From Clostridia bacterium (GTDB lineage: Bacteria; Bacillota; Clostridia; Christensenellales; Aristaeellaceae), in NCBI GenBank assembly GCA_017429695.1, contig JAFROK010000006.1:1-43175 (forward strand): DNA of 43,175 nt, given 5' to 3'. Shown in pieces: positions 1 through 43,175 of this stretch. A program made the position numbers and the translations under genes. Within the stretch, counting starts at the first letter, position 1. Every line of letters begins with the position of its first letter. The notes below the pieces were generated by a model. That model searched no databases, was not told the DNA's origin, and worked only from the letters and a program-made list of their open reading frames with translations.

Positions 1-141
1 AAAGTACCTGATGCACATCTTCTCGGTGCTGCCGGATCGGTTTGCGAAGGATCCGAACGCGGATATCGAGGATCTGCTCCCTTGGAATGATGAAATCAAG
101 GATCTTTGTAAGATGGGAGCGTAGGTTTATCTACCGCTTAC
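1..141 (+). mobile_element. 3' end of an IS66-family insertion sequence (partial)
   Basis: The window opens inside an insertion sequence. The last 40 codons of an IS66-type transposase end at 124. Seventeen bases later, positions 125-141 read, on the opposite strand, GTAAGCGGTAGATAAAC, which fits the 5'-GTAAGCG type of terminal inverted repeat known for IS66 elements. The boundary is therefore placed after 141. IS66 elements usually duplicate 8 bp of target, so 142-149 would be one copy; the other end is outside the window and could not be compared. The element runs directly into the coding sequence of a DNA polymerase. Confidence 0.7.
2..124 (+). CDS. IS66-family transposase, C-terminal fragment
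   Basis: Only the last 40 residues lie in the window; the start is upstream of base 1. The fragment carries the signature of the small C-terminal element of IS66 transposases (PF13817 type): a Tyr-Leu-x-His helix, a Leu-Pro pair about residue 10, then an Asp-Leu-Leu-Pro-Trp motif near residue 25, followed by a short polar tail with Leu-Cys. In the full protein this region follows the DDE catalytic core. The stop codon TAG is at 122-124, just inside the putative right terminal repeat. Whether the rest of the transposase is intact cannot be seen. Confidence 0.75.
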   Translation, partial: KYLMHIFSVLPDRFAKDPNADIEDLLPWNDEIKDLCKMGA

Positions 142-1733
142 TCGCCATCGACCTGAAAAGCTTCTACGCGTCGGTCGAGTGTGCGGAGCGCGGCTTTGAT
201 CCGCTGAAGACCAACCTGGTCGTCGCCGACGAAAGCCGGACGGAAAAGACGATCTGTCTTGCGGTTTCCCCATCCCTGAAAGCGTACGGCATTTCCGGGC
301 GTGCACGGCTGTTTGAGGTTGTGCAGCGGGTGAAGGAAGTCAACGCCATGCGTATGCGGGAAGGAATCCGCTCAGGACGGATCCGGAAAGGCACGGACGG
401 GCAGTATGCCTTCGCCATGTCGTCCATTGACGCCCCGACGCTGGAAGTGCATCCGGATTACGAGGTATCGTATTTTGCCGCGCCGCCCCGGATGAAGTTA
501 TATGAAGATTACAGTACGAGGATCTATGCCGTTTACCTGAAATATGTCAGTTCCGAGGACATCCATGTTTATTCCATTGACGAGGTTTTCATGGACGTGA
601 CAGGATACCTGAAAACCTACGGCCAGACGGCCCGGGAACTGGCCAAAACCATGATCCGTGATGTGTTCGAAACCACCGGCATTACGGCGACTGCCGGCAT
701 CGGTACCAATATGTACCTGGCCAAAGTCGCCATGGACATCGTCGCCAAGCATGTGCCGGAAGACCGGGACGGCGTGCGCATCGCGGAACTGGACGAGATG
801 AAATACCGGGAAATGCTCTGGTGCCACCGGCCCATTACGGATTTCTGGCGGGTTGGCCGCGGGCTCGCGGCCCGGCTGGAAAAACTCGGATGCTTTACCA
901 TGGGTGACGTGGCCCGGCTGAGCATACGCAATGAAGACCTGCTGTACGACGCCATGGGAATCAACGCGCAGCTCCTGATCGACCATGCCTGGGGATGGGA
1001 ACCGACAGAGATCGCAATGATCAAATCCTACAGGCCGGAAACAAAATCCATTTCTTCCGGGCAGGTCCTGCCGGAACCTTACAACGCCACGGACGGAAAG
1101 CTGATCGTACGGGAAATGACAGAACTGATGGCATTGGACCTGGTCCGGAAAAAGCTGGTCACAAAGCAGGTCACGCTGACCATCAACTACGACCGGGAAA
1201 GCCTGATTGTTCTGCAGGACGGCAGAACTATGAAGGATACCGTTTACGGCGTCGCAAAAACCGGAAAACCCTATGCCGGAGAAGTCGGACGGGATTATTA
1301 CGGACGGATTGCTCCGAAACACGCTCACGGAACCGGGAACCTGGACCGCTACACTTCTTCCGCCCGGGCCATTGTCCGGACGATGATGGCCCTGTATGAC
1401 CGCATCACAGACCCGGATCTTCTCATCCGACGGATCACCATCGCAGCCTGCAACCTGATCCCGGAGGATGAAATTCCCGCGGAAGGACCGCAGCAGCTGG
1501 ATCTGTTTACGGATTATACCCGGCTGGAGCAGGACAAGGCGGAAGAAAAAGCGGCGGAAGCCCGGGAAAAGAAACTGCAGGAAGCCACCCTGCTGATGCA
1601 GGAAAAATATGGAAAGAACGCCATCCTCAAAGGAATGAACCTGCAGAAAAAGGCCACGACCAGGGCCCGGAACGCACAAATCGGCGGACACAGAGCCGGG
1701 GACGAAGAAGCGGAAAGGGAGAAAGTGGAATGA
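87..1733 (+). CDS. Y-family DNA polymerase (UmuC/DinB-like), 5' end altered by IS66
   Basis: A translesion DNA polymerase of the Gram-positive UvrX/UmuC-like type. The palm motif Ile-Asp-Leu-Lys-Ser-Phe-Tyr-Ala-Ser-Val-Glu (catalytic Asp about residue 22 from the ATG at 87) and the second motif Tyr-Ser-Ile-Asp-Glu-Val-Phe are intact. They are followed by helix-hairpin-helix, little finger and the conserved C-terminal block ending in an Arg-Asn-x-Gln-Ile-Gly-Gly-His motif. Homologues start about six residues before the IDLKSFY motif. Here everything upstream of codon 144 (Ala) is insertion-sequence DNA read out of frame with the transposase. The nearest in-frame ATGs (87, 90) have no Shine-Dalgarno site, so the start is uncertain and expression may be poor. 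The gene overlaps the next by 4 nt (ATGA), as is usual for polymerase/YolD pairs. Role known for the family: bypass synthesis over damaged template, normally SOS-linked; no LexA box is visible because the native promoter has been displaced. Confidence 0.88.
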   Translation: MMKSRIFVRWERRFIYRLLAIDLKSFYASVECAERGFDPLKTNLVVADESRTEKTICLAVSPSLKAYGISGRARLFEVVQRVKEVNAMRMREGIRSGRIRKGTDGQYAFAMSSIDAPTLEVHPDYEVSYFAAPPRMKLYEDYSTRIYAVYLKYVSSEDIHVYSIDEVFMDVTGYLKTYGQTARELAKTMIRDVFETTGITATAGIGTNMYLAKVAMDIVAKHVPEDRDGVRIAELDEMKYREMLWCHRPITDFWRVGRGLAARLEKLGCFTMGDVARLSIRNEDLLYDAMGINAQLLIDHAWGWEPTEIAMIKSYRPETKSISSGQVLPEPYNATDGKLIVREMTELMALDLVRKKLVTKQVTLTINYDRESLIVLQDGRTMKDTVYGVAKTGKPYAGEVGRDYYGRIAPKHAHGTGNLDRYTSSARAIVRTMMALYDRITDPDLLIRRITIAACNLIPEDEIPAEGPQQLDLFTDYTRLEQDKAEEKAAEAREKKLQEATLLMQEKYGKNAILKGMNLQKKATTRARNAQIGGHRAGDEEAEREKVE

Positions 1734-2197
1734 CAAAGGGGATCACCAGGAAAGAGCCCGACCCGCGGGAAGTTTACGCGGATATTATCGACCTCCCTCA
1801 TCACGAATCGGACCATCATCCGCCGATGAGCCTGTATGACCGGGCCGCGCAGTTTTCCCCTTATTCCGCGCTCTCCGGGTACGATGACCTGGTCCGGGAG
1901 GAAGCCCGGATTGTAGACAGGCGGATCGAACCCGGAGAGGAAGAACTGGAACAGCTGAACCGGAAACTGAACCGGATCAGCCAGCTGACTGAAAGCGGAA
2001 CGCATCCGACAGCGGCCATCACATACTTCATTCAGGATTCGAAAAAAGCCGGCGGGCGGTATGAAACCATTACGGAAAAGATCCGGAAAACAGACAGCGC
2101 AGTCCAGGCCGTGATCCTGGACCGGACTGTCGGAAAAGCCGGAACCCGGATGGCTATCCCGATCGGCGACATCCTGGAAATCACGCTGGTAGAATAA
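1730..2197 (+). CDS. YolD-like protein (polymerase partner)
   Basis: A 155-residue soluble, charged protein whose ATG overlaps the polymerase stop codon (ATGA), so translation is probably coupled. Residues 30-60 carry the conserved block Met-Ser-x-x-Asp-Arg-Ala-Ala-Gln-Phe-x-Pro-x-x-Ala-Leu-x-Gly-Tyr seen in proteins encoded directly after UvrX/UmuC-like polymerases in Bacillota. After this comes a helical region rich in Glu and Arg, and then a C-terminal beta-rich part ending in a hydrophobic strand. YolD-type proteins are assumed to act with the neighbouring Y-family polymerase, much as UmuD does with UmuC, but the mechanism is not well established. The assignment rests on the conserved block and on gene position. 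Confidence 0.75.
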   Translation: MTKGITRKEPDPREVYADIIDLPHHESDHHPPMSLYDRAAQFSPYSALSGYDDLVREEARIVDRRIEPGEEELEQLNRKLNRISQLTESGTHPTAAITYFIQDSKKAGGRYETITEKIRKTDSAVQAVILDRTVGKAGTRMAIPIGDILEITLVE

Positions 2198-2243
2198 AAA
2201 GACATCCATATTCCACAAAAGTAGTTGCAAATGTGGGATTCGG

Positions 2244-2277
2244 TTCTTCCGGAATTTCCATCCGGAAGAATTTTTTT
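2244..2277 (+). terminator. Rho-independent terminator after the polymerase-YolD operon
   Basis: A perfect 10-bp stem (TTCTTCCGGA, 2244-2253, with TCCGGAAGAA, 2261-2270) has a 7-nt loop and is followed directly by seven T (2271-2277). It ends the polymerase/YolD transcript and separates it from the next block. Confidence 0.9.
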
Positions 2278-2344
2278 CTTTAAGATTATTTTAGGTTTGC
2301 CCTTTATGATGATGCCATCACGAAAGGAAAGGCGGTGCTTACTG

Positions 2345-3544
2345 ATGAAACAGAAGCGCACATGGATAAAGAAAATGACGGGGACGGCTGCATGCCTGCT
2401 GGCGGCCGTGATGATCCTGGCGGGAGGATTCCCGCAGGCGGCCTCGGCGGCAGCTGATGGCACGCCGGTTTACAGCATCTCGGACCTGTTCAGCAACAGG
2501 GACCTTACACAGGAGGCGGACCTGAGCGAAGCGACGTCCATTACCGTCAGCGACAGCCAGGAGGTAAGGATCACGGAAGCCGGGGTTTATGTGCTGAGCG
2601 GAACGGCCGCGGACGCCACGGTATATGTGGAAGCGGCTGACGACGCGAAGGTGCAGCTGGTGCTGCAGGACCTGCAGGTGACAAACAGCGATTTCCCCGC
2701 TATCTACGTGGTATCGGCGGACAAGGTGTTTATCACGACGGCGGGGGACAGCGCCCTGGCGGTGACCGGAACCTTCCGGGCGGACGGCGATACCAACACG
2801 GACGGAGTGATTTTCTCCAGACAGGACCTGACGCTGAACGGGACGGCGACGCTGACGATCTCCTCCACGGACAACGGCGTGGTCTGCAAGGACGACCTGA
2901 AGATCACCGGAGGAACCTACGTGATTACGGCGAAATCAAAGGCTTTTGAGGCGAACGACTCCATCCGCGTGGCGGGCGGCAGCTTCACGCTGCAGGCCGG
3001 TACCGACGGACTTCACGCCGAGAACAGCGATGATAACAGCAAAGGATACATCTGGATCGGCGGGGGAACCCTGGACATTACCAGCGGGGACGACGGCATC
3101 CACGCTACCTCCGTGGTGCAGATCGACGACGGCGAAATCACCATCAGCGCGGCCGAGGGCATCGAAGGAACCTTCATCCAGCTTAACGGCGGCACGATCA
3201 ACATCGCGGCATCGGACGACGGCATCAACGCCGCTTATAAATCTACCGCGGTGGAAGTGGCGGTCGAGTTCAACGGCGCAACGGTGAACGTGGCGATGGG
3301 CGCCGGGGACACCGACGGAATTGACTCCAACGGGAATCTGTACATCAACGGCGGCGTCATCAGCGTGACCGGAAACAGCACCTTCGACTATGACGGGACG
3401 GTTTCCTTCACGGGCGGCACGGTTTACGTCAACGGCCAGCAGACCTCCTCCATCCCGAACCAGATGATGGGCGGCGGAGGCGGCTGGGGCAGAAACGGCG
3501 GCTGGGGCAATGGCGGAGGCCGCGGCGGACGCGGCGGCTGGTAA
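2345..3544 (+). CDS. Secreted Cthe_2159-type carbohydrate-binding beta-helix protein
   Basis: A 399-residue exported protein. The ATG at 2345 was chosen because it follows an AAAGGAAAGGCGG ribosome site and opens a typical signal peptide (basic residues 1-10, hydrophobic 15-30, Ala-Ser-Ala cleavage near 34). The body is a run of short strands with repeated Gly-Gly-x-hydrophobic and Asp-Asp-Gly-Ile motifs, the pattern of a right-handed parallel beta-helix in the DUF4353/Cthe_2159 family (PF14262). The family's founder binds cellulose and pectin-like acidic polysaccharide with calcium. The last 25 residues are almost only Gly, Trp, Arg and Asn, a tail that could be disordered or adhesive. It is the first gene of a compact block with a VTC polymerase and DUF4956. 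Ligand and attachment are not known; no LPxTG-like motif is seen. Confidence 0.82.
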   Translation: MKQKRTWIKKMTGTAACLLAAVMILAGGFPQAASAAADGTPVYSISDLFSNRDLTQEADLSEATSITVSDSQEVRITEAGVYVLSGTAADATVYVEAADDAKVQLVLQDLQVTNSDFPAIYVVSADKVFITTAGDSALAVTGTFRADGDTNTDGVIFSRQDLTLNGTATLTISSTDNGVVCKDDLKITGGTYVITAKSKAFEANDSIRVAGGSFTLQAGTDGLHAENSDDNSKGYIWIGGGTLDITSGDDGIHATSVVQIDDGEITISAAEGIEGTFIQLNGGTINIAASDDGINAAYKSTAVEVAVEFNGATVNVAMGAGDTDGIDSNGNLYINGGVISVTGNSTFDYDGTVSFTGGTVYVNGQQTSSIPNQMMGGGGGWGRNGGWGNGGGRGGRGGW

Positions 3545-3577
3545 CGCAAAGAGATCTTACATCAGGGAGGGATTCAT

Positions 3578-4312
3578 ATGGCGACGGGAAATGAGCGCTT
3601 CACCAACGTTATGATGCGCTACGAACTGAAATACCTGATGGACCGGGGGCAGACAGCCTACCTGGTGCGGCAGCTGAAAGGCCATATGGAACCGGACCTG
3701 TACGGAAAGACGACCATCGCTTCCCTGTACTACGACACGCCGGACCGGCGGCTGATCCGGACATCGATGGACAAGCCGGATTTCAAGGAAAAGCTGCGGC
3801 TGCGTTCCTACGGGCCGGCGACGGAGCATTCCCCTGTGTTCCTGGAACTGAAACGCAAGGCGTCCGGCATCGTATACAAGCGGCGGGTGCAGAGCACGAT
3901 TCCTGAGGTACGGGCGTTCTTCGACGGCGAAAACGGGCTGTTTGCGGACCGGCAGATCAGCGGCGAGCTGAACTGGTTCCGCGACTCATACGAACAGCTG
4001 GAACCGGCCTGCCTGATCCTGTACGACCGGGTGGCCTACTTTGAACCCGACGGGGACCTGCGACTGACGATCGACTTCTCTCCCCGGTACCGGATGGAGG
4101 ACCTGCGGCTGACGGGAAATATGGAAGGCAATCCGCTGCTGGCAGAGGGCGACACAATCCTGGAGGTCAAGGTGCAGGCGGCGATGCCCCTGTGGCTGAG
4201 CGCCATTCTGGACGAAGGGCAGATTTACAAAAACAGCTTCTCCAAATACGGGGAGGCATACCGGAAGGAGCAGGCAGCCGGGGTGAAACCGGCTCTCCAG
4301 ATCGCGGTATAA
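3578..4312 (+). CDS. VTC-domain polyphosphate polymerase family protein
   Basis: A 244-residue soluble protein of the VTC/triphosphate-tunnel fold (PF09359). The tunnel motifs appear in order: Arg-Tyr-Glu-Leu-Lys-Tyr (residues 14-19), Ser-Leu-Tyr-Tyr-Asp-Thr-Pro (about 48), Lys-Glu-Lys-Leu-Arg-Leu-Arg (about 70), Leu-Glu-Leu-Lys-Arg-Lys (about 88), Tyr-Lys-Arg-Arg, Leu-Arg-Leu-Thr-Ile-Asp, Leu-Glu-Val-Lys, and a C-terminal Ser-Phe-Ser-Lys-Tyr. In yeast Vtc4 these basic and acidic residues line the tunnel that transfers ATP gamma-phosphate to a polyphosphate chain. Unlike Vtc4 there is no SPX domain and no membrane segment here. The ATG has a good AGGGAGGG site. It sits 33 nt after the beta-helix gene and 43 nt before DUF4956. 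The bacterial family's product is assumed, not shown, to be polyphosphate. Confidence 0.85.
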   Translation: MATGNERFTNVMMRYELKYLMDRGQTAYLVRQLKGHMEPDLYGKTTIASLYYDTPDRRLIRTSMDKPDFKEKLRLRSYGPATEHSPVFLELKRKASGIVYKRRVQSTIPEVRAFFDGENGLFADRQISGELNWFRDSYEQLEPACLILYDRVAYFEPDGDLRLTIDFSPRYRMEDLRLTGNMEGNPLLAEGDTILEVKVQAAMPLWLSAILDEGQIYKNSFSKYGEAYRKEQAAGVKPALQIAV

Positions 4313-4355
4313 GGAAAAGGAACCCGCAGGAAAACACACAAAGGAGAGAAGAACC

Positions 4356-5027
4356 ATGTTTAATTCGATATATTCCACGGTTGTGACACCGGTGCAGCTG
4401 CTGCTGATGGCAGCGGCCGCGCTGGGATCCGGCATCCTGTATTCCTGGCTGATGAGCTTCAGGATCCGGGCGAACCGGCGGTTTTTCATCGTCAGCTCGA
4501 TGATGCCCTTCGTGGTGGGCCTGGTGCTGACGTTCATCAACGGCAACATCGGCGCGGGAATCGCCTTCGGCGGCGCGTTCGCGCTGACCCGGTTCCGCTC
4601 CGCCCAGGGCACCAGCGACGAGATTGTGACGGTGCTCATTGCCATGGCAGCCGGATGCGCTTTCGGGATGGGTTACATCGCCTACGGCGTGTTGGTGCTG
4701 GTGCTGTCAGGGCTGCTGTTCCTGGGACTGTCCGGGACAAAACTGTTTGACCATAAGGGGCATCAGCAGGAAAAACTGCTGAAGATTACGATTCCGGAAT
4801 CCCTGGACTATGCCCGGGCCTTTGAGGAACCTTTCGCCCGCTACCTGCAGGAAACGGAGAACGTGGGCGTGAAGACAACCGGCATGGGCAGCATGTACCG
4901 GCTGAGCTTCCGGATCCGAATGAAGAATCCGGAAGAGGAAAAGGAAATGATCGACGAGCTGCGGACGCGCAACGGCAACCTGGAAATCGCCGTGCTTCCC
5001 TGGGCGGAACCCCAGGCGCAGCTGTAA
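4356..5027 (+). CDS. DUF4956 family membrane protein
   Basis: A 223-residue protein with four to five hydrophobic segments in its first 126 residues (about 13-33, 43-62, 64-77, 90-105, 106-126) and a soluble C-terminal domain of about 95 residues that is probably cytoplasmic. The motif Phe-Ala-Leu-Thr-Arg-Phe-Arg-Ser followed by Gly-Thr-Ser-Asp-Glu-Ile (residues 74-90) is the hallmark of DUF4956. The family has no established function, but its genes often stand next to VTC-fold polymerases and CotH-type kinases in Clostridia. A reasonable guess is a membrane platform or channel for the polymer made by the VTC protein. The ATG is preceded by AAGGAGAG at good spacing. Confidence 0.83.
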   Translation: MFNSIYSTVVTPVQLLLMAAAALGSGILYSWLMSFRIRANRRFFIVSSMMPFVVGLVLTFINGNIGAGIAFGGAFALTRFRSAQGTSDEIVTVLIAMAAGCAFGMGYIAYGVLVLVLSGLLFLGLSGTKLFDHKGHQQEKLLKITIPESLDYARAFEEPFARYLQETENVGVKTTGMGSMYRLSFRIRMKNPEEEKEMIDELRTRNGNLEIAVLPWAEPQAQL

Positions 5028-5055
5028 AAAGACTTTTCCGGAGAGGAAAGATACG

Positions 5056-6258
5056 ATGAAAAAGAAACACCCGATATTGCGAAACCTGCTGCTGGACGCA
5101 GCGGCGGCCGGGCTGGCGCTGACGGTTTTCGCGCTGTTCCACCATGTGCTGCCGAAACAACAGGAGAGCCTGAACATGCAGACAGTAAGGCCTGCAACGG
5201 CACAGGTATCAGCAATACAGACAGCCGCGGCGCAGAAGACGGAAACCGAACAGGAAGCGGACGCGATCCAGGAAACAGAAGAAGCTTCCAGGCCGGCGGC
5301 GCGGATGACGGCATCGGCCAGCATCAGCGACACCGGGCGGGGAGGCCCGTCCGGCAGAAGCGGCGGCCGCAGCAGCGGAAAGGGCAGCGGGAAAAACAAC
5401 GGCGGTATGGGCGGAAACTCCAAGGGCGGCAGCGCCCTGGAGGAAAGCGGCGAAACGGCGGTCGGAACAGAGGCGGAAACCGTGAACGTTCCGATAGCGG
5501 AGAAATTTGCCGATAAATATACGGACGAGATCATTGAAACAGAGAACAGCTATTCGAGCCCGGATCTATCAATCACGGTGAACGAAGTAAACGACGGGAA
5601 TATCACCTATTACCTGGCGGATATCTATATGCGCGATATCACGTGCTTCCAGACGGCGCTGGCGGACGATACCTACGGAAGCGGATTCCGGGACAGCATT
5701 GCCGGGATGGCGGCGCTGAAAGGCGCGCTGCTGGCAGTGAACGGGGACTATTACGGCAACACCAGCGAAGGCGTCGTGATCCGGAATGGCACGATCTACC
5801 GGGCCAACGCCACGGACTGCGACGTATGCGTGTTATACTACGACGGCACGATGAAGGTGATGCCCGGGAGCAGCTTCTCCGTGGAGGAGGCTGTGGCGGA
5901 CGGCGCCTGGCAGGCATGGACCTTCGGGCCGGCGCTATTAGGCAGCAGCGAGGAAACGCTGACGAACTTCTCCAGCCCGAACCGGATCATCGCTGCCAAT
6001 CCGCGGACGGCCATCGGGTACTACGAGCCGGGACATTACTGCCTGGTCGTGGTGGACGGGCGGGGCGAATCCGCCGGCATTACGCTGCCGCAGCTGAGCG
6101 AGCTTTTCCACGAGCTGGGATGCAGCGCTGCCTACAACCTGGACGGCGGAAACTCCTCCGTCATGGTATGGGGAGATGAAGTGATCAACAATCCTTCCGG
6201 CGGCGGAAGGGAAAGCAGCGACGCGCTGCTGATCGCGGAGGTACGCAGCAATGAGTAA
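5056..6258 (+). CDS. Membrane-anchored phosphodiester glycosidase family protein (NAGPA type)
   Basis: A 400-residue protein with a short basic N-terminus, one membrane segment at about residues 12-32, a 110-residue low-complexity linker rich in Ala/Thr/Gln and then Gly/Ser/Arg/Lys, and a C-terminal catalytic domain (about 180-397) of PF09992. Motifs seen are Ala-Val-Asn-Gly-Asp-Tyr-Tyr-Gly, Phe-Gly-Pro-Ala-Leu, Asn-Pro-Arg-Thr-Ala-Ile-Gly, Val-Val-Val-Asp-Gly-Arg and Asn-Leu-Asp-Gly-Gly-Asn-Ser-Ser (361-368). Mammalian NAGPA removes N-acetylglucosamine from a sugar phosphodiester, and bacterial members act on phosphodiester-linked sugars outside the cell. Topology places the enzyme outside the membrane on a flexible stalk. 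Its place beside a VTC polymerase and a glycosyltransferase suggests trimming of a sugar-phosphate decoration. Its ATG has a GGAGAGGAAAG site; its end overlaps the next start by 8 nt. Confidence 0.85.
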   Translation: MKKKHPILRNLLLDAAAAGLALTVFALFHHVLPKQQESLNMQTVRPATAQVSAIQTAAAQKTETEQEADAIQETEEASRPAARMTASASISDTGRGGPSGRSGGRSSGKGSGKNNGGMGGNSKGGSALEESGETAVGTEAETVNVPIAEKFADKYTDEIIETENSYSSPDLSITVNEVNDGNITYYLADIYMRDITCFQTALADDTYGSGFRDSIAGMAALKGALLAVNGDYYGNTSEGVVIRNGTIYRANATDCDVCVLYYDGTMKVMPGSSFSVEEAVADGAWQAWTFGPALLGSSEETLTNFSSPNRIIAANPRTAIGYYEPGHYCLVVVDGRGESAGITLPQLSELFHELGCSAAYNLDGGNSSVMVWGDEVINNPSGGGRESSDALLIAEVRSNE

Positions 6259-6472
6259 GGCAATGAAATGGATGAACCACGGGACGGCCATCCTCGGGAT
6301 GATGTTTCTCGTATTCCTGGTGCTGGACCAGTTTAACCCGATGATGAACTTCACGGATAATGCCATATCCCGGTGGCTGCTGGCCGCCCTGTGCCTGGGC
6401 GCTGTTGCCAGCAGCATCCTGGCCTGGAGAAGGGAAGGCGAAAATGAAAGAAAAAACAATGAACAGCCTTAA
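6251..6472 (+). CDS. Small two-helix membrane protein, unknown function
   Basis: A 73-residue protein with two predicted membrane helices (about 11-27 and 42-60) and a charged tail (Arg, Glu, Lys, Asn). It starts inside the last codons of the phosphodiester glycosidase (8-nt overlap) and its 3' end overlaps the next gene by 29 nt, so it is translated as part of the same unit. No family was recognised. It could be a subunit or chaperone for one of the membrane enzymes beside it. Confidence 0.7.
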   Translation: MSKAMKWMNHGTAILGMMFLVFLVLDQFNPMMNFTDNAISRWLLAALCLGAVASSILAWRREGENERKNNEQP

Positions 6473-7958
6473 AACCAGGCGGGCCGGCATTGCAGGGCGG
6501 ATTGCCCTGGCCGGCCTTATTTCCGTTGCGGTGCTGCTGGTCTGTTCAAAGAATTCCCCGCTGTACCCGATGAACGATTGGGTGGACGTGAACTGCTTTT
6601 TCACAGTGGGGCGGGGAATGCGGCACGGGCTGACGCCATACCTGGACCTGTACGAGCAGAAAGGACCGCTGCTGTATGCGGCCTACGCGCTGGCGGCCTG
6701 GATTTCCGAAACGAGCTTCATCGGCGTATTCATCGTGGAAGCGGCCTGCTTCGCGACGTTCCTGTATATCAGCGGGCGCACGGCGGAAATGCTCTCCGGT
6801 ACATCAGCGGCCTTTGGATGGGCGGCGGCAGGACTGGGCATCGGCGTGCCGCTGTCACCGGCGTTTTCCCATGGCGGGAGCGCAGAGGAGCTCTTCCTGC
6901 CGGTGTTCGCGCTGGCGATATACCTGACGCTGAAGGCCATGAAGGAGCGGAAGCCGCTGACGGCGCGCCAGGCCTTCGGGCTCGGTGCCTGCGGCGCTGC
7001 GGCGCTGTGGACCAAATACACCTTCTGCGGCCTGTTCGCCGGGCTGGCGCTGGCGGTGACCGTCTGGTACATTGCGGATTTCCATGGAAAGCACCTGGGG
7101 AAAGCTGTGCTGCAGGCCATGGCGGGCGCCGGGGCCGTGACAGCAGCCGTTCTGATCCGTTATGCCGTGGCCGGGGCGCTGCCGGCTTTGTGGCAGGCGT
7201 ACTTTACGGACAACCTGACCCGATACTCCCAGAATATCCGCAGCGGGAATTATGACCTGCCGTTGCCGAACCTGCTGAATAACCTGAGTTGGTTTATCCC
7301 GGCGGCAGCAGGTCTGCTCTGGCTGTTATGCACGGTCAGAAAACGCTGGCGGGAGGTCGCGGCCTGCGTGCTCGGCGCCGTGGGACTCTTCATCTTCACC
7401 TATGCCAGCGGGCGGCGATATCCCTACTATGCCATCGTGATGGCCACTTTCGGCGCGATCGGGTTCGGCGCGCTGTTCGCGGTGATTCCGGGAAAGATCC
7501 GGGACAGGCGGGCGTTCCGTTACGTGGCTGCCGGGATCGTGGCGCTGGCGGTCTGCCTGGGACCCCTGGCGGCGTATCACTGGAGCGGGAACGTATACCT
7601 GCTCGGGAAGGAAAAAAGCGAGATGCCGCAATACCGGTTCGCGGAGACGATCCGGGAGGCAGAGGATACGTCCCTGCTGAATTACGGTTTTCTGGACGGC
7701 GGATTCTACTACGCGGCGGAATCCCTGCCCGTAACGCGCTGGTTCTGCACGCTGAACAACGATCTGCCGGAAATGAAGCAGGCGCTGAAGGCGGCGGTGG
7801 ACAACGGGGAAACTGAATTCATTGTTACGCGGCAGCAAAAACTGAAAAACGCCGGCCGGTATGAACTGGCCGACCAAGCGGAAATGGTATTCGAAGGCCG
7901 AAAATGGACCTATTATCTGTACCGGCGAAAAGCCGTACAGGAGACCAGTCCGCCATGA
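6444..7958 (+). CDS. GT-C type membrane glycosyltransferase (GT39-like)
   Basis: A 504-residue polytopic membrane protein with about 10-12 hydrophobic segments. The ATG at 6444 follows AAGGGAAGG and gives a basic N-terminus before the first helix. After that helix, the first external loop carries Asp-Trp-Val-Asp-Val-Asn and then Tyr-Leu-Asp-Leu-Tyr-Glu-Gln-Lys-Gly-Pro-Leu. This is the pattern of polyprenyl-phosphate-sugar-dependent transferases (ArnT/PMT-like, GT39), where acidic residues in that loop are catalytic. The last 90 residues are soluble. Such enzymes move a sugar from a lipid-phosphate donor to an acceptor on the outer face of the membrane. As last gene of the block it would supply the glycosylation step. 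Donor and acceptor are unknown. Confidence 0.72.
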   Translation: MKEKTMNSLKTRRAGIAGRIALAGLISVAVLLVCSKNSPLYPMNDWVDVNCFFTVGRGMRHGLTPYLDLYEQKGPLLYAAYALAAWISETSFIGVFIVEAACFATFLYISGRTAEMLSGTSAAFGWAAAGLGIGVPLSPAFSHGGSAEELFLPVFALAIYLTLKAMKERKPLTARQAFGLGACGAAALWTKYTFCGLFAGLALAVTVWYIADFHGKHLGKAVLQAMAGAGAVTAAVLIRYAVAGALPALWQAYFTDNLTRYSQNIRSGNYDLPLPNLLNNLSWFIPAAAGLLWLLCTVRKRWREVAACVLGAVGLFIFTYASGRRYPYYAIVMATFGAIGFGALFAVIPGKIRDRRAFRYVAAGIVALAVCLGPLAAYHWSGNVYLLGKEKSEMPQYRFAETIREAEDTSLLNYGFLDGGFYYAAESLPVTRWFCTLNNDLPEMKQALKAAVDNGETEFIVTRQQKLKNAGRYELADQAEMVFEGRKWTYYLYRRKAVQETSPP

Positions 7959-8047
7959 GGAAACCAGGAAACCAGACAACCCGGAATCTTCTTTTCGAAC
8001 ACCCTCAACCGGCGCTCTGAAATTCAATCGCCCCATTTGGTCACTTG

Positions 8048-8076
8048 TTTCAAAAATGGATTAACTGGTGTATAAT
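8048..8076 (+). promoter_or_regulatory. Sigma-A type promoter for the 5'-nucleotidase gene
   Basis: A perfect TATAAT (8071-8076) lies 17 bp after TTTCAA (8048-8053), about 85 bp before the start codon. The -35 is weak. The surrounding 200 bp are distinctly AT-richer than the genes on either side and hold no other recognisable feature. Confidence 0.65.
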
Positions 8077-8162
8077 ATAAGCTGTATTCTAAGGAAACAC
8101 AGATTAAATCAGTGGCAGCAAATGACAAGGTTATTTACTGCAGATACAGGGAGAGCGGATAA

Positions 8163-10025
8163 ATGCGGAAACATGTAAAGATACTTGTTTTTCTGACCGC
8201 GATTACGATGTGTATGCTCTGCCTCATGGCCGGAGGATTCGGCGCGGCCTTAGCGGCAGGGGAAGATACATTGCAGATTAAGATCATCTCCACCAGTGAT
8301 GTCCATGGGAAACTTCTTCCGTACGACTATGAGCAGAATATTCCCGCTGCAGCGGGAAGCCTGTCGCAGATTTCTTCAGCGGTTCGCGGGATTGCAGATG
8401 AGAATACCATCCTGATTGATGTCGGCGATACAGTGCAGGGCAACATGGCGGAACTGTTCATCCATGATACCGTCCATCCGATGGTAAGGGCACAGAACCT
8501 GATGAATTATGATGTATGGGTTCCCGGCAATCATGATTTTGATTACGGGATGGATGTTCTTGAAAACGTGATCCGTCAGCATGAATGCCATGTGCTTTGT
8601 GCGAATGTGCTTTACAGGGATGGAACGTGCATAGGGCAACCCTATGTGATTCTGGAACGGTCCGGCGTAAAAATCGGAATCATCGGCCTGATTACGCCGA
8701 ACATCACCAGATGGGACAGGACCCATCTCGACGAAGCGCAGCTGTCGGTGGAGGATCCTGTTCTGGCAGCCGGCAGATATGCGAAGGAGCTGCGGGATCA
8801 GGTCGATATCCTGATCGCGGCATGCCATATGGGTTTCCAGAATGAATATGGGACAGAGAATTCGGGAACGGCCGAGCTGGCGGACAAAGTACCGGAGCTG
8901 GATCTGATCCTCGCGGCCCATGGACATAAGCCGAAGTATGACCGGGAAAGCGATGTGCTCATGACCCAGAACAAGGACGCTGGACAGACAATAAACCTCG
9001 TTGTCCTGACGCTGGAAAAGGAGATTGATGGAAGTTACCGGCTGACAGAAAGCACCAGCGAGATCATTGAGACCGGGGAATATCCGGAGGATCCGGCGAT
9101 CAGCCGGGATCCGCTCATCCTGGAAGCTGACAGGAGAGCAAAAGCCTATACAGATTCCGTCGTAGTCAGACTGAACAATGAGTCCCTGGCGCCGGAAAAT
9201 GAAATTCCGGGAATCGCACAGGGCAAACTTGAAGATACAACACTGCTGCATCTGATCCATGATACCCAGATGTATTATACGGGCGCCTCCATTTCCGCGA
9301 CGGCGCTGTATTCCGATACGGCGAATCTGTATCGGGGCGATATAAAAAGATGCGATATCGCAAAGATGTACAAATATCCGAATATGCTGTGCAGGGTACG
9401 GATGACAGGGAAACAGCTCGCCAAGTGGATCGAGCATTCATGCGGATATTACAATACCTTCCGGGAGAGCGATCTGACCATATCCTTCAATCCTGCCATC
9501 CGTCCGGAAGGATATGTGATGTTCGCCGGCGTGAAATACGAAATCGATATTTCCATGCCGCCCGGAAACAGAGTGCAAAACCTGAGACTGGCAGACGGCA
9601 CTGCTCTCAATCCGGAGGAAAAATACGATATCGCTACAAACAACTACATTGCGAATGCCGATCTGCTGGAACCGGGGATTGTGTTCACGCAGGAGGATGG
9701 ATTTCCTGAAATGCTGGAGATGAATGTGGGCAGCCGCTACGGTGGCCTCCGGGGCCTGATCGGGGAATACCTCAGGGAGGTAAAAGGGATTCAAAATGCG
9801 GACGGGACGATCACATGCGACCTGGAGGAAGTGACGCAGGAGAATGCGAACTGGAAACTGACCGGCTGGTCATGGGATGCAGAAAAACATATGCAGGTGG
9901 CACAACTGGTTCGGAGCGGGAAGCTGGAGATTGAAAATTCCCCGGACGGCAGGTATACCAATATCCGTTCTCTGACGGAAGCGGATCTGTCAGCTGCCTT
10001 TGTGCCCGTCACCGCAGATGAATAG
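8163..10025 (+). CDS. Secreted 5'-nucleotidase / 2',3'-cyclic phosphodiesterase family protein
   Basis: A 620-residue exported metallophosphoesterase. Residues 1-32 form a signal peptide. The calcineurin-like domain shows Ser-Asp-Val-His-Gly (45-49), Asp-Val-Gly-Asp-Thr (86-90), Gly-Asn-His-Asp (122-125), a later His-Met-Gly, and Gly-His near residue 250, which together bind the two metal ions. A 5'-nucleotidase C-terminal domain follows (about 330-540). The family hydrolyses extracellular nucleotides or cyclic nucleotides to nucleosides and phosphate for salvage. The last 80 residues are not part of the usual two domains, and no sortase motif or lipobox was found. The gene appears monocistronic, with its own promoter. 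The exact substrate cannot be told. Confidence 0.87.
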   Translation: MRKHVKILVFLTAITMCMLCLMAGGFGAALAAGEDTLQIKIISTSDVHGKLLPYDYEQNIPAAAGSLSQISSAVRGIADENTILIDVGDTVQGNMAELFIHDTVHPMVRAQNLMNYDVWVPGNHDFDYGMDVLENVIRQHECHVLCANVLYRDGTCIGQPYVILERSGVKIGIIGLITPNITRWDRTHLDEAQLSVEDPVLAAGRYAKELRDQVDILIAACHMGFQNEYGTENSGTAELADKVPELDLILAAHGHKPKYDRESDVLMTQNKDAGQTINLVVLTLEKEIDGSYRLTESTSEIIETGEYPEDPAISRDPLILEADRRAKAYTDSVVVRLNNESLAPENEIPGIAQGKLEDTTLLHLIHDTQMYYTGASISATALYSDTANLYRGDIKRCDIAKMYKYPNMLCRVRMTGKQLAKWIEHSCGYYNTFRESDLTISFNPAIRPEGYVMFAGVKYEIDISMPPGNRVQNLRLADGTALNPEEKYDIATNNYIANADLLEPGIVFTQEDGFPEMLEMNVGSRYGGLRGLIGEYLREVKGIQNADGTITCDLEEVTQENANWKLTGWSWDAEKHMQVAQLVRSGKLEIENSPDGRYTNIRSLTEADLSAAFVPVTADE

Positions 10026-10088
10026 TTTCTTTTAGATGCATTTTTCATATCCGGGAAATTTTGTGATGCCTTTAAGCATATCTCTTCC

Positions 10089-10117
10089 TTTCCAGTAACG
10101 GGATTTTCATGTATAAT
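10089..10117 (+). promoter_or_regulatory. Candidate promoter upstream of the small ORF and asparaginase
   Basis: TATAAT at 10112-10117 stands 17 bp after TTTCCA (10089-10094). It lies in the AT-rich gap after the 5'-nucleotidase and would drive the short ORF at 10156 and the asparaginase gene at 10308. Confidence 0.5.
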
Positions 10118-10155
10118 CATTTTCGGACAGGATCCGGAGAGGAAGTATATTTGTG

Positions 10156-10266
10156 ATGATCGGAGGCCGCATCATCATGAAGGAAAAAGTCAGTCCGGTA
10201 CAGTATGTCCTGCTGCCTGGCATCGTCGCAGGCAGCGTAATGGTAATCGCTGATACATTGCTTTGA
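10156..10266 (+). CDS. Possible 36-residue hydrophobic peptide
   Basis: A short ORF with a GGAGAGGA ribosome site (about 10136-10143) in front of its ATG, ending 42 nt before the asparaginase start. The peptide has a basic N-terminus (Arg, Lys, Glu, Lys) and one hydrophobic stretch (about residues 17-36). It could be a small membrane peptide, a leader, or chance. Nothing in a known family was recognised. Confidence 0.35.
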   Translation: MIGGRIIMKEKVSPVQYVLLPGIVAGSVMVIADTLL

Positions 10267-10307
10267 TTTCGCCAAGACATCATTGCAGAAAGAAAGAGGT
10301 GCTCTTT

Positions 10308-11375
10308 ATGAAACGGATGATTCTTGTGGTTCTGACATTCATCATACTGCTTGCGGTCACTGCAGCCCTGTCGGAAGCAGCAACCGGGGATGCGACAGTA
10401 CCTGGCACAAAGCCGAAAGTTGTTGTTCTGGCCACAGGCGGGACGATTGCCGGCGTAGGCGATCCCGGAAAAATTTCTGGCTATCAGCCCGGAACCCTTA
10501 CGGCGGAGACGCTGCTGTGGGGTGTTCCGGAGATCGATGAGGTGGCGGATATCGAGGCCATCCAGGTCTGTAACGTCAATTCCGATGACATCACAGCGGA
10601 AATCTGGCTGACGCTGGCAGAGACAATTAACCGGCTGGCGGCGGATCCGGAAGTGGCAGGCTTTGTGATTACCCACGGAACGGATACCATGGAGGAAACC
10701 GCCTATTTCCTGAACCTGACAGTGAAAACGGACAAGCCGGTGGTGCTGACCGGCTCGATGCGGCCGGCGACCGCCCTTTCCGCGGATGGTCCGCTGAACC
10801 TGTATGAAGCTGTCTGCGTCGCGGCTTCGGACGAAGCCATAGGACAAGGGGTTCTCATTGTTTTCTCAGATCAGATTTATTCGGCGCGGTCTATGACCAA
10901 AGTCAGTACCTATAGCGTGATGGCCATCTCCGCGGGCGAAGCAGGGGATATCGGCATTGTGAGGGACGGAAATGTCTATATCTACGAACATCCGGGCCGG
11001 AAGCATACCCTGGCGTCTGAGTTTGACGTCAGCGGCCTGCAGACACTGCCAAAGGTTTCAGTGCTGTACTTTTCCGTGGACGCGGATCCGGAACTGTTAA
11101 GGTATGCCGCGGAACATTCGGACGGTCTGGTAATTGCCGGCGCAGGTGCCGGGGAATTCAGCAAAGCGTGGATCGATGTCATCAGCGAACTTCAGATTCC
11201 GGTCGTTATTTCCTCCAGAATCGACGACGGCCTGATTATGAAGGACAATCTGCTGTGCAAAAACACCATTGCCGCCGATACCCTTTCTCCGCAGAAAGCG
11301 GCGATTTTGCTTCGCCTTGCCCTGCTGAACGATTCCAGCCAGGAATATCTGGAAGAACTTTTTCTCCGCTATTGA
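10308..11375 (+). CDS. Secreted type II L-asparaginase
   Basis: A 355-residue exported amidohydrolase. The ATG at 10308, after an AGAAAGAGG site, gives a signal peptide of about 24 residues; the longer reading frame upstream lacks a ribosome site. Motif one, Ala-Thr-Gly-Gly-Thr-Ile-Ala-Gly (42-49), holds the nucleophilic Thr. Motif two, Thr-His-Gly-Thr-Asp-Thr-Met-Glu-Glu (122 onward), holds the second Thr-Asp pair. A catalytic Lys follows in a Ser-Met-Thr-Lys context, and a Tyr stands in the flexible loop after motif one. The enzyme converts asparagine, and often glutamine, to the acid and ammonia outside the membrane, giving nitrogen. Length and motifs are normal. Confidence 0.92.
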   Translation: MKRMILVVLTFIILLAVTAALSEAATGDATVPGTKPKVVVLATGGTIAGVGDPGKISGYQPGTLTAETLLWGVPEIDEVADIEAIQVCNVNSDDITAEIWLTLAETINRLAADPEVAGFVITHGTDTMEETAYFLNLTVKTDKPVVLTGSMRPATALSADGPLNLYEAVCVAASDEAIGQGVLIVFSDQIYSARSMTKVSTYSVMAISAGEAGDIGIVRDGNVYIYEHPGRKHTLASEFDVSGLQTLPKVSVLYFSVDADPELLRYAAEHSDGLVIAGAGAGEFSKAWIDVISELQIPVVISSRIDDGLIMKDNLLCKNTIAADTLSPQKAAILLRLALLNDSSQEYLEELFLRY

Positions 11376-11400
11376 ACGTGAAAATATGTCGATAATACAG

Positions 11401-11434
11401 GCAACAGTCCAGGTGGCATCACCTGGACTGTTGC
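11401..11434. terminator. Perfect 15-bp hairpin between asparaginase and the HD-domain gene
   Basis: GCAACAGTCCAGGTG (11401-11415) and its exact complement (11420-11434) enclose a 4-nt loop. It lies between two convergent genes and may stop transcription from both sides, but neither side has a clear T-run, so factor-independent termination is doubtful. The loop also contains the end of the extended reading frame of the HD-domain gene. Confidence 0.55.
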
Positions 11435-11586
11435 TGATCGGATCCCGTATGGCAGTATGATGTAAAAATTGGTGAAGCTTCGGGATCAGTTGTAGTTTGA
11501 GTATTATCAAGGGCTGGCTGTTCTGTTGTGTCATTTCCGATATCGTAGTATTTGGCAGACAGATAGTTGCTGAGAGTTTCCGTGGC

Positions 11587-12483
11587 CTAATCATAGATTT
11601 TCTGGGACAGTTCAACCAGTTCAATCCGCTGCTGCGTAATCACATGCGGCGTTCTGCCCAGTACTGCGGCCCGGCACGTATCCAGCGTTTTCTGCATTTT
11701 GACGACCATCTCATACAGACGGCGGAGAATGTCCCTGTCAGAGGGATCCACATAAAGAATAAAGGAGTCTTCCCTGACTTCCAGCCTGCGGACGGCGCGA
11801 ACCTTTTTGTTCTCGATGATCTGTGTTTCATCCGTAAGGCTTTCAATATCGTAAAGCAGAATGGGGTTTCGGGACGCGGCGACGTCAATTTCATCTGAGA
11901 GCCGGATCATTGCCGAGAGATAGGGAAGACAGATGGTGTTTCCGTTCGGCACGCGGAATTTAATCGGGTATTCCTTTTCATCCATCAGATCTGTTTTTCT
12001 GTGGCCCCGCGCCACCTGGACGATTGCCTGGCAGTGCGCTTCGGTGGGGATATCAAACATTTTCGCGTATTTCCGGATGAACTGCCCGGAAAACTCATGG
12101 TGAAAGTCCCGGATCGTAGCGGGATAATTATCGCGAGAATGCGTCTCAAAATAATTTCCGAAGTCAATTTCCCTGGAGAATAATTCAAAATCCTTCATGG
12201 TGATGCCCATCCCTGTGTCGTGAAAATAACACGCGGTCAGCAGCACATATAGTTCATCCGCGTTTATCCGGTCCAGCTGGTCACCGATGAGCCGGTTACA
12301 GAAGTCAATAACGGTCAGGGAATGCAGACTGCTGTGATCCGTGTACTCCGGGAAGATTAGTTTATAGTTTGTAAGAATATGCTGCAGAGCGAATACCGCG
12401 CTTCTGAAACGCATATGCAGTTCCGGATTCAGAAGATACAGCCGGCGTTCCATTTCAAAATCAAACCTGTCGTTGTTTCCCAT
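11587..12483 (-). CDS. HD-domain protein (HD-CE like), probably truncated by an amber stop
   Basis: A 298-residue soluble protein. The N-terminal two thirds resemble HD-type metal-dependent phosphohydrolases: His residues at about 50 and 54 in a Thr-Asp-His-Ser-Ser-Leu-His context, then Cys-Tyr-Phe-His-Asp-Thr-Gly (HD at 88-89), then His-His-Glu-Phe in the next helix. The spacing recalls the HD-CE domain, which accompanies Hsp90-like or nucleotide-signalling proteins. The C-terminal part is a small alpha/beta region ending in a helix. After the TAG at 11587-11589 the same frame stays open for 55 further codons with coding-like composition (see finding). The ATG has GAGGGAAA upstream. It is a single gene, convergent with asparaginase. 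Substrate unknown. Confidence 0.7.
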   Translation of the reverse strand: MGNNDRFDFEMERRLYLLNPELHMRFRSAVFALQHILTNYKLIFPEYTDHSSLHSLTVIDFCNRLIGDQLDRINADELYVLLTACYFHDTGMGITMKDFELFSREIDFGNYFETHSRDNYPATIRDFHHEFSGQFIRKYAKMFDIPTEAHCQAIVQVARGHRKTDLMDEKEYPIKFRVPNGNTICLPYLSAMIRLSDEIDVAASRNPILLYDIESLTDETQIIENKKVRAVRRLEVREDSFILYVDPSDRDILRRLYEMVVKMQKTLDTCRAAVLGRTPHVITQQRIELVELSQKIYD

Positions 12484-12539
12484 GGCTTTTTCCCTCTACT
12501 CTCAATGCTTTCCGGGTCACAGCTCAGAAGGCTTTTGAG

Positions 12540-12545
12540 ATTGTA
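12540..12545 (-). promoter_or_regulatory. Candidate extended -10 for the HD-domain gene
   Basis: On the reverse strand TGATACAAT forms an extended -10 element, with a poor TTTCGT 17 bp upstream. It is about 55 bp before the start codon. Weak evidence. Confidence 0.35.
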
Positions 12546-12699
12546 TCATAAATGACCGACTGACGAAAGATGCTGTAATGGATATTTTTGATTATCAAAT
12601 GATCTGAGGGAAAATGGAAAATTCTTTGTCAAGGAAAAATGAAACGGCCGGCGAATTATCCTTATGAGCAGATCTATTACGGTACTGCAGGAGGGGAAT

Positions 12700-13173
12700 G
12701 TGGAACCGATCATTACTTACCGCTTTACGGAAACGGGAATATGGAGCTACCACTTCTATTCCGGCCGAAAAATGATCGGGAAAGCAACGAGTGTGCTTTC
12801 CCTTTCGTCGCTGGTAAGGATTGAGTCTTCTTCGGTTTCCTGGTACAGTACGTTCCATGTGGATACGAATGTTTTTCCCGGAACCAGCCGGAAGGTGATG
12901 GATGATCGGACCGGCCTTGAAATCTTCCGGGTGATTTTCTGCGAGCCGGGGTTTTACCGGATAATCGGCGGGGAAACGAACCTGCTGGTGGAATGCCGGG
13001 AGAACGCGTATCTGTTTGGCAATCCGGGAGAGCCGGTACTGGCCGTAACGGAACGGATCCGGGAATGGCCGTGGGTGCCGGCAGGGGAGCCTTTTTTCAG
13101 AACGACGGTGTATGAGGATGTGCCGGAAGAACTGGTGTTGGCCATGGCGGCTTTTCCGACAGTGAGGTTTTAG
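12700..13173 (+). CDS. Unrecognised 157-residue protein, possibly tubby/LURP-like beta fold
   Basis: No family is recognised with certainty. The protein is rich in alternating hydrophobic and charged residues, predicted as beta strands, with a middle motif Asp-Asp-Arg-Thr-Gly-Leu-Glu-Ile-Phe-Arg and a C-terminal hydrophobic helix before Phe-Pro-Thr-Val-Arg-Phe. This layout, a strand barrel ending in a buried helix, is reminiscent of tubby C-terminal-like proteins found in Bacillota, but that is only a guess. The start is taken as GTG at 12700 because AGGAGG stands 5 nt before it; an ATG at 12664 in the same frame lacks such a site and would add 12 residues. No signal peptide or membrane helix. 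It stands alone, 68 nt before a deoxyribosyltransferase-like gene. Confidence 0.6.
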   Translation: MEPIITYRFTETGIWSYHFYSGRKMIGKATSVLSLSSLVRIESSSVSWYSTFHVDTNVFPGTSRKVMDDRTGLEIFRVIFCEPGFYRIIGGETNLLVECRENAYLFGNPGEPVLAVTERIREWPWVPAGEPFFRTTVYEDVPEELVLAMAAFPTVRF

Positions 13174-13241
13174 CGGGACAAGATGAAACAAAGGGATATG
13201 ACCTGATCAATACGGAAATATGATTGATGGAGATAATCAGA

Positions 13242-13661
13242 ATGAAGATTTATATCGCTGCACCGTTATTTTCTGAGGGTGAACGTGCTTTCAATGAAAA
13301 AGTAGACGCCATTGTCCGGGAATGCGGCCATGAGACTTTTCTGCCGCAGCGGGAAGGTGGATGCGTGGCGGACCTGCCACCTGTGATTGACGGGATGCCG
13401 GTGCGGAAGTATCTGTTCCGGTTGGATTGCGATCATATGGACTGGTGCGATGCCGTGCTGTTCCTGATGGACGGCAGGGTGCCGGATGAGGGGTCTTGCT
13501 TTGAATTGGGATATTGCTATGCCAAAGGCAAACGCTGCATTGCCTATAAGACGGATGCACGGTCTTTCATTGACGGTTTTGACAATGTGATGCTTTGCGG
13601 CGCGCCGGAAGTGATCCTGCGGAATGAGGATGAATTAAGGAAGTATCTGCTGGAGCTGTAA
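13242..13661 (+). CDS. Nucleoside 2-deoxyribosyltransferase family protein
   Basis: A 139-residue soluble protein of the PF05014 Rossmann-like fold. It starts Met-Lys-Ile-Tyr-Ile-Ala-Ala-Pro-Leu-Phe, the family's first strand. A Gly-Arg-Val-Pro-Asp-Glu-Gly-Ser-Cys-Phe-Glu-Leu-Gly-Tyr stretch follows (78-91), in which Glu88 matches the nucleophile that attacks deoxyribose, with an Asp-Trp-Cys-Asp pair before it (67-70). The ATG at 13242 has GGAG 9 nt upstream; earlier in-frame starts at 13224 and 13227 would add five or six residues. Such enzymes swap bases between deoxynucleosides for salvage, and relatives hydrolyse nucleotide monophosphates. Specificity cannot be deduced. Confidence 0.82.
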   Translation: MKIYIAAPLFSEGERAFNEKVDAIVRECGHETFLPQREGGCVADLPPVIDGMPVRKYLFRLDCDHMDWCDAVLFLMDGRVPDEGSCFELGYCYAKGKRCIAYKTDARSFIDGFDNVMLCGAPEVILRNEDELRKYLLEL

Positions 13662-13741
13662 AACTTGTCAATGAAAACCCTATCGCTTTTCCCGCCAATG
13701 TGATGCTGCGTTTATCTGTTCATTTGTGAGTGCCAATTCTG

Positions 13742-14773
13742 TCACCATTTATTGCGGACTTTTTCCGCGAAACCCATCAGATTTTGAATATGGATCTTCT
13801 GTCCGTCATCCAGGACGGCTGTTCCTGAGAAGTGTCCGAACACCTGGTGCTGGTCAGAACAGAGGATACCCAGGTTGACTTTTGCGCTCCGATCCATGAC
13901 CGGCCGGAAGTCCATCTCAAACCGGTTGTCATCACTGGTGAATTTCCACGGAGACAGGTAGTCCTCCGTGCCGTCTTTCATGGGAATTTCAAACTTAACC
14001 TGACTCAGTTTGTGGATCTTTCCGTTATAGAAAAGAACATTTTCACTGGCGGCACTGGTATCGCCGAAACCATATCCGATATTGAATCCAAAGGGGATAT
14101 TTCCGGCCAGGCCGGAGGCGGATCCCCAGTACCAGGTGTTGTCATATGTCCAAACGCCGCGTCCCCAGTCAAGCACGGCAAAATGCTGCGCCGGATCACA
14201 GATGAATTCCTGATTGCCGGACCGGATCCAGCCTTCCGTCCGCATGCAGTTAATCTTCTGGTTGTAATAGAACGCTTTTGGCTTATCCTTAAAGGGCGTT
14301 ACAATCACCATGGTTTCGGCCGGGGCGTCTGTCAGCGTCAGATCGAAGCTGATCGGTGTATCTTTATGAAAGCAGTCCATATGTCCGGTCAGATGCCTGC
14401 AGGTTCCGTCATTCCGGAAAACCAGTTCATAGTCTTTCCCGGCGGCCCGGACATCTCCCCGGACACTGGATGAGGGGAGCGTCCGCCTGGACAGGAGGGG
14501 AATTGACATTCTGGATGTGGTGATCTGGGAGTTATCATCAAAGTTCAGAAGGGAAATGCTGTCCATGGTCATATAGCTGTTATCAGCGATTGTCAGCGCC
14601 AGCGCGAAATGGTCCGTGCAGATGCAGTAATAATCCCATTCCTTAATGCGCAGCCGGTTTGCTGCGACCTTTGATTTGTCATAGCTTTTCAGCAGGGAAG
14701 TGGCGTAGCCTTTTTCAATCAGGCGTCCCTGATCATCCAGCAATGGGCCTGGGGTGATGATTTGGCGCTGCAT
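13742..14773 (-). CDS. DUF2804 domain-containing protein
   Basis: A 343-residue soluble protein with no signal peptide. The ATG at 14773 follows GGAGG; an upstream extension in frame has no ribosome site. The sequence matches the DUF2804 pattern. It begins with a Pro-Gly-Pro-Leu-Leu-Asp-x-x-Gly segment, passes through many beta strands with conserved aromatics (a Trp-Asp-Tyr-Tyr-Cys-Ile motif near 45), and carries an Asp-Trp-Gly-Arg-Gly-Val-Trp motif with a Trp-Tyr-Trp-Gly-Ser-Ala-Ser-Gly block around residue 210. The fold is thought to resemble lipocalin- or hydroxysteroid-binding beta barrels, and function is unknown. It is alone, convergent with the deoxyribosyltransferase gene, and 80 nt separate their stops. 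Confidence 0.8.
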   Translation of the reverse strand: MQRQIITPGPLLDDQGRLIEKGYATSLLKSYDKSKVAANRLRIKEWDYYCICTDHFALALTIADNSYMTMDSISLLNFDDNSQITTSRMSIPLLSRRTLPSSSVRGDVRAAGKDYELVFRNDGTCRHLTGHMDCFHKDTPISFDLTLTDAPAETMVIVTPFKDKPKAFYYNQKINCMRTEGWIRSGNQEFICDPAQHFAVLDWGRGVWTYDNTWYWGSASGLAGNIPFGFNIGYGFGDTSAASENVLFYNGKIHKLSQVKFEIPMKDGTEDYLSPWKFTSDDNRFEMDFRPVMDRSAKVNLGILCSDQHQVFGHFSGTAVLDDGQKIHIQNLMGFAEKVRNKW

Positions 14774-14862
14774 AGCAAACCTCCGCTTCTGCTTTTTTTG
14801 TAATGTTTCGCGGTTCCGGAGATTTTTTCCTTCATGGAGGAAACACAATGTTTAAGCAGAAA

Positions 14863-14870
14863 ATTATAAT
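14863..14870. promoter_or_regulatory. Palindromic ATTATAAT, possible divergent -10 element
   Basis: The 8-bp palindrome gives a TATAAT in both directions (14865-14870 forward, 14863-14868 reverse). It lies between the DUF2804 gene and the small membrane protein gene, but no convincing -35 was found on either strand. Confidence 0.3.
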
Positions 14871-14945
14871 AAAGCTTATTGGAGAAGGACGGAAGGAATA
14901 AGGAATGAGCAAAATTGAGCTGGCGGCGGCTGAGGAGCTGTTTGT

Positions 14946-15125
14946 GTGGAAAGGGAAACGGCAGTGAAAAAACCAGATGAAAAGCAAAAACAAAAGTGCA
15001 ATAGCAGCACAAAGAGTGATAATATATACGAGGCCATCCTTACTGTTCTGAAGCGGATCATCGTGATCGCGGCTATTGTCTGTGCGATTATCATGATTGC
15101 TTTGGTTGTTCATTTTCTGCTGTGA
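14946..15125 (+). CDS. Small single-helix membrane protein, unknown
   Basis: A 59-residue protein starting at GTG 14946, which has AGGAG 8 nt upstream. Residues 1-30 are polar (Lys, Gln, Glu, Asn) and residues 35-58 form one membrane helix running to the end, so it is probably an N-in tail-anchored protein. A second GTG at 14964 is possible. A 20-codon ORF at 14905-14967, with its own GGAAGGAATAAGGA site, overlaps the start in another frame and could couple or regulate translation. No homology recognised. Confidence 0.5.
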   Translation: MERETAVKKPDEKQKQKCNSSTKSDNIYEAILTVLKRIIVIAAIVCAIIMIALVVHFLL

Positions 15126-15156
15126 CGATTGCAACCAATATTTCCGGAGACGTGAG

Positions 15157-15307
15157 ATGAGAAAGGTTCTTTTGATGCTGCTGGTTGCGGCGCTGCTGAT
15201 TACAGGAGGCAGCCTTCAATGGCTGCAAGAACCTGAAGCAGATTACCCTGGGGGCGGACGTGGCATTCATTGACCGTCCCTGTGTTTCAAATGGAGGATG
15301 CTTATGA
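15157..15307 (+). pseudogene. Remnant of a secreted BspA-like leucine-rich-repeat gene
   Basis: From ATG 15157 (GGAG 7 nt upstream) a 38-codon frame encodes a clean signal-peptide-like start, then loses sense. In the next frame, 15203-15304 encodes an Ala-Phe-Asn-Gly-Cys-Lys-Asn-Leu-Lys-x-Ile-x-Leu block followed by Val-x-x-Ile-Asp, which is the 23-residue BspA-type (LRR_5) repeat consensus, ending at TGA 15305-15307. The simplest reading is that deletion fused the signal region of an LRR protein to one internal repeat out of frame. It overlaps the ribosome site and start of the following gene. Alternatively the 38-codon ORF is a real small secreted peptide. Confidence 0.5.
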
Positions 15308-16185
15308 AAAAAGCTGTGAAATGTCAGATTTTCCTTTGTCTGCTGATGGCTGTTATGTTGATCTTCGTAACGGTGTCGTTTGCGGAGAATGTGGATGAAG
15401 CGCCTTCGGAAAAGGCGATGGATCCGAAGGAAATGGAGGCTGCCCAGTCCCAGATCGAACGGGTCGTGGTTTCCTATGCCAGGAACAAAACAAGGGATGA
15501 TGCGGCGCTGTCAGCTCTCGCGTCTCTCGATCCTTCTCTCGGGGAAAAATGGACGCGAATCATGGATCTCTGGGAGACGCCGGTTACCGTCAACCCGGAT
15601 CTTCCGGATGGCCTTCCGGAAGATGACTCCCTGTGCCTGGTCGGACTTGGCTTTCAGCTGAACGCGGACGGTACAATGCGGAAAGAGCTGACTGAGCGGC
15701 TGAAGGTGATGCTGGCGGCAGCGGAAAAGTATCCGAATGCCCTGATTGTCTGCACGGGCGGCCCGACCGCATCCAAAGACCGGACAGCCACGGAAGCCGG
15801 CCGCATGGCGGAGTGGCTGGTATCGCAGGGTGTGGATTCTTCCCGGGTGATTGTGGAAGATCATTCCCTGACGACGGCCCAGAATGCCATTTATGCTTTC
15901 GATATCCTGGCCGAGCGGTATCCGCAGGTGAAACAGATCGCCATTATTTCCAGCGATTATCATATTGCAACGGGCGTTTTGCTGTTCGGGGCTGAATCGA
16001 TTCTGAGAGACAGCGGGATTGAAGTTGTCAGCAATGCCGCATGGGATGCGCCAAGCGGTAACCTTTCCGCCATGTTCCAGGCCGGCGCGCTGATTGAGCT
16101 GTCCGAAGATGTGGAAACGGCCTTTGCCATTTATTATGAAACCTATGATATCCATGAACTGCCTGAATTATATCAGAATCCATGA
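15304..16185 (+). CDS. Secreted YdcF/SanA-like (DUF218) protein
   Basis: A 293-residue protein with a signal peptide (about residues 1-27, Val-Ser-Phe-Ala-Glu). The start is ATG 15304, 6 nt after GGAGG; the ATG at 15298 is too close to that site. The DUF218 domain spans about 100-265: a Leu-Val-Gly-Leu-Gly-Phe strand, Arg-x-Lys-Val-Met-Leu helix, Val-Cys-Thr-Gly-Gly-Pro, Glu-Ala-Gly-Arg-Met, then Glu-Asp-His-Ser-Leu-Thr-Thr-Ala-Gln-Asn-Ala, and Ser-Ser-Asp-Tyr-His. Relatives such as YdcF bind S-adenosylmethionine, and SanA/ElyC act in envelope integrity; none has a clear reaction. Most homologues are anchored by helices in the membrane, so a signal-peptide version would act outside. Confidence 0.8.
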   Translation: MKKAVKCQIFLCLLMAVMLIFVTVSFAENVDEAPSEKAMDPKEMEAAQSQIERVVVSYARNKTRDDAALSALASLDPSLGEKWTRIMDLWETPVTVNPDLPDGLPEDDSLCLVGLGFQLNADGTMRKELTERLKVMLAAAEKYPNALIVCTGGPTASKDRTATEAGRMAEWLVSQGVDSSRVIVEDHSLTTAQNAIYAFDILAERYPQVKQIAIISSDYHIATGVLLFGAESILRDSGIEVVSNAAWDAPSGNLSAMFQAGALIELSEDVETAFAIYYETYDIHELPELYQNP

Positions 16186-16241
16186 TGGATAACAATTTTA
16201 TGTGTTATTGTTTTTGAAAAAACAAAGCTCTTTTAATACTA

Positions 16242-16270
16242 TTGAGAAACAACCGGGGTTTTGGTATCAT
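16242..16270 (+). promoter_or_regulatory. Promoter of the sortase gene
   Basis: TTGAGA (16242-16247), 17-bp spacer, TATCAT (16265-16270), with a TG one base before the -10 (extended -10). It lies 38 bp ahead of the sortase start codon. Confidence 0.7.
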
Positions 16271-16307
16271 AAATCGCGATCAGAAACGAAACGGAGAATT
16301 TTAGAAA

Positions 16308-17348
16308 ATGCCTTACTATCCGCCGCAGGCGCAGCAGACGCCGGAAAAACCGCCAAAGAAGAAAGTGAATATCCGGCGGATTGTTCTCTGGGTTTCGGTT
16401 GTGCTGATCCTGTACGGGGGAATCCGGCTGAGCCTTTACCTGGATGAGATGAACCGGTCCCGGCTGACCAAGGCCAAGCTGGACGCCATTGTGGCGGAAG
16501 TGGAAGAAACGCAGAAAGCGGAAAGCCCGACGGCGGCTCCCGAAACGACAGAGACAGCCGGGGCGGAAGCATTGGCAGAAGTTTATCCGGTGACACCGGC
16601 TCCGGAGGCGGATACAAAAGCAGACGAAGAAACGCCGGCTGTGGAGGCAGTTGCTGAGGAGAAGGCGAATAACGCGATATCGGATACGCTGCCGCTGGTT
16701 CAGTATCCCGACGGATACAAGGCCAATGAAAAAGTGGCCAAGCTGCAGCGGGAAAGCGCGAATATTGTCGGATATCTGCAGATTGACGATCCGGATCCGA
16801 AAAAGACACTGAAGGAAGCGGTCGCGAAGAAGGACAACACATATTACCTGAACCACGACGCACTGGGCAACAGGAATGCCAACGGCGCGGTATTCCTGGA
16901 CCAGGATATTTCGCTGGAAACAAGGCCGTATACGATCCTGCTGTACGGGCACAATATGAAAACCGGGGAGAAATTCGGCAATCTCTGGCGGTATGAAGAT
17001 TTTTCCTATTTCATGCAGCACCGGATCTTCCAGTTGGACATGACCTATGACAGTGCCAAATATGCGATTTTCGCGGTGACGAATATCCGGCTGACGCCGG
17101 GGAGGGATCACTATGTGAACCTTCAGGCGCTGCAATCGCTGAACCGGGAAACGCGGCGGAAGGCACTGGACAGCCTGATCAAATACAGCAAGCACCAGAA
17201 CACGCTGGATGTGAACGAGGAGGATCAGGTGGTGCTGCTGATTACCTGCGTCGGGAATGATGATGAGCGGTTGGTGATTGCGGGAAGAAGACTCCGGGAC
17301 GGGGAGCGGGAAGATTACCTGGAAATGAAAAAATCCGGCGGAAGATGA
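16308..17348 (+). CDS. srtB: Class B sortase
   Basis: A 346-residue membrane-anchored transpeptidase. It has a Pro/Gln/Lys-rich cytoplasmic tail, one membrane helix (about 24-43), then a linker of about 100 residues rich in Glu, Ala, Thr and Pro, and a sortase domain from about residue 135. The catalytic triad is visible: His215 in Tyr-Gly-His-Asn-Met, Cys314 in Leu-Leu-Ile-Thr-Cys, and Arg321 in Asp-Asp-Glu-Arg-Leu-Val. The Leu-Tyr-Gly-His-Asn-Met context and the long Ala-Val-x-Asn-Ile-Arg segment fit class B. Such enzymes attach proteins with NPxTN-like sorting signals to peptidoglycan or join pilus subunits. No substrate with a C-terminal sorting signal was found nearby. The long acidic linker is unusual. 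Confidence 0.88.
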   Translation: MPYYPPQAQQTPEKPPKKKVNIRRIVLWVSVVLILYGGIRLSLYLDEMNRSRLTKAKLDAIVAEVEETQKAESPTAAPETTETAGAEALAEVYPVTPAPEADTKADEETPAVEAVAEEKANNAISDTLPLVQYPDGYKANEKVAKLQRESANIVGYLQIDDPDPKKTLKEAVAKKDNTYYLNHDALGNRNANGAVFLDQDISLETRPYTILLYGHNMKTGEKFGNLWRYEDFSYFMQHRIFQLDMTYDSAKYAIFAVTNIRLTPGRDHYVNLQALQSLNRETRRKALDSLIKYSKHQNTLDVNEEDQVVLLITCVGNDDERLVIAGRRLRDGEREDYLEMKKSGGR

Positions 17349-17365
17349 GTTCTGCCGGATTTTTT
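17328..17365. terminator. Bidirectional terminator between sortase and LRR genes
   Basis: AAAAAATCCGGC (17328-17339) pairs with GCCGGATTTTTT (17354-17365). The stem is flanked by A6 and T6, so it can terminate the sortase transcript and, read from the other strand, the LRR transcript. It overlaps the sortase stop codon. Confidence 0.85.
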
Positions 17366-17386
17366 ACGAAGAAAGAGATCCTTCAG

Positions 17387-17410
17387 ATCCTTCGCTGCGC
17401 TCAGGATGAC
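17387..17410 (+). repeat. Dispersed intergenic repeat, copy 1
   Basis: Core CTTCGCTGCGCTCAGGATGAC with flanks similar to three other copies in the window (18968-18991, 20001-20024, 28769-28792). It lies between the sortase terminator and the end of the LRR gene. The longer context has inverted pieces (GATGACATCC and GGGATGTCA). Confidence 0.75.
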
Positions 17411-17440
17411 ATCCTCAGGGATTGGGATGTCAGCTGTGAT

Positions 17441-18880
17441 TTATACTTCCGAGAAGAGGAAGTCGTGATCCTCGACATACTGTTTGGCGTAGGAGTCCGG
17501 ATATACGAACATCATCAGGTGGCGGCAGTCGAAGAAGGCGTCGCCGGCGATTTCCGTAATGGACTTCGGCAGCTGGATGGAAAGCAGGTTTTCGCAGCCT
17601 TCAAAGGCTTCGGAACCGATTTCTTCCAGACCTTCCGGGATTTCCACGTGGTTCAGGTTCTGGCAGCGGGCAAAGGTCTGGGTCGCAATGGACTTGATTT
17701 TGGATCCCAGGGTGACACTGTCCAGCATGGTGCAGGAGCCGAAAGCATGGGCGCCGAGGGTTTCAAGGGAGTCCGGGAGATTCACAGTCTCCAGGGAGCG
17801 GCATCCTTCAAAAGCGGAATCACCGATATCAATCAGGTTATCCGGAAGGTTGATCACGGAAAGATTGCCGCAGCCGCTGAACGCGCAGGGCGCAATAATC
17901 CGGATGGAAGACGGCAGCCTGACGGAGACCAGGGATGAACAGGCATAGAAAACGGAATATTCCACTGCCGGCAGGCCTTCCGGAAGGGTGATATCCGCCA
18001 GGGAAGAGCAACCGTGGAAAGCGTTGTTCCAGATCCGGGTCAGGGAAGATGAAAGCTGAATGGATTTCAGGTTTTTACAGCCGTAAAAGGCTTTCTGCTC
18101 AATGGTGATGACCGTATCCGGCATGTTGACTTCATTGAGCTGCAGCCGGTTCGCAAAGGCCTCCTCGGCAATAATCCGGACGCCGTCCGGCACTTCGTAG
18201 GTGTGTTCACGCCGGGAGAAGGGATAGAACAGCAGGCGGTGTTCAGACTTGTTCAGGAGCACACCGCCCCGGTCCTCAAAGATCGGATGGTTGGCGGAAA
18301 CCTTGAAGGAAGCCAGGGATACGCAGCCGGAGAACACGTTTGATCCGAATTCCACCAGCTTGTTGGGGAGGTTGATTTCCTTCAGGGATTCACAGGCGGC
18401 AAAGGCATTGTCGCCCAGAGAAGACAGATTTTTGGGCAATGTGATGGATTCCAGGCTCCGGCATTCAGAAAAGGTTTCCGGCCCGATCTGTTTGATGGAA
18501 TCCGGCAGTTCAATACTGCGGAGGGAAGAACAGGACTGGAAAGTGGAATAATTCAACTTTTTGACAGCCGGCGGGATTTTGATGGATTTCAGCGCGCTGC
18601 ATCCGATGAAGCACCATTCGCCGATGATTTTCACAGAATCCGGGATGACGATGGAAACCAGCGATTCACACCAGGAGAAGGCAGCTTCGCCGAGGACCGT
18701 AACGGTCTCCGGGATGACGACGGTCTGCAGGGAGGAGAGCCAGGAAAAGGCGTTGTCGGCGATTGAGGTGACCGGGTGGCCTTCGTGCTCAGAGGGAATG
18801 ACGACACGGGATTCATTGCCTTCGTATCCGTCCAGCTGGGCAGTGCCGTCGCGGCGGACGCTGAAGAGAAAATCGGACAT
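17441..18880 (-). CDS. BspA-type leucine-rich-repeat protein without signal peptide
   Basis: A 479-residue protein made almost wholly of about 18 LRR_5 repeats of 23 residues: Ala-Phe-x-x-Cys-x-x-Leu-x-x-Ile-x-Leu-Pro-x-x-Leu. A short N-terminal cap has the motif Tyr-x-Gly-x-x-Ser-x-Val-Val-Ile-Pro; the C-terminal cap has the typical Tyr-Ala-x-x-Tyr-Val-Glu sequence. One repeat is interrupted near residues 200-235 by a longer segment with Gly-Gly-Val-Leu-Leu. Family members are usually secreted or surface-bound and mediate binding, yet this one starts directly with the cap and has no export signal. It is therefore predicted cytoplasmic, or the start is misplaced. A ribosome site AAAGGAG precedes the ATG. 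It lies 148 nt after the ROK gene on the same strand. Confidence 0.85.
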   Translation of the reverse strand: MSDFLFSVRRDGTAQLDGYEGNESRVVIPSEHEGHPVTSIADNAFSWLSSLQTVVIPETVTVLGEAAFSWCESLVSIVIPDSVKIIGEWCFIGCSALKSIKIPPAVKKLNYSTFQSCSSLRSIELPDSIKQIGPETFSECRSLESITLPKNLSSLGDNAFAACESLKEINLPNKLVEFGSNVFSGCVSLASFKVSANHPIFEDRGGVLLNKSEHRLLFYPFSRREHTYEVPDGVRIIAEEAFANRLQLNEVNMPDTVITIEQKAFYGCKNLKSIQLSSSLTRIWNNAFHGCSSLADITLPEGLPAVEYSVFYACSSLVSVRLPSSIRIIAPCAFSGCGNLSVINLPDNLIDIGDSAFEGCRSLETVNLPDSLETLGAHAFGSCTMLDSVTLGSKIKSIATQTFARCQNLNHVEIPEGLEEIGSEAFEGCENLLSIQLPKSITEIAGDAFFDCRHLMMFVYPDSYAKQYVEDHDFLFSEV

Positions 18881-18967
18881 TGCGCGGGGCTCCTTTCAGG
18901 AGGTTATTAAGGGAGATTCTTGCTCTGCATGTGATCTGTTACCCAAATCAAAAGATTTGGACAGATC

Positions 18968-18991
18968 ATTATTGCTGGCGCTCAGAATGAC
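18968..18991 (+). repeat. Dispersed intergenic repeat, copy 2 (diverged)
   Basis: ATTATTGCTGGCGCTCAGAA followed by TGAC, a diverged copy of the repeat at 17387, in the gap between the LRR and ROK genes. Confidence 0.6.
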
Positions 18992-19028
18992 AGCCCGGGA
19001 AGGGCGACGCTTTCTGAGGTGCAGATTG

Positions 19029-19964
19029 TTATAGCATGGCGGCGCCGATGACGCCGGCACGGGAACCGAGAACAGCCAGCTTGATTTCCGGAATCGGCTG
19101 ATCGTTGAAGATGACATATTTCGGATATTCACGGAGCAGGGGCTCCATCAGGAAATCACCGGCTTTGCTGACGCCGCCACCGATGACGACGACTTCCGGA
19201 TCCAGCAGGTTGACGACGCTGGCAATGGCCTGGGCCAGATAATCAATGTATTCGCCGTAGACCTGGACCGCAACGGGATCGTTCTGCCGGGCACTGTCAA
19301 TGACTGTGCGGGCTTCGATCTTTGCCGGATCGCCGCCGGCCATGGACAGGATCATGGATTCCGGATGCGCGGCGACTGCTTCCCGGCCCATGCGGATCAG
19401 GGCGGTGGCGGAGCAGTAGCGCTCGAGGCAGCCGCGGTTTCCGCAGGTGCAGGGGACGCCGTTCAGGCACAGGATCACATGGCCCAGTTCGCCGCCGATG
19501 CCATGGAAACCGTTCCAGATTTTGCCGTTAATGATGATGCCGCTGCCGATGCCGGTGCCGATGGTGATGAAAACGCTGGAAGAGGTGCCCTTGCTGACAC
19601 CGGCAACGCTTTCGGCCAGGGCGGCCACATTGGCATCGTTATCGATGCGGACGGGCACATCCAGGAAGCGCCGGAAGACGCTGCGGAAGGGAACATGGAA
19701 CCAGCCCATATTGGTGCACTTGATGACCTCACCGGCGGAATTGGCGATGCCGGGAATGCCCACGCCGACCATTTCGATCTGGTAGGGCTCAACGCCTGCC
19801 TTGGCGGCGGTATCCTCCACACACTTGGCCATGTTCTGCACCTGTGCCTCAAACGGGATATCCGTCAGGGTCGGGATGGTGCCTTCGCCGATAATGGAGT
19901 GATGGGCGTCAATGATGCCGACTTTGATGCCGGTTCCGCCGATATCGATTCCTACGCGTACCAT
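19029..19964 (-). CDS. ROK family sugar kinase (glucokinase-like)
   Basis: A 311-residue cytoplasmic kinase. The N-terminal phosphate-binding motif Gly-Ile-Asp-Ile-Gly-Gly-Thr-Gly-Ile-Lys (5-14), catalytic Asp110 in Asn-Asp-Ala-Asn, the Gly-Thr-Gly-Ile-Gly-Ser-Gly loop (136-142), His162 in Gly-Glu-Leu-Gly-His, and the zinc-binding Cys-Thr-Cys-Gly-Asn-Arg-Gly-Cys (172-179) are all present. There is no N-terminal winged helix, so it is a kinase and not a ROK repressor. Expected reaction is ATP-dependent phosphorylation of glucose or a related hexose. An AGGAGG site precedes the ATG. It lies 88 nt downstream of hprK, with a dispersed repeat between them. Confidence 0.88.
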   Translation of the reverse strand: MVRVGIDIGGTGIKVGIIDAHHSIIGEGTIPTLTDIPFEAQVQNMAKCVEDTAAKAGVEPYQIEMVGVGIPGIANSAGEVIKCTNMGWFHVPFRSVFRRFLDVPVRIDNDANVAALAESVAGVSKGTSSSVFITIGTGIGSGIIINGKIWNGFHGIGGELGHVILCLNGVPCTCGNRGCLERYCSATALIRMGREAVAAHPESMILSMAGGDPAKIEARTVIDSARQNDPVAVQVYGEYIDYLAQAIASVVNLLDPEVVVIGGGVSKAGDFLMEPLLREYPKYVIFNDQPIPEIKLAVLGSRAGVIGAAML

Positions 19965-20000
19965 ATAATGATTCCTCCTATGATAGTAATGGGTGGAGAG

Positions 20001-20044
20001 ATTCTTCGCTTCGCTCAGAATGACTGTGGAAGCTCAGAATGACA
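20001..20044 (+). repeat. Dispersed intergenic repeat, copy 3 with a partial second copy
   Basis: ATTCTTCGCTTCGCTCAGAA plus TGAC (20001-20024), then a partial AGCTCAGAATGACA (20031-20044). It fills the gap between the hprK stop codon and the ROK gene. Confidence 0.7.
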
Positions 20045-20052
20045 ATCCTGTG

Positions 20053-20952
20053 TTACTCCTGGAAAGCAAGGTTCAGTTCCTGAATGGGATTGAGGCCGCT
20101 GCGCCGGAGGGACAGATTACGGGCGGCGACTTCGACGATGATGGCCAGGTTGCGGCCGGGTTTGATCGGAATGGTCTGGCGGGGAATGGATACACCGAGG
20201 ATTTCAATCTTATCCTCTTCGCCGCCGATCCGATCGTAGGATTTGCTGTCGTCCCAGATTTCAAGTTCAATCATCAGGTCGATGGATTTGCTGCCTGAAA
20301 CAGCGCCGATGCCATACATGGCCCGAACGTCAATGACGCCGATGCCGCGGATTTCCATCAGATAACGCACCTGTTCCGGACAGGTGCCGATGAGCCGCTC
20401 TTCCGAGATGCGGCAGATATCCACCACATCATCCGCAATCAGCTGGTGACCGCGTTTGATCAGCTCCAGCGCCGCTTCGCTCTTGCCGACACCGCTCTTA
20501 CCGGTCAGCAGGACGCCGACACCGTATACGTCCATCAGGACGCCGTGGCGTGTGACATGGGGCGCCAGGCAGCGGTTGAGGTAATGAATGGCGGAAACGG
20601 TAAACTTTGTGGTGACCTGTTTTGAGAGGAACAGGTGTACATGATGGCGCTGCGCGGCCTCGATCAGTTCCGGCGGGGGCGTCATGTTCCGGCAGATAAT
20701 GACGCAGGGAATTTTATAGGAAAAGAACTGGTCCAGGAGCTTCCTGCGCTCCTCCGGGCTGCGCTTATCCAGGTAGGCCATTTCCACCTTGCCGATGACT
20801 TGCGGCCGTTCAAAGGCGAAAAACTCATAGAATCCGCAGAACTGCATCCCGGGACGGTTCAGTTCCGGGGAACGGATATCCCAGGATGCATTCGGCGAAG
20901 ATACGAGACATTCCAGGCCTAGGGCGGACTGGAAATCCTGTGCCTGAATCAC
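20053..20952 (-). CDS. hprK: HPr(Ser) kinase/phosphorylase
   Basis: A 299-residue bifunctional enzyme that phosphorylates and dephosphorylates HPr of the phosphotransferase system on Ser46, thereby setting carbon catabolite repression through CcpA. The C-terminal catalytic domain has His136 before Gly-Val-Leu-Met-Asp, the P-loop Gly-Lys-Ser-Gly-Val-Gly-Lys-Ser (151-158), Asp-Asp at 174-175, and the family signature Glu-Ile-Arg-Gly-Ile-Gly-Val-Ile-Asp-Val. The start codon is GTG, supported by AGGAGG 8 nt upstream. It follows the HAD gene by 27 nt, in one transcription unit with the FGGY kinase. The usual Bacillus neighbours (lgt, ppaX) are absent, and HPr itself is not in the window. Confidence 0.93.
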   Translation of the reverse strand: MIQAQDFQSALGLECLVSSPNASWDIRSPELNRPGMQFCGFYEFFAFERPQVIGKVEMAYLDKRSPEERRKLLDQFFSYKIPCVIICRNMTPPPELIEAAQRHHVHLFLSKQVTTKFTVSAIHYLNRCLAPHVTRHGVLMDVYGVGVLLTGKSGVGKSEAALELIKRGHQLIADDVVDICRISEERLIGTCPEQVRYLMEIRGIGVIDVRAMYGIGAVSGSKSIDLMIELEIWDDSKSYDRIGGEEDKIEILGVSIPRQTIPIKPGRNLAIIVEVAARNLSLRRSGLNPIQELNLAFQE

Positions 20953-20979
20953 GGCAAAACCTCCTGCGGTAAAAACATG

Positions 20980-21792
20980 TCAGGGTAAAAAGCGTTCTTC
21001 CAGCCACCGGGCGACGCCGTCTTCCTGATTACTGCGGCAGATTTCGTCACAGAGGGGTTTGACGTCCTCGCGCCCGTTGGCTACGATGACGGAATGGCCG
21101 GCAGCCTGCATCATGGGCAGGTCGTTCAGGCTGTCCCCGAAGGCGATGACCTGGGCGGGGGTGATGCCCAGGCGCCGGGCGGCAAAGTCCAGCGCGATGC
21201 CCTTGGTGGCCTTCAGTGGATTAAACTCCAGGAAATACGGCTTGGAGCAGGTGACGGAAACGCGGCCGGCAAATCGCCGGCGGGCTTCCTCCAGCATTCG
21301 GGCGATCTGATCGTTTTCGGCCATCATCAGGATCTTCGAGCGCGGTTCTTTGATAAAGGCCTTCAGATCGCCGACGTAAACGCCTTTCAGCATAGACGCG
21401 TTGGCATAGCGGGTGGCATATTCGGAATACTGGTTGAAGAAGAACTTGTCTTCTCCGTAGGTCTGGGCATAACAGCCGTATTCTGATCCGAAATCGCAGA
21501 TTTCATGGGCGAGCTCCACGGAGAAGGATTCGGCATGCAGCAGTTCACCGGTGGGCCCGTCATAGATTTCCGCGCCGTTGCAGGCGATATAGAGGCAGAT
21601 GCAGCTCAGCTCATCCACAAAGGGTTTAATGCTCATCCTGGAGCGGCCGCTGGCGGCAATCAGCAGGAAACCGGCGGCCTGCAGGCGGCGGAAAACGTCT
21701 TTCGTGTAGGGTGAGATGGACAGGTCATCCCGCAGGAGCGTATCGTCCAGGTCAAAGGCCGCGGCCCGGAAAGCACTGTAATTCTGTTCCAT
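20980..21792 (-). CDS. Cof-type HAD-IIB phosphatase
   Basis: A 270-residue haloacid-dehalogenase phosphatase. Motif I Phe-Asp-Leu-Asp-Asp-Thr-Leu-Leu (13-20) carries the Asp nucleophile, motif II is Ala-Ala-Ser-Gly-Arg (about 45), a Lys sits near 195, and motif IV is Gly-Asp-Ser-Leu-Asn-Asp. The alpha/beta cap between motifs II and III marks subfamily IIB, which dephosphorylates sugar phosphates or similar small metabolites. Its ATG shares one base with the FGGY kinase stop (TGATG), so the two are translationally coupled. The likely job is removal of excess sugar phosphate made by that kinase; this is an inference from position. Confidence 0.87.
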   Translation of the reverse strand: MEQNYSAFRAAAFDLDDTLLRDDLSISPYTKDVFRRLQAAGFLLIAASGRSRMSIKPFVDELSCICLYIACNGAEIYDGPTGELLHAESFSVELAHEICDFGSEYGCYAQTYGEDKFFFNQYSEYATRYANASMLKGVYVGDLKAFIKEPRSKILMMAENDQIARMLEEARRRFAGRVSVTCSKPYFLEFNPLKATKGIALDFAARRLGITPAQVIAFGDSLNDLPMMQAAGHSVIVANGREDVKPLCDEICRSNQEDGVARWLEERFLP

Positions 21793-23381
21793 CAGATTTT
21801 CAGGCCATCAACCGCTGCCTGCTGGGCGGGAATGCATGCCATAAACTTTTCCATGTACCGGTCAAAACCGGCTTCGTCTTCCGGATCAGGAGAAACCGTG
21901 ATCTGCTTCATGCCGGCAAAGACGCGGTTTTGCAGGTAGTCCTCGAGGGATTCGCCATCCTTTTTTGCCACCAGGTAGGCGGCCAGCAGGGCGATGCCCC
22001 AGGCGCCGCCTTCACCGGCGGTCTCCATGACGGTGACCGGCGCGTGGATGGCCGCAGCCAGCAGGTTCTGGGCAACTCCTTCGGTTTTGAACAGTCCGCC
22101 GTGGCCGTATACCCGGTCGATGGCGACATGCTCGCGGTTCATGATTTCCATACCGGCCTTCAGGGTTTCCATGCTGGCATAGATCTGCGCGCGCATGAAG
22201 TTGGCCATGTTCATTTTCGCGTCCGGCGTGCGGATCAGCATCGGGCGGCCTTCGGAAAGGCCGGTGACCGGTTCGCCGGCGAAATAGTTGAAGCTGACGA
22301 TGCCGCCGCAGTCCTTCGCACCTTCCATGGCCTTTTTGAACAGGCGGGTGTAGACTTCGCCGCCGGAAGTTTCAAAGCCCATGATTTCGGCAAATTCCCG
22401 GAAGAGGGATACCCAGGCGTTGATATCGGACGTGCAGCTGTTGCAGTGCACCATGCCGACCTGGCGGCCGGTGGGGGTGGTGACCACGTCGATTTCCGGA
22501 TAGACTTTGGAGAGCATTTTTTCCAGTACGATCATGCTGAAGATGGAGGTTCCGGCGCTGACGTTGCCGGTGCGCTCCCGGACGCTGTTGGTGGCGGCCA
22601 TGCCGGTTCCGGCATCACCTTCCGGGGGGCACAGCGGACAGCCGGGTTCCAGGTCTCCGCCGTCATCCAGCAAGCGGGCGCCTTCGGCCGTGAGGCAGCC
22701 GGCATCTTCGCCGGCGGAGAGCACTTCGGGCATGATATCCCTCAGCTTCCAGGGGAAGCCGCAGGGGGCGACCAGCCGGTCAAAGGTCTGAACCATTTTT
22801 TCGTCATAATAGCAGGTGGCACTGTCAATGGGCATCATCCCGCTGGCATCGCCGACGCCGAGTACCTTCCGGCCGGTCAGCAGGTAGTGGACCCAGCCAG
22901 CCAGGGTGGTCAGGAAGCGGATATCGGCCACGTGGGATTCCTTGTTCAGGATGGCCTGATACAGGTGGCTCAGGCTCCAGCGCTGGGGCATATTGAAGGA
23001 GAAAGCTTCGGTCAGCTTTGCGGCGGCTTCGCCGGTGATCGTATTGCGCCAGGTGCGGAAAGGCGCCAGGAGCTTCATATCCTGATCGAAGGGCAGATAG
23101 CCGTGCATCATGGCGCTGATGCCGATGGCGGCGAATTTCTTCGGGACGACGCCGTATTTATCGGAAACGTCTTTTTTCAGGTCGGCATAGCTGCTTTTCA
23201 GCCCGGAGAGGATGGCCTGCTCGCTGTAGGTCCACACGCCGTCGACAAAATCGTTTTCCCATTCATGGCTGCCGGAGGCGATGACGCTGTGGTCCGGCGC
23301 GATAAGGACGCTTTTGATCCGCGTGGATCCGAATTCAATACCGAGGATGGCCTGACCGTTCACAATATGCTCTCTGCTCAT
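21792..23381 (-). CDS. FGGY family carbohydrate kinase
   Basis: A 529-residue cytoplasmic sugar kinase of the FGGY superfamily. Residues 13-22 form the phosphate loop (Gly-Ile-Glu-Phe-Gly-Ser-Thr-Arg-Ile-Lys). The mid-protein Gly-Asp-Ala-Ser-Gly-Met and Gly-Asp-Ala-Gly-Thr-Gly segments match the hinge and adenosine-binding motifs. A late Gly-His-Gly-Gly-Leu-Phe and a Gly-Glu-Gly-Gly-Ala-Trp-Gly-Ile-Ala loop complete the second lobe. The family phosphorylates pentoses, pentuloses or polyols; similarity to ribulo- or xylulokinase is only general, so no substrate is named. It is the first gene of the unit kinase-HAD-HprK and has a GGAGGAATCATC ribosome site. Confidence 0.85.
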   Translation of the reverse strand: MSREHIVNGQAILGIEFGSTRIKSVLIAPDHSVIASGSHEWENDFVDGVWTYSEQAILSGLKSSYADLKKDVSDKYGVVPKKFAAIGISAMMHGYLPFDQDMKLLAPFRTWRNTITGEAAAKLTEAFSFNMPQRWSLSHLYQAILNKESHVADIRFLTTLAGWVHYLLTGRKVLGVGDASGMMPIDSATCYYDEKMVQTFDRLVAPCGFPWKLRDIMPEVLSAGEDAGCLTAEGARLLDDGGDLEPGCPLCPPEGDAGTGMAATNSVRERTGNVSAGTSIFSMIVLEKMLSKVYPEIDVVTTPTGRQVGMVHCNSCTSDINAWVSLFREFAEIMGFETSGGEVYTRLFKKAMEGAKDCGGIVSFNYFAGEPVTGLSEGRPMLIRTPDAKMNMANFMRAQIYASMETLKAGMEIMNREHVAIDRVYGHGGLFKTEGVAQNLLAAAIHAPVTVMETAGEGGAWGIALLAAYLVAKKDGESLEDYLQNRVFAGMKQITVSPDPEDEAGFDRYMEKFMACIPAQQAAVDGLKI

Positions 23382-23411
23382 GATGATTCCTCCAAATCAG
23401 TTGTATATGAA

Positions 23412-23417
23412 ATTATA
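23412..23417 (-). promoter_or_regulatory. Candidate -10 of the FGGY-HAD-hprK unit
   Basis: A perfect TATAAT on the reverse strand about 30 bp before the kinase start codon. The -35 (TTCAAT at 17 bp) is poor, so an activator may be needed. It lies in an AT-rich gap after the diguanylate cyclase gene. Confidence 0.5.
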
Positions 23418-23464
23418 GCACAGAAACGGATGAAATTGAATAGAAATATGAGGTTTTTTCGTGA

Positions 23465-24877
23465 TCAGGTACGGCGGGCCTTGCCGGTTTTCCGGTAATA
23501 CGCATCCTTGGCCGCATACATCCGCTCATCCGCAATACGGATCAGCTCGGAAAGGTTTTCGGAAGGGAATTCCTTGCGGGAAGCGTGGCCGTAAGAAATA
23601 GACAGGTGGTCGTTGATCGCGCCGGACCAGTTCGCCGTGATTTCATCCAGCGCGGCAGCTGCGGCTTCCGCTTCTTCGGGAGAAATGTTCAGGAGCATGG
23701 CGAACTCGTCGCCGCCGATGCGGAAAATTTTGCCGTAGGGACTGAAAACTTTGGTCAGGCAGTCCGCCGCGCCGCGAAGCAGTTCATCGCCCGCGGTATG
23801 GCCGAGGGTGTCGTTGGCAGCCTTGAGGCCGTTCAGGTCCGCAATGGCATAGTCGAAATTGTCCGGGATGCCGGATTCTTCCAGCAGGGCCTTGTCCTCC
23901 TCGAAGGCCCGGCGGTTCAGGAGCCCGGTGCCCTGATCCCGCAGGGAGGCGGTGGCCAGGGCTTTGGTCCGGGAAGCGATAATCCGGACGGCCAGCACGA
24001 GAATGATCATGCCCACCGCGCACAGGACGACATTGAACAGGATAATGCGCAGCAGCTGGCTCCGTTCATTCCGGTTGTCGGTTTGCACGACCAGGAACCA
24101 GCCCAGTTTGTCGATATATTTGGTGACGTTCGCATGGCCGGAATCGAGCCGGTCATAGACGTATTCATCGCTCTTTTTCAGGCGGAGGTTGTTGAGCGTG
24201 ATGTGCTCAATGGCGTTTTCGTCCGTATCCACCTTAATCCGCCCGTTGCTGTCCACCAGGGAAATCTGGACTCCGTATTCTTTTTCCAGCTCCAGAAACA
24301 GACTCCGGTTTACATCCATCCGCTTTCCGACGCCGCAGACGCCGAGGAACCTGCCTGAAGCGTTGGTGATCCGGGTATCGATAAAGATGGTCCAGGCATC
24401 CTGGCCGACTTCATCCCGGTCCACGTCCAGGTTGTACTGTTTTCCGCTTTCCACAAAGCGGGGATACCAGCTGTCTTCCGGATCGGTATCCGGATGGAAG
24501 CTGCTGTTCAGGCCGGCAAAGGAATAATATTTTTTTGTTGCGTCCGATACGACAAAGGCGGATTCATAATGAAGGCTGTCTTTCAGGGAGGAAAGATACT
24601 CCGCGAATTTTTTCTCCACTTCGCCTTCCTGGTAACGGGATTCATAGCTGAGCATATCCATCAGGAATTTGTCATGGGCCATGGTGAGGGAGACCGTTGT
24701 CGGCTCGGACAGTTCGCCGCTGATCGTATCATAGATGCGGGCGGCGATGGACTTGCTCAGCTCCTCCATGTTTTTCTGCGCCATCATGCGAAGCGACCAC
24801 AGGGAGGCAAAAGTGGACAGCAGAAAACTGACCAGTACAATAATGAACGCCAGGCGGGTGACTTTGGTACGGTTCAT
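23465..24877 (-). CDS. Membrane diguanylate cyclase with dCache sensor
   Basis: A 470-residue sensor enzyme. A membrane helix (about 8-30) and a second one (about 278-300) flank an extracellular domain of about 245 residues. That domain has a dCache-like layout with Trp-Tyr-x-x-Phe-Val-Glu and Gly-Val-Gly-Lys-Arg elements, so it likely binds a small ligand. The cytoplasmic GGDEF domain (about 310-465) keeps the active-site sequence Gly-Gly-Asp-Glu-Phe (388-392) and the preceding Asp-Leu-Asn-Gly-Leu-Lys motif. No RxxD inhibitory site stands five residues before it, so product inhibition is probably missing. It makes cyclic di-GMP from two GTP. It lies 25 nt after the carboxypeptidase gene in the same direction. 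Confidence 0.88.
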   Translation of the reverse strand: MNRTKVTRLAFIIVLVSFLLSTFASLWSLRMMAQKNMEELSKSIAARIYDTISGELSEPTTVSLTMAHDKFLMDMLSYESRYQEGEVEKKFAEYLSSLKDSLHYESAFVVSDATKKYYSFAGLNSSFHPDTDPEDSWYPRFVESGKQYNLDVDRDEVGQDAWTIFIDTRITNASGRFLGVCGVGKRMDVNRSLFLELEKEYGVQISLVDSNGRIKVDTDENAIEHITLNNLRLKKSDEYVYDRLDSGHANVTKYIDKLGWFLVVQTDNRNERSQLLRIILFNVVLCAVGMIILVLAVRIIASRTKALATASLRDQGTGLLNRRAFEEDKALLEESGIPDNFDYAIADLNGLKAANDTLGHTAGDELLRGAADCLTKVFSPYGKIFRIGGDEFAMLLNISPEEAEAAAAALDEITANWSGAINDHLSISYGHASRKEFPSENLSELIRIADERMYAAKDAYYRKTGKARRT

Positions 24878-24902
24878 CCGGATGCCTCCCTTGTATTATG
24901 GA

Positions 24903-26360
24903 TTATTTGACATAACGGTTGGCCGGCTTCGGGGTTTTGAACTTGCTGGTGCGACGCCTTCTCCGAAGCGCGAGAATAACCGTGATGACGGCGGCGATCA
25001 ACAAGACCGGCGAGAGCATGACGAGGGCCAGCTCAATGGAAAGGGGCGGGAACGGGTTATCGTCCGCGTAAGCCTCATTATAGATTTCCTCCAGCGTTTT
25101 GGGAACGTTCTGCCGTGATTCGACAGAACGGGAAGCGACCAGGGAATAAACGACGGGATCGCTGAAAGCCGGATAGTAGGTCATGGTGGCGACCTGTTCC
25201 CCGACCTCGATCGGGGCGGTCAGTTCCCGGGTGTAGTCGATCAGCAGCGTATCGGTCATTTTCCGGGCCATCCGCTTTACTTCCGCGTTGGTGGCCACAA
25301 TCTTCGGTTCCTTCCCGCCGGATACCGGACCTTTGCAGACGAGCAGCAGGTTGCCGCTGTCCGGGTCCGAGGTGGAATAGTTGCTGGTGACGACGGTGAG
25401 CGGGTTCATATTGTACAGCTCAAGCGGAGTTACACTCGTGTACTGGCTGAAGCCGTAGTTCATCAGCTTGATTGTGTCAGCCCAGCGGGCCCGGTTGCCG
25501 GTGAACATCAGGACTGAGATCAGTTCGACGCCATCCTTTTCGGCGGAACCGACAAAGCAGTAGCCGGCGGTGGAATGGGAACCGCCCTTGATACCATTGG
25601 CATATTCATAATAATACTTATGCGGGTTTTCTTCCGTTCCGGGAGTCAGGATATCGTTGATCCTGTTCTGCATGGTATAGGCGCGCCGCTTGTTGGTGCG
25701 GGCCACGTGGTATTCCGTGGCAGACACAATTTCGCGGAAGGTTTCGTTTTTCATGGCCTCCCGGGCGATGATCGCAAGATCCCGGGCGGTAGAATAATGA
25801 TAATCGTCGTGCAGTCCGTGGGGATTGGCAAAGTGGGTATTCTCACAGCCCAGCATGGCGGCGGTGCGGTTCATCAGGTCCACAAAAGCCGGCACGGAAC
25901 CGGACACCGTTTCCGCGATGACGTTGGCGCCGTCGTTGCCGGAACGCAGGATGGTACCGTAAAGCACGTCGATCAGCGGAATTTCCTCACCGGCCTGAAG
26001 CCCCATGGTGGAGGAATCATCCGGCAGCATGACGGCATAATCGGAAACGGTGACGACCTGGTTCAGGTCCGGAACGTTTTCGATAGCCAGGAGCACCGTC
26101 AGGATTTTGGTTGTGGAAGCGGGATAACGTATGGTGTCCGGATCCTTTTCAAAAATCACTTCGCCGGTTTCGGCGGAAATCAGGATGGCGGACAGGGCGT
26201 AGAGCTGGTCGGGATCCAGGTTTTCCGGATGCTCCTCGTCATATTTCTGCGCGTTGGGGGATAAGGTGGGTTCCGGGATGGTAACGGATTCCGCAAAAGC
26301 GGAAAGGGGCGCAAGGAACAGAAAAAGGAGCACGAAGAACAGGGAGAAGGATTTTCTCAC
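24903..26360 (-). CDS. D-alanyl-D-alanine carboxypeptidase (DacF-like), variant third motif
   Basis: A 485-residue penicillin-binding protein of peptidase family S11. It has a signal peptide (about 1-24), a catalytic domain with Ser82-Thr-Thr-Lys85 and Ser141-Gly-Asn143, a C-terminal beta domain, and a final membrane helix (about 435-460) followed by an Arg-rich cytoplasmic tail. The third motif, normally Lys-Thr-Gly, reads Lys259-Gly-Gly here, in an otherwise conserved context (Asn-Gly-Ile before it, Ala-Gly-Tyr-Cys after it). The enzyme trims the terminal D-alanine of peptidoglycan stem peptides. A true membrane helix as C-terminal anchor, instead of the usual amphipathic one, is notable. 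It lies 52 nt after uppP. Confidence 0.88.
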   Translation of the reverse strand: MRKSFSLFFVLLFLFLAPLSAFAESVTIPEPTLSPNAQKYDEEHPENLDPDQLYALSAILISAETGEVIFEKDPDTIRYPASTTKILTVLLAIENVPDLNQVVTVSDYAVMLPDDSSTMGLQAGEEIPLIDVLYGTILRSGNDGANVIAETVSGSVPAFVDLMNRTAAMLGCENTHFANPHGLHDDYHYSTARDLAIIAREAMKNETFREIVSATEYHVARTNKRRAYTMQNRINDILTPGTEENPHKYYYEYANGIKGGSHSTAGYCFVGSAEKDGVELISVLMFTGNRARWADTIKLMNYGFSQYTSVTPLELYNMNPLTVVTSNYSTSDPDSGNLLLVCKGPVSGGKEPKIVATNAEVKRMARKMTDTLLIDYTRELTAPIEVGEQVATMTYYPAFSDPVVYSLVASRSVESRQNVPKTLEEIYNEAYADDNPFPPLSIELALVMLSPVLLIAAVITVILALRRRRRTSKFKTPKPANRYVK

Positions 26361-26412
26361 CGGCGTCAGCTCCTTTCCTTATGATGTATTTGCGCGCGGA
26401 GGAGATTATGTG

Positions 26413-27474
26413 TCAGCCGAAGTCCTGGGGTTCCGGTTCCGGAATGGGAATAGGCTGGGGCGCGGTATCCTGCGGGGCAATGTCCTCCGGCTGGTTCGTC
26501 TGTTGTGGCGTGCTGAGCACAACAACGTCTTCCGGCTGGCTTTCCGTCTGACCGGATTCCGTGTCCGCCTGCTGGTCCTGCACCTGGACCGCTTGCTTCT
26601 GCTCCGCGGGGGAAGATGGAATCTCAAAGGCGGGAAGGCGCGGAGAACCGGCCAGCTGCAGCAGCAGGACCGCAATGCCGATGACGGCAACATACAGGGA
26701 GAACCAGCATAGGGAAATTTTGCCGATGATTTTCAGCATGAAGCGGATGGCAAAGAAACCGGTGACCGCCGCCACCGCTACGCCGATCAGGGAAGGGAAA
26801 AGCTCCATATTTTTGAAATAGCCTTCTTTAATGGCATCCCTGCCTTCCATGAGCAGAGAGCCCAGGATGGCCGGTGCGCTCATCAGGAAGGAGAAGCGGG
26901 CCGCGCGGGTTTTGTTAAGACCGGAGGAAACGCCGCCGAGGATCGTGGAACCGCTGCGGGAGACGCCGGGGATCATGCCGATGCCCTGGAAGCAGCCCAT
27001 GACAATGGCTGGAATATACCGGACGGGCTTTGAGGAGGGCTTTTTCTGCTGTCGGATCGCGAGACGGTCGCAGATCAGCAGGAACAGGGCAGTGACCAGG
27101 AAGGAAGCGCCGAGGAACCAACCGCTGTCAAAGATCTCAAATCCTTTGAGGACGCCATCGGGGCCGTTGATGACAATCAGCTTTTTAGCCAGCAGGTAGA
27201 TGGCCAGCGTCGGCAGGGAAGCGACGATGAGCAGCAGGAGGGTTTTGTTCCGGACGGGATGGAGGATCATATCGATCCAGTCTTTCCAGAAAACGATCAG
27301 GACCGGAATCAGCGTGCCGACATGCAGCAGGATGCTCAGCATTTTCATCGCGGCGCCGTTTGCGTCGATATCCATCAGTTTTTGTGCCAGCAGCAGATGA
27401 CCGCTGGAAGAAATGGGCAGGAACTCGCCGATTCCCTGAATCAGGCCGAGCACAGCGCCTTGCAGAATGGTCAT
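26413..27474 (-). CDS. uppP: Undecaprenyl-diphosphate phosphatase with long C-terminal tail
   Basis: A 353-residue polytopic membrane enzyme of the BacA/UppP family that recycles undecaprenyl diphosphate, the lipid carrier of cell-wall precursors. Motif one is Gly16-Glu17-Phe-Leu-Pro-Ile-Ser-Ser-Ser-Gly-His26; motif two is Pro169-Gly-Val-Ser-Arg173-Ser-Gly. The family usually ends near residue 270-280, but here a tail of about 75 residues follows the last helix (277-353), rich in Gln, Pro, Glu, Asp and Thr. It is likely disordered. The start ATG 27474 is supported by GGAGG 9 nt upstream; a longer frame adds ten residues without a site. It is the first gene of uppP-carboxypeptidase-cyclase. 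Confidence 0.92.
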   Translation of the reverse strand: MTILQGAVLGLIQGIGEFLPISSSGHLLLAQKLMDIDANGAAMKMLSILLHVGTLIPVLIVFWKDWIDMILHPVRNKTLLLLIVASLPTLAIYLLAKKLIVINGPDGVLKGFEIFDSGWFLGASFLVTALFLLICDRLAIRQQKKPSSKPVRYIPAIVMGCFQGIGMIPGVSRSGSTILGGVSSGLNKTRAARFSFLMSAPAILGSLLMEGRDAIKEGYFKNMELFPSLIGVAVAAVTGFFAIRFMLKIIGKISLCWFSLYVAVIGIAVLLLQLAGSPRLPAFEIPSSPAEQKQAVQVQDQQADTESGQTESQPEDVVVLSTPQQTNQPEDIAPQDTAPQPIPIPEPEPQDFG

Positions 27475-27582
27475 CAGAAACCGCCTCCATGAATTCCATA
27501 TCATTCCTATATTACCACAAACGGGCGGATTTGGAAAGTTTTCCGAACCGAAAAGGGTTCTGTTCCGGAATGTTTGCGAAGC

Positions 27583-27611
27583 TTGACGGGATGGGTATGC
27601 AATACTATAAT
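27583..27611 (+). promoter_or_regulatory. Strong sigma-A promoter of ychF
   Basis: TTGACG (27583-27588), 17-bp spacer, TATAAT (27606-27611), 55 bp before the ychF start codon. This gap also holds the reverse-strand uppP upstream region. Confidence 0.85.
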
Positions 27612-27665
27612 AAATTGTTTAAATATTGATTTTCCGCAGGATCGGAAGGAGCGCTGTTTTAAAAG

Positions 27666-28763
27666 ATGAAACTCGGAGTTGTGGGATTGCCCAATGTCGG
27701 AAAAAGCACCCTGTTTAACGCGATTACCAATGCCGGGGCCCAGGCGGAAAACTATCCGTTCTGCACCATTGAGCCGAATACCGGCGTGGTGATGGTGCCG
27801 GACGCCCGGCTGAACGTACTGGCGGATATGTATCACCCGAAAAAGGTGACGCCGACAACGATTGAATTTGTGGATATCGCCGGCCTGGTGAAGGGCGCGA
27901 GCCGGGGCGAAGGCCTGGGCAACAAGTTCCTGAGCCATATCCGGGAGGTGGACGCCATCGTCCACGTCGTACGCTGTTTTGAAAATGAAAACATCATCCA
28001 TGTGGACGGATCTGTGAATCCGGCCCGGGATATCGAGACGATCAACCTGGAGCTGATCTTTGCCGATATGGACACGGTGCAGCGCCGGAAGGACAAGGCG
28101 GAAAAGAGCTTCCGCGGCGGCGACAAGAAGAGCGGCGCCGAGGCGGAACTGGCAGAAAAGCTGTACGCGCACCTGGAGAGCGGAAAACCGGCGCGCACCT
28201 ATCCCGCCGATGAGGAAGAACAGGAAATCATGAACGGCTGGTTCCTGCTGACGACGAAGCCGGTGATCTATGCCGCGAACATCGCGGAAGACGATATCGG
28301 CAAGCCGGAAAGCGAAATCCAGTACCTGCCCGAGGTTGAAAAGATCGCCAGGGAAGAAAACGCTGAAATCATTGTGATTTCCGCAGCCATTGAAGAAGAA
28401 ATCGCCCAGATGAACCCGGAGGAGAAAGCGGAGTTCCTGGAGGACCTGGGCATCGGTGAAAGCGGGCTGGACCGGCTGATTACCGCATGCTACCGCCTGC
28501 TGGGGCTGATCAGCTTCCTGACGGTGGGTGAGGACGAGTGCCGCGCCTGGACGATCACCCGGGGCACGAAGGCGCCCCAGGCCGCCGGCAAGATCCATAC
28601 CGATTTCGAAAAAGGCTTTATCCGGGCGGAGGTCGTTCCCTACGATACCCTGGTGGAAAACGGCAGTATGGCCGCCTGCAAGGAAAAGGGCCTGGTCCGA
28701 AGCGAAGGCAAGGACTATGTGATGAAGGACGGCGACGTGACGCTGTTCCGGTTTAATGTGTGA
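27666..28763 (+). CDS. ychF: Obg-family ATPase YchF (OLA1)
   Basis: A 365-residue cytoplasmic P-loop protein. The G1 motif Gly-Leu-Pro-Asn-Val-Gly-Lys-Ser-Thr (7-15) is followed by the switch region Asn-Tyr-Pro-Phe-Cys-Thr-Ile-Glu-Pro-Asn and by G3 Asp-Ile-Ala-Gly-Leu. The G4 position reads Tyr-Ala-Ala-Asn, not Asn-Lys-x-Asp, which explains the family's ATP rather than GTP preference. The coiled-coil insert (about 130-180) and the C-terminal TGS domain with Arg-Ala-Trp-Thr-Ile and His-Thr-Asp-Phe-Glu-Lys-Gly-Phe-Ile-Arg-Ala are intact. The protein binds ribosomes and responds to redox and stress signals. AAGGAG stands unusually far (15 nt) from the ATG. Confidence 0.95.
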   Translation: MKLGVVGLPNVGKSTLFNAITNAGAQAENYPFCTIEPNTGVVMVPDARLNVLADMYHPKKVTPTTIEFVDIAGLVKGASRGEGLGNKFLSHIREVDAIVHVVRCFENENIIHVDGSVNPARDIETINLELIFADMDTVQRRKDKAEKSFRGGDKKSGAEAELAEKLYAHLESGKPARTYPADEEEQEIMNGWFLLTTKPVIYAANIAEDDIGKPESEIQYLPEVEKIAREENAEIIVISAAIEEEIAQMNPEEKAEFLEDLGIGESGLDRLITACYRLLGLISFLTVGEDECRAWTITRGTKAPQAAGKIHTDFEKGFIRAEVVPYDTLVENGSMAACKEKGLVRSEGKDYVMKDGDVTLFRFNV

Positions 28764-28768
28764 CGGAG

Positions 28769-28792
28769 ATTCTTCGCTGCGCTCAGAATGAC
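28769..28792 (+). repeat. Dispersed intergenic repeat, copy 4
   Basis: ATTCTTCGCTGCGCTCAGAA plus TGAC, the best-conserved copy, 6 nt after the ychF stop codon. A degraded extension (GGCGCTTAGGATAACA) follows at about 28800. Confidence 0.75.
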
Positions 28793-28833
28793 ACAGCTGG
28801 CGCTTAGGATAACATAGAGAGGGGACTCGCGAA

Positions 28834-29844
28834 ATGTCGCGGATGCAATATTTCTGGCACCGGCTGGTGCGGATGGACTGGAAAGCCATGTGGAAGACCA
28901 CGGGCATTCTGAAAAAGAGAAGCGGAAAAGGCCGCCTGTGGCTGATGTGCGATATGCTGAAATGCGCCACGAAGTACAACGCCGGCTATATCGACTACAA
29001 AATCGCCCAGATGTACAAGCTGAACGACGAGCAGCGGAAGACGGTGATCACCCGGGGCATCTCAAACGAGATCGTCCGCCGGATGAATCCGAAGGAGTAC
29101 TGGCACTTTTTCGACGACAAGGCCCAGTTCAACGAGCTGTTCAAGGAATGGATTCCGCGGAAGTGGCTGCTGATCGGCGACGATACGGATCCGGAAGCGC
29201 TGTTTGCCCTGTGCCGGAACAACACGCAGCTGATCGGCAAGCCGCTGGAAGGATCCAGCGGCCAGGGTATCCAGAAGTATACAGTGGATGACTGGAAGGA
29301 CGGCCCCGAGGTGTTTCTGAAAAAGCTGAAGGACGACGGCATCGGCATCCTGGAAGAAATTGTGATCCAGCATCCGAAGATGGCGAGCCTGTGCCCGACT
29401 TCCGTGAACACCTGCCGGATTGCCACCCTGATGGGCGACAAACAGCAGGGGATTGTTTACGCCTTCCTGCGCATCGGCAACGGCAAGGTGATGGACAATG
29501 TGGACTGCGGCGGCATGGCAGCACGGATTGACCTGGATTCCGGCAAGTTGCTGACCGTCGGGGCTGACAAGCAGGGCAATACGTTTATCAAGCATCCGAT
29601 GACGAACACCAGCATCATCGGGTTCGCCATCCCGTTCTGGGAAGAAGCAAAGGCCATGTGCCTGAAGGCAGCGGAAAAGGTGCCGGAGATGCGCTTCATT
29701 GCCTGGGACGTGGCGATCACGGAAAACGGACCGACCTTTATCGAAGGGAACAGTTTCCCGTCCCACGCGATTCCCCAATTCGCGGCCCACTATCCGGACG
29801 GGATCGGTATTCTGCCGGAATTCCGGAAGTTTATCGATATCTGA
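28834..29844 (+). CDS. Sugar-transfer-associated ATP-grasp protein
   Basis: A 336-residue soluble protein matching the ATP-grasp family PF14397 (sugar-transfer associated). Seen in order: a basic helical N-terminus; a Phe-Asp-Asp-Lys-x-x-Phe-Asn-Glu-Leu segment near 90; Ile-Gly-Lys-Pro-Leu-Glu-Gly-Ser-Ser-Gly-Gln-Gly (about 133), the glycine-rich ATP-clamping loop; Glu-Glu-Ile-Val-Ile-Gln-His (about 170); Val-Asn-Thr-Cys-Arg; and a final Phe-Ile-Glu-Gly-Asn-Ser that holds the metal-binding Glu and Asn. ATP-grasp enzymes join a carboxylate to an amine or thiol through an acyl-phosphate; members of this group stand near polysaccharide and glycosyltransfer genes. Substrate is unknown. The ATG has AGAGAGGGG upstream. 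Its stop codon lies in a tandem repeat. Confidence 0.85.
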   Translation: MSRMQYFWHRLVRMDWKAMWKTTGILKKRSGKGRLWLMCDMLKCATKYNAGYIDYKIAQMYKLNDEQRKTVITRGISNEIVRRMNPKEYWHFFDDKAQFNELFKEWIPRKWLLIGDDTDPEALFALCRNNTQLIGKPLEGSSGQGIQKYTVDDWKDGPEVFLKKLKDDGIGILEEIVIQHPKMASLCPTSVNTCRIATLMGDKQQGIVYAFLRIGNGKVMDNVDCGGMAARIDLDSGKLLTVGADKQGNTFIKHPMTNTSIIGFAIPFWEEAKAMCLKAAEKVPEMRFIAWDVAITENGPTFIEGNSFPSHAIPQFAAHYPDGIGILPEFRKFIDI

Positions 29845-29907
29845 TTGTTTCCATCTGATTGCTTCCATCTGATTGTTACCATCTGATTGTTACCATCTGA
29901 TTGTTTC
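29838..29907 (+). repeat. Tandem repeat, five copies of 14 bp
   Basis: Five uninterrupted 14-bp units (consensus CATCTGATTGTTWC) start inside the last codons of the ATP-grasp gene and fill the gap before the HD-GYP gene. The first unit carries the gene's TGA stop. Since 14 is not a multiple of 3, the TGA in each unit falls in all three frames. Confidence 0.92.
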
Positions 29908-29945
29908 CCGGTGACCGGACGAACCTGCGCGAAGGAGTATTCACG

Positions 29946-32141
29946 ATGAAACAGTTTCTTGACGGCAGAACCAAAGGTGAAAACCGGAAACACATGCTTA
30001 TCCTGTGCGTCGCATGCCTGGCACTCAATTTCGGGCTTTCGCGGCTGGCGCTGCTGCTGCACCTGCCGCTTTACCTGGACAATATCGGCAGCGCCCTGGC
30101 GGCTGCCCTGGGCGGCATTATTCCCGGCATCCTGGTCGGATTCCTGACAAACCTGATCAACGGCCTGATCGACCTGGAAACGGTTTATTACGGATCACTG
30201 ACGGTACTGATTGCCATCTGCTCCGCCCTGTATGCCAACCGGGGATACTATGATAAGCCGAAAAAATGGCCGGTTATCATTATCACCTTCGCACTGATCG
30301 GCGGCGGACTGGGATCCCTGCTGACGCGGGTACTGTATAATTTTGAATTTGCTTCTGTAGTCCAATCCGAAGGACTGGCCTATTTCATGCGGGACCAGAT
30401 CGGTATGGGCGAAAAATGGGCCCAGTTCTCAGCAGATTTCCTGGTGGACCTGCTGGACAAGACCATTACCGTGGTGGCTGTGGGACTGATCCTGCGCTAT
30501 ATGCCGGAACAGCTGAAAGCCCGCTTCTTCTACAGCGGATGGCGGCAAACGCCGTTGTCCGGTAAATTGCCGTCAAAGGAAAAACGCAGGATTAACCGCC
30601 GCTCCCTCCGGGTGAAGGTGGTGGTCGTGGTCGCGCTGGCTACCCTGATTACCGGTGTGGCTGTTACGACAATCAGCTTCCTGCATTTCCGGACTGCGGC
30701 CATTGACTCACAGAAGAAACTGGCGGAAGGCACCGTCAAGGTTGTTGCCGGTTCTTTTGACATCCAGGATGTGCCGGGGTATCTGATGGAAGGCGACGCC
30801 GGACAGAGATACCGGGATAAGCACGGATATGAATCCGCCAAAGCCGTCATGAAGAGCCTGATGGACAGCTCGGAATATATCGAATACTGCTATGTATACA
30901 AAATCGATAAAGAGGGCTGCATGGTCGTATTTGATCCGGACCGGGAAGATGACGCCATCGGCACCATTGATGATTTTGACGAGGACTTCGGGAAATACCT
31001 GCCCAGCATCCTGCAGGGCAAACATATTCCTTCCGTGGAAAACAGATGGTATGACGAGAGTGAAGACCGGGAAAAATGGCTGCTGACATTCTATGAGCCG
31101 GTGGTGGAAGGACAGAATGTCTATGCCGGCGTGGACGTGAGCCTGGATCATATCGAGAGCGAAGGACAGCAGTTCCTGGCCCGGGTGGTGACCCTTTTCT
31201 TCGGATTCTTTGTGATCATCCTGGCGGTGACCATCTGGCTGGCGGAATACAACGTGATCCTGCCGATCAACAGCATGGCGGCGGAAGCCAACCGGTCCTC
31301 CTATGAAACCGAAGAATCCCGGATGCAGGCCATTGAGAATATTGAAAAGCTGGATATCCAGACGCAGGACGAAATTGAAAACCTGTATACTGCCATGATC
31401 CGCACCACAAAGGACATGGCGCATACGACGGATTCCATGGCAAAGGCCATTGCCCAGACCCAGAAGCAGAGCGCCCTGATCGGAAAAATGCAAAACGGCC
31501 TGATCCTGGTGCTGGCGGACATGGTGGAAAGCCGGGACCAGAACACCGGCGAGCATGTGCGCAAAACCGCGGCGTATACCGGCGTGATTATGCGGCAGCT
31601 GAAAAAGGACCATATCTATGAGGACCAGCTGACGGACGAATACATCCAGGACGTGATGAACTCCGCCCCGCTTCATGACGTCGGCAAGATCCAGGTGCCG
31701 GACAGCATCCTGAACAAACCGGGCAAGCTGACGGACGAGGAATTCGCCATCATGAAGACCCATACTTCCGCCGGCGCGGATATTATCACCAGTGCGATGG
31801 ACATGGTATCCGAAGGCGGCTCCACCTATCTGAAGGAAGCCCGGAACCTGGCGAAATACCACCATGAGAAATGGAACGGTATGGGTTATCCGGAAGGCCT
31901 GAAGGGCGAGGCGATTCCGCTGAGCGCCCGGATCATGGCGGTGGCCGACGTGTTCGACGCGCTGGTCAGCAAGCGCAGCTACAAGGATGGGTTCCCGTTT
32001 GAAAAGGCTATGGATATAATAAAAGAAGGAATCGGAAACCATTTCGATCCGAATGTGGCCGGCGCATTTATCGAAGCCTCGGATGAGGTGCGGGATATCA
32101 TGGAATCCCAGATGATGGGCCGGGAAAGCATTAGTGGTTAG
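29946..32141 (+). CDS. HD-GYP phosphodiesterase fused to an ECF-S-like membrane module
   Basis: A 731-residue membrane protein. Residues 1-185 form about six helices with a Leu-Tyr-Leu-Asp-Asn-Ile-Gly-Ser motif and a Gly-x-x-x-Gly-Phe-Leu-Thr-Asn-Leu-Ile stretch, resembling the substrate-binding S components of ECF vitamin transporters. Helix 7 (about 220-242) leads to an extracellular sensor domain (about 243-415), then helix 8 (about 420-445), a HAMP-like linker and the HD-GYP domain (about 515-715). The catalytic His577-Asp578 in Leu-His-Asp-Val-Gly-Lys, the His-His-Glu-Lys-Trp-Asn-Gly-x-Gly647-Tyr-Pro motif and Ala-Arg-Ile-Met-Ala-Val-Ala-Asp are all present. It should hydrolyse cyclic di-GMP. 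ATG 29946 has AAGGAG. The stop TAG is inside a second tandem array. Confidence 0.87.
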   Translation: MKQFLDGRTKGENRKHMLILCVACLALNFGLSRLALLLHLPLYLDNIGSALAAALGGIIPGILVGFLTNLINGLIDLETVYYGSLTVLIAICSALYANRGYYDKPKKWPVIIITFALIGGGLGSLLTRVLYNFEFASVVQSEGLAYFMRDQIGMGEKWAQFSADFLVDLLDKTITVVAVGLILRYMPEQLKARFFYSGWRQTPLSGKLPSKEKRRINRRSLRVKVVVVVALATLITGVAVTTISFLHFRTAAIDSQKKLAEGTVKVVAGSFDIQDVPGYLMEGDAGQRYRDKHGYESAKAVMKSLMDSSEYIEYCYVYKIDKEGCMVVFDPDREDDAIGTIDDFDEDFGKYLPSILQGKHIPSVENRWYDESEDREKWLLTFYEPVVEGQNVYAGVDVSLDHIESEGQQFLARVVTLFFGFFVIILAVTIWLAEYNVILPINSMAAEANRSSYETEESRMQAIENIEKLDIQTQDEIENLYTAMIRTTKDMAHTTDSMAKAIAQTQKQSALIGKMQNGLILVLADMVESRDQNTGEHVRKTAAYTGVIMRQLKKDHIYEDQLTDEYIQDVMNSAPLHDVGKIQVPDSILNKPGKLTDEEFAIMKTHTSAGADIITSAMDMVSEGGSTYLKEARNLAKYHHEKWNGMGYPEGLKGEAIPLSARIMAVADVFDALVSKRSYKDGFPFEKAMDIIKEGIGNHFDPNVAGAFIEASDEVRDIMESQMMGRESISG

Positions 32142-32178
32142 TGATTAGTGATTAGTGGTTAGTGGTTAGTGGTTAGTG
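32130..32178 (+). repeat. Tandem repeat, seven copies of 7 bp
   Basis: Seven units of RTTAGTG start in the last codons of the HD-GYP gene. The TAG of the second unit is the gene's stop codon; with a 7-bp period TAG appears in all three frames. Confidence 0.92.
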
Positions 32179-32195
32179 ATGACTCAAAAAGAGGG

Positions 32196-32224
32196 TTGAT
32201 TTTCCGGGAGAAAGGTGCTATACT
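32196..32224 (+). promoter_or_regulatory. Promoter of the thrS T-box transcript
   Basis: TTGATT (32196-32201), 17-bp spacer, TATACT (32219-32224). Transcription would start near 32231, giving a leader of about 260 nt before thrS. Confidence 0.75.
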
Positions 32225-32230
32225 CCCTCT

Positions 32231-32460
32231 AATCTTTACGGATGAAGGGAAACACGCGGTCAGATATCCGGCTCACAGAGAGCGGGGAGCGCTGGGAACC
32301 CCGCAGCAGGACCTGATTCGATACCATTCCCGGACGAAAAGCGGGTGCTGCCCGATATCGCGGCAAACAATGAGTGGTTGTTTCAACAAGCAGGGTGGAA
32401 CCGCGAATGCTGATTCAGCATCCGTCCCGGCAGTGGCTTTTGGGGCGGATGCTTTTTTGT
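32231..32460 (+). promoter_or_regulatory. T-box leader (threonine-responsive) of thrS
   Basis: The leader has the conserved T-box element AGGGTGGAACCGCG (32392-32405) 12 nt before a terminator stem, and the 5' part shows the AGAGAG bulge (about 32276) and GCTGG loop region of stem I. A candidate specifier codon ACC (threonine) is at 32323-32325. Uncharged tRNA-Thr would pair with the specifier and with the UGGAA bulge, stabilise the antiterminator and allow thrS expression. Specifier placement is inferred, not computed. Confidence 0.9.
32418..32458 (+). terminator. T-box terminator hairpin
   Basis: GCATCCGTCCC (32418-32428) pairs with GGGGCGGATGC (32442-32452), followed by six T (32453-32458). 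It is the premature terminator that the T-box antiterminator competes with. Confidence 0.92.
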
Positions 32461-32493
32461 ATCCGCCGAACAGAAAAAGGAGGGGACAGGATC

Positions 32494-34278
32494 ATGAAAA
32501 TCATTTACAACGACGGCCATGTCGGGGAATGCCCGGCAGAGGAAGAACTGGAAGTACTGCGGCATTCAGCGGCGCACATTATGGCGCAGGCTGTGAAGCG
32601 GCTGTATCCGGACGCGCATTTTGCGTACGGTCCGGCGACGGAAAAAGGATTCCACTATGACATCGACCTGGGCGATATCAAGCTGACAGAGGAAGACCTG
32701 CCGGCGATCGAAGCGGAAATGCAGAAGATCGTGAAGGAAAACCTGCCGTTCAAGGTTTATCCGCTGCCCCGGGACGAGGCGGTTCAGCTGATGAAGGACC
32801 GCGGCGAAATTTACAAGGTGGAACATATCGGCGACCTGGACGCGGACGCGGTGATCACCTTCTATCAGCAGGGTGAATACATCGATATGTGCGTCGGCCC
32901 GCACCTGTGCTACACAAAAGCGCTGAAGGCTTTCAAACTGACGGCCCTTTCCGGCGCCTACTGGAAGAACGACCAGAAGAACAAGATGCTGACACGGCTG
33001 AACGGCGTGGCTTTCCGCAATGCCGATGAGCTGAAAGCCTGGGAAGTGGAACAGGAAGAAGCCAAGTCCCGGGATCACCGCCGGATCGGCAAGGATATGC
33101 GCCTGTTCATGACGGACGACCTGATCGGCAAGGGACTGCCCATGTTCCTGCCGAAGGGATATACGATCTGGATGGAACTGGAGAACTACATCAAGGCCAA
33201 GGAGCGGATGCTGGGCTACCAGCACGTGATGACACCCTGCGTCGGCACGGTGGAACTTTACAAGACAAGCGGACACTGGGACCATTACAAAGAAAACATG
33301 TTCCCGGCCATGGAAGTCGAAGGCGAAAGCTTCGTGCTCCGGCCCATGAACTGCCCGCACCATATGATGATCTACGCCAACCGGTTGCATTCCTACCGGG
33401 ACCTGCCGATCCGGATCGGCGAAGTGGCCCACGACTTCCGCTTTGAGCCCAGCGGCACACTGAAGGGCATCGAACGCGGCCGGCATTTCTGCCAGAACGA
33501 CGCGCACCTGTTTGTGACGCCGGACCAGATCAAGGATGAAGTGGCCAGCGTGGTGAACCTGATCCGCGAGGTATACCAGGACTTCCACATTACGGACTAC
33601 CGCTGCGTGCTGAGCCTGCGGGATCCGGAAGACAAGGTGAAGTACCACCAGGACGACGAAATGTGGAACAAGGCCGAGAGCGCGCTGCGTGACGTGCTGA
33701 ACCAGCTGGGCATCAACTATACGGAAGAAATCGGCGAAGCCGCCTTCTACGGCCCGAAGCTGGACGTGAACGTCAAGCCCGCCATCGGCGCGGAATACAC
33801 GCTGAGCACATGCCAGCTGGACTTCTGCCTGCCGGCGAAGTTTGACCTGAAGTATATCGACGCGGATGGCTCCGAGAAGACACCGGTGGTGCTGCACCGG
33901 GCGATCCTGGGCTCCATTGACCGGTTTATGGCCTACCTGATTGAGGAAACAAAGGGCGCATTCCCGCTGTGGCTGGCGCCGGTGCAGGTGAAGGTGCTGC
34001 CGGTGAGCGACAAGAGTATGGATTATGCCGCGAAGGTCAACCGGGAACTGATGAAACAGGGCGTGCGCAGCGAACTGGACGAGCGCAACGAAAAGATCGG
34101 TTACAAGATCCGTTATGCCCGCCAGGAGGACAAGGTGCCCTACATGCTGATTATCGGCGAGAAGGAAGTTAACGAAGGCATCCTGTCCGTGCGTGACCGC
34201 GCCACAGACCAGACGGAAACAATGACGATGGAACAGCTGATTGCCAAACTGGAAAAAGAAATTGAGGAACGGAAATAA
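32494..34278 (+). CDS. thrS: Threonyl-tRNA synthetase lacking the TGS domain
   Basis: A 594-residue class II synthetase that charges tRNA-Thr. After only about 20 residues the editing domain begins, with the metal-site pattern His-Ser-Ala-Ala-His (25-29) and, later, the second half Asp-Met-Cys-Val-Gly-Pro-His (about 135). The catalytic core has motif 2 (Phe-Arg-Phe-Glu-Pro-Ser-Gly) and zinc ligands near Met-Asn-Cys-Pro-His-His. Motif 3 includes Val-Leu-His-Arg-Ala-Ile-Leu-Gly-Ser. The anticodon-binding domain is C-terminal. Typical bacterial ThrS is about 640 residues with an N-terminal TGS domain of about 60, which is missing here; such short forms are known in some Clostridia. ATG 32494 has GGAGG; upstream in-frame ATGs lie in the T-box leader. 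Confidence 0.95.
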   Translation: MKIIYNDGHVGECPAEEELEVLRHSAAHIMAQAVKRLYPDAHFAYGPATEKGFHYDIDLGDIKLTEEDLPAIEAEMQKIVKENLPFKVYPLPRDEAVQLMKDRGEIYKVEHIGDLDADAVITFYQQGEYIDMCVGPHLCYTKALKAFKLTALSGAYWKNDQKNKMLTRLNGVAFRNADELKAWEVEQEEAKSRDHRRIGKDMRLFMTDDLIGKGLPMFLPKGYTIWMELENYIKAKERMLGYQHVMTPCVGTVELYKTSGHWDHYKENMFPAMEVEGESFVLRPMNCPHHMMIYANRLHSYRDLPIRIGEVAHDFRFEPSGTLKGIERGRHFCQNDAHLFVTPDQIKDEVASVVNLIREVYQDFHITDYRCVLSLRDPEDKVKYHQDDEMWNKAESALRDVLNQLGINYTEEIGEAAFYGPKLDVNVKPAIGAEYTLSTCQLDFCLPAKFDLKYIDADGSEKTPVVLHRAILGSIDRFMAYLIEETKGAFPLWLAPVQVKVLPVSDKSMDYAAKVNRELMKQGVRSELDERNEKIGYKIRYARQEDKVPYMLIIGEKEVNEGILSVRDRATDQTETMTMEQLIAKLEKEIEERK

Positions 34279-34279
34279 T

Positions 34280-34699
34280 ATGCAGTACAAACGTTTCGGC
34301 AATACACTCATGATCCGGATTGACATCGGTGAAGAAATCCTGGCGAACCTGAAGCAGGTCTGCAAACAGGAAGGAATCCTGCTGGGGCAGGTGAACGCAA
34401 TCGGAGCCACCGAGCATGCCGTTGTCGGCGTATACGACCTGCAGGAAAAGAAATACCATCAGGAAGAATTGGACGGATTCATGGAAATCACCAGCCTGTC
34501 GGGCAGTGTGACGGAGATGAACGGCGAGCCATATATCCATCTGCATGCGACTATGGCAGACCAGCAGAATATTCTTCATGGCGGGCACGCCATCGAGCTT
34601 CGCGTCGGAGCAACCTGTGAAATGTTTGTGCAGGTGCTGGAAGGAAAGGTCAGCCGGAAAAGGGAAGAGAGCCTGGGAATCAACCTGTGGGATTTCTGA
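34280..34699 (+). CDS. PPC/DUF296 domain protein
   Basis: A 139-residue single-domain protein of the PPC (DUF296) family, starting one nucleotide after the thrS stop, so it is cotranscribed and under T-box control. ATG 34280 uses GAGGAACGGAAA inside the thrS end. The pattern Leu-Met-Ile-Arg-Ile-Asp-x-Gly-Glu-Glu-Ile, the Gly-Gln-Val-Asn-Ala-Ile-Gly-Ala strand, Gly-Ser-Val and Pro-Tyr-Ile-His-Leu-His-Ala match the trimeric beta fold; the three His (including Gly-Gly-His) may bind metal. Plant relatives bind AT-rich DNA through an AT-hook, which is not present here. Bacterial function is unclear. Confidence 0.85.
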   Translation: MQYKRFGNTLMIRIDIGEEILANLKQVCKQEGILLGQVNAIGATEHAVVGVYDLQEKKYHQEELDGFMEITSLSGSVTEMNGEPYIHLHATMADQQNILHGGHAIELRVGATCEMFVQVLEGKVSRKREESLGINLWDF

Positions 34700-34730
34700 G
34701 CGCTTCCACGGATCAGGACAAATTACAATC

Positions 34731-34772
34731 TACCCGCCTTCAGACGGTATATACCTGAAGGTGGGTATTTTT
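34731..34772 (+). terminator. Terminator of the thrS operon
   Basis: TACCCGCCTTCAG (34731-34743) pairs with CTGAAGGTGGGTA (34755-34767, one G-U pair), followed by five T. Confidence 0.9.
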
Positions 34773-34817
34773 ATGCGCTGCGTCTGTGCCGACCGGCCTG
34801 TAAATTCAGACTTCTGT

Positions 34818-34846
34818 TTGCGGTAACCGGTATTTTATGGTATAAT
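34818..34846 (+). promoter_or_regulatory. Promoter of the GGDEF-EAL gene
   Basis: TATAAT (34841-34846) preceded by TG at one base (extended -10), with TTGCGG 17 bp upstream (34818-34823). About 100 bp before the start codon. Confidence 0.7.
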
Positions 34847-34947
34847 AACAAAAACAAAACCGGATACCGGATAGCAGAATGGATTTTTCCAAATATAAAA
34901 GCCATCCGGCCATCCGGACGTGACAACGGATGACGAGGGGGACGCAT

Positions 34948-37900
34948 ATGCGCCTGGAAAAGACGGATATGGACCGGGACCGCGAAAAGCTGCTGGAAGA
35001 CGAAATCCGGCAAATACAGGAAGAACGGATAATCTATGCCCGGCTGCATGCGCTGACGGGTAATTTTATCTGCGTTTATGTGGTGGATCCCGAAACGGAC
35101 CATTATCGCGAATTCAGCGCTACGGATGATTATGTGAGCAGCTTTTCCCAGGCAAAGGAAGGCAGGGACTTCTTTACGACCGTACGGGAAGCGGCCAGGC
35201 AATTCAACGATCCGGAAGACCTGGACCATTTCCTGGAAGCGTTCAGCAAAGAACAGATTATGGCGGAAATTGCCGACAGCGGAATTTACACCCTGGTATA
35301 CCGCGTGATGATGGACGGCAAACCGCTTCACGTTCAGATGAACGCCGCGATGGTGGAGGAAAAAGAAGGCCCTCGCCTGATTGTGGGCCTCAACAATATT
35401 GACGCGCAGTACCGTCAGACCGAGAAAAACAGGGAAATTGCCCGGCAGAAGGAAATATACGACCAGATTACGGCCAGCCTGGCGGAGCAGTATGACACGC
35501 TGTACTATATCGATATCGCGACGGGCACATACAGCGAAATATCTTCCACAGACGAATACAAGAAGCTGAATGTGCCGGCAACCGGCAACGACTTTTTTGC
35601 CGAAAGCCGGAGAAGCATCAGCAAATATGTCCATCCGGAAGACCAGGAGAAAATCCTGGCCCTTCATTACAAGGACGTGATGCTGGAAAACCTGAAAAAA
35701 AGGACGTCTTATTCCATTGCATACCGGCTGGTGGTCAACGGACGGGTTCAGCATATCCGGCATACGGAAATTTTAGCCCGGGATAAGAAACATATCCTGG
35801 TCTGTATTGAGAATATTGACGCGGAGGTCAAAGCACAGCTCGCCCTGCGGGCAGACCGGATCAGGAGCGTGACCTTCACGCAGATTGCGGAAAGGCTGGC
35901 GGACCACTATGACCTGATCTACTATATCGACTGCAAAACATCCTCATATGCAGAACTGTCCATCAGGAGCAAATCCGGTGAACTGAAGGTGCAGGAAGAG
36001 GGCGAAGATTTCTTTGCGGCTTCTATGAAGAATATGGACAGGCTGGTGTTTTCGGAGGACCGGGACCGGATACGGCTTTTCCTCGACAGGGACAACCTGA
36101 TTTCCCAGCTGGAAAAAAGCCGGCAGCTGACCGAAGATTACCGGATGATCACGGAAAACGGAAAAACGCAGTTTACGCGGATGTCGGTGACCTATTCATC
36201 CGACCGCAGCCATTTTATTATCTGCGTCGAGAATCGTGATGATGACGTCCGCGCGGAACAGGAACACCTGGCAGCGCTTTCCCTGGCCAATGAAATGGCA
36301 CGACGTGATGAACTGACCCATACGAAAAACAAAACCGCATACCAGGAAACGGAAAGGGAACTACAGCGGCAGATTGAAGAAGGAGAATGCGCTCCGTTCA
36401 GCATTGTCGTATGTGATATCAACGGCCTGAAAGCGGTGAATGATACGGAAGGCCACAAGGCAGGAGACGATTATATCCGGGCATCCTGCATACTGATCTG
36501 CCGCACTTATCAGCACAGTCCCGTGTTCCGGATCGGTGGGGATGAATTTACCGTGATCCTGCGGGGCGAAGATTATGAGCACCGGGAAAAGTTGCTGTCC
36601 GGCATGAGAAGACAGGTGGAAGAAAACATCCGTATGGGCGAAGGAGCTGTTGTTGCCTCGGGAATCTCAGACTATCGACCGGATGAAGACCACACCGTCG
36701 GGGAGGTGTTCAACCGGGCGGATACCCGGATGTATGCAGACAAAACCCGGCTGAAGGAAATGAAGCTGATTCAGGAAAGCTATTCCCTGAAGGAAAAGGC
36801 AAACAACAAAATGATTACCGAAGAGCGGCGGGCCATGCTGGACGCGCTGTACAAGTCATTTGAGGTGGTTTCGGAAGGCAATTATGTATACCTGTGTGAT
36901 ATGAAATACGACTTATCCCGCTGGTCCAAAACAGCGGTGGACCGGTACGGGCTGCCGTCCGAATATATGTACGGCGCCGGGGATATCTGGGAGAACCGGA
37001 TTCATCCGGATGACCGGGCCGCTTACCACCTGGGCATCGATGAGATATTTTCCGGGAATGCGGCCGGACATGATATGCAGTACAGGGCACAGTGTGTTTC
37101 TGGAGAATATGACGTATGTACCTGCCGCGGCACCGTGATCAGGGATCCATCCGGCGAACCGGATTATTTTGCCGGCACGATCCGTAACCACGGCCAGCAG
37201 GGCCATATGGACATGCTGACCGGACTGCGGAACCAGTACGGCTTTTTTGAAGACCTGGACAGCTGTATCAAACGGAATACCAGCTTCAGTGTGGCACTGT
37301 TCGGAATCAGCAAATTTGCCGGAATCAACGAGATATACGGGTATCATTTCGGCAACCGTGTGCTGCAGGCATATGCCAGGAAAGTTTTTGAAACGGTCGG
37401 CAACGCGGGACATACCTACCGGATTGACGGAACCAAGTTTGCGGTTATCAGCAGCACTTATCAGGTTGATGAAATGCAGATTGCATACAAGCGCTTCCGT
37501 ACATTCCTGCATGAAGGATTCCAGGTGGACGGACAAAAGGTCCTGCTGGACCTGAACTGCGGCGCACTGCGGGTGGACAGCTTTGATATTGATTCCCAGA
37601 CCGTTTACAGCTGCCTGAACTTTGCCTATGAAGAATCCAAAAACCTCCGGAGGGGGGATATGGTGGAATTCCGGAACGAACTGAACGGCGGCAGCCAACA
37701 GCGCCTGGAGCAGCTCCAGGCTATCCGGGCGTCCATCACGCACGGATTTGATGGGTTCTATCTGTTGTATCAGCCGGTTGTGAACGCAGATACGGAGCAG
37801 ATCATCGGGGCGGAGGCGCTGCTCCGATGGAAAAACGACCGGTACGGGACAGTCCCGCCGGATCAGTTTATCCCGGTGCTGGAATCCGATCCGCTGTTTC

Positions 37901-38478
37901 CTGAACTCGGAGAATGGATCATCCGGGAAGCAGTACTTGGCGCCAAACAGATGCTGAACCAGTATCCGGACTTTGTGATTAACGTCAATCTGTCCTATTC
38001 CCAGCTGGAAAGGCCGGATTTTGTGGACACGGTCCTGCGGATCCTGAAAGAAGTGGGATATCCTCCGGAGCAACTTTGCCTCGAGGTGACAGAACGATGC
38101 AGGCTGCTGGACATGAACCTGCTGAAAAATGTGGTTGCCGGCCTGAAAGCCCGGGGAATCCGGATTGCCCTGGATGACTTCGGCACCGGTTTTTCCTCCG
38201 TCGGCATCCTGAAAGAAATTCCGTTTGATACGATCAAAATTGACCGCAGTTTTGTCATGCGGATTGAAGAAAGCGCACTGGACCGGAAGCTGATCCATAA
38301 TATTGCCGATCTCGCCAGTGTTTTCCAGGCAAAAATCTGCGTCGAAGGCATTGAAACGGCAGGTATGCGGGATATTCTCAGGACATTCCATGTGGGAAGC
38401 TTCCAGGGTTACTATTATGCGAAGCCACTGCCGCATGAGCAGCTGATGGCCTGGAAGCTGAAGGAGGAAACGAAATGA
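34948..38478 (+). CDS. Large PAS-GGDEF-PAS-GGDEF-EAL cyclic di-GMP protein
   Basis: A 1176-residue cytoplasmic protein. The ATG at 34948 is chosen because GAGGGGG precedes it; an ATG six codons earlier has no site. Three similar PAS-like modules (about 20-155, 165-290, 300-425) repeat the pattern Tyr-Tyr-Ile-Asp...Asp-Phe-Phe...Arg-Leu...Asn-Ile-Asp. Then comes a GGDEF domain with intact Gly-Gly-Asp-Glu-Phe (530-534), a fourth PAS-like module, and a second GGDEF whose motif is degenerate (Asp-Gly-Thr-Lys-Phe) and likely inactive. The EAL domain has Glu956-Ala-Leu-Leu-Arg, Asn-Val-Asn, Leu-Glu-Val-Thr-Glu, Asp-Asp-Phe-Gly-Thr-Gly, Lys-Ile-Asp and Glu-Gly-Ile-Glu, so phosphodiesterase activity is expected. 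Both synthesis and breakdown could be switched by the PAS sensors. It overlaps the next gene by 4 nt. Confidence 0.9.
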   Translation: MRLEKTDMDRDREKLLEDEIRQIQEERIIYARLHALTGNFICVYVVDPETDHYREFSATDDYVSSFSQAKEGRDFFTTVREAARQFNDPEDLDHFLEAFSKEQIMAEIADSGIYTLVYRVMMDGKPLHVQMNAAMVEEKEGPRLIVGLNNIDAQYRQTEKNREIARQKEIYDQITASLAEQYDTLYYIDIATGTYSEISSTDEYKKLNVPATGNDFFAESRRSISKYVHPEDQEKILALHYKDVMLENLKKRTSYSIAYRLVVNGRVQHIRHTEILARDKKHILVCIENIDAEVKAQLALRADRIRSVTFTQIAERLADHYDLIYYIDCKTSSYAELSIRSKSGELKVQEEGEDFFAASMKNMDRLVFSEDRDRIRLFLDRDNLISQLEKSRQLTEDYRMITENGKTQFTRMSVTYSSDRSHFIICVENRDDDVRAEQEHLAALSLANEMARRDELTHTKNKTAYQETERELQRQIEEGECAPFSIVVCDINGLKAVNDTEGHKAGDDYIRASCILICRTYQHSPVFRIGGDEFTVILRGEDYEHREKLLSGMRRQVEENIRMGEGAVVASGISDYRPDEDHTVGEVFNRADTRMYADKTRLKEMKLIQESYSLKEKANNKMITEERRAMLDALYKSFEVVSEGNYVYLCDMKYDLSRWSKTAVDRYGLPSEYMYGAGDIWENRIHPDDRAAYHLGIDEIFSGNAAGHDMQYRAQCVSGEYDVCTCRGTVIRDPSGEPDYFAGTIRNHGQQGHMDMLTGLRNQYGFFEDLDSCIKRNTSFSVALFGISKFAGINEIYGYHFGNRVLQAYARKVFETVGNAGHTYRIDGTKFAVISSTYQVDEMQIAYKRFRTFLHEGFQVDGQKVLLDLNCGALRVDSFDIDSQTVYSCLNFAYEESKNLRRGDMVEFRNELNGGSQQRLEQLQAIRASITHGFDGFYLLYQPVVNADTEQIIGAEALLRWKNDRYGTVPPDQFIPVLESDPLFPELGEWIIREAVLGAKQMLNQYPDFVINVNLSYSQLERPDFVDTVLRILKEVGYPPEQLCLEVTERCRLLDMNLLKNVVAGLKARGIRIALDDFGTGFSSVGILKEIPFDTIKIDRSFVMRIEESALDRKLIHNIADLASVFQAKICVEGIETAGMRDILRTFHVGSFQGYYYAKPLPHEQLMAWKLKEETK

Positions 38479-39134
38479 AAAGAAAGGCGATTTCCCTGCT
38501 GCTGGTCCTGGTGCTGCTGATGCCGCTGGGATCGGCCATGGCCGTGACGTATTACCGTGTTAACACTTCCTGGCTGAAAGCCCATGACAAGCCGTCGTAT
38601 TCCGCAACGGTGGTGGACAGCTACCGGCGGGATTTTGCCGTGACAATCGCCCAGCGGTATGACAACGGGTGGGCAAAGGTCCGTTTCCGTCCCGGCGGGG
38701 CGGCGGTATATGTCCAGACGAAATACCTGGCAAAGTGTTCCAGCTATACCGCCTATATCAGCAAGGACAGCACGGTTCTCTACAGCGGTCCGGCCACATC
38801 GTTCAAATCCCTGGGAAAACTCAACAGCGGCGCAAAGGTGACCGTGCTGACCCACGGGAGCGCGTTCGATTATGTTTCCTCCTCAAAAGGGAAAGGATAT
38901 ATCCGGAACACACACCTGACTAAAACGAAACCCAACGGTAAAACGGCCCACATTAAAAACCCGGCGAACCGGACAGTGAACCTGCGCAGCGGCCCCGGGA
39001 AAAACTATAAAGTGCTTGCCGAATACCGCCCCGGGACAAAAGTGACGCTGCTGAAATACGGCAGTTCCTGGTGCAAGGTTTCCGTCGGCGGGAAAACCGG
39101 TTATATCATGACAAAGTATATTAACAGGGATTGA
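38475..39134 (+). CDS. Secreted protein with three SH3-like (SH3b) repeats
   Basis: A 219-residue exported protein whose ATG overlaps the stop of the GGDEF-EAL gene (ATGA). Residues 1-23 form a signal peptide ending Ala-Met-Ala. The rest is three bacterial SH3 modules of about 60 residues, each with Leu-x-x-x-x-x-Pro or Val-Asn-Leu-Arg-Ser-Gly-Pro-Gly-x-x-Tyr, a Gly-x-x-Val-Thr-Val-Leu turn, and a final Trp-x-Lys-Val...Gly-Tyr-Ile. The third is the most canonical. SH3b domains often bind peptidoglycan peptides or position wall enzymes; no catalytic domain is attached. Coupling to a cyclic di-GMP enzyme hints at a role in cell-surface switching, which is inferred. Confidence 0.87.
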   Translation: MKRKAISLLLVLVLLMPLGSAMAVTYYRVNTSWLKAHDKPSYSATVVDSYRRDFAVTIAQRYDNGWAKVRFRPGGAAVYVQTKYLAKCSSYTAYISKDSTVLYSGPATSFKSLGKLNSGAKVTVLTHGSAFDYVSSSKGKGYIRNTHLTKTKPNGKTAHIKNPANRTVNLRSGPGKNYKVLAEYRPGTKVTLLKYGSSWCKVSVGGKTGYIMTKYINRD

Positions 39135-41342
39135 TCAGCAGCTGCCAGCAAGCAGGGGAGTCAGCTCCCCTTTATACCATAGGCACTGGCGGTGGAGGGG
39201 ACGGGTCATCATTACATAGAGGATCCGGCAGAGGAATTCATCGGCGGGAAAGTTATCCGCGGAGGCATCACAGATGCCGACACAGTCGAACTCCATGCCC
39301 TTGGCCAGGCCGGCCGGGAGAACGACGATACCGCCCCGGTAATCGGAGTCCGTTTCTGAGAGCAGGCGGACATCCAGTTCTTTGTTCAGCGCACGGAAGA
39401 GCTTTTTTGCCTGCTCTTCCGTTTTTTCAATCAGCGCGATGCTGTGGAAGCCTTCCTGCTGCCAGGCGCGGACCTGGGCGGTAATCAGGGAAAGGCGTTC
39501 CTTTTCATCTTTGGCCCGGACGATGCGCGGGGGTTCCCCGTGGCGGAGGACGGGCTTTGTTTCACTGATACCGGGAACAGGATAACTGGCTGCCACAGAC
39601 CGGGCAAGGTTCATGATTTCCACCGTATTGCGGTAGCTGACAGTGAGCTGTTTCAGGTCCGCCTGATGATTGAAGACCGGCCCGGTCCATTCTTCCCAGG
39701 AGCGGATGCCTTCATCCGAATGAATACCCTGGTAAAGATCGCCCACGAGGGTGAAGGAAGCGACGGGATTGGAACGCTTCAGGAGTTCAACCTGGAAAGG
39801 GGAAAAATCCTGGCATTCGTCAATGACGATATGCTTCATGGGGTGGACTTTGAAACCATAGACACTACGGCAGATCATGGCCAGGATCGGGAGGTCTTCC
39901 GGACGGAAGCTGCCATCTTCCGGAAGAAGGAAAGCGGAATCCTCCGGGAAGCAGGTTTCCAGGAAGCTGCGGTACAGGCCTGCCAGATCCGGCAGGGGGA
40001 ATTTTTCCCGGTAGCGGCGGAGGTATTCTTCCGCGCGGGAATCGATTTCCCGGTACCGTTGATCCCGGAGAAGATAGATCTCCCTGATTTTCTGCTGCCG
40101 CTGCGCGGTATCCGGGAACGCGGAACGGAGGCGGTTTACCTGCTGTTCCGTCATGGCGGCGTATTGCTCCTTCAGGAAGGAGACCGCGGAATGCACCCGG
40201 CTGCGGATGATCTTTTTCAACTCAGCAATGCGGCTTTCCAGGGGATAGTGACGCAGGTCAGTGAGGAAAACACGTTCCAGTTCCGCCCGGTCCATGATGA
40301 CCACGCCGGCCATTTTCAATCCGTTCTGCGGGAGAATCGCGGATTGGAGGCCGGACAGGTACTGTTCCAGCTTTTCCATAGCCGCGAGGGAGCCTTTGAT
40401 CCGCGCGGCCCGGCCGGCTTTTTCCCGTTCTTCCGCTGAAAGCGCGAGATTCTTTTCCAGCCGGCTGACGCGGCTGATTTTTGGCATACGGGATCCCATG
40501 GCGGTTTTGCACCAGCCCTCGAAGGTGGTCTGGACCACGCGCTCGACGCCCAGGTCCGGCAGTACCTGGGATATATAGGAAAGGAAGAGCGGGTTTGGGG
40601 CAAGGATCATCATGTTTTCCGGCTTCAGGGTATCCCGGAATGTATAGAGGAGATAGGCAATGCGATGCAGGGCAATGGTCGTTTTTCCGCTGCCGGCCGC
40701 GCCCTGTACCAGCAGGTGTGCATTCAGGGGATGGCGGATGACGATGTTCTGTTCCGCCTGGATGGTGCTGACGATATCCCGGAGGCGGTCGGTAGAGATG
40801 TTGCCGAGCACATCCTGGAGATACGCCTCCTGGGAGACAATGCCGCTGTCAAAAAGGCTTAACAGATCCCGGTTCCGGACAGTGAGCATCCGCTTGAGGG
40901 TAAGTTCACCGCGGACCTGTCCGTCCGGGGCTTCATAATCCATGGGCCCGATCTGGCCGGAATAATAGAGGTTGGCAACCGGGGAGCGCCAGTCCACTAC
41001 AACGGGCGTCAGGGTAACCGGATCCAGGACGCCCCAGCGGCCCAGGTACCAGGTTTCAGGCCTGCTGCCGGTGGGGATATAGTCCAGGCGGGCAAAATAC
41101 GCCTGGCCGGAAGCCAGGAAAAGCTGGCGCAGCCGGTCCAACTGGAACTGGAAAAGCTGCATAGTGACCTGCTCCTGCTGATCCGGGTCTTCCTTCATCT
41201 GCACATCCATGCAGACGCCGGCTTTTGCACCGGTGAGGGCTTCGACTTCAGCGATTTCCCGGTCGATCACATCGCGGGTAACCTGAAGACGGTCGTACTC
41301 AACCTGCGCGTCGGGATGATTGGGAAGGGGAATATGAGCCAT
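39135..41342 (-). CDS. helD: HelD-type UvrD-like helicase / RNA polymerase recycling ATPase
   Basis: A 735-residue superfamily-1 protein. The N-terminal coiled coil (about 1-60, a Val-Glu-Tyr-Asp-Arg-Leu start with Gln and Glu heptads) is the arm that reaches into RNA polymerase in HelD. A region with Tyr-Phe-Ala-Arg-Leu-Asp and Val-Val-Asp-Trp-Arg-Ser-Pro (typical of the family) follows. Walker A is Gly214-Ala-Ala-Gly-Ser-Gly-Lys220-Thr-Thr, Walker B is Asp-Glu-Cys-Gln-Asp-Phe, and a Gly-Asp-Leu-Tyr-Gln-Gly-Ile motif comes near 610. HelD removes stalled or rifampicin-bound polymerase from DNA. The gene abuts the SH3 gene with no gap (stop codons face each other in TGATCA). ATG 41342 has GGAAAGGA. 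Its leader carries a terminator-like hairpin. Confidence 0.9.
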   Translation of the reverse strand: MAHIPLPNHPDAQVEYDRLQVTRDVIDREIAEVEALTGAKAGVCMDVQMKEDPDQQEQVTMQLFQFQLDRLRQLFLASGQAYFARLDYIPTGSRPETWYLGRWGVLDPVTLTPVVVDWRSPVANLYYSGQIGPMDYEAPDGQVRGELTLKRMLTVRNRDLLSLFDSGIVSQEAYLQDVLGNISTDRLRDIVSTIQAEQNIVIRHPLNAHLLVQGAAGSGKTTIALHRIAYLLYTFRDTLKPENMMILAPNPLFLSYISQVLPDLGVERVVQTTFEGWCKTAMGSRMPKISRVSRLEKNLALSAEEREKAGRAARIKGSLAAMEKLEQYLSGLQSAILPQNGLKMAGVVIMDRAELERVFLTDLRHYPLESRIAELKKIIRSRVHSAVSFLKEQYAAMTEQQVNRLRSAFPDTAQRQQKIREIYLLRDQRYREIDSRAEEYLRRYREKFPLPDLAGLYRSFLETCFPEDSAFLLPEDGSFRPEDLPILAMICRSVYGFKVHPMKHIVIDECQDFSPFQVELLKRSNPVASFTLVGDLYQGIHSDEGIRSWEEWTGPVFNHQADLKQLTVSYRNTVEIMNLARSVAASYPVPGISETKPVLRHGEPPRIVRAKDEKERLSLITAQVRAWQQEGFHSIALIEKTEEQAKKLFRALNKELDVRLLSETDSDYRGGIVVLPAGLAKGMEFDCVGICDASADNFPADEFLCRILYVMMTRPLHRQCLWYKGELTPLLAGSC
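39154..39173 (+). terminator. Hairpin serving the GGDEF-EAL/SH3 transcript, inside helD
   Basis: AGGGGAG (39154-39160), 4-nt loop TCAG, then CTCCCCT and TT, a short GC-rich hairpin with a weak T-run. It lies in the last codons of the convergent helD gene because there is no gap between the two stops. Confidence 0.5.
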
Positions 41343-41366
41343 GTTTTTCCTTTCCGAGGCGATGGT

Positions 41367-41450
41367 AAAAAAAGCCTCTGCAATAATTCTGCCGGCAGGG
41401 AAATGACAACCAGGATTGATATTGATTTGTGCCGGAATTCGCAGAGGCTT
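41367..41450 (-). promoter_or_regulatory. Leader hairpin with T-run (possible attenuator) upstream of helD
   Basis: On the reverse strand, AAGCCTCTGC and GCAGAGGCTT (forward 41441-41450 and 41372-41381) form a 10-bp perfect stem. A nested second stem (AATTCCGGCA with TGCCGGCAGAATT, two bases bulged) lies inside, and seven T follow at 41367-41373. It lies between the helD promoter and helD start, about 25 nt before the start codon, so it could end transcription early unless overridden. Confidence 0.72.
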
Positions 41451-41484
41451 ACAGCATCTTTCATCTGCAAGCGTGTGGGAGGGT

Positions 41485-41513
41485 ATAATAGCGGATATAT
41501 AGTGCTTTGTCAA
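41485..41513 (-). promoter_or_regulatory. Strong sigma-A promoter of helD
   Basis: On the reverse strand TTGACA (41508-41513), 17-bp spacer, TATTAT (41485-41490). Predicted leader of about 135 nt. Confidence 0.85.
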
Positions 41514-41530
41514 GATGCGACGGACTTTTC

Positions 41531-41558
41531 CTTTTTGGTCAAAAAACTGACCGAAAAG
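41531..41558. other. Inverted repeat between the helD and pckA promoters
   Basis: CTTTTTGGTCA (41531-41541) pairs with TGACCGAAAAG (41548-41558), with one G-U pair and a 6-nt loop. Neither side has a T-run. The helD-pckA gap (41343-41715) also holds a smaller palindrome, GGGATT-AAT-AATCCC (41669-41683), about 33 nt before pckA, which could be an operator. No convincing pckA promoter was found. Confidence 0.4.
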
Positions 41559-41715
41559 AAAAAATGCTGAAAGCCTTGTAAAACGGGGGATAGAGGCTAT
41601 TTATTAACTTTCTGTTACGAAGCAGGAAATAGGAAGGATCCGTAGAAGAAAAGAAATAGGGTCAAGTTGGGATTAATAATCCCGGCGGGATCTGAATGCA
41701 TTAAGGAGGTGCCAT

Positions 41716-43175
41716 ATGGCAGCGATCGATCTTACCAAATACGGGATTTCCGGCGCGACGGAAATCATTCATAACCCTTCCTATGAGTTCCTGTTCGATG
41801 AAGAGAACAAGCCCGGTCTGGAAGGATTTGACAAGGGCCAGCTGACTGAGCTGGACGCCATGAACGTTATGACCGGTATCTACACCGGCCGGAGCCCCAA
41901 AGACAAGTACATCGTCATGGACGAGAATTCCAAGGACACTGTGTGGTGGACCACGGAAGGATATAAGAACGACAACCATCCCCTGAGCGAAGAAAACTGG
42001 GCGAAACTGAAGGTGCTGGCTCAGAAACAGCTGAGCGGCAAGCGCCTGTTCGTCATGGACGCTTTCTGCGGCGCCAACAAGGACACCCGCATGGCCATCC
42101 GCTTCATCATGGAAGTTGCCTGGCAGGCCCACTTTGTCAAGAACATGTTCATCCAGCCCACCGAAGCTGAACTGGCATCCTTTGAGCCGGACTTCGTCGT
42201 TTACTGCGCCTCCAAGGCCAAGGTGGACGATTACAAGGCCATGGGCCTGAACAGCGAAACCGCGGTTGCCTTCAACATCACCAGCCGGGAGCAGGTCATC
42301 CTGAACACCTGGTACGGCGGCGAAATGAAAAAGGGTATGTTCTCCATGATGAACTACTACCTGCCGCTGAAGGGCATTGCTGCGATGCACTGCTCCGCCA
42401 ACACCGATATGGAAGGCAAGAACACCGCGATCTTCTTCGGCCTCTCCGGCACCGGCAAGACCACCCTGTCCACCGACCCCAAGCGCCTGCTGATCGGCGA
42501 TGACGAACACGGCTGGGACGACAACGGCGTGTTCAACTTCGAAGGCGGCTGCTACGCGAAGGTCATCAACCTGGACAAGGATTCCGAACCCGACATCTAC
42601 AACGCGATCCGCCGCGACGCGCTGCTGGAGAACGTAACGGTTGACGAAAACGGCAAGATCGACTTCGCTGACAAGAGCGTGACGGAAAACACCCGCGTGA
42701 GCTATCCGATCGAGCATATCGAGAAGATTGTAAAGAACGTTAATCCTGTTTCCGCCGGCCCCGACGCCAAAAATGTGATCTTCCTGAGCGCTGATGCCTT
42801 CGGTGTGCTCCCGCCTGTATCTGTGCTGACGCCCGAACAGACAAAGTACTACTTCCTTAGCGGCTTCACTGCCAAACTGGCAGGTACTGAGCGCGGTATC
42901 ACCGAACCCACCCCCACTTTCTCTGCCTGCTTCGGCCAGGCCTTCCTTGAGCTGCATCCCACCAAGTATGCCGAAGAGCTGGTCAAGAAGATGGAAAAGA
43001 GCGGTGCCAAGGCCTACCTGGTCAACACCGGATGGAACGGCACAGGCAAGCGGATCTCCATCAAGGACACCCGCGGCATCATTGATGCTATCCTGGACGG
43101 AGACATCCTGAACGCGCCTACCAAGAAGATCCCGTACTTCAACTTTGAAGTTCCCACCGAACTCAAAGGTGTTGA
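41716..43175 (+). CDS. pckA: Phosphoenolpyruvate carboxykinase (ATP), 3' end beyond the window
   Basis: The first 486 codons of an enzyme of about 530 residues; the C-terminus is outside the window. It interconverts oxaloacetate plus ATP and phosphoenolpyruvate plus CO2 plus ADP; in rumen-type anaerobes it often fixes CO2 on the way to succinate. Seen are the substrate-site Tyr-Thr-Gly-Arg-Ser-Pro-Lys-Asp-Lys (about 56-64), the [10 protein letters not shown] motif, the P-loop Gly242-Leu-Ser-Gly-Thr-Gly-Lys248-Thr-Thr, and Gly-Asp-Asp-Glu-His-Gly-Trp (metal binding). The lack of a GTP-type signature supports the ATP form. AAGGAGGT at 5 nt from ATG is a strong ribosome site, and codon use is that of a highly expressed gene (many C-ending codons). 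Confidence 0.95.

Follow-up and report, generated by a model that had tools for sequence, protein, structure and literature searches.

The yeast VTC complex (Vtc4/Vtc3/Vtc1) couples polyphosphate synthesis to export through a basic-walled channel, and the substitutions R264A/R266A/E426N have been used to inactivate Vtc4 (PMC9911596). Its catalytic domain belongs to the triphosphate tunnel (TTM) proteins, whose activities are varied: of four tested, only Vtc4p made polyphosphate (PMC4641920). In bacteria, a set composed of CotH, a poly-phosphate polymerase and DUF4956 occurs, for instance, beside Gram-positive pel operons (PMC7112168), and the NELoc-2 locus of C. perfringens carries VTC/'tubulin'/CotH genes (PMC2879425). 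Judging from their place and size, these NELoc-2 'tubulin/FtsZ' proteins are probably DUF4956 proteins. Beta-helix proteins of another family, Cthe_2159, bind cellulose and polygalacturonate (PMC6712302). The open-licence papers searched, in the parts available, yielded no assay of any bacterial VTC, and none of the matches listed there linked Cthe_2159 to VTC.

Here we analyze a block of six genes in which these families meet. The window, that is, the whole stretch of DNA analyzed (43,175 nucleotides), is one entire contig (C2) of a 60-contig assembly, 88% complete.

Gene content of the block

Six co-directional ORFs are tightly packed on the + strand at 2345-7958, with gaps of 28-43 bp or overlaps, in agreement with the close packing described by a sequence-only reading. 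The first (2345-3544) encodes a secreted Cthe_2159-family beta-helix protein of 399 aa (PF14262: 231 bits, cut-off 25.8, E 1.7e-68) that matches the Clostridium thermocellum structure 4peu at 2.1e-33; the two proteins have the beta-helix family in common, to which the window protein adds a Gly/Arg/Trp-rich C-terminal tail and its operon context. After 33 bp comes a VTC-family protein, a predicted cytoplasmic polyphosphate polymerase (3578-4312; PF09359: 136 bits, cut-off 23, E 1.7e-39, over positions 2-232 of 235), and 43 bp further an MgtC-like DUF4956 membrane protein with five predicted helices and a ferredoxin-like C-domain (4356-5027). A gap of 28 bp separates the latter from a membrane-anchored phosphodiester glycosidase with a NAGPA domain (5056-6258; PF09992: 105 bits, cut-off 25, E 6.6e-30). 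Its gene overlaps by 8 bp that of a 73-aa two-helix membrane protein (6251-6472), which in turn overlaps by 29 bp the gene of a predicted GT-C type glycosyltransferase of 504 aa (6444-7958; the mechanical ORF starts at 6360, and the ATG at 6444 is the likelier start). Comparison with two sister loci shows differences clustering at third codon positions in each of the six genes. NCBIfam gave no name to any of the proteins; the families proposed earlier were borne out by Pfam for Cthe_2159, VTC and NAGPA and by predicted fold for GT-C; the plural 'phosphodiester sugar enzymes' must be corrected, as one such enzyme is present.

Upstream of the block lies a terminator-like hairpin with a 12-pair stem followed by a T run (2242-2272, + strand; -17.5 kcal/mol, z -2.8, with 1 of 200 shuffles equally good). 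This hairpin lies where a strong terminator was claimed previously, but the region's total of terminator-like sites is no higher than expected by chance (7 vs 8.1 in shuffles). The same is true of promoter-like sites (5 vs 4.8 in shuffles), and no promoter was located, since no sigma-70-like site of at least 8/12 was found between 2197 and 2345.

The glycosidase matches PDB entries 3ohg (9.1e-8) and 6pku (6.3e-6), with the NPRTAIG, DGR and NLDGG stretches of the catalytic domain aligned. It differs from these NAGPA/DUF2233 enzymes by its membrane anchor, its Gly/Ser-rich basic linker containing KGGSAL, and the adjacent two-helix protein. The KGGSAL motif sets the linkers of two-helix-linked glycosidases apart, whereas linker charge does not discriminate (best 30 residues: +3 to +7 in two-helix-linked enzymes vs +2 to +7 in others). 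The two-helix protein, aligned over 14 sequences with a conserved DQFNPMMNF loop, has no Pfam family over cut-off. A reading of it as a Vtc1-like channel subunit (DUF202, PF02656) was rejected: it scores 18.3 vs a required 23.4 bits, with matches at 0.1 in 3 of the 14 members (best 0.0033), and it always stands beside the glycosidase and not always beside VTC. The GT-C protein likewise has no Pfam family over cut-off, and no PDB match by sequence. Its predicted structure (pLDDT 73) adopts a GT-C fold: each of the 10 structures matched in PDB at E<=0.001 is a DPY19, ArnT, AftA, OST or PglB, the best being DPY19 (1.8e-5) and ArnT 5f15 (E 2.9e-5, TM 0.62).

VTC and DUF4956, a co-inherited pair

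A phmmer search of PDB with the single VTC protein gave a chance match only, so the family profile was used. It matches yeast Vtc4 (3g3q) at 1.6e-20, and aligns K18, R74, R76, K92, K101, R151 and R162 of the window protein with K200, R264, R266, K281, K294, R361 and R373 of Vtc4 (positions counted from 8i6v). These seven basic tunnel residues are conserved at 99-100% among 100 sequences. The profile alignment ends before Vtc4 E426 and K458, whose equivalents E196 and K223 are assigned by motif only; the C-terminal part of the profile, searched alone, has no PDB match. A conserved Glu, E16, occupies the place of a Thr in Vtc4. In hydrolase-type TTMs, Glu at such positions is part of an acidic patch (PMC4641920), although R14 and K198 of the window protein are basic at places that are acidic in this patch, the pairing again being by motif. 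The window protein has in common with the yeast complex a catalytic domain family, its tunnel residues and a position beside a membrane partner; in contrast, it lacks an SPX domain, and its partner is an MgtC-like protein, no Vtc1-type channel subunit being apparent. Polyphosphate synthesis by the window VTC is putative. The genome also encodes PPK1, which could account for cellular polyphosphate with no contribution from VTC; any further polymerase coupled to the membrane would therefore need a use of its own.

The window DUF4956 protein scores slightly under the PF16316 cut-off (29 vs 30.6 bits), and 33 of 34 aligned members match this family at E 0.01. The family is related to MgtC, with which it is collinear over the membrane part and the C-domain (hhalign E 8.2e-6, probability 84%), but it has its own Pfam family, a conserved R-F-R whose arginines (R79, R81) are invariant in 100 sequences, and a constant VTC neighbour. 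Foldseek found no PDB match to the DUF4956 model at E<=0.001; the matches listed are ferredoxin- or ACT-like domains, none of them covering the membrane part.

VTC domains occur in 46 of the 299 genomes of our phylum sample. DUF4956 lies within 1.5 kb and on the same strand for 101 of 103 VTC ORFs, and protein distances in the two families correlate at 0.95 (98 pairs). Both families share one deep split: a single change suffices to map the DUF4956 tree onto the VTC branches. One VTC branch has 32 rows, 25 of them Cthe_2159-linked and none CotH-only (support 92, or 95 for 31 of its rows), and includes the window; the other has 68 rows, 53 of them CotH-linked. This tree comes from a quick search without bootstraps, is midpoint-rooted and has long branches; it holds 100 of 103 rows, three fragments under 180 residues being left out and only the last 260 residues being kept of rows longer than 330. 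With 'neither' and 'both' rows counted, labels change 8 times for Cthe_2159 and 11 times for CotH, and since most genomes are fragmentary, loci truncated at a contig end also fall under 'neither'.

The two branch types can coexist: besides the Cthe_2159 form of the window, the genome carries a CotH version on contig C58, one of five places with CotH outside the block. The earlier remark that CotH is absent is accurate for the block but describes one branch of the cassette, since Cthe_2159 stands where the sister branch has CotH. Compared with the CotH-type set, the window keeps the VTC and DUF4956 core, has Cthe_2159 in place of CotH and a VTC of another branch, and adds the glycosidase, the two-helix protein and GT-C; the block showed no pel genes. 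We class it as a variant, the Cthe_2159 type of a VTC-DUF4956-CotH cassette, in which the CotH component is missing.

Conservation and modularity of the neighbourhood

From 148 VTC places found, 102 neighbourhoods were read (101 plus the window). The families do co-occur, as the sequence-only reading anticipated: all six are present at 8 of the 102 loci, and the exact order of the window at four, the others being L033, L043 and L059. Among 120 relatives, 36 of 72 strong Cthe_2159 places (E<=3e-20) have a VTC no more than 6 kb away, against 0.64 expected under uniform placement on 2.7-Mb genomes, a count in which two places fall in one gene; in the phylum sample (E<=1e-25), this holds for 16 of 32 places outside the window's genome. 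Content and order nevertheless vary among relatives: the block is made of modules and is not the single unit first proposed. VTC and DUF4956 form a near-universal pair, the glycosidase and two-helix protein a fixed but lineage-restricted one, and Cthe_2159 and the optional GT-C are separable parts. In most loci of the Cthe_2159 branch, the trio of glycosidase, two-helix protein and GT-C is incomplete, and genome G036 carries its VTC pair (L055) apart from a glycosidase/two-helix/Cthe_2159 set (L142). At L034, the slot of GT-C, immediately after the two-helix gene, is taken by a CotH gene. Neighbourhoods were read for 20 of the 36 Cthe_2159 places that lie apart from VTC, and five of these contain NAGPA, Cthe_2159 and CotH genes without VTC. 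Two-component genes lie near at least 8 of 30 Cthe_2159-linked VTCs, a lower bound obtained by phmmer from one pair (L042).

Cationic tails are found on 19 of 33 VTC-linked Cthe_2159 proteins vs 2 of 19 others, counts that include basic residues after membrane anchors; when Gly-rich tails are required, the figures are 12 of 33 vs 2 of 19 (p 0.056). Both comparisons omit two contig-cut proteins. With three independent pairs in support under either definition, the association is lost after correction for kinship, and a link between tail and VTC is only suggestive.

Candidate functions

We tentatively favour, at less than even odds, a variant VTC-DUF4956 system in which polyphosphate made at the membrane is passed outward to a fibre-binding Cthe_2159 protein, with add-on genes for sugar phosphodiesters. 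VTC would use ATP to make polyphosphate on the inner side of the membrane, and DUF4956, its near-obligate MgtC-like partner, would dock VTC there and export the growing chain, with the invariant arginines at the inner end of its helix 3 as possible acceptors. Outside, the Cthe_2159 beta-helix, which in this member too may bind plant cellulose or pectin, would either be served by the chain or hold it, its Gly/Arg-rich tail being a possible site of polyanion binding. The glycosidase/two-helix pair and GT-C would form a lineage-specific add-on that adds and trims surface sugar-phosphodiester groups, trimming being the putative role of the glycosidase. The co-inheritance of VTC and DUF4956, the partner-specific branches, the linkage of Cthe_2159 to VTC and the conserved basic residues of both membrane-side proteins speak for this reading; E16, the weak tail association, the NAGPA loci that lack VTC, PPK1 as another polyphosphate source, the DUF4956 membrane part with no fold match in PDB and the failure to locate a promoter speak against it. 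A more general proposal, which we hold with greater doubt, is that VTC and a DUF4956 exporter constitute a second bacterial polyphosphate machine besides PPK, with two old branches serving CotH or fibre-binding beta-helix clients and the polymer acting as a surface adhesive or phosphoryl donor.

Human NAGPA uncovers mannose 6-phosphate, and an unlikely alternative is a phosphorylation system in which polyphosphate, or some other product of VTC, is exported and would serve as an extracellular phosphoryl donor, for CotH where the sister branch is concerned. In the window's branch, phosphate or glycosyl-phosphate would be placed on the Cthe_2159 protein or a glycan and uncovered by NAGPA. The alternation of CotH and Cthe_2159 as partners of VTC-DUF4956, the VTC-less loci where both recur with NAGPA, and the CotH gene of L034 are in its favour, although the block contains no kinase-like gene and no sugar-phosphotransferase that we could find. 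Those VTC-less loci weaken the single surface-phosphopolymer pathway proposed by the sequence-only reading, in which VTC synthesis, DUF4956 passage, GT-C glycosylation and NAGPA trimming would lead to a binding protein. Tight packing, the three loci of identical order and the eight with all six families speak for this pathway; the incomplete sets of most Cthe_2159-branch loci and the split in G036 speak against it, and we consider it the least probable of these readings. What survives of the proposed phosphopolymer or adhesin system is that its families are conserved together, a surface or adhesion role around a phosphopolymer enzyme being plausible.

Instead of being a polymerase, VTC might hydrolyse triphosphates or sense them as a regulator sitting on DUF4956, in which case the operon would be a regulated adhesion unit without polyphosphate. 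The diversity of TTM activities, E16 in place of the Vtc4 Thr and the frequent two-component neighbours are consistent with such a role; it is nonetheless improbable given a PF09359 score far above cut-off and the retention of basic Vtc4 tunnel residues, including K198.

On the favoured reading of outward-passed polyphosphate, the strict co-inheritance of DUF4956 and the two partner-specific branches yield a testable claim, that of a bacterial polyphosphate exporter with surface clients. Two close relatives (the genomes of L033 and L034) are uncultured Clostridia, one from goat reticulum, and as the client family binds plant fibre, the cassette bears on the attachment of such bacteria to feed. 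Its recurrence hints at an unproven route by which polyphosphate may be placed on the bacterial surface.

A tightly packed but modular gene set

The six ORFs proposed by the sequence-only reading were recovered at 2345-7958 on the + strand, in the order Cthe_2159, VTC, DUF4956, NAGPA phosphodiester glycosidase, a 73-aa two-helix protein and a GT-C glycosyltransferase, and they are as closely packed as it had claimed, neighbours being separated by 28-43 bp or overlapping by 8-29 bp. Pfam names four of the six proteins (Cthe_2159, VTC, NAGPA and, slightly below the cut-off, DUF4956), and in the curated-family search neither the two-helix protein nor the last protein of the block reached a family. 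The predicted structure of the latter (pLDDT 73) has ten PDB matches at E<=0.001, all of them GT-C enzymes: the first is DPY19 (1.8e-5, TM 0.51), and ArnT has the highest TM (2.9e-5, TM 0.62). Codon-position counts against two sister loci reveal protein-level constraint in all six genes; the GT-C gene differs from that of neighbourhood L033 at 48, 44 and 158 sites in codon positions 1, 2 and 3. A search upstream of the block found a hairpin-T site and no promoter. At its 3' side, a 204-bp gap holding a promoter-like site (10/12), of a kind no commoner than in shuffles, precedes a 5'-nucleotidase-family gene.

VTC is present in 84 of 120 related genomes. We examined 102 of 148 VTC places (101 fetched neighbourhoods plus the window); the window and the second VTC locus of this genome served as seeds for the profiles used to assign genes. 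The six-gene order is identical in L033, L043 (where the contig ends within the GT-C gene) and L059; all six families occur together, reordered or with other genes interposed, in L040, L041, L053 and L083, and five of the six in L034, L046, L049, L052 and L075. The expected co-occurrence thus held as a recurring set, whereas order and content vary, so that the set is real but modular. In L034 (genome G041) a CotH gene, at 12062-14137, lies directly behind the two-helix gene, the GT-C position in the window. Genome G036 carries VTC-DUF4956 in L055 and glycosidase, two-helix and Cthe_2159 genes in L142, two separate loci. L126 has a 1734-aa ORF with a Cthe_2159 match (3320-8524) downstream of VTC-DUF4956, and a second Cthe_2159 gene.

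Elsewhere on the contig, a Y-family DNA polymerase gene (IMS) and a small gene (42-2197) end just before the terminator-like hairpin-T site, and a similar-looking polymerase gene stands upstream of the block version in L040 (2242-3849). A sortase-domain protein, slightly above the cut-off (16308-17348), and a BspA-type leucine-rich-repeat protein (17441-18880) represent further surface functions; a 1182-aa PAS-GGDEF-EAL protein is encoded at 34930-38478.

A VTC-DUF4956 core with two partner branches

DUF4956 lies on the same strand at most 1.5 kb away for 101 of 103 VTC ORFs. The two families' distance matrices correlate at 0.95 (98 pairs; no value this high in 999 permutations), and the VTC-branch label needs one change on the DUF4956 tree. 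In the VTC tree (100 rows), a first branch of 32 rows (support 92), to which the window's VTC belongs, comprises 25 Cthe_2159-linked rows, 6 with neither partner and 1 with both; the other 68 comprise 53 CotH-linked, 9 neither, 5 Cthe_2159-linked and 1 both. Two changes suffice for switching between partner labels. The window's genome also has a CotH-DUF4956-VTC locus, on contig C58, with its VTC in the second branch. Half of the strong Cthe_2159 places in the 120 relatives (36 of 72) lie within 6 kb of VTC (expected 0.64), as do 16 of 32 Cthe_2159 places in the phylum sample, this genome excluded.

Two-component genes (same strand, within 6 kb) accompany 8 of 30 Cthe_2159-linked VTCs (L042, L045, L049, L052, L053, L083, L126, L129) vs 1 of 53 CotH-linked ones, 2 of 15 with neither and 0 of 2 with both. 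They lie between Cthe_2159 and VTC in L045 and L126; none stands beside the window block.

Yeast Vtc4 is recovered by the VTC profile (E 1.6e-20), and window K18, R74, R76, K92, K101, R151 and R162 align with Vtc4 K200, R264, R266, K281, K294, R361 and R373 (positions counted in the 8i6v row of the alignment). All seven are 99-100% conserved in 100 VTC sequences, as are D53, K72, E90, D166, E196, K198, S222 and K223. However, a conserved E16 replaces yeast Thr198, which counts against a plain Vtc4 copy. The predicted DUF4956 structure (pLDDT 84) combines five helices with a ferredoxin-like domain, and the protein is collinear with the same genome's MgtC (hhalign E 8.2e-6). In MgtC the C-domain is inside; were that of DUF4956 also inside, its R79/F80/R81 motif (R79 and R81 in 100 of 100 sequences, F80 in 98) would sit at the inner end of helix 3. 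According to PMC9911596, the yeast complex moves polyphosphate through a channel whose inner walls are basic. The window's genome also encodes PPK1.

The glycosidase pair, the tail and the polymer

Wherever a two-helix gene occurs, a NAGPA gene stands ahead of it (14 of 14 among VTC neighbourhoods, plus L142). All 15 NAGPA proteins so placed, including the window's (5056-6258), carry KGGSAL (KGGSSL in L075), a conserved motif within an otherwise variable Gly/Ser-rich basic linker that may serve for cleavage or attachment; 0 of 12 other NAGPA ORFs have it. Within a 299-genome phylum sample the two-helix family was found in this genome only, and its remaining members belong to the organism's genus and family.

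The C-terminal stretch of the window's Cthe_2159 protein is rich in Gly, Arg and Trp. A net charge of at least +2 in the last 30 residues marks 19 of 33 Cthe_2159 proteins near VTC vs 2 of 19 away (Fisher p 0.001), several of the 19 reaching it through basic residues that follow a membrane anchor; requiring a Gly-rich tail as well leaves 12 of 33 vs 2 of 19 (p 0.056), with only three independent pairs on supported branches. Polyphosphate binding by the tail is therefore a guess.

Among 20 VTC-free Cthe_2159 loci, five (L143, L144, L149, L150, L151) have a NAGPA gene and a CotH gene beside Cthe_2159 on its strand, so the link between the sugar-phosphodiester add-on (glycosidase/two-helix pair and GT-C) and the polymer is weak. 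The Cthe_2159 proteins of this second recurring set are short (250-318 aa) and lack the Gly-rich tail. Published work places the CotH cassette beside pel operons (PMC7112168) and describes it in C. perfringens in the form of genes for VTC, 'tubulin' and CotH (PMC2879425); a search of open-licence literature, in the portions it returned, found no Cthe_2159-VTC connection. On our best reading, the block encodes a putative membrane-coupled polyphosphate machine whose client in the window's branch is the beta-helix (Cthe_2159) protein, putatively fibre-binding, together with the sugar-phosphodiester add-on.
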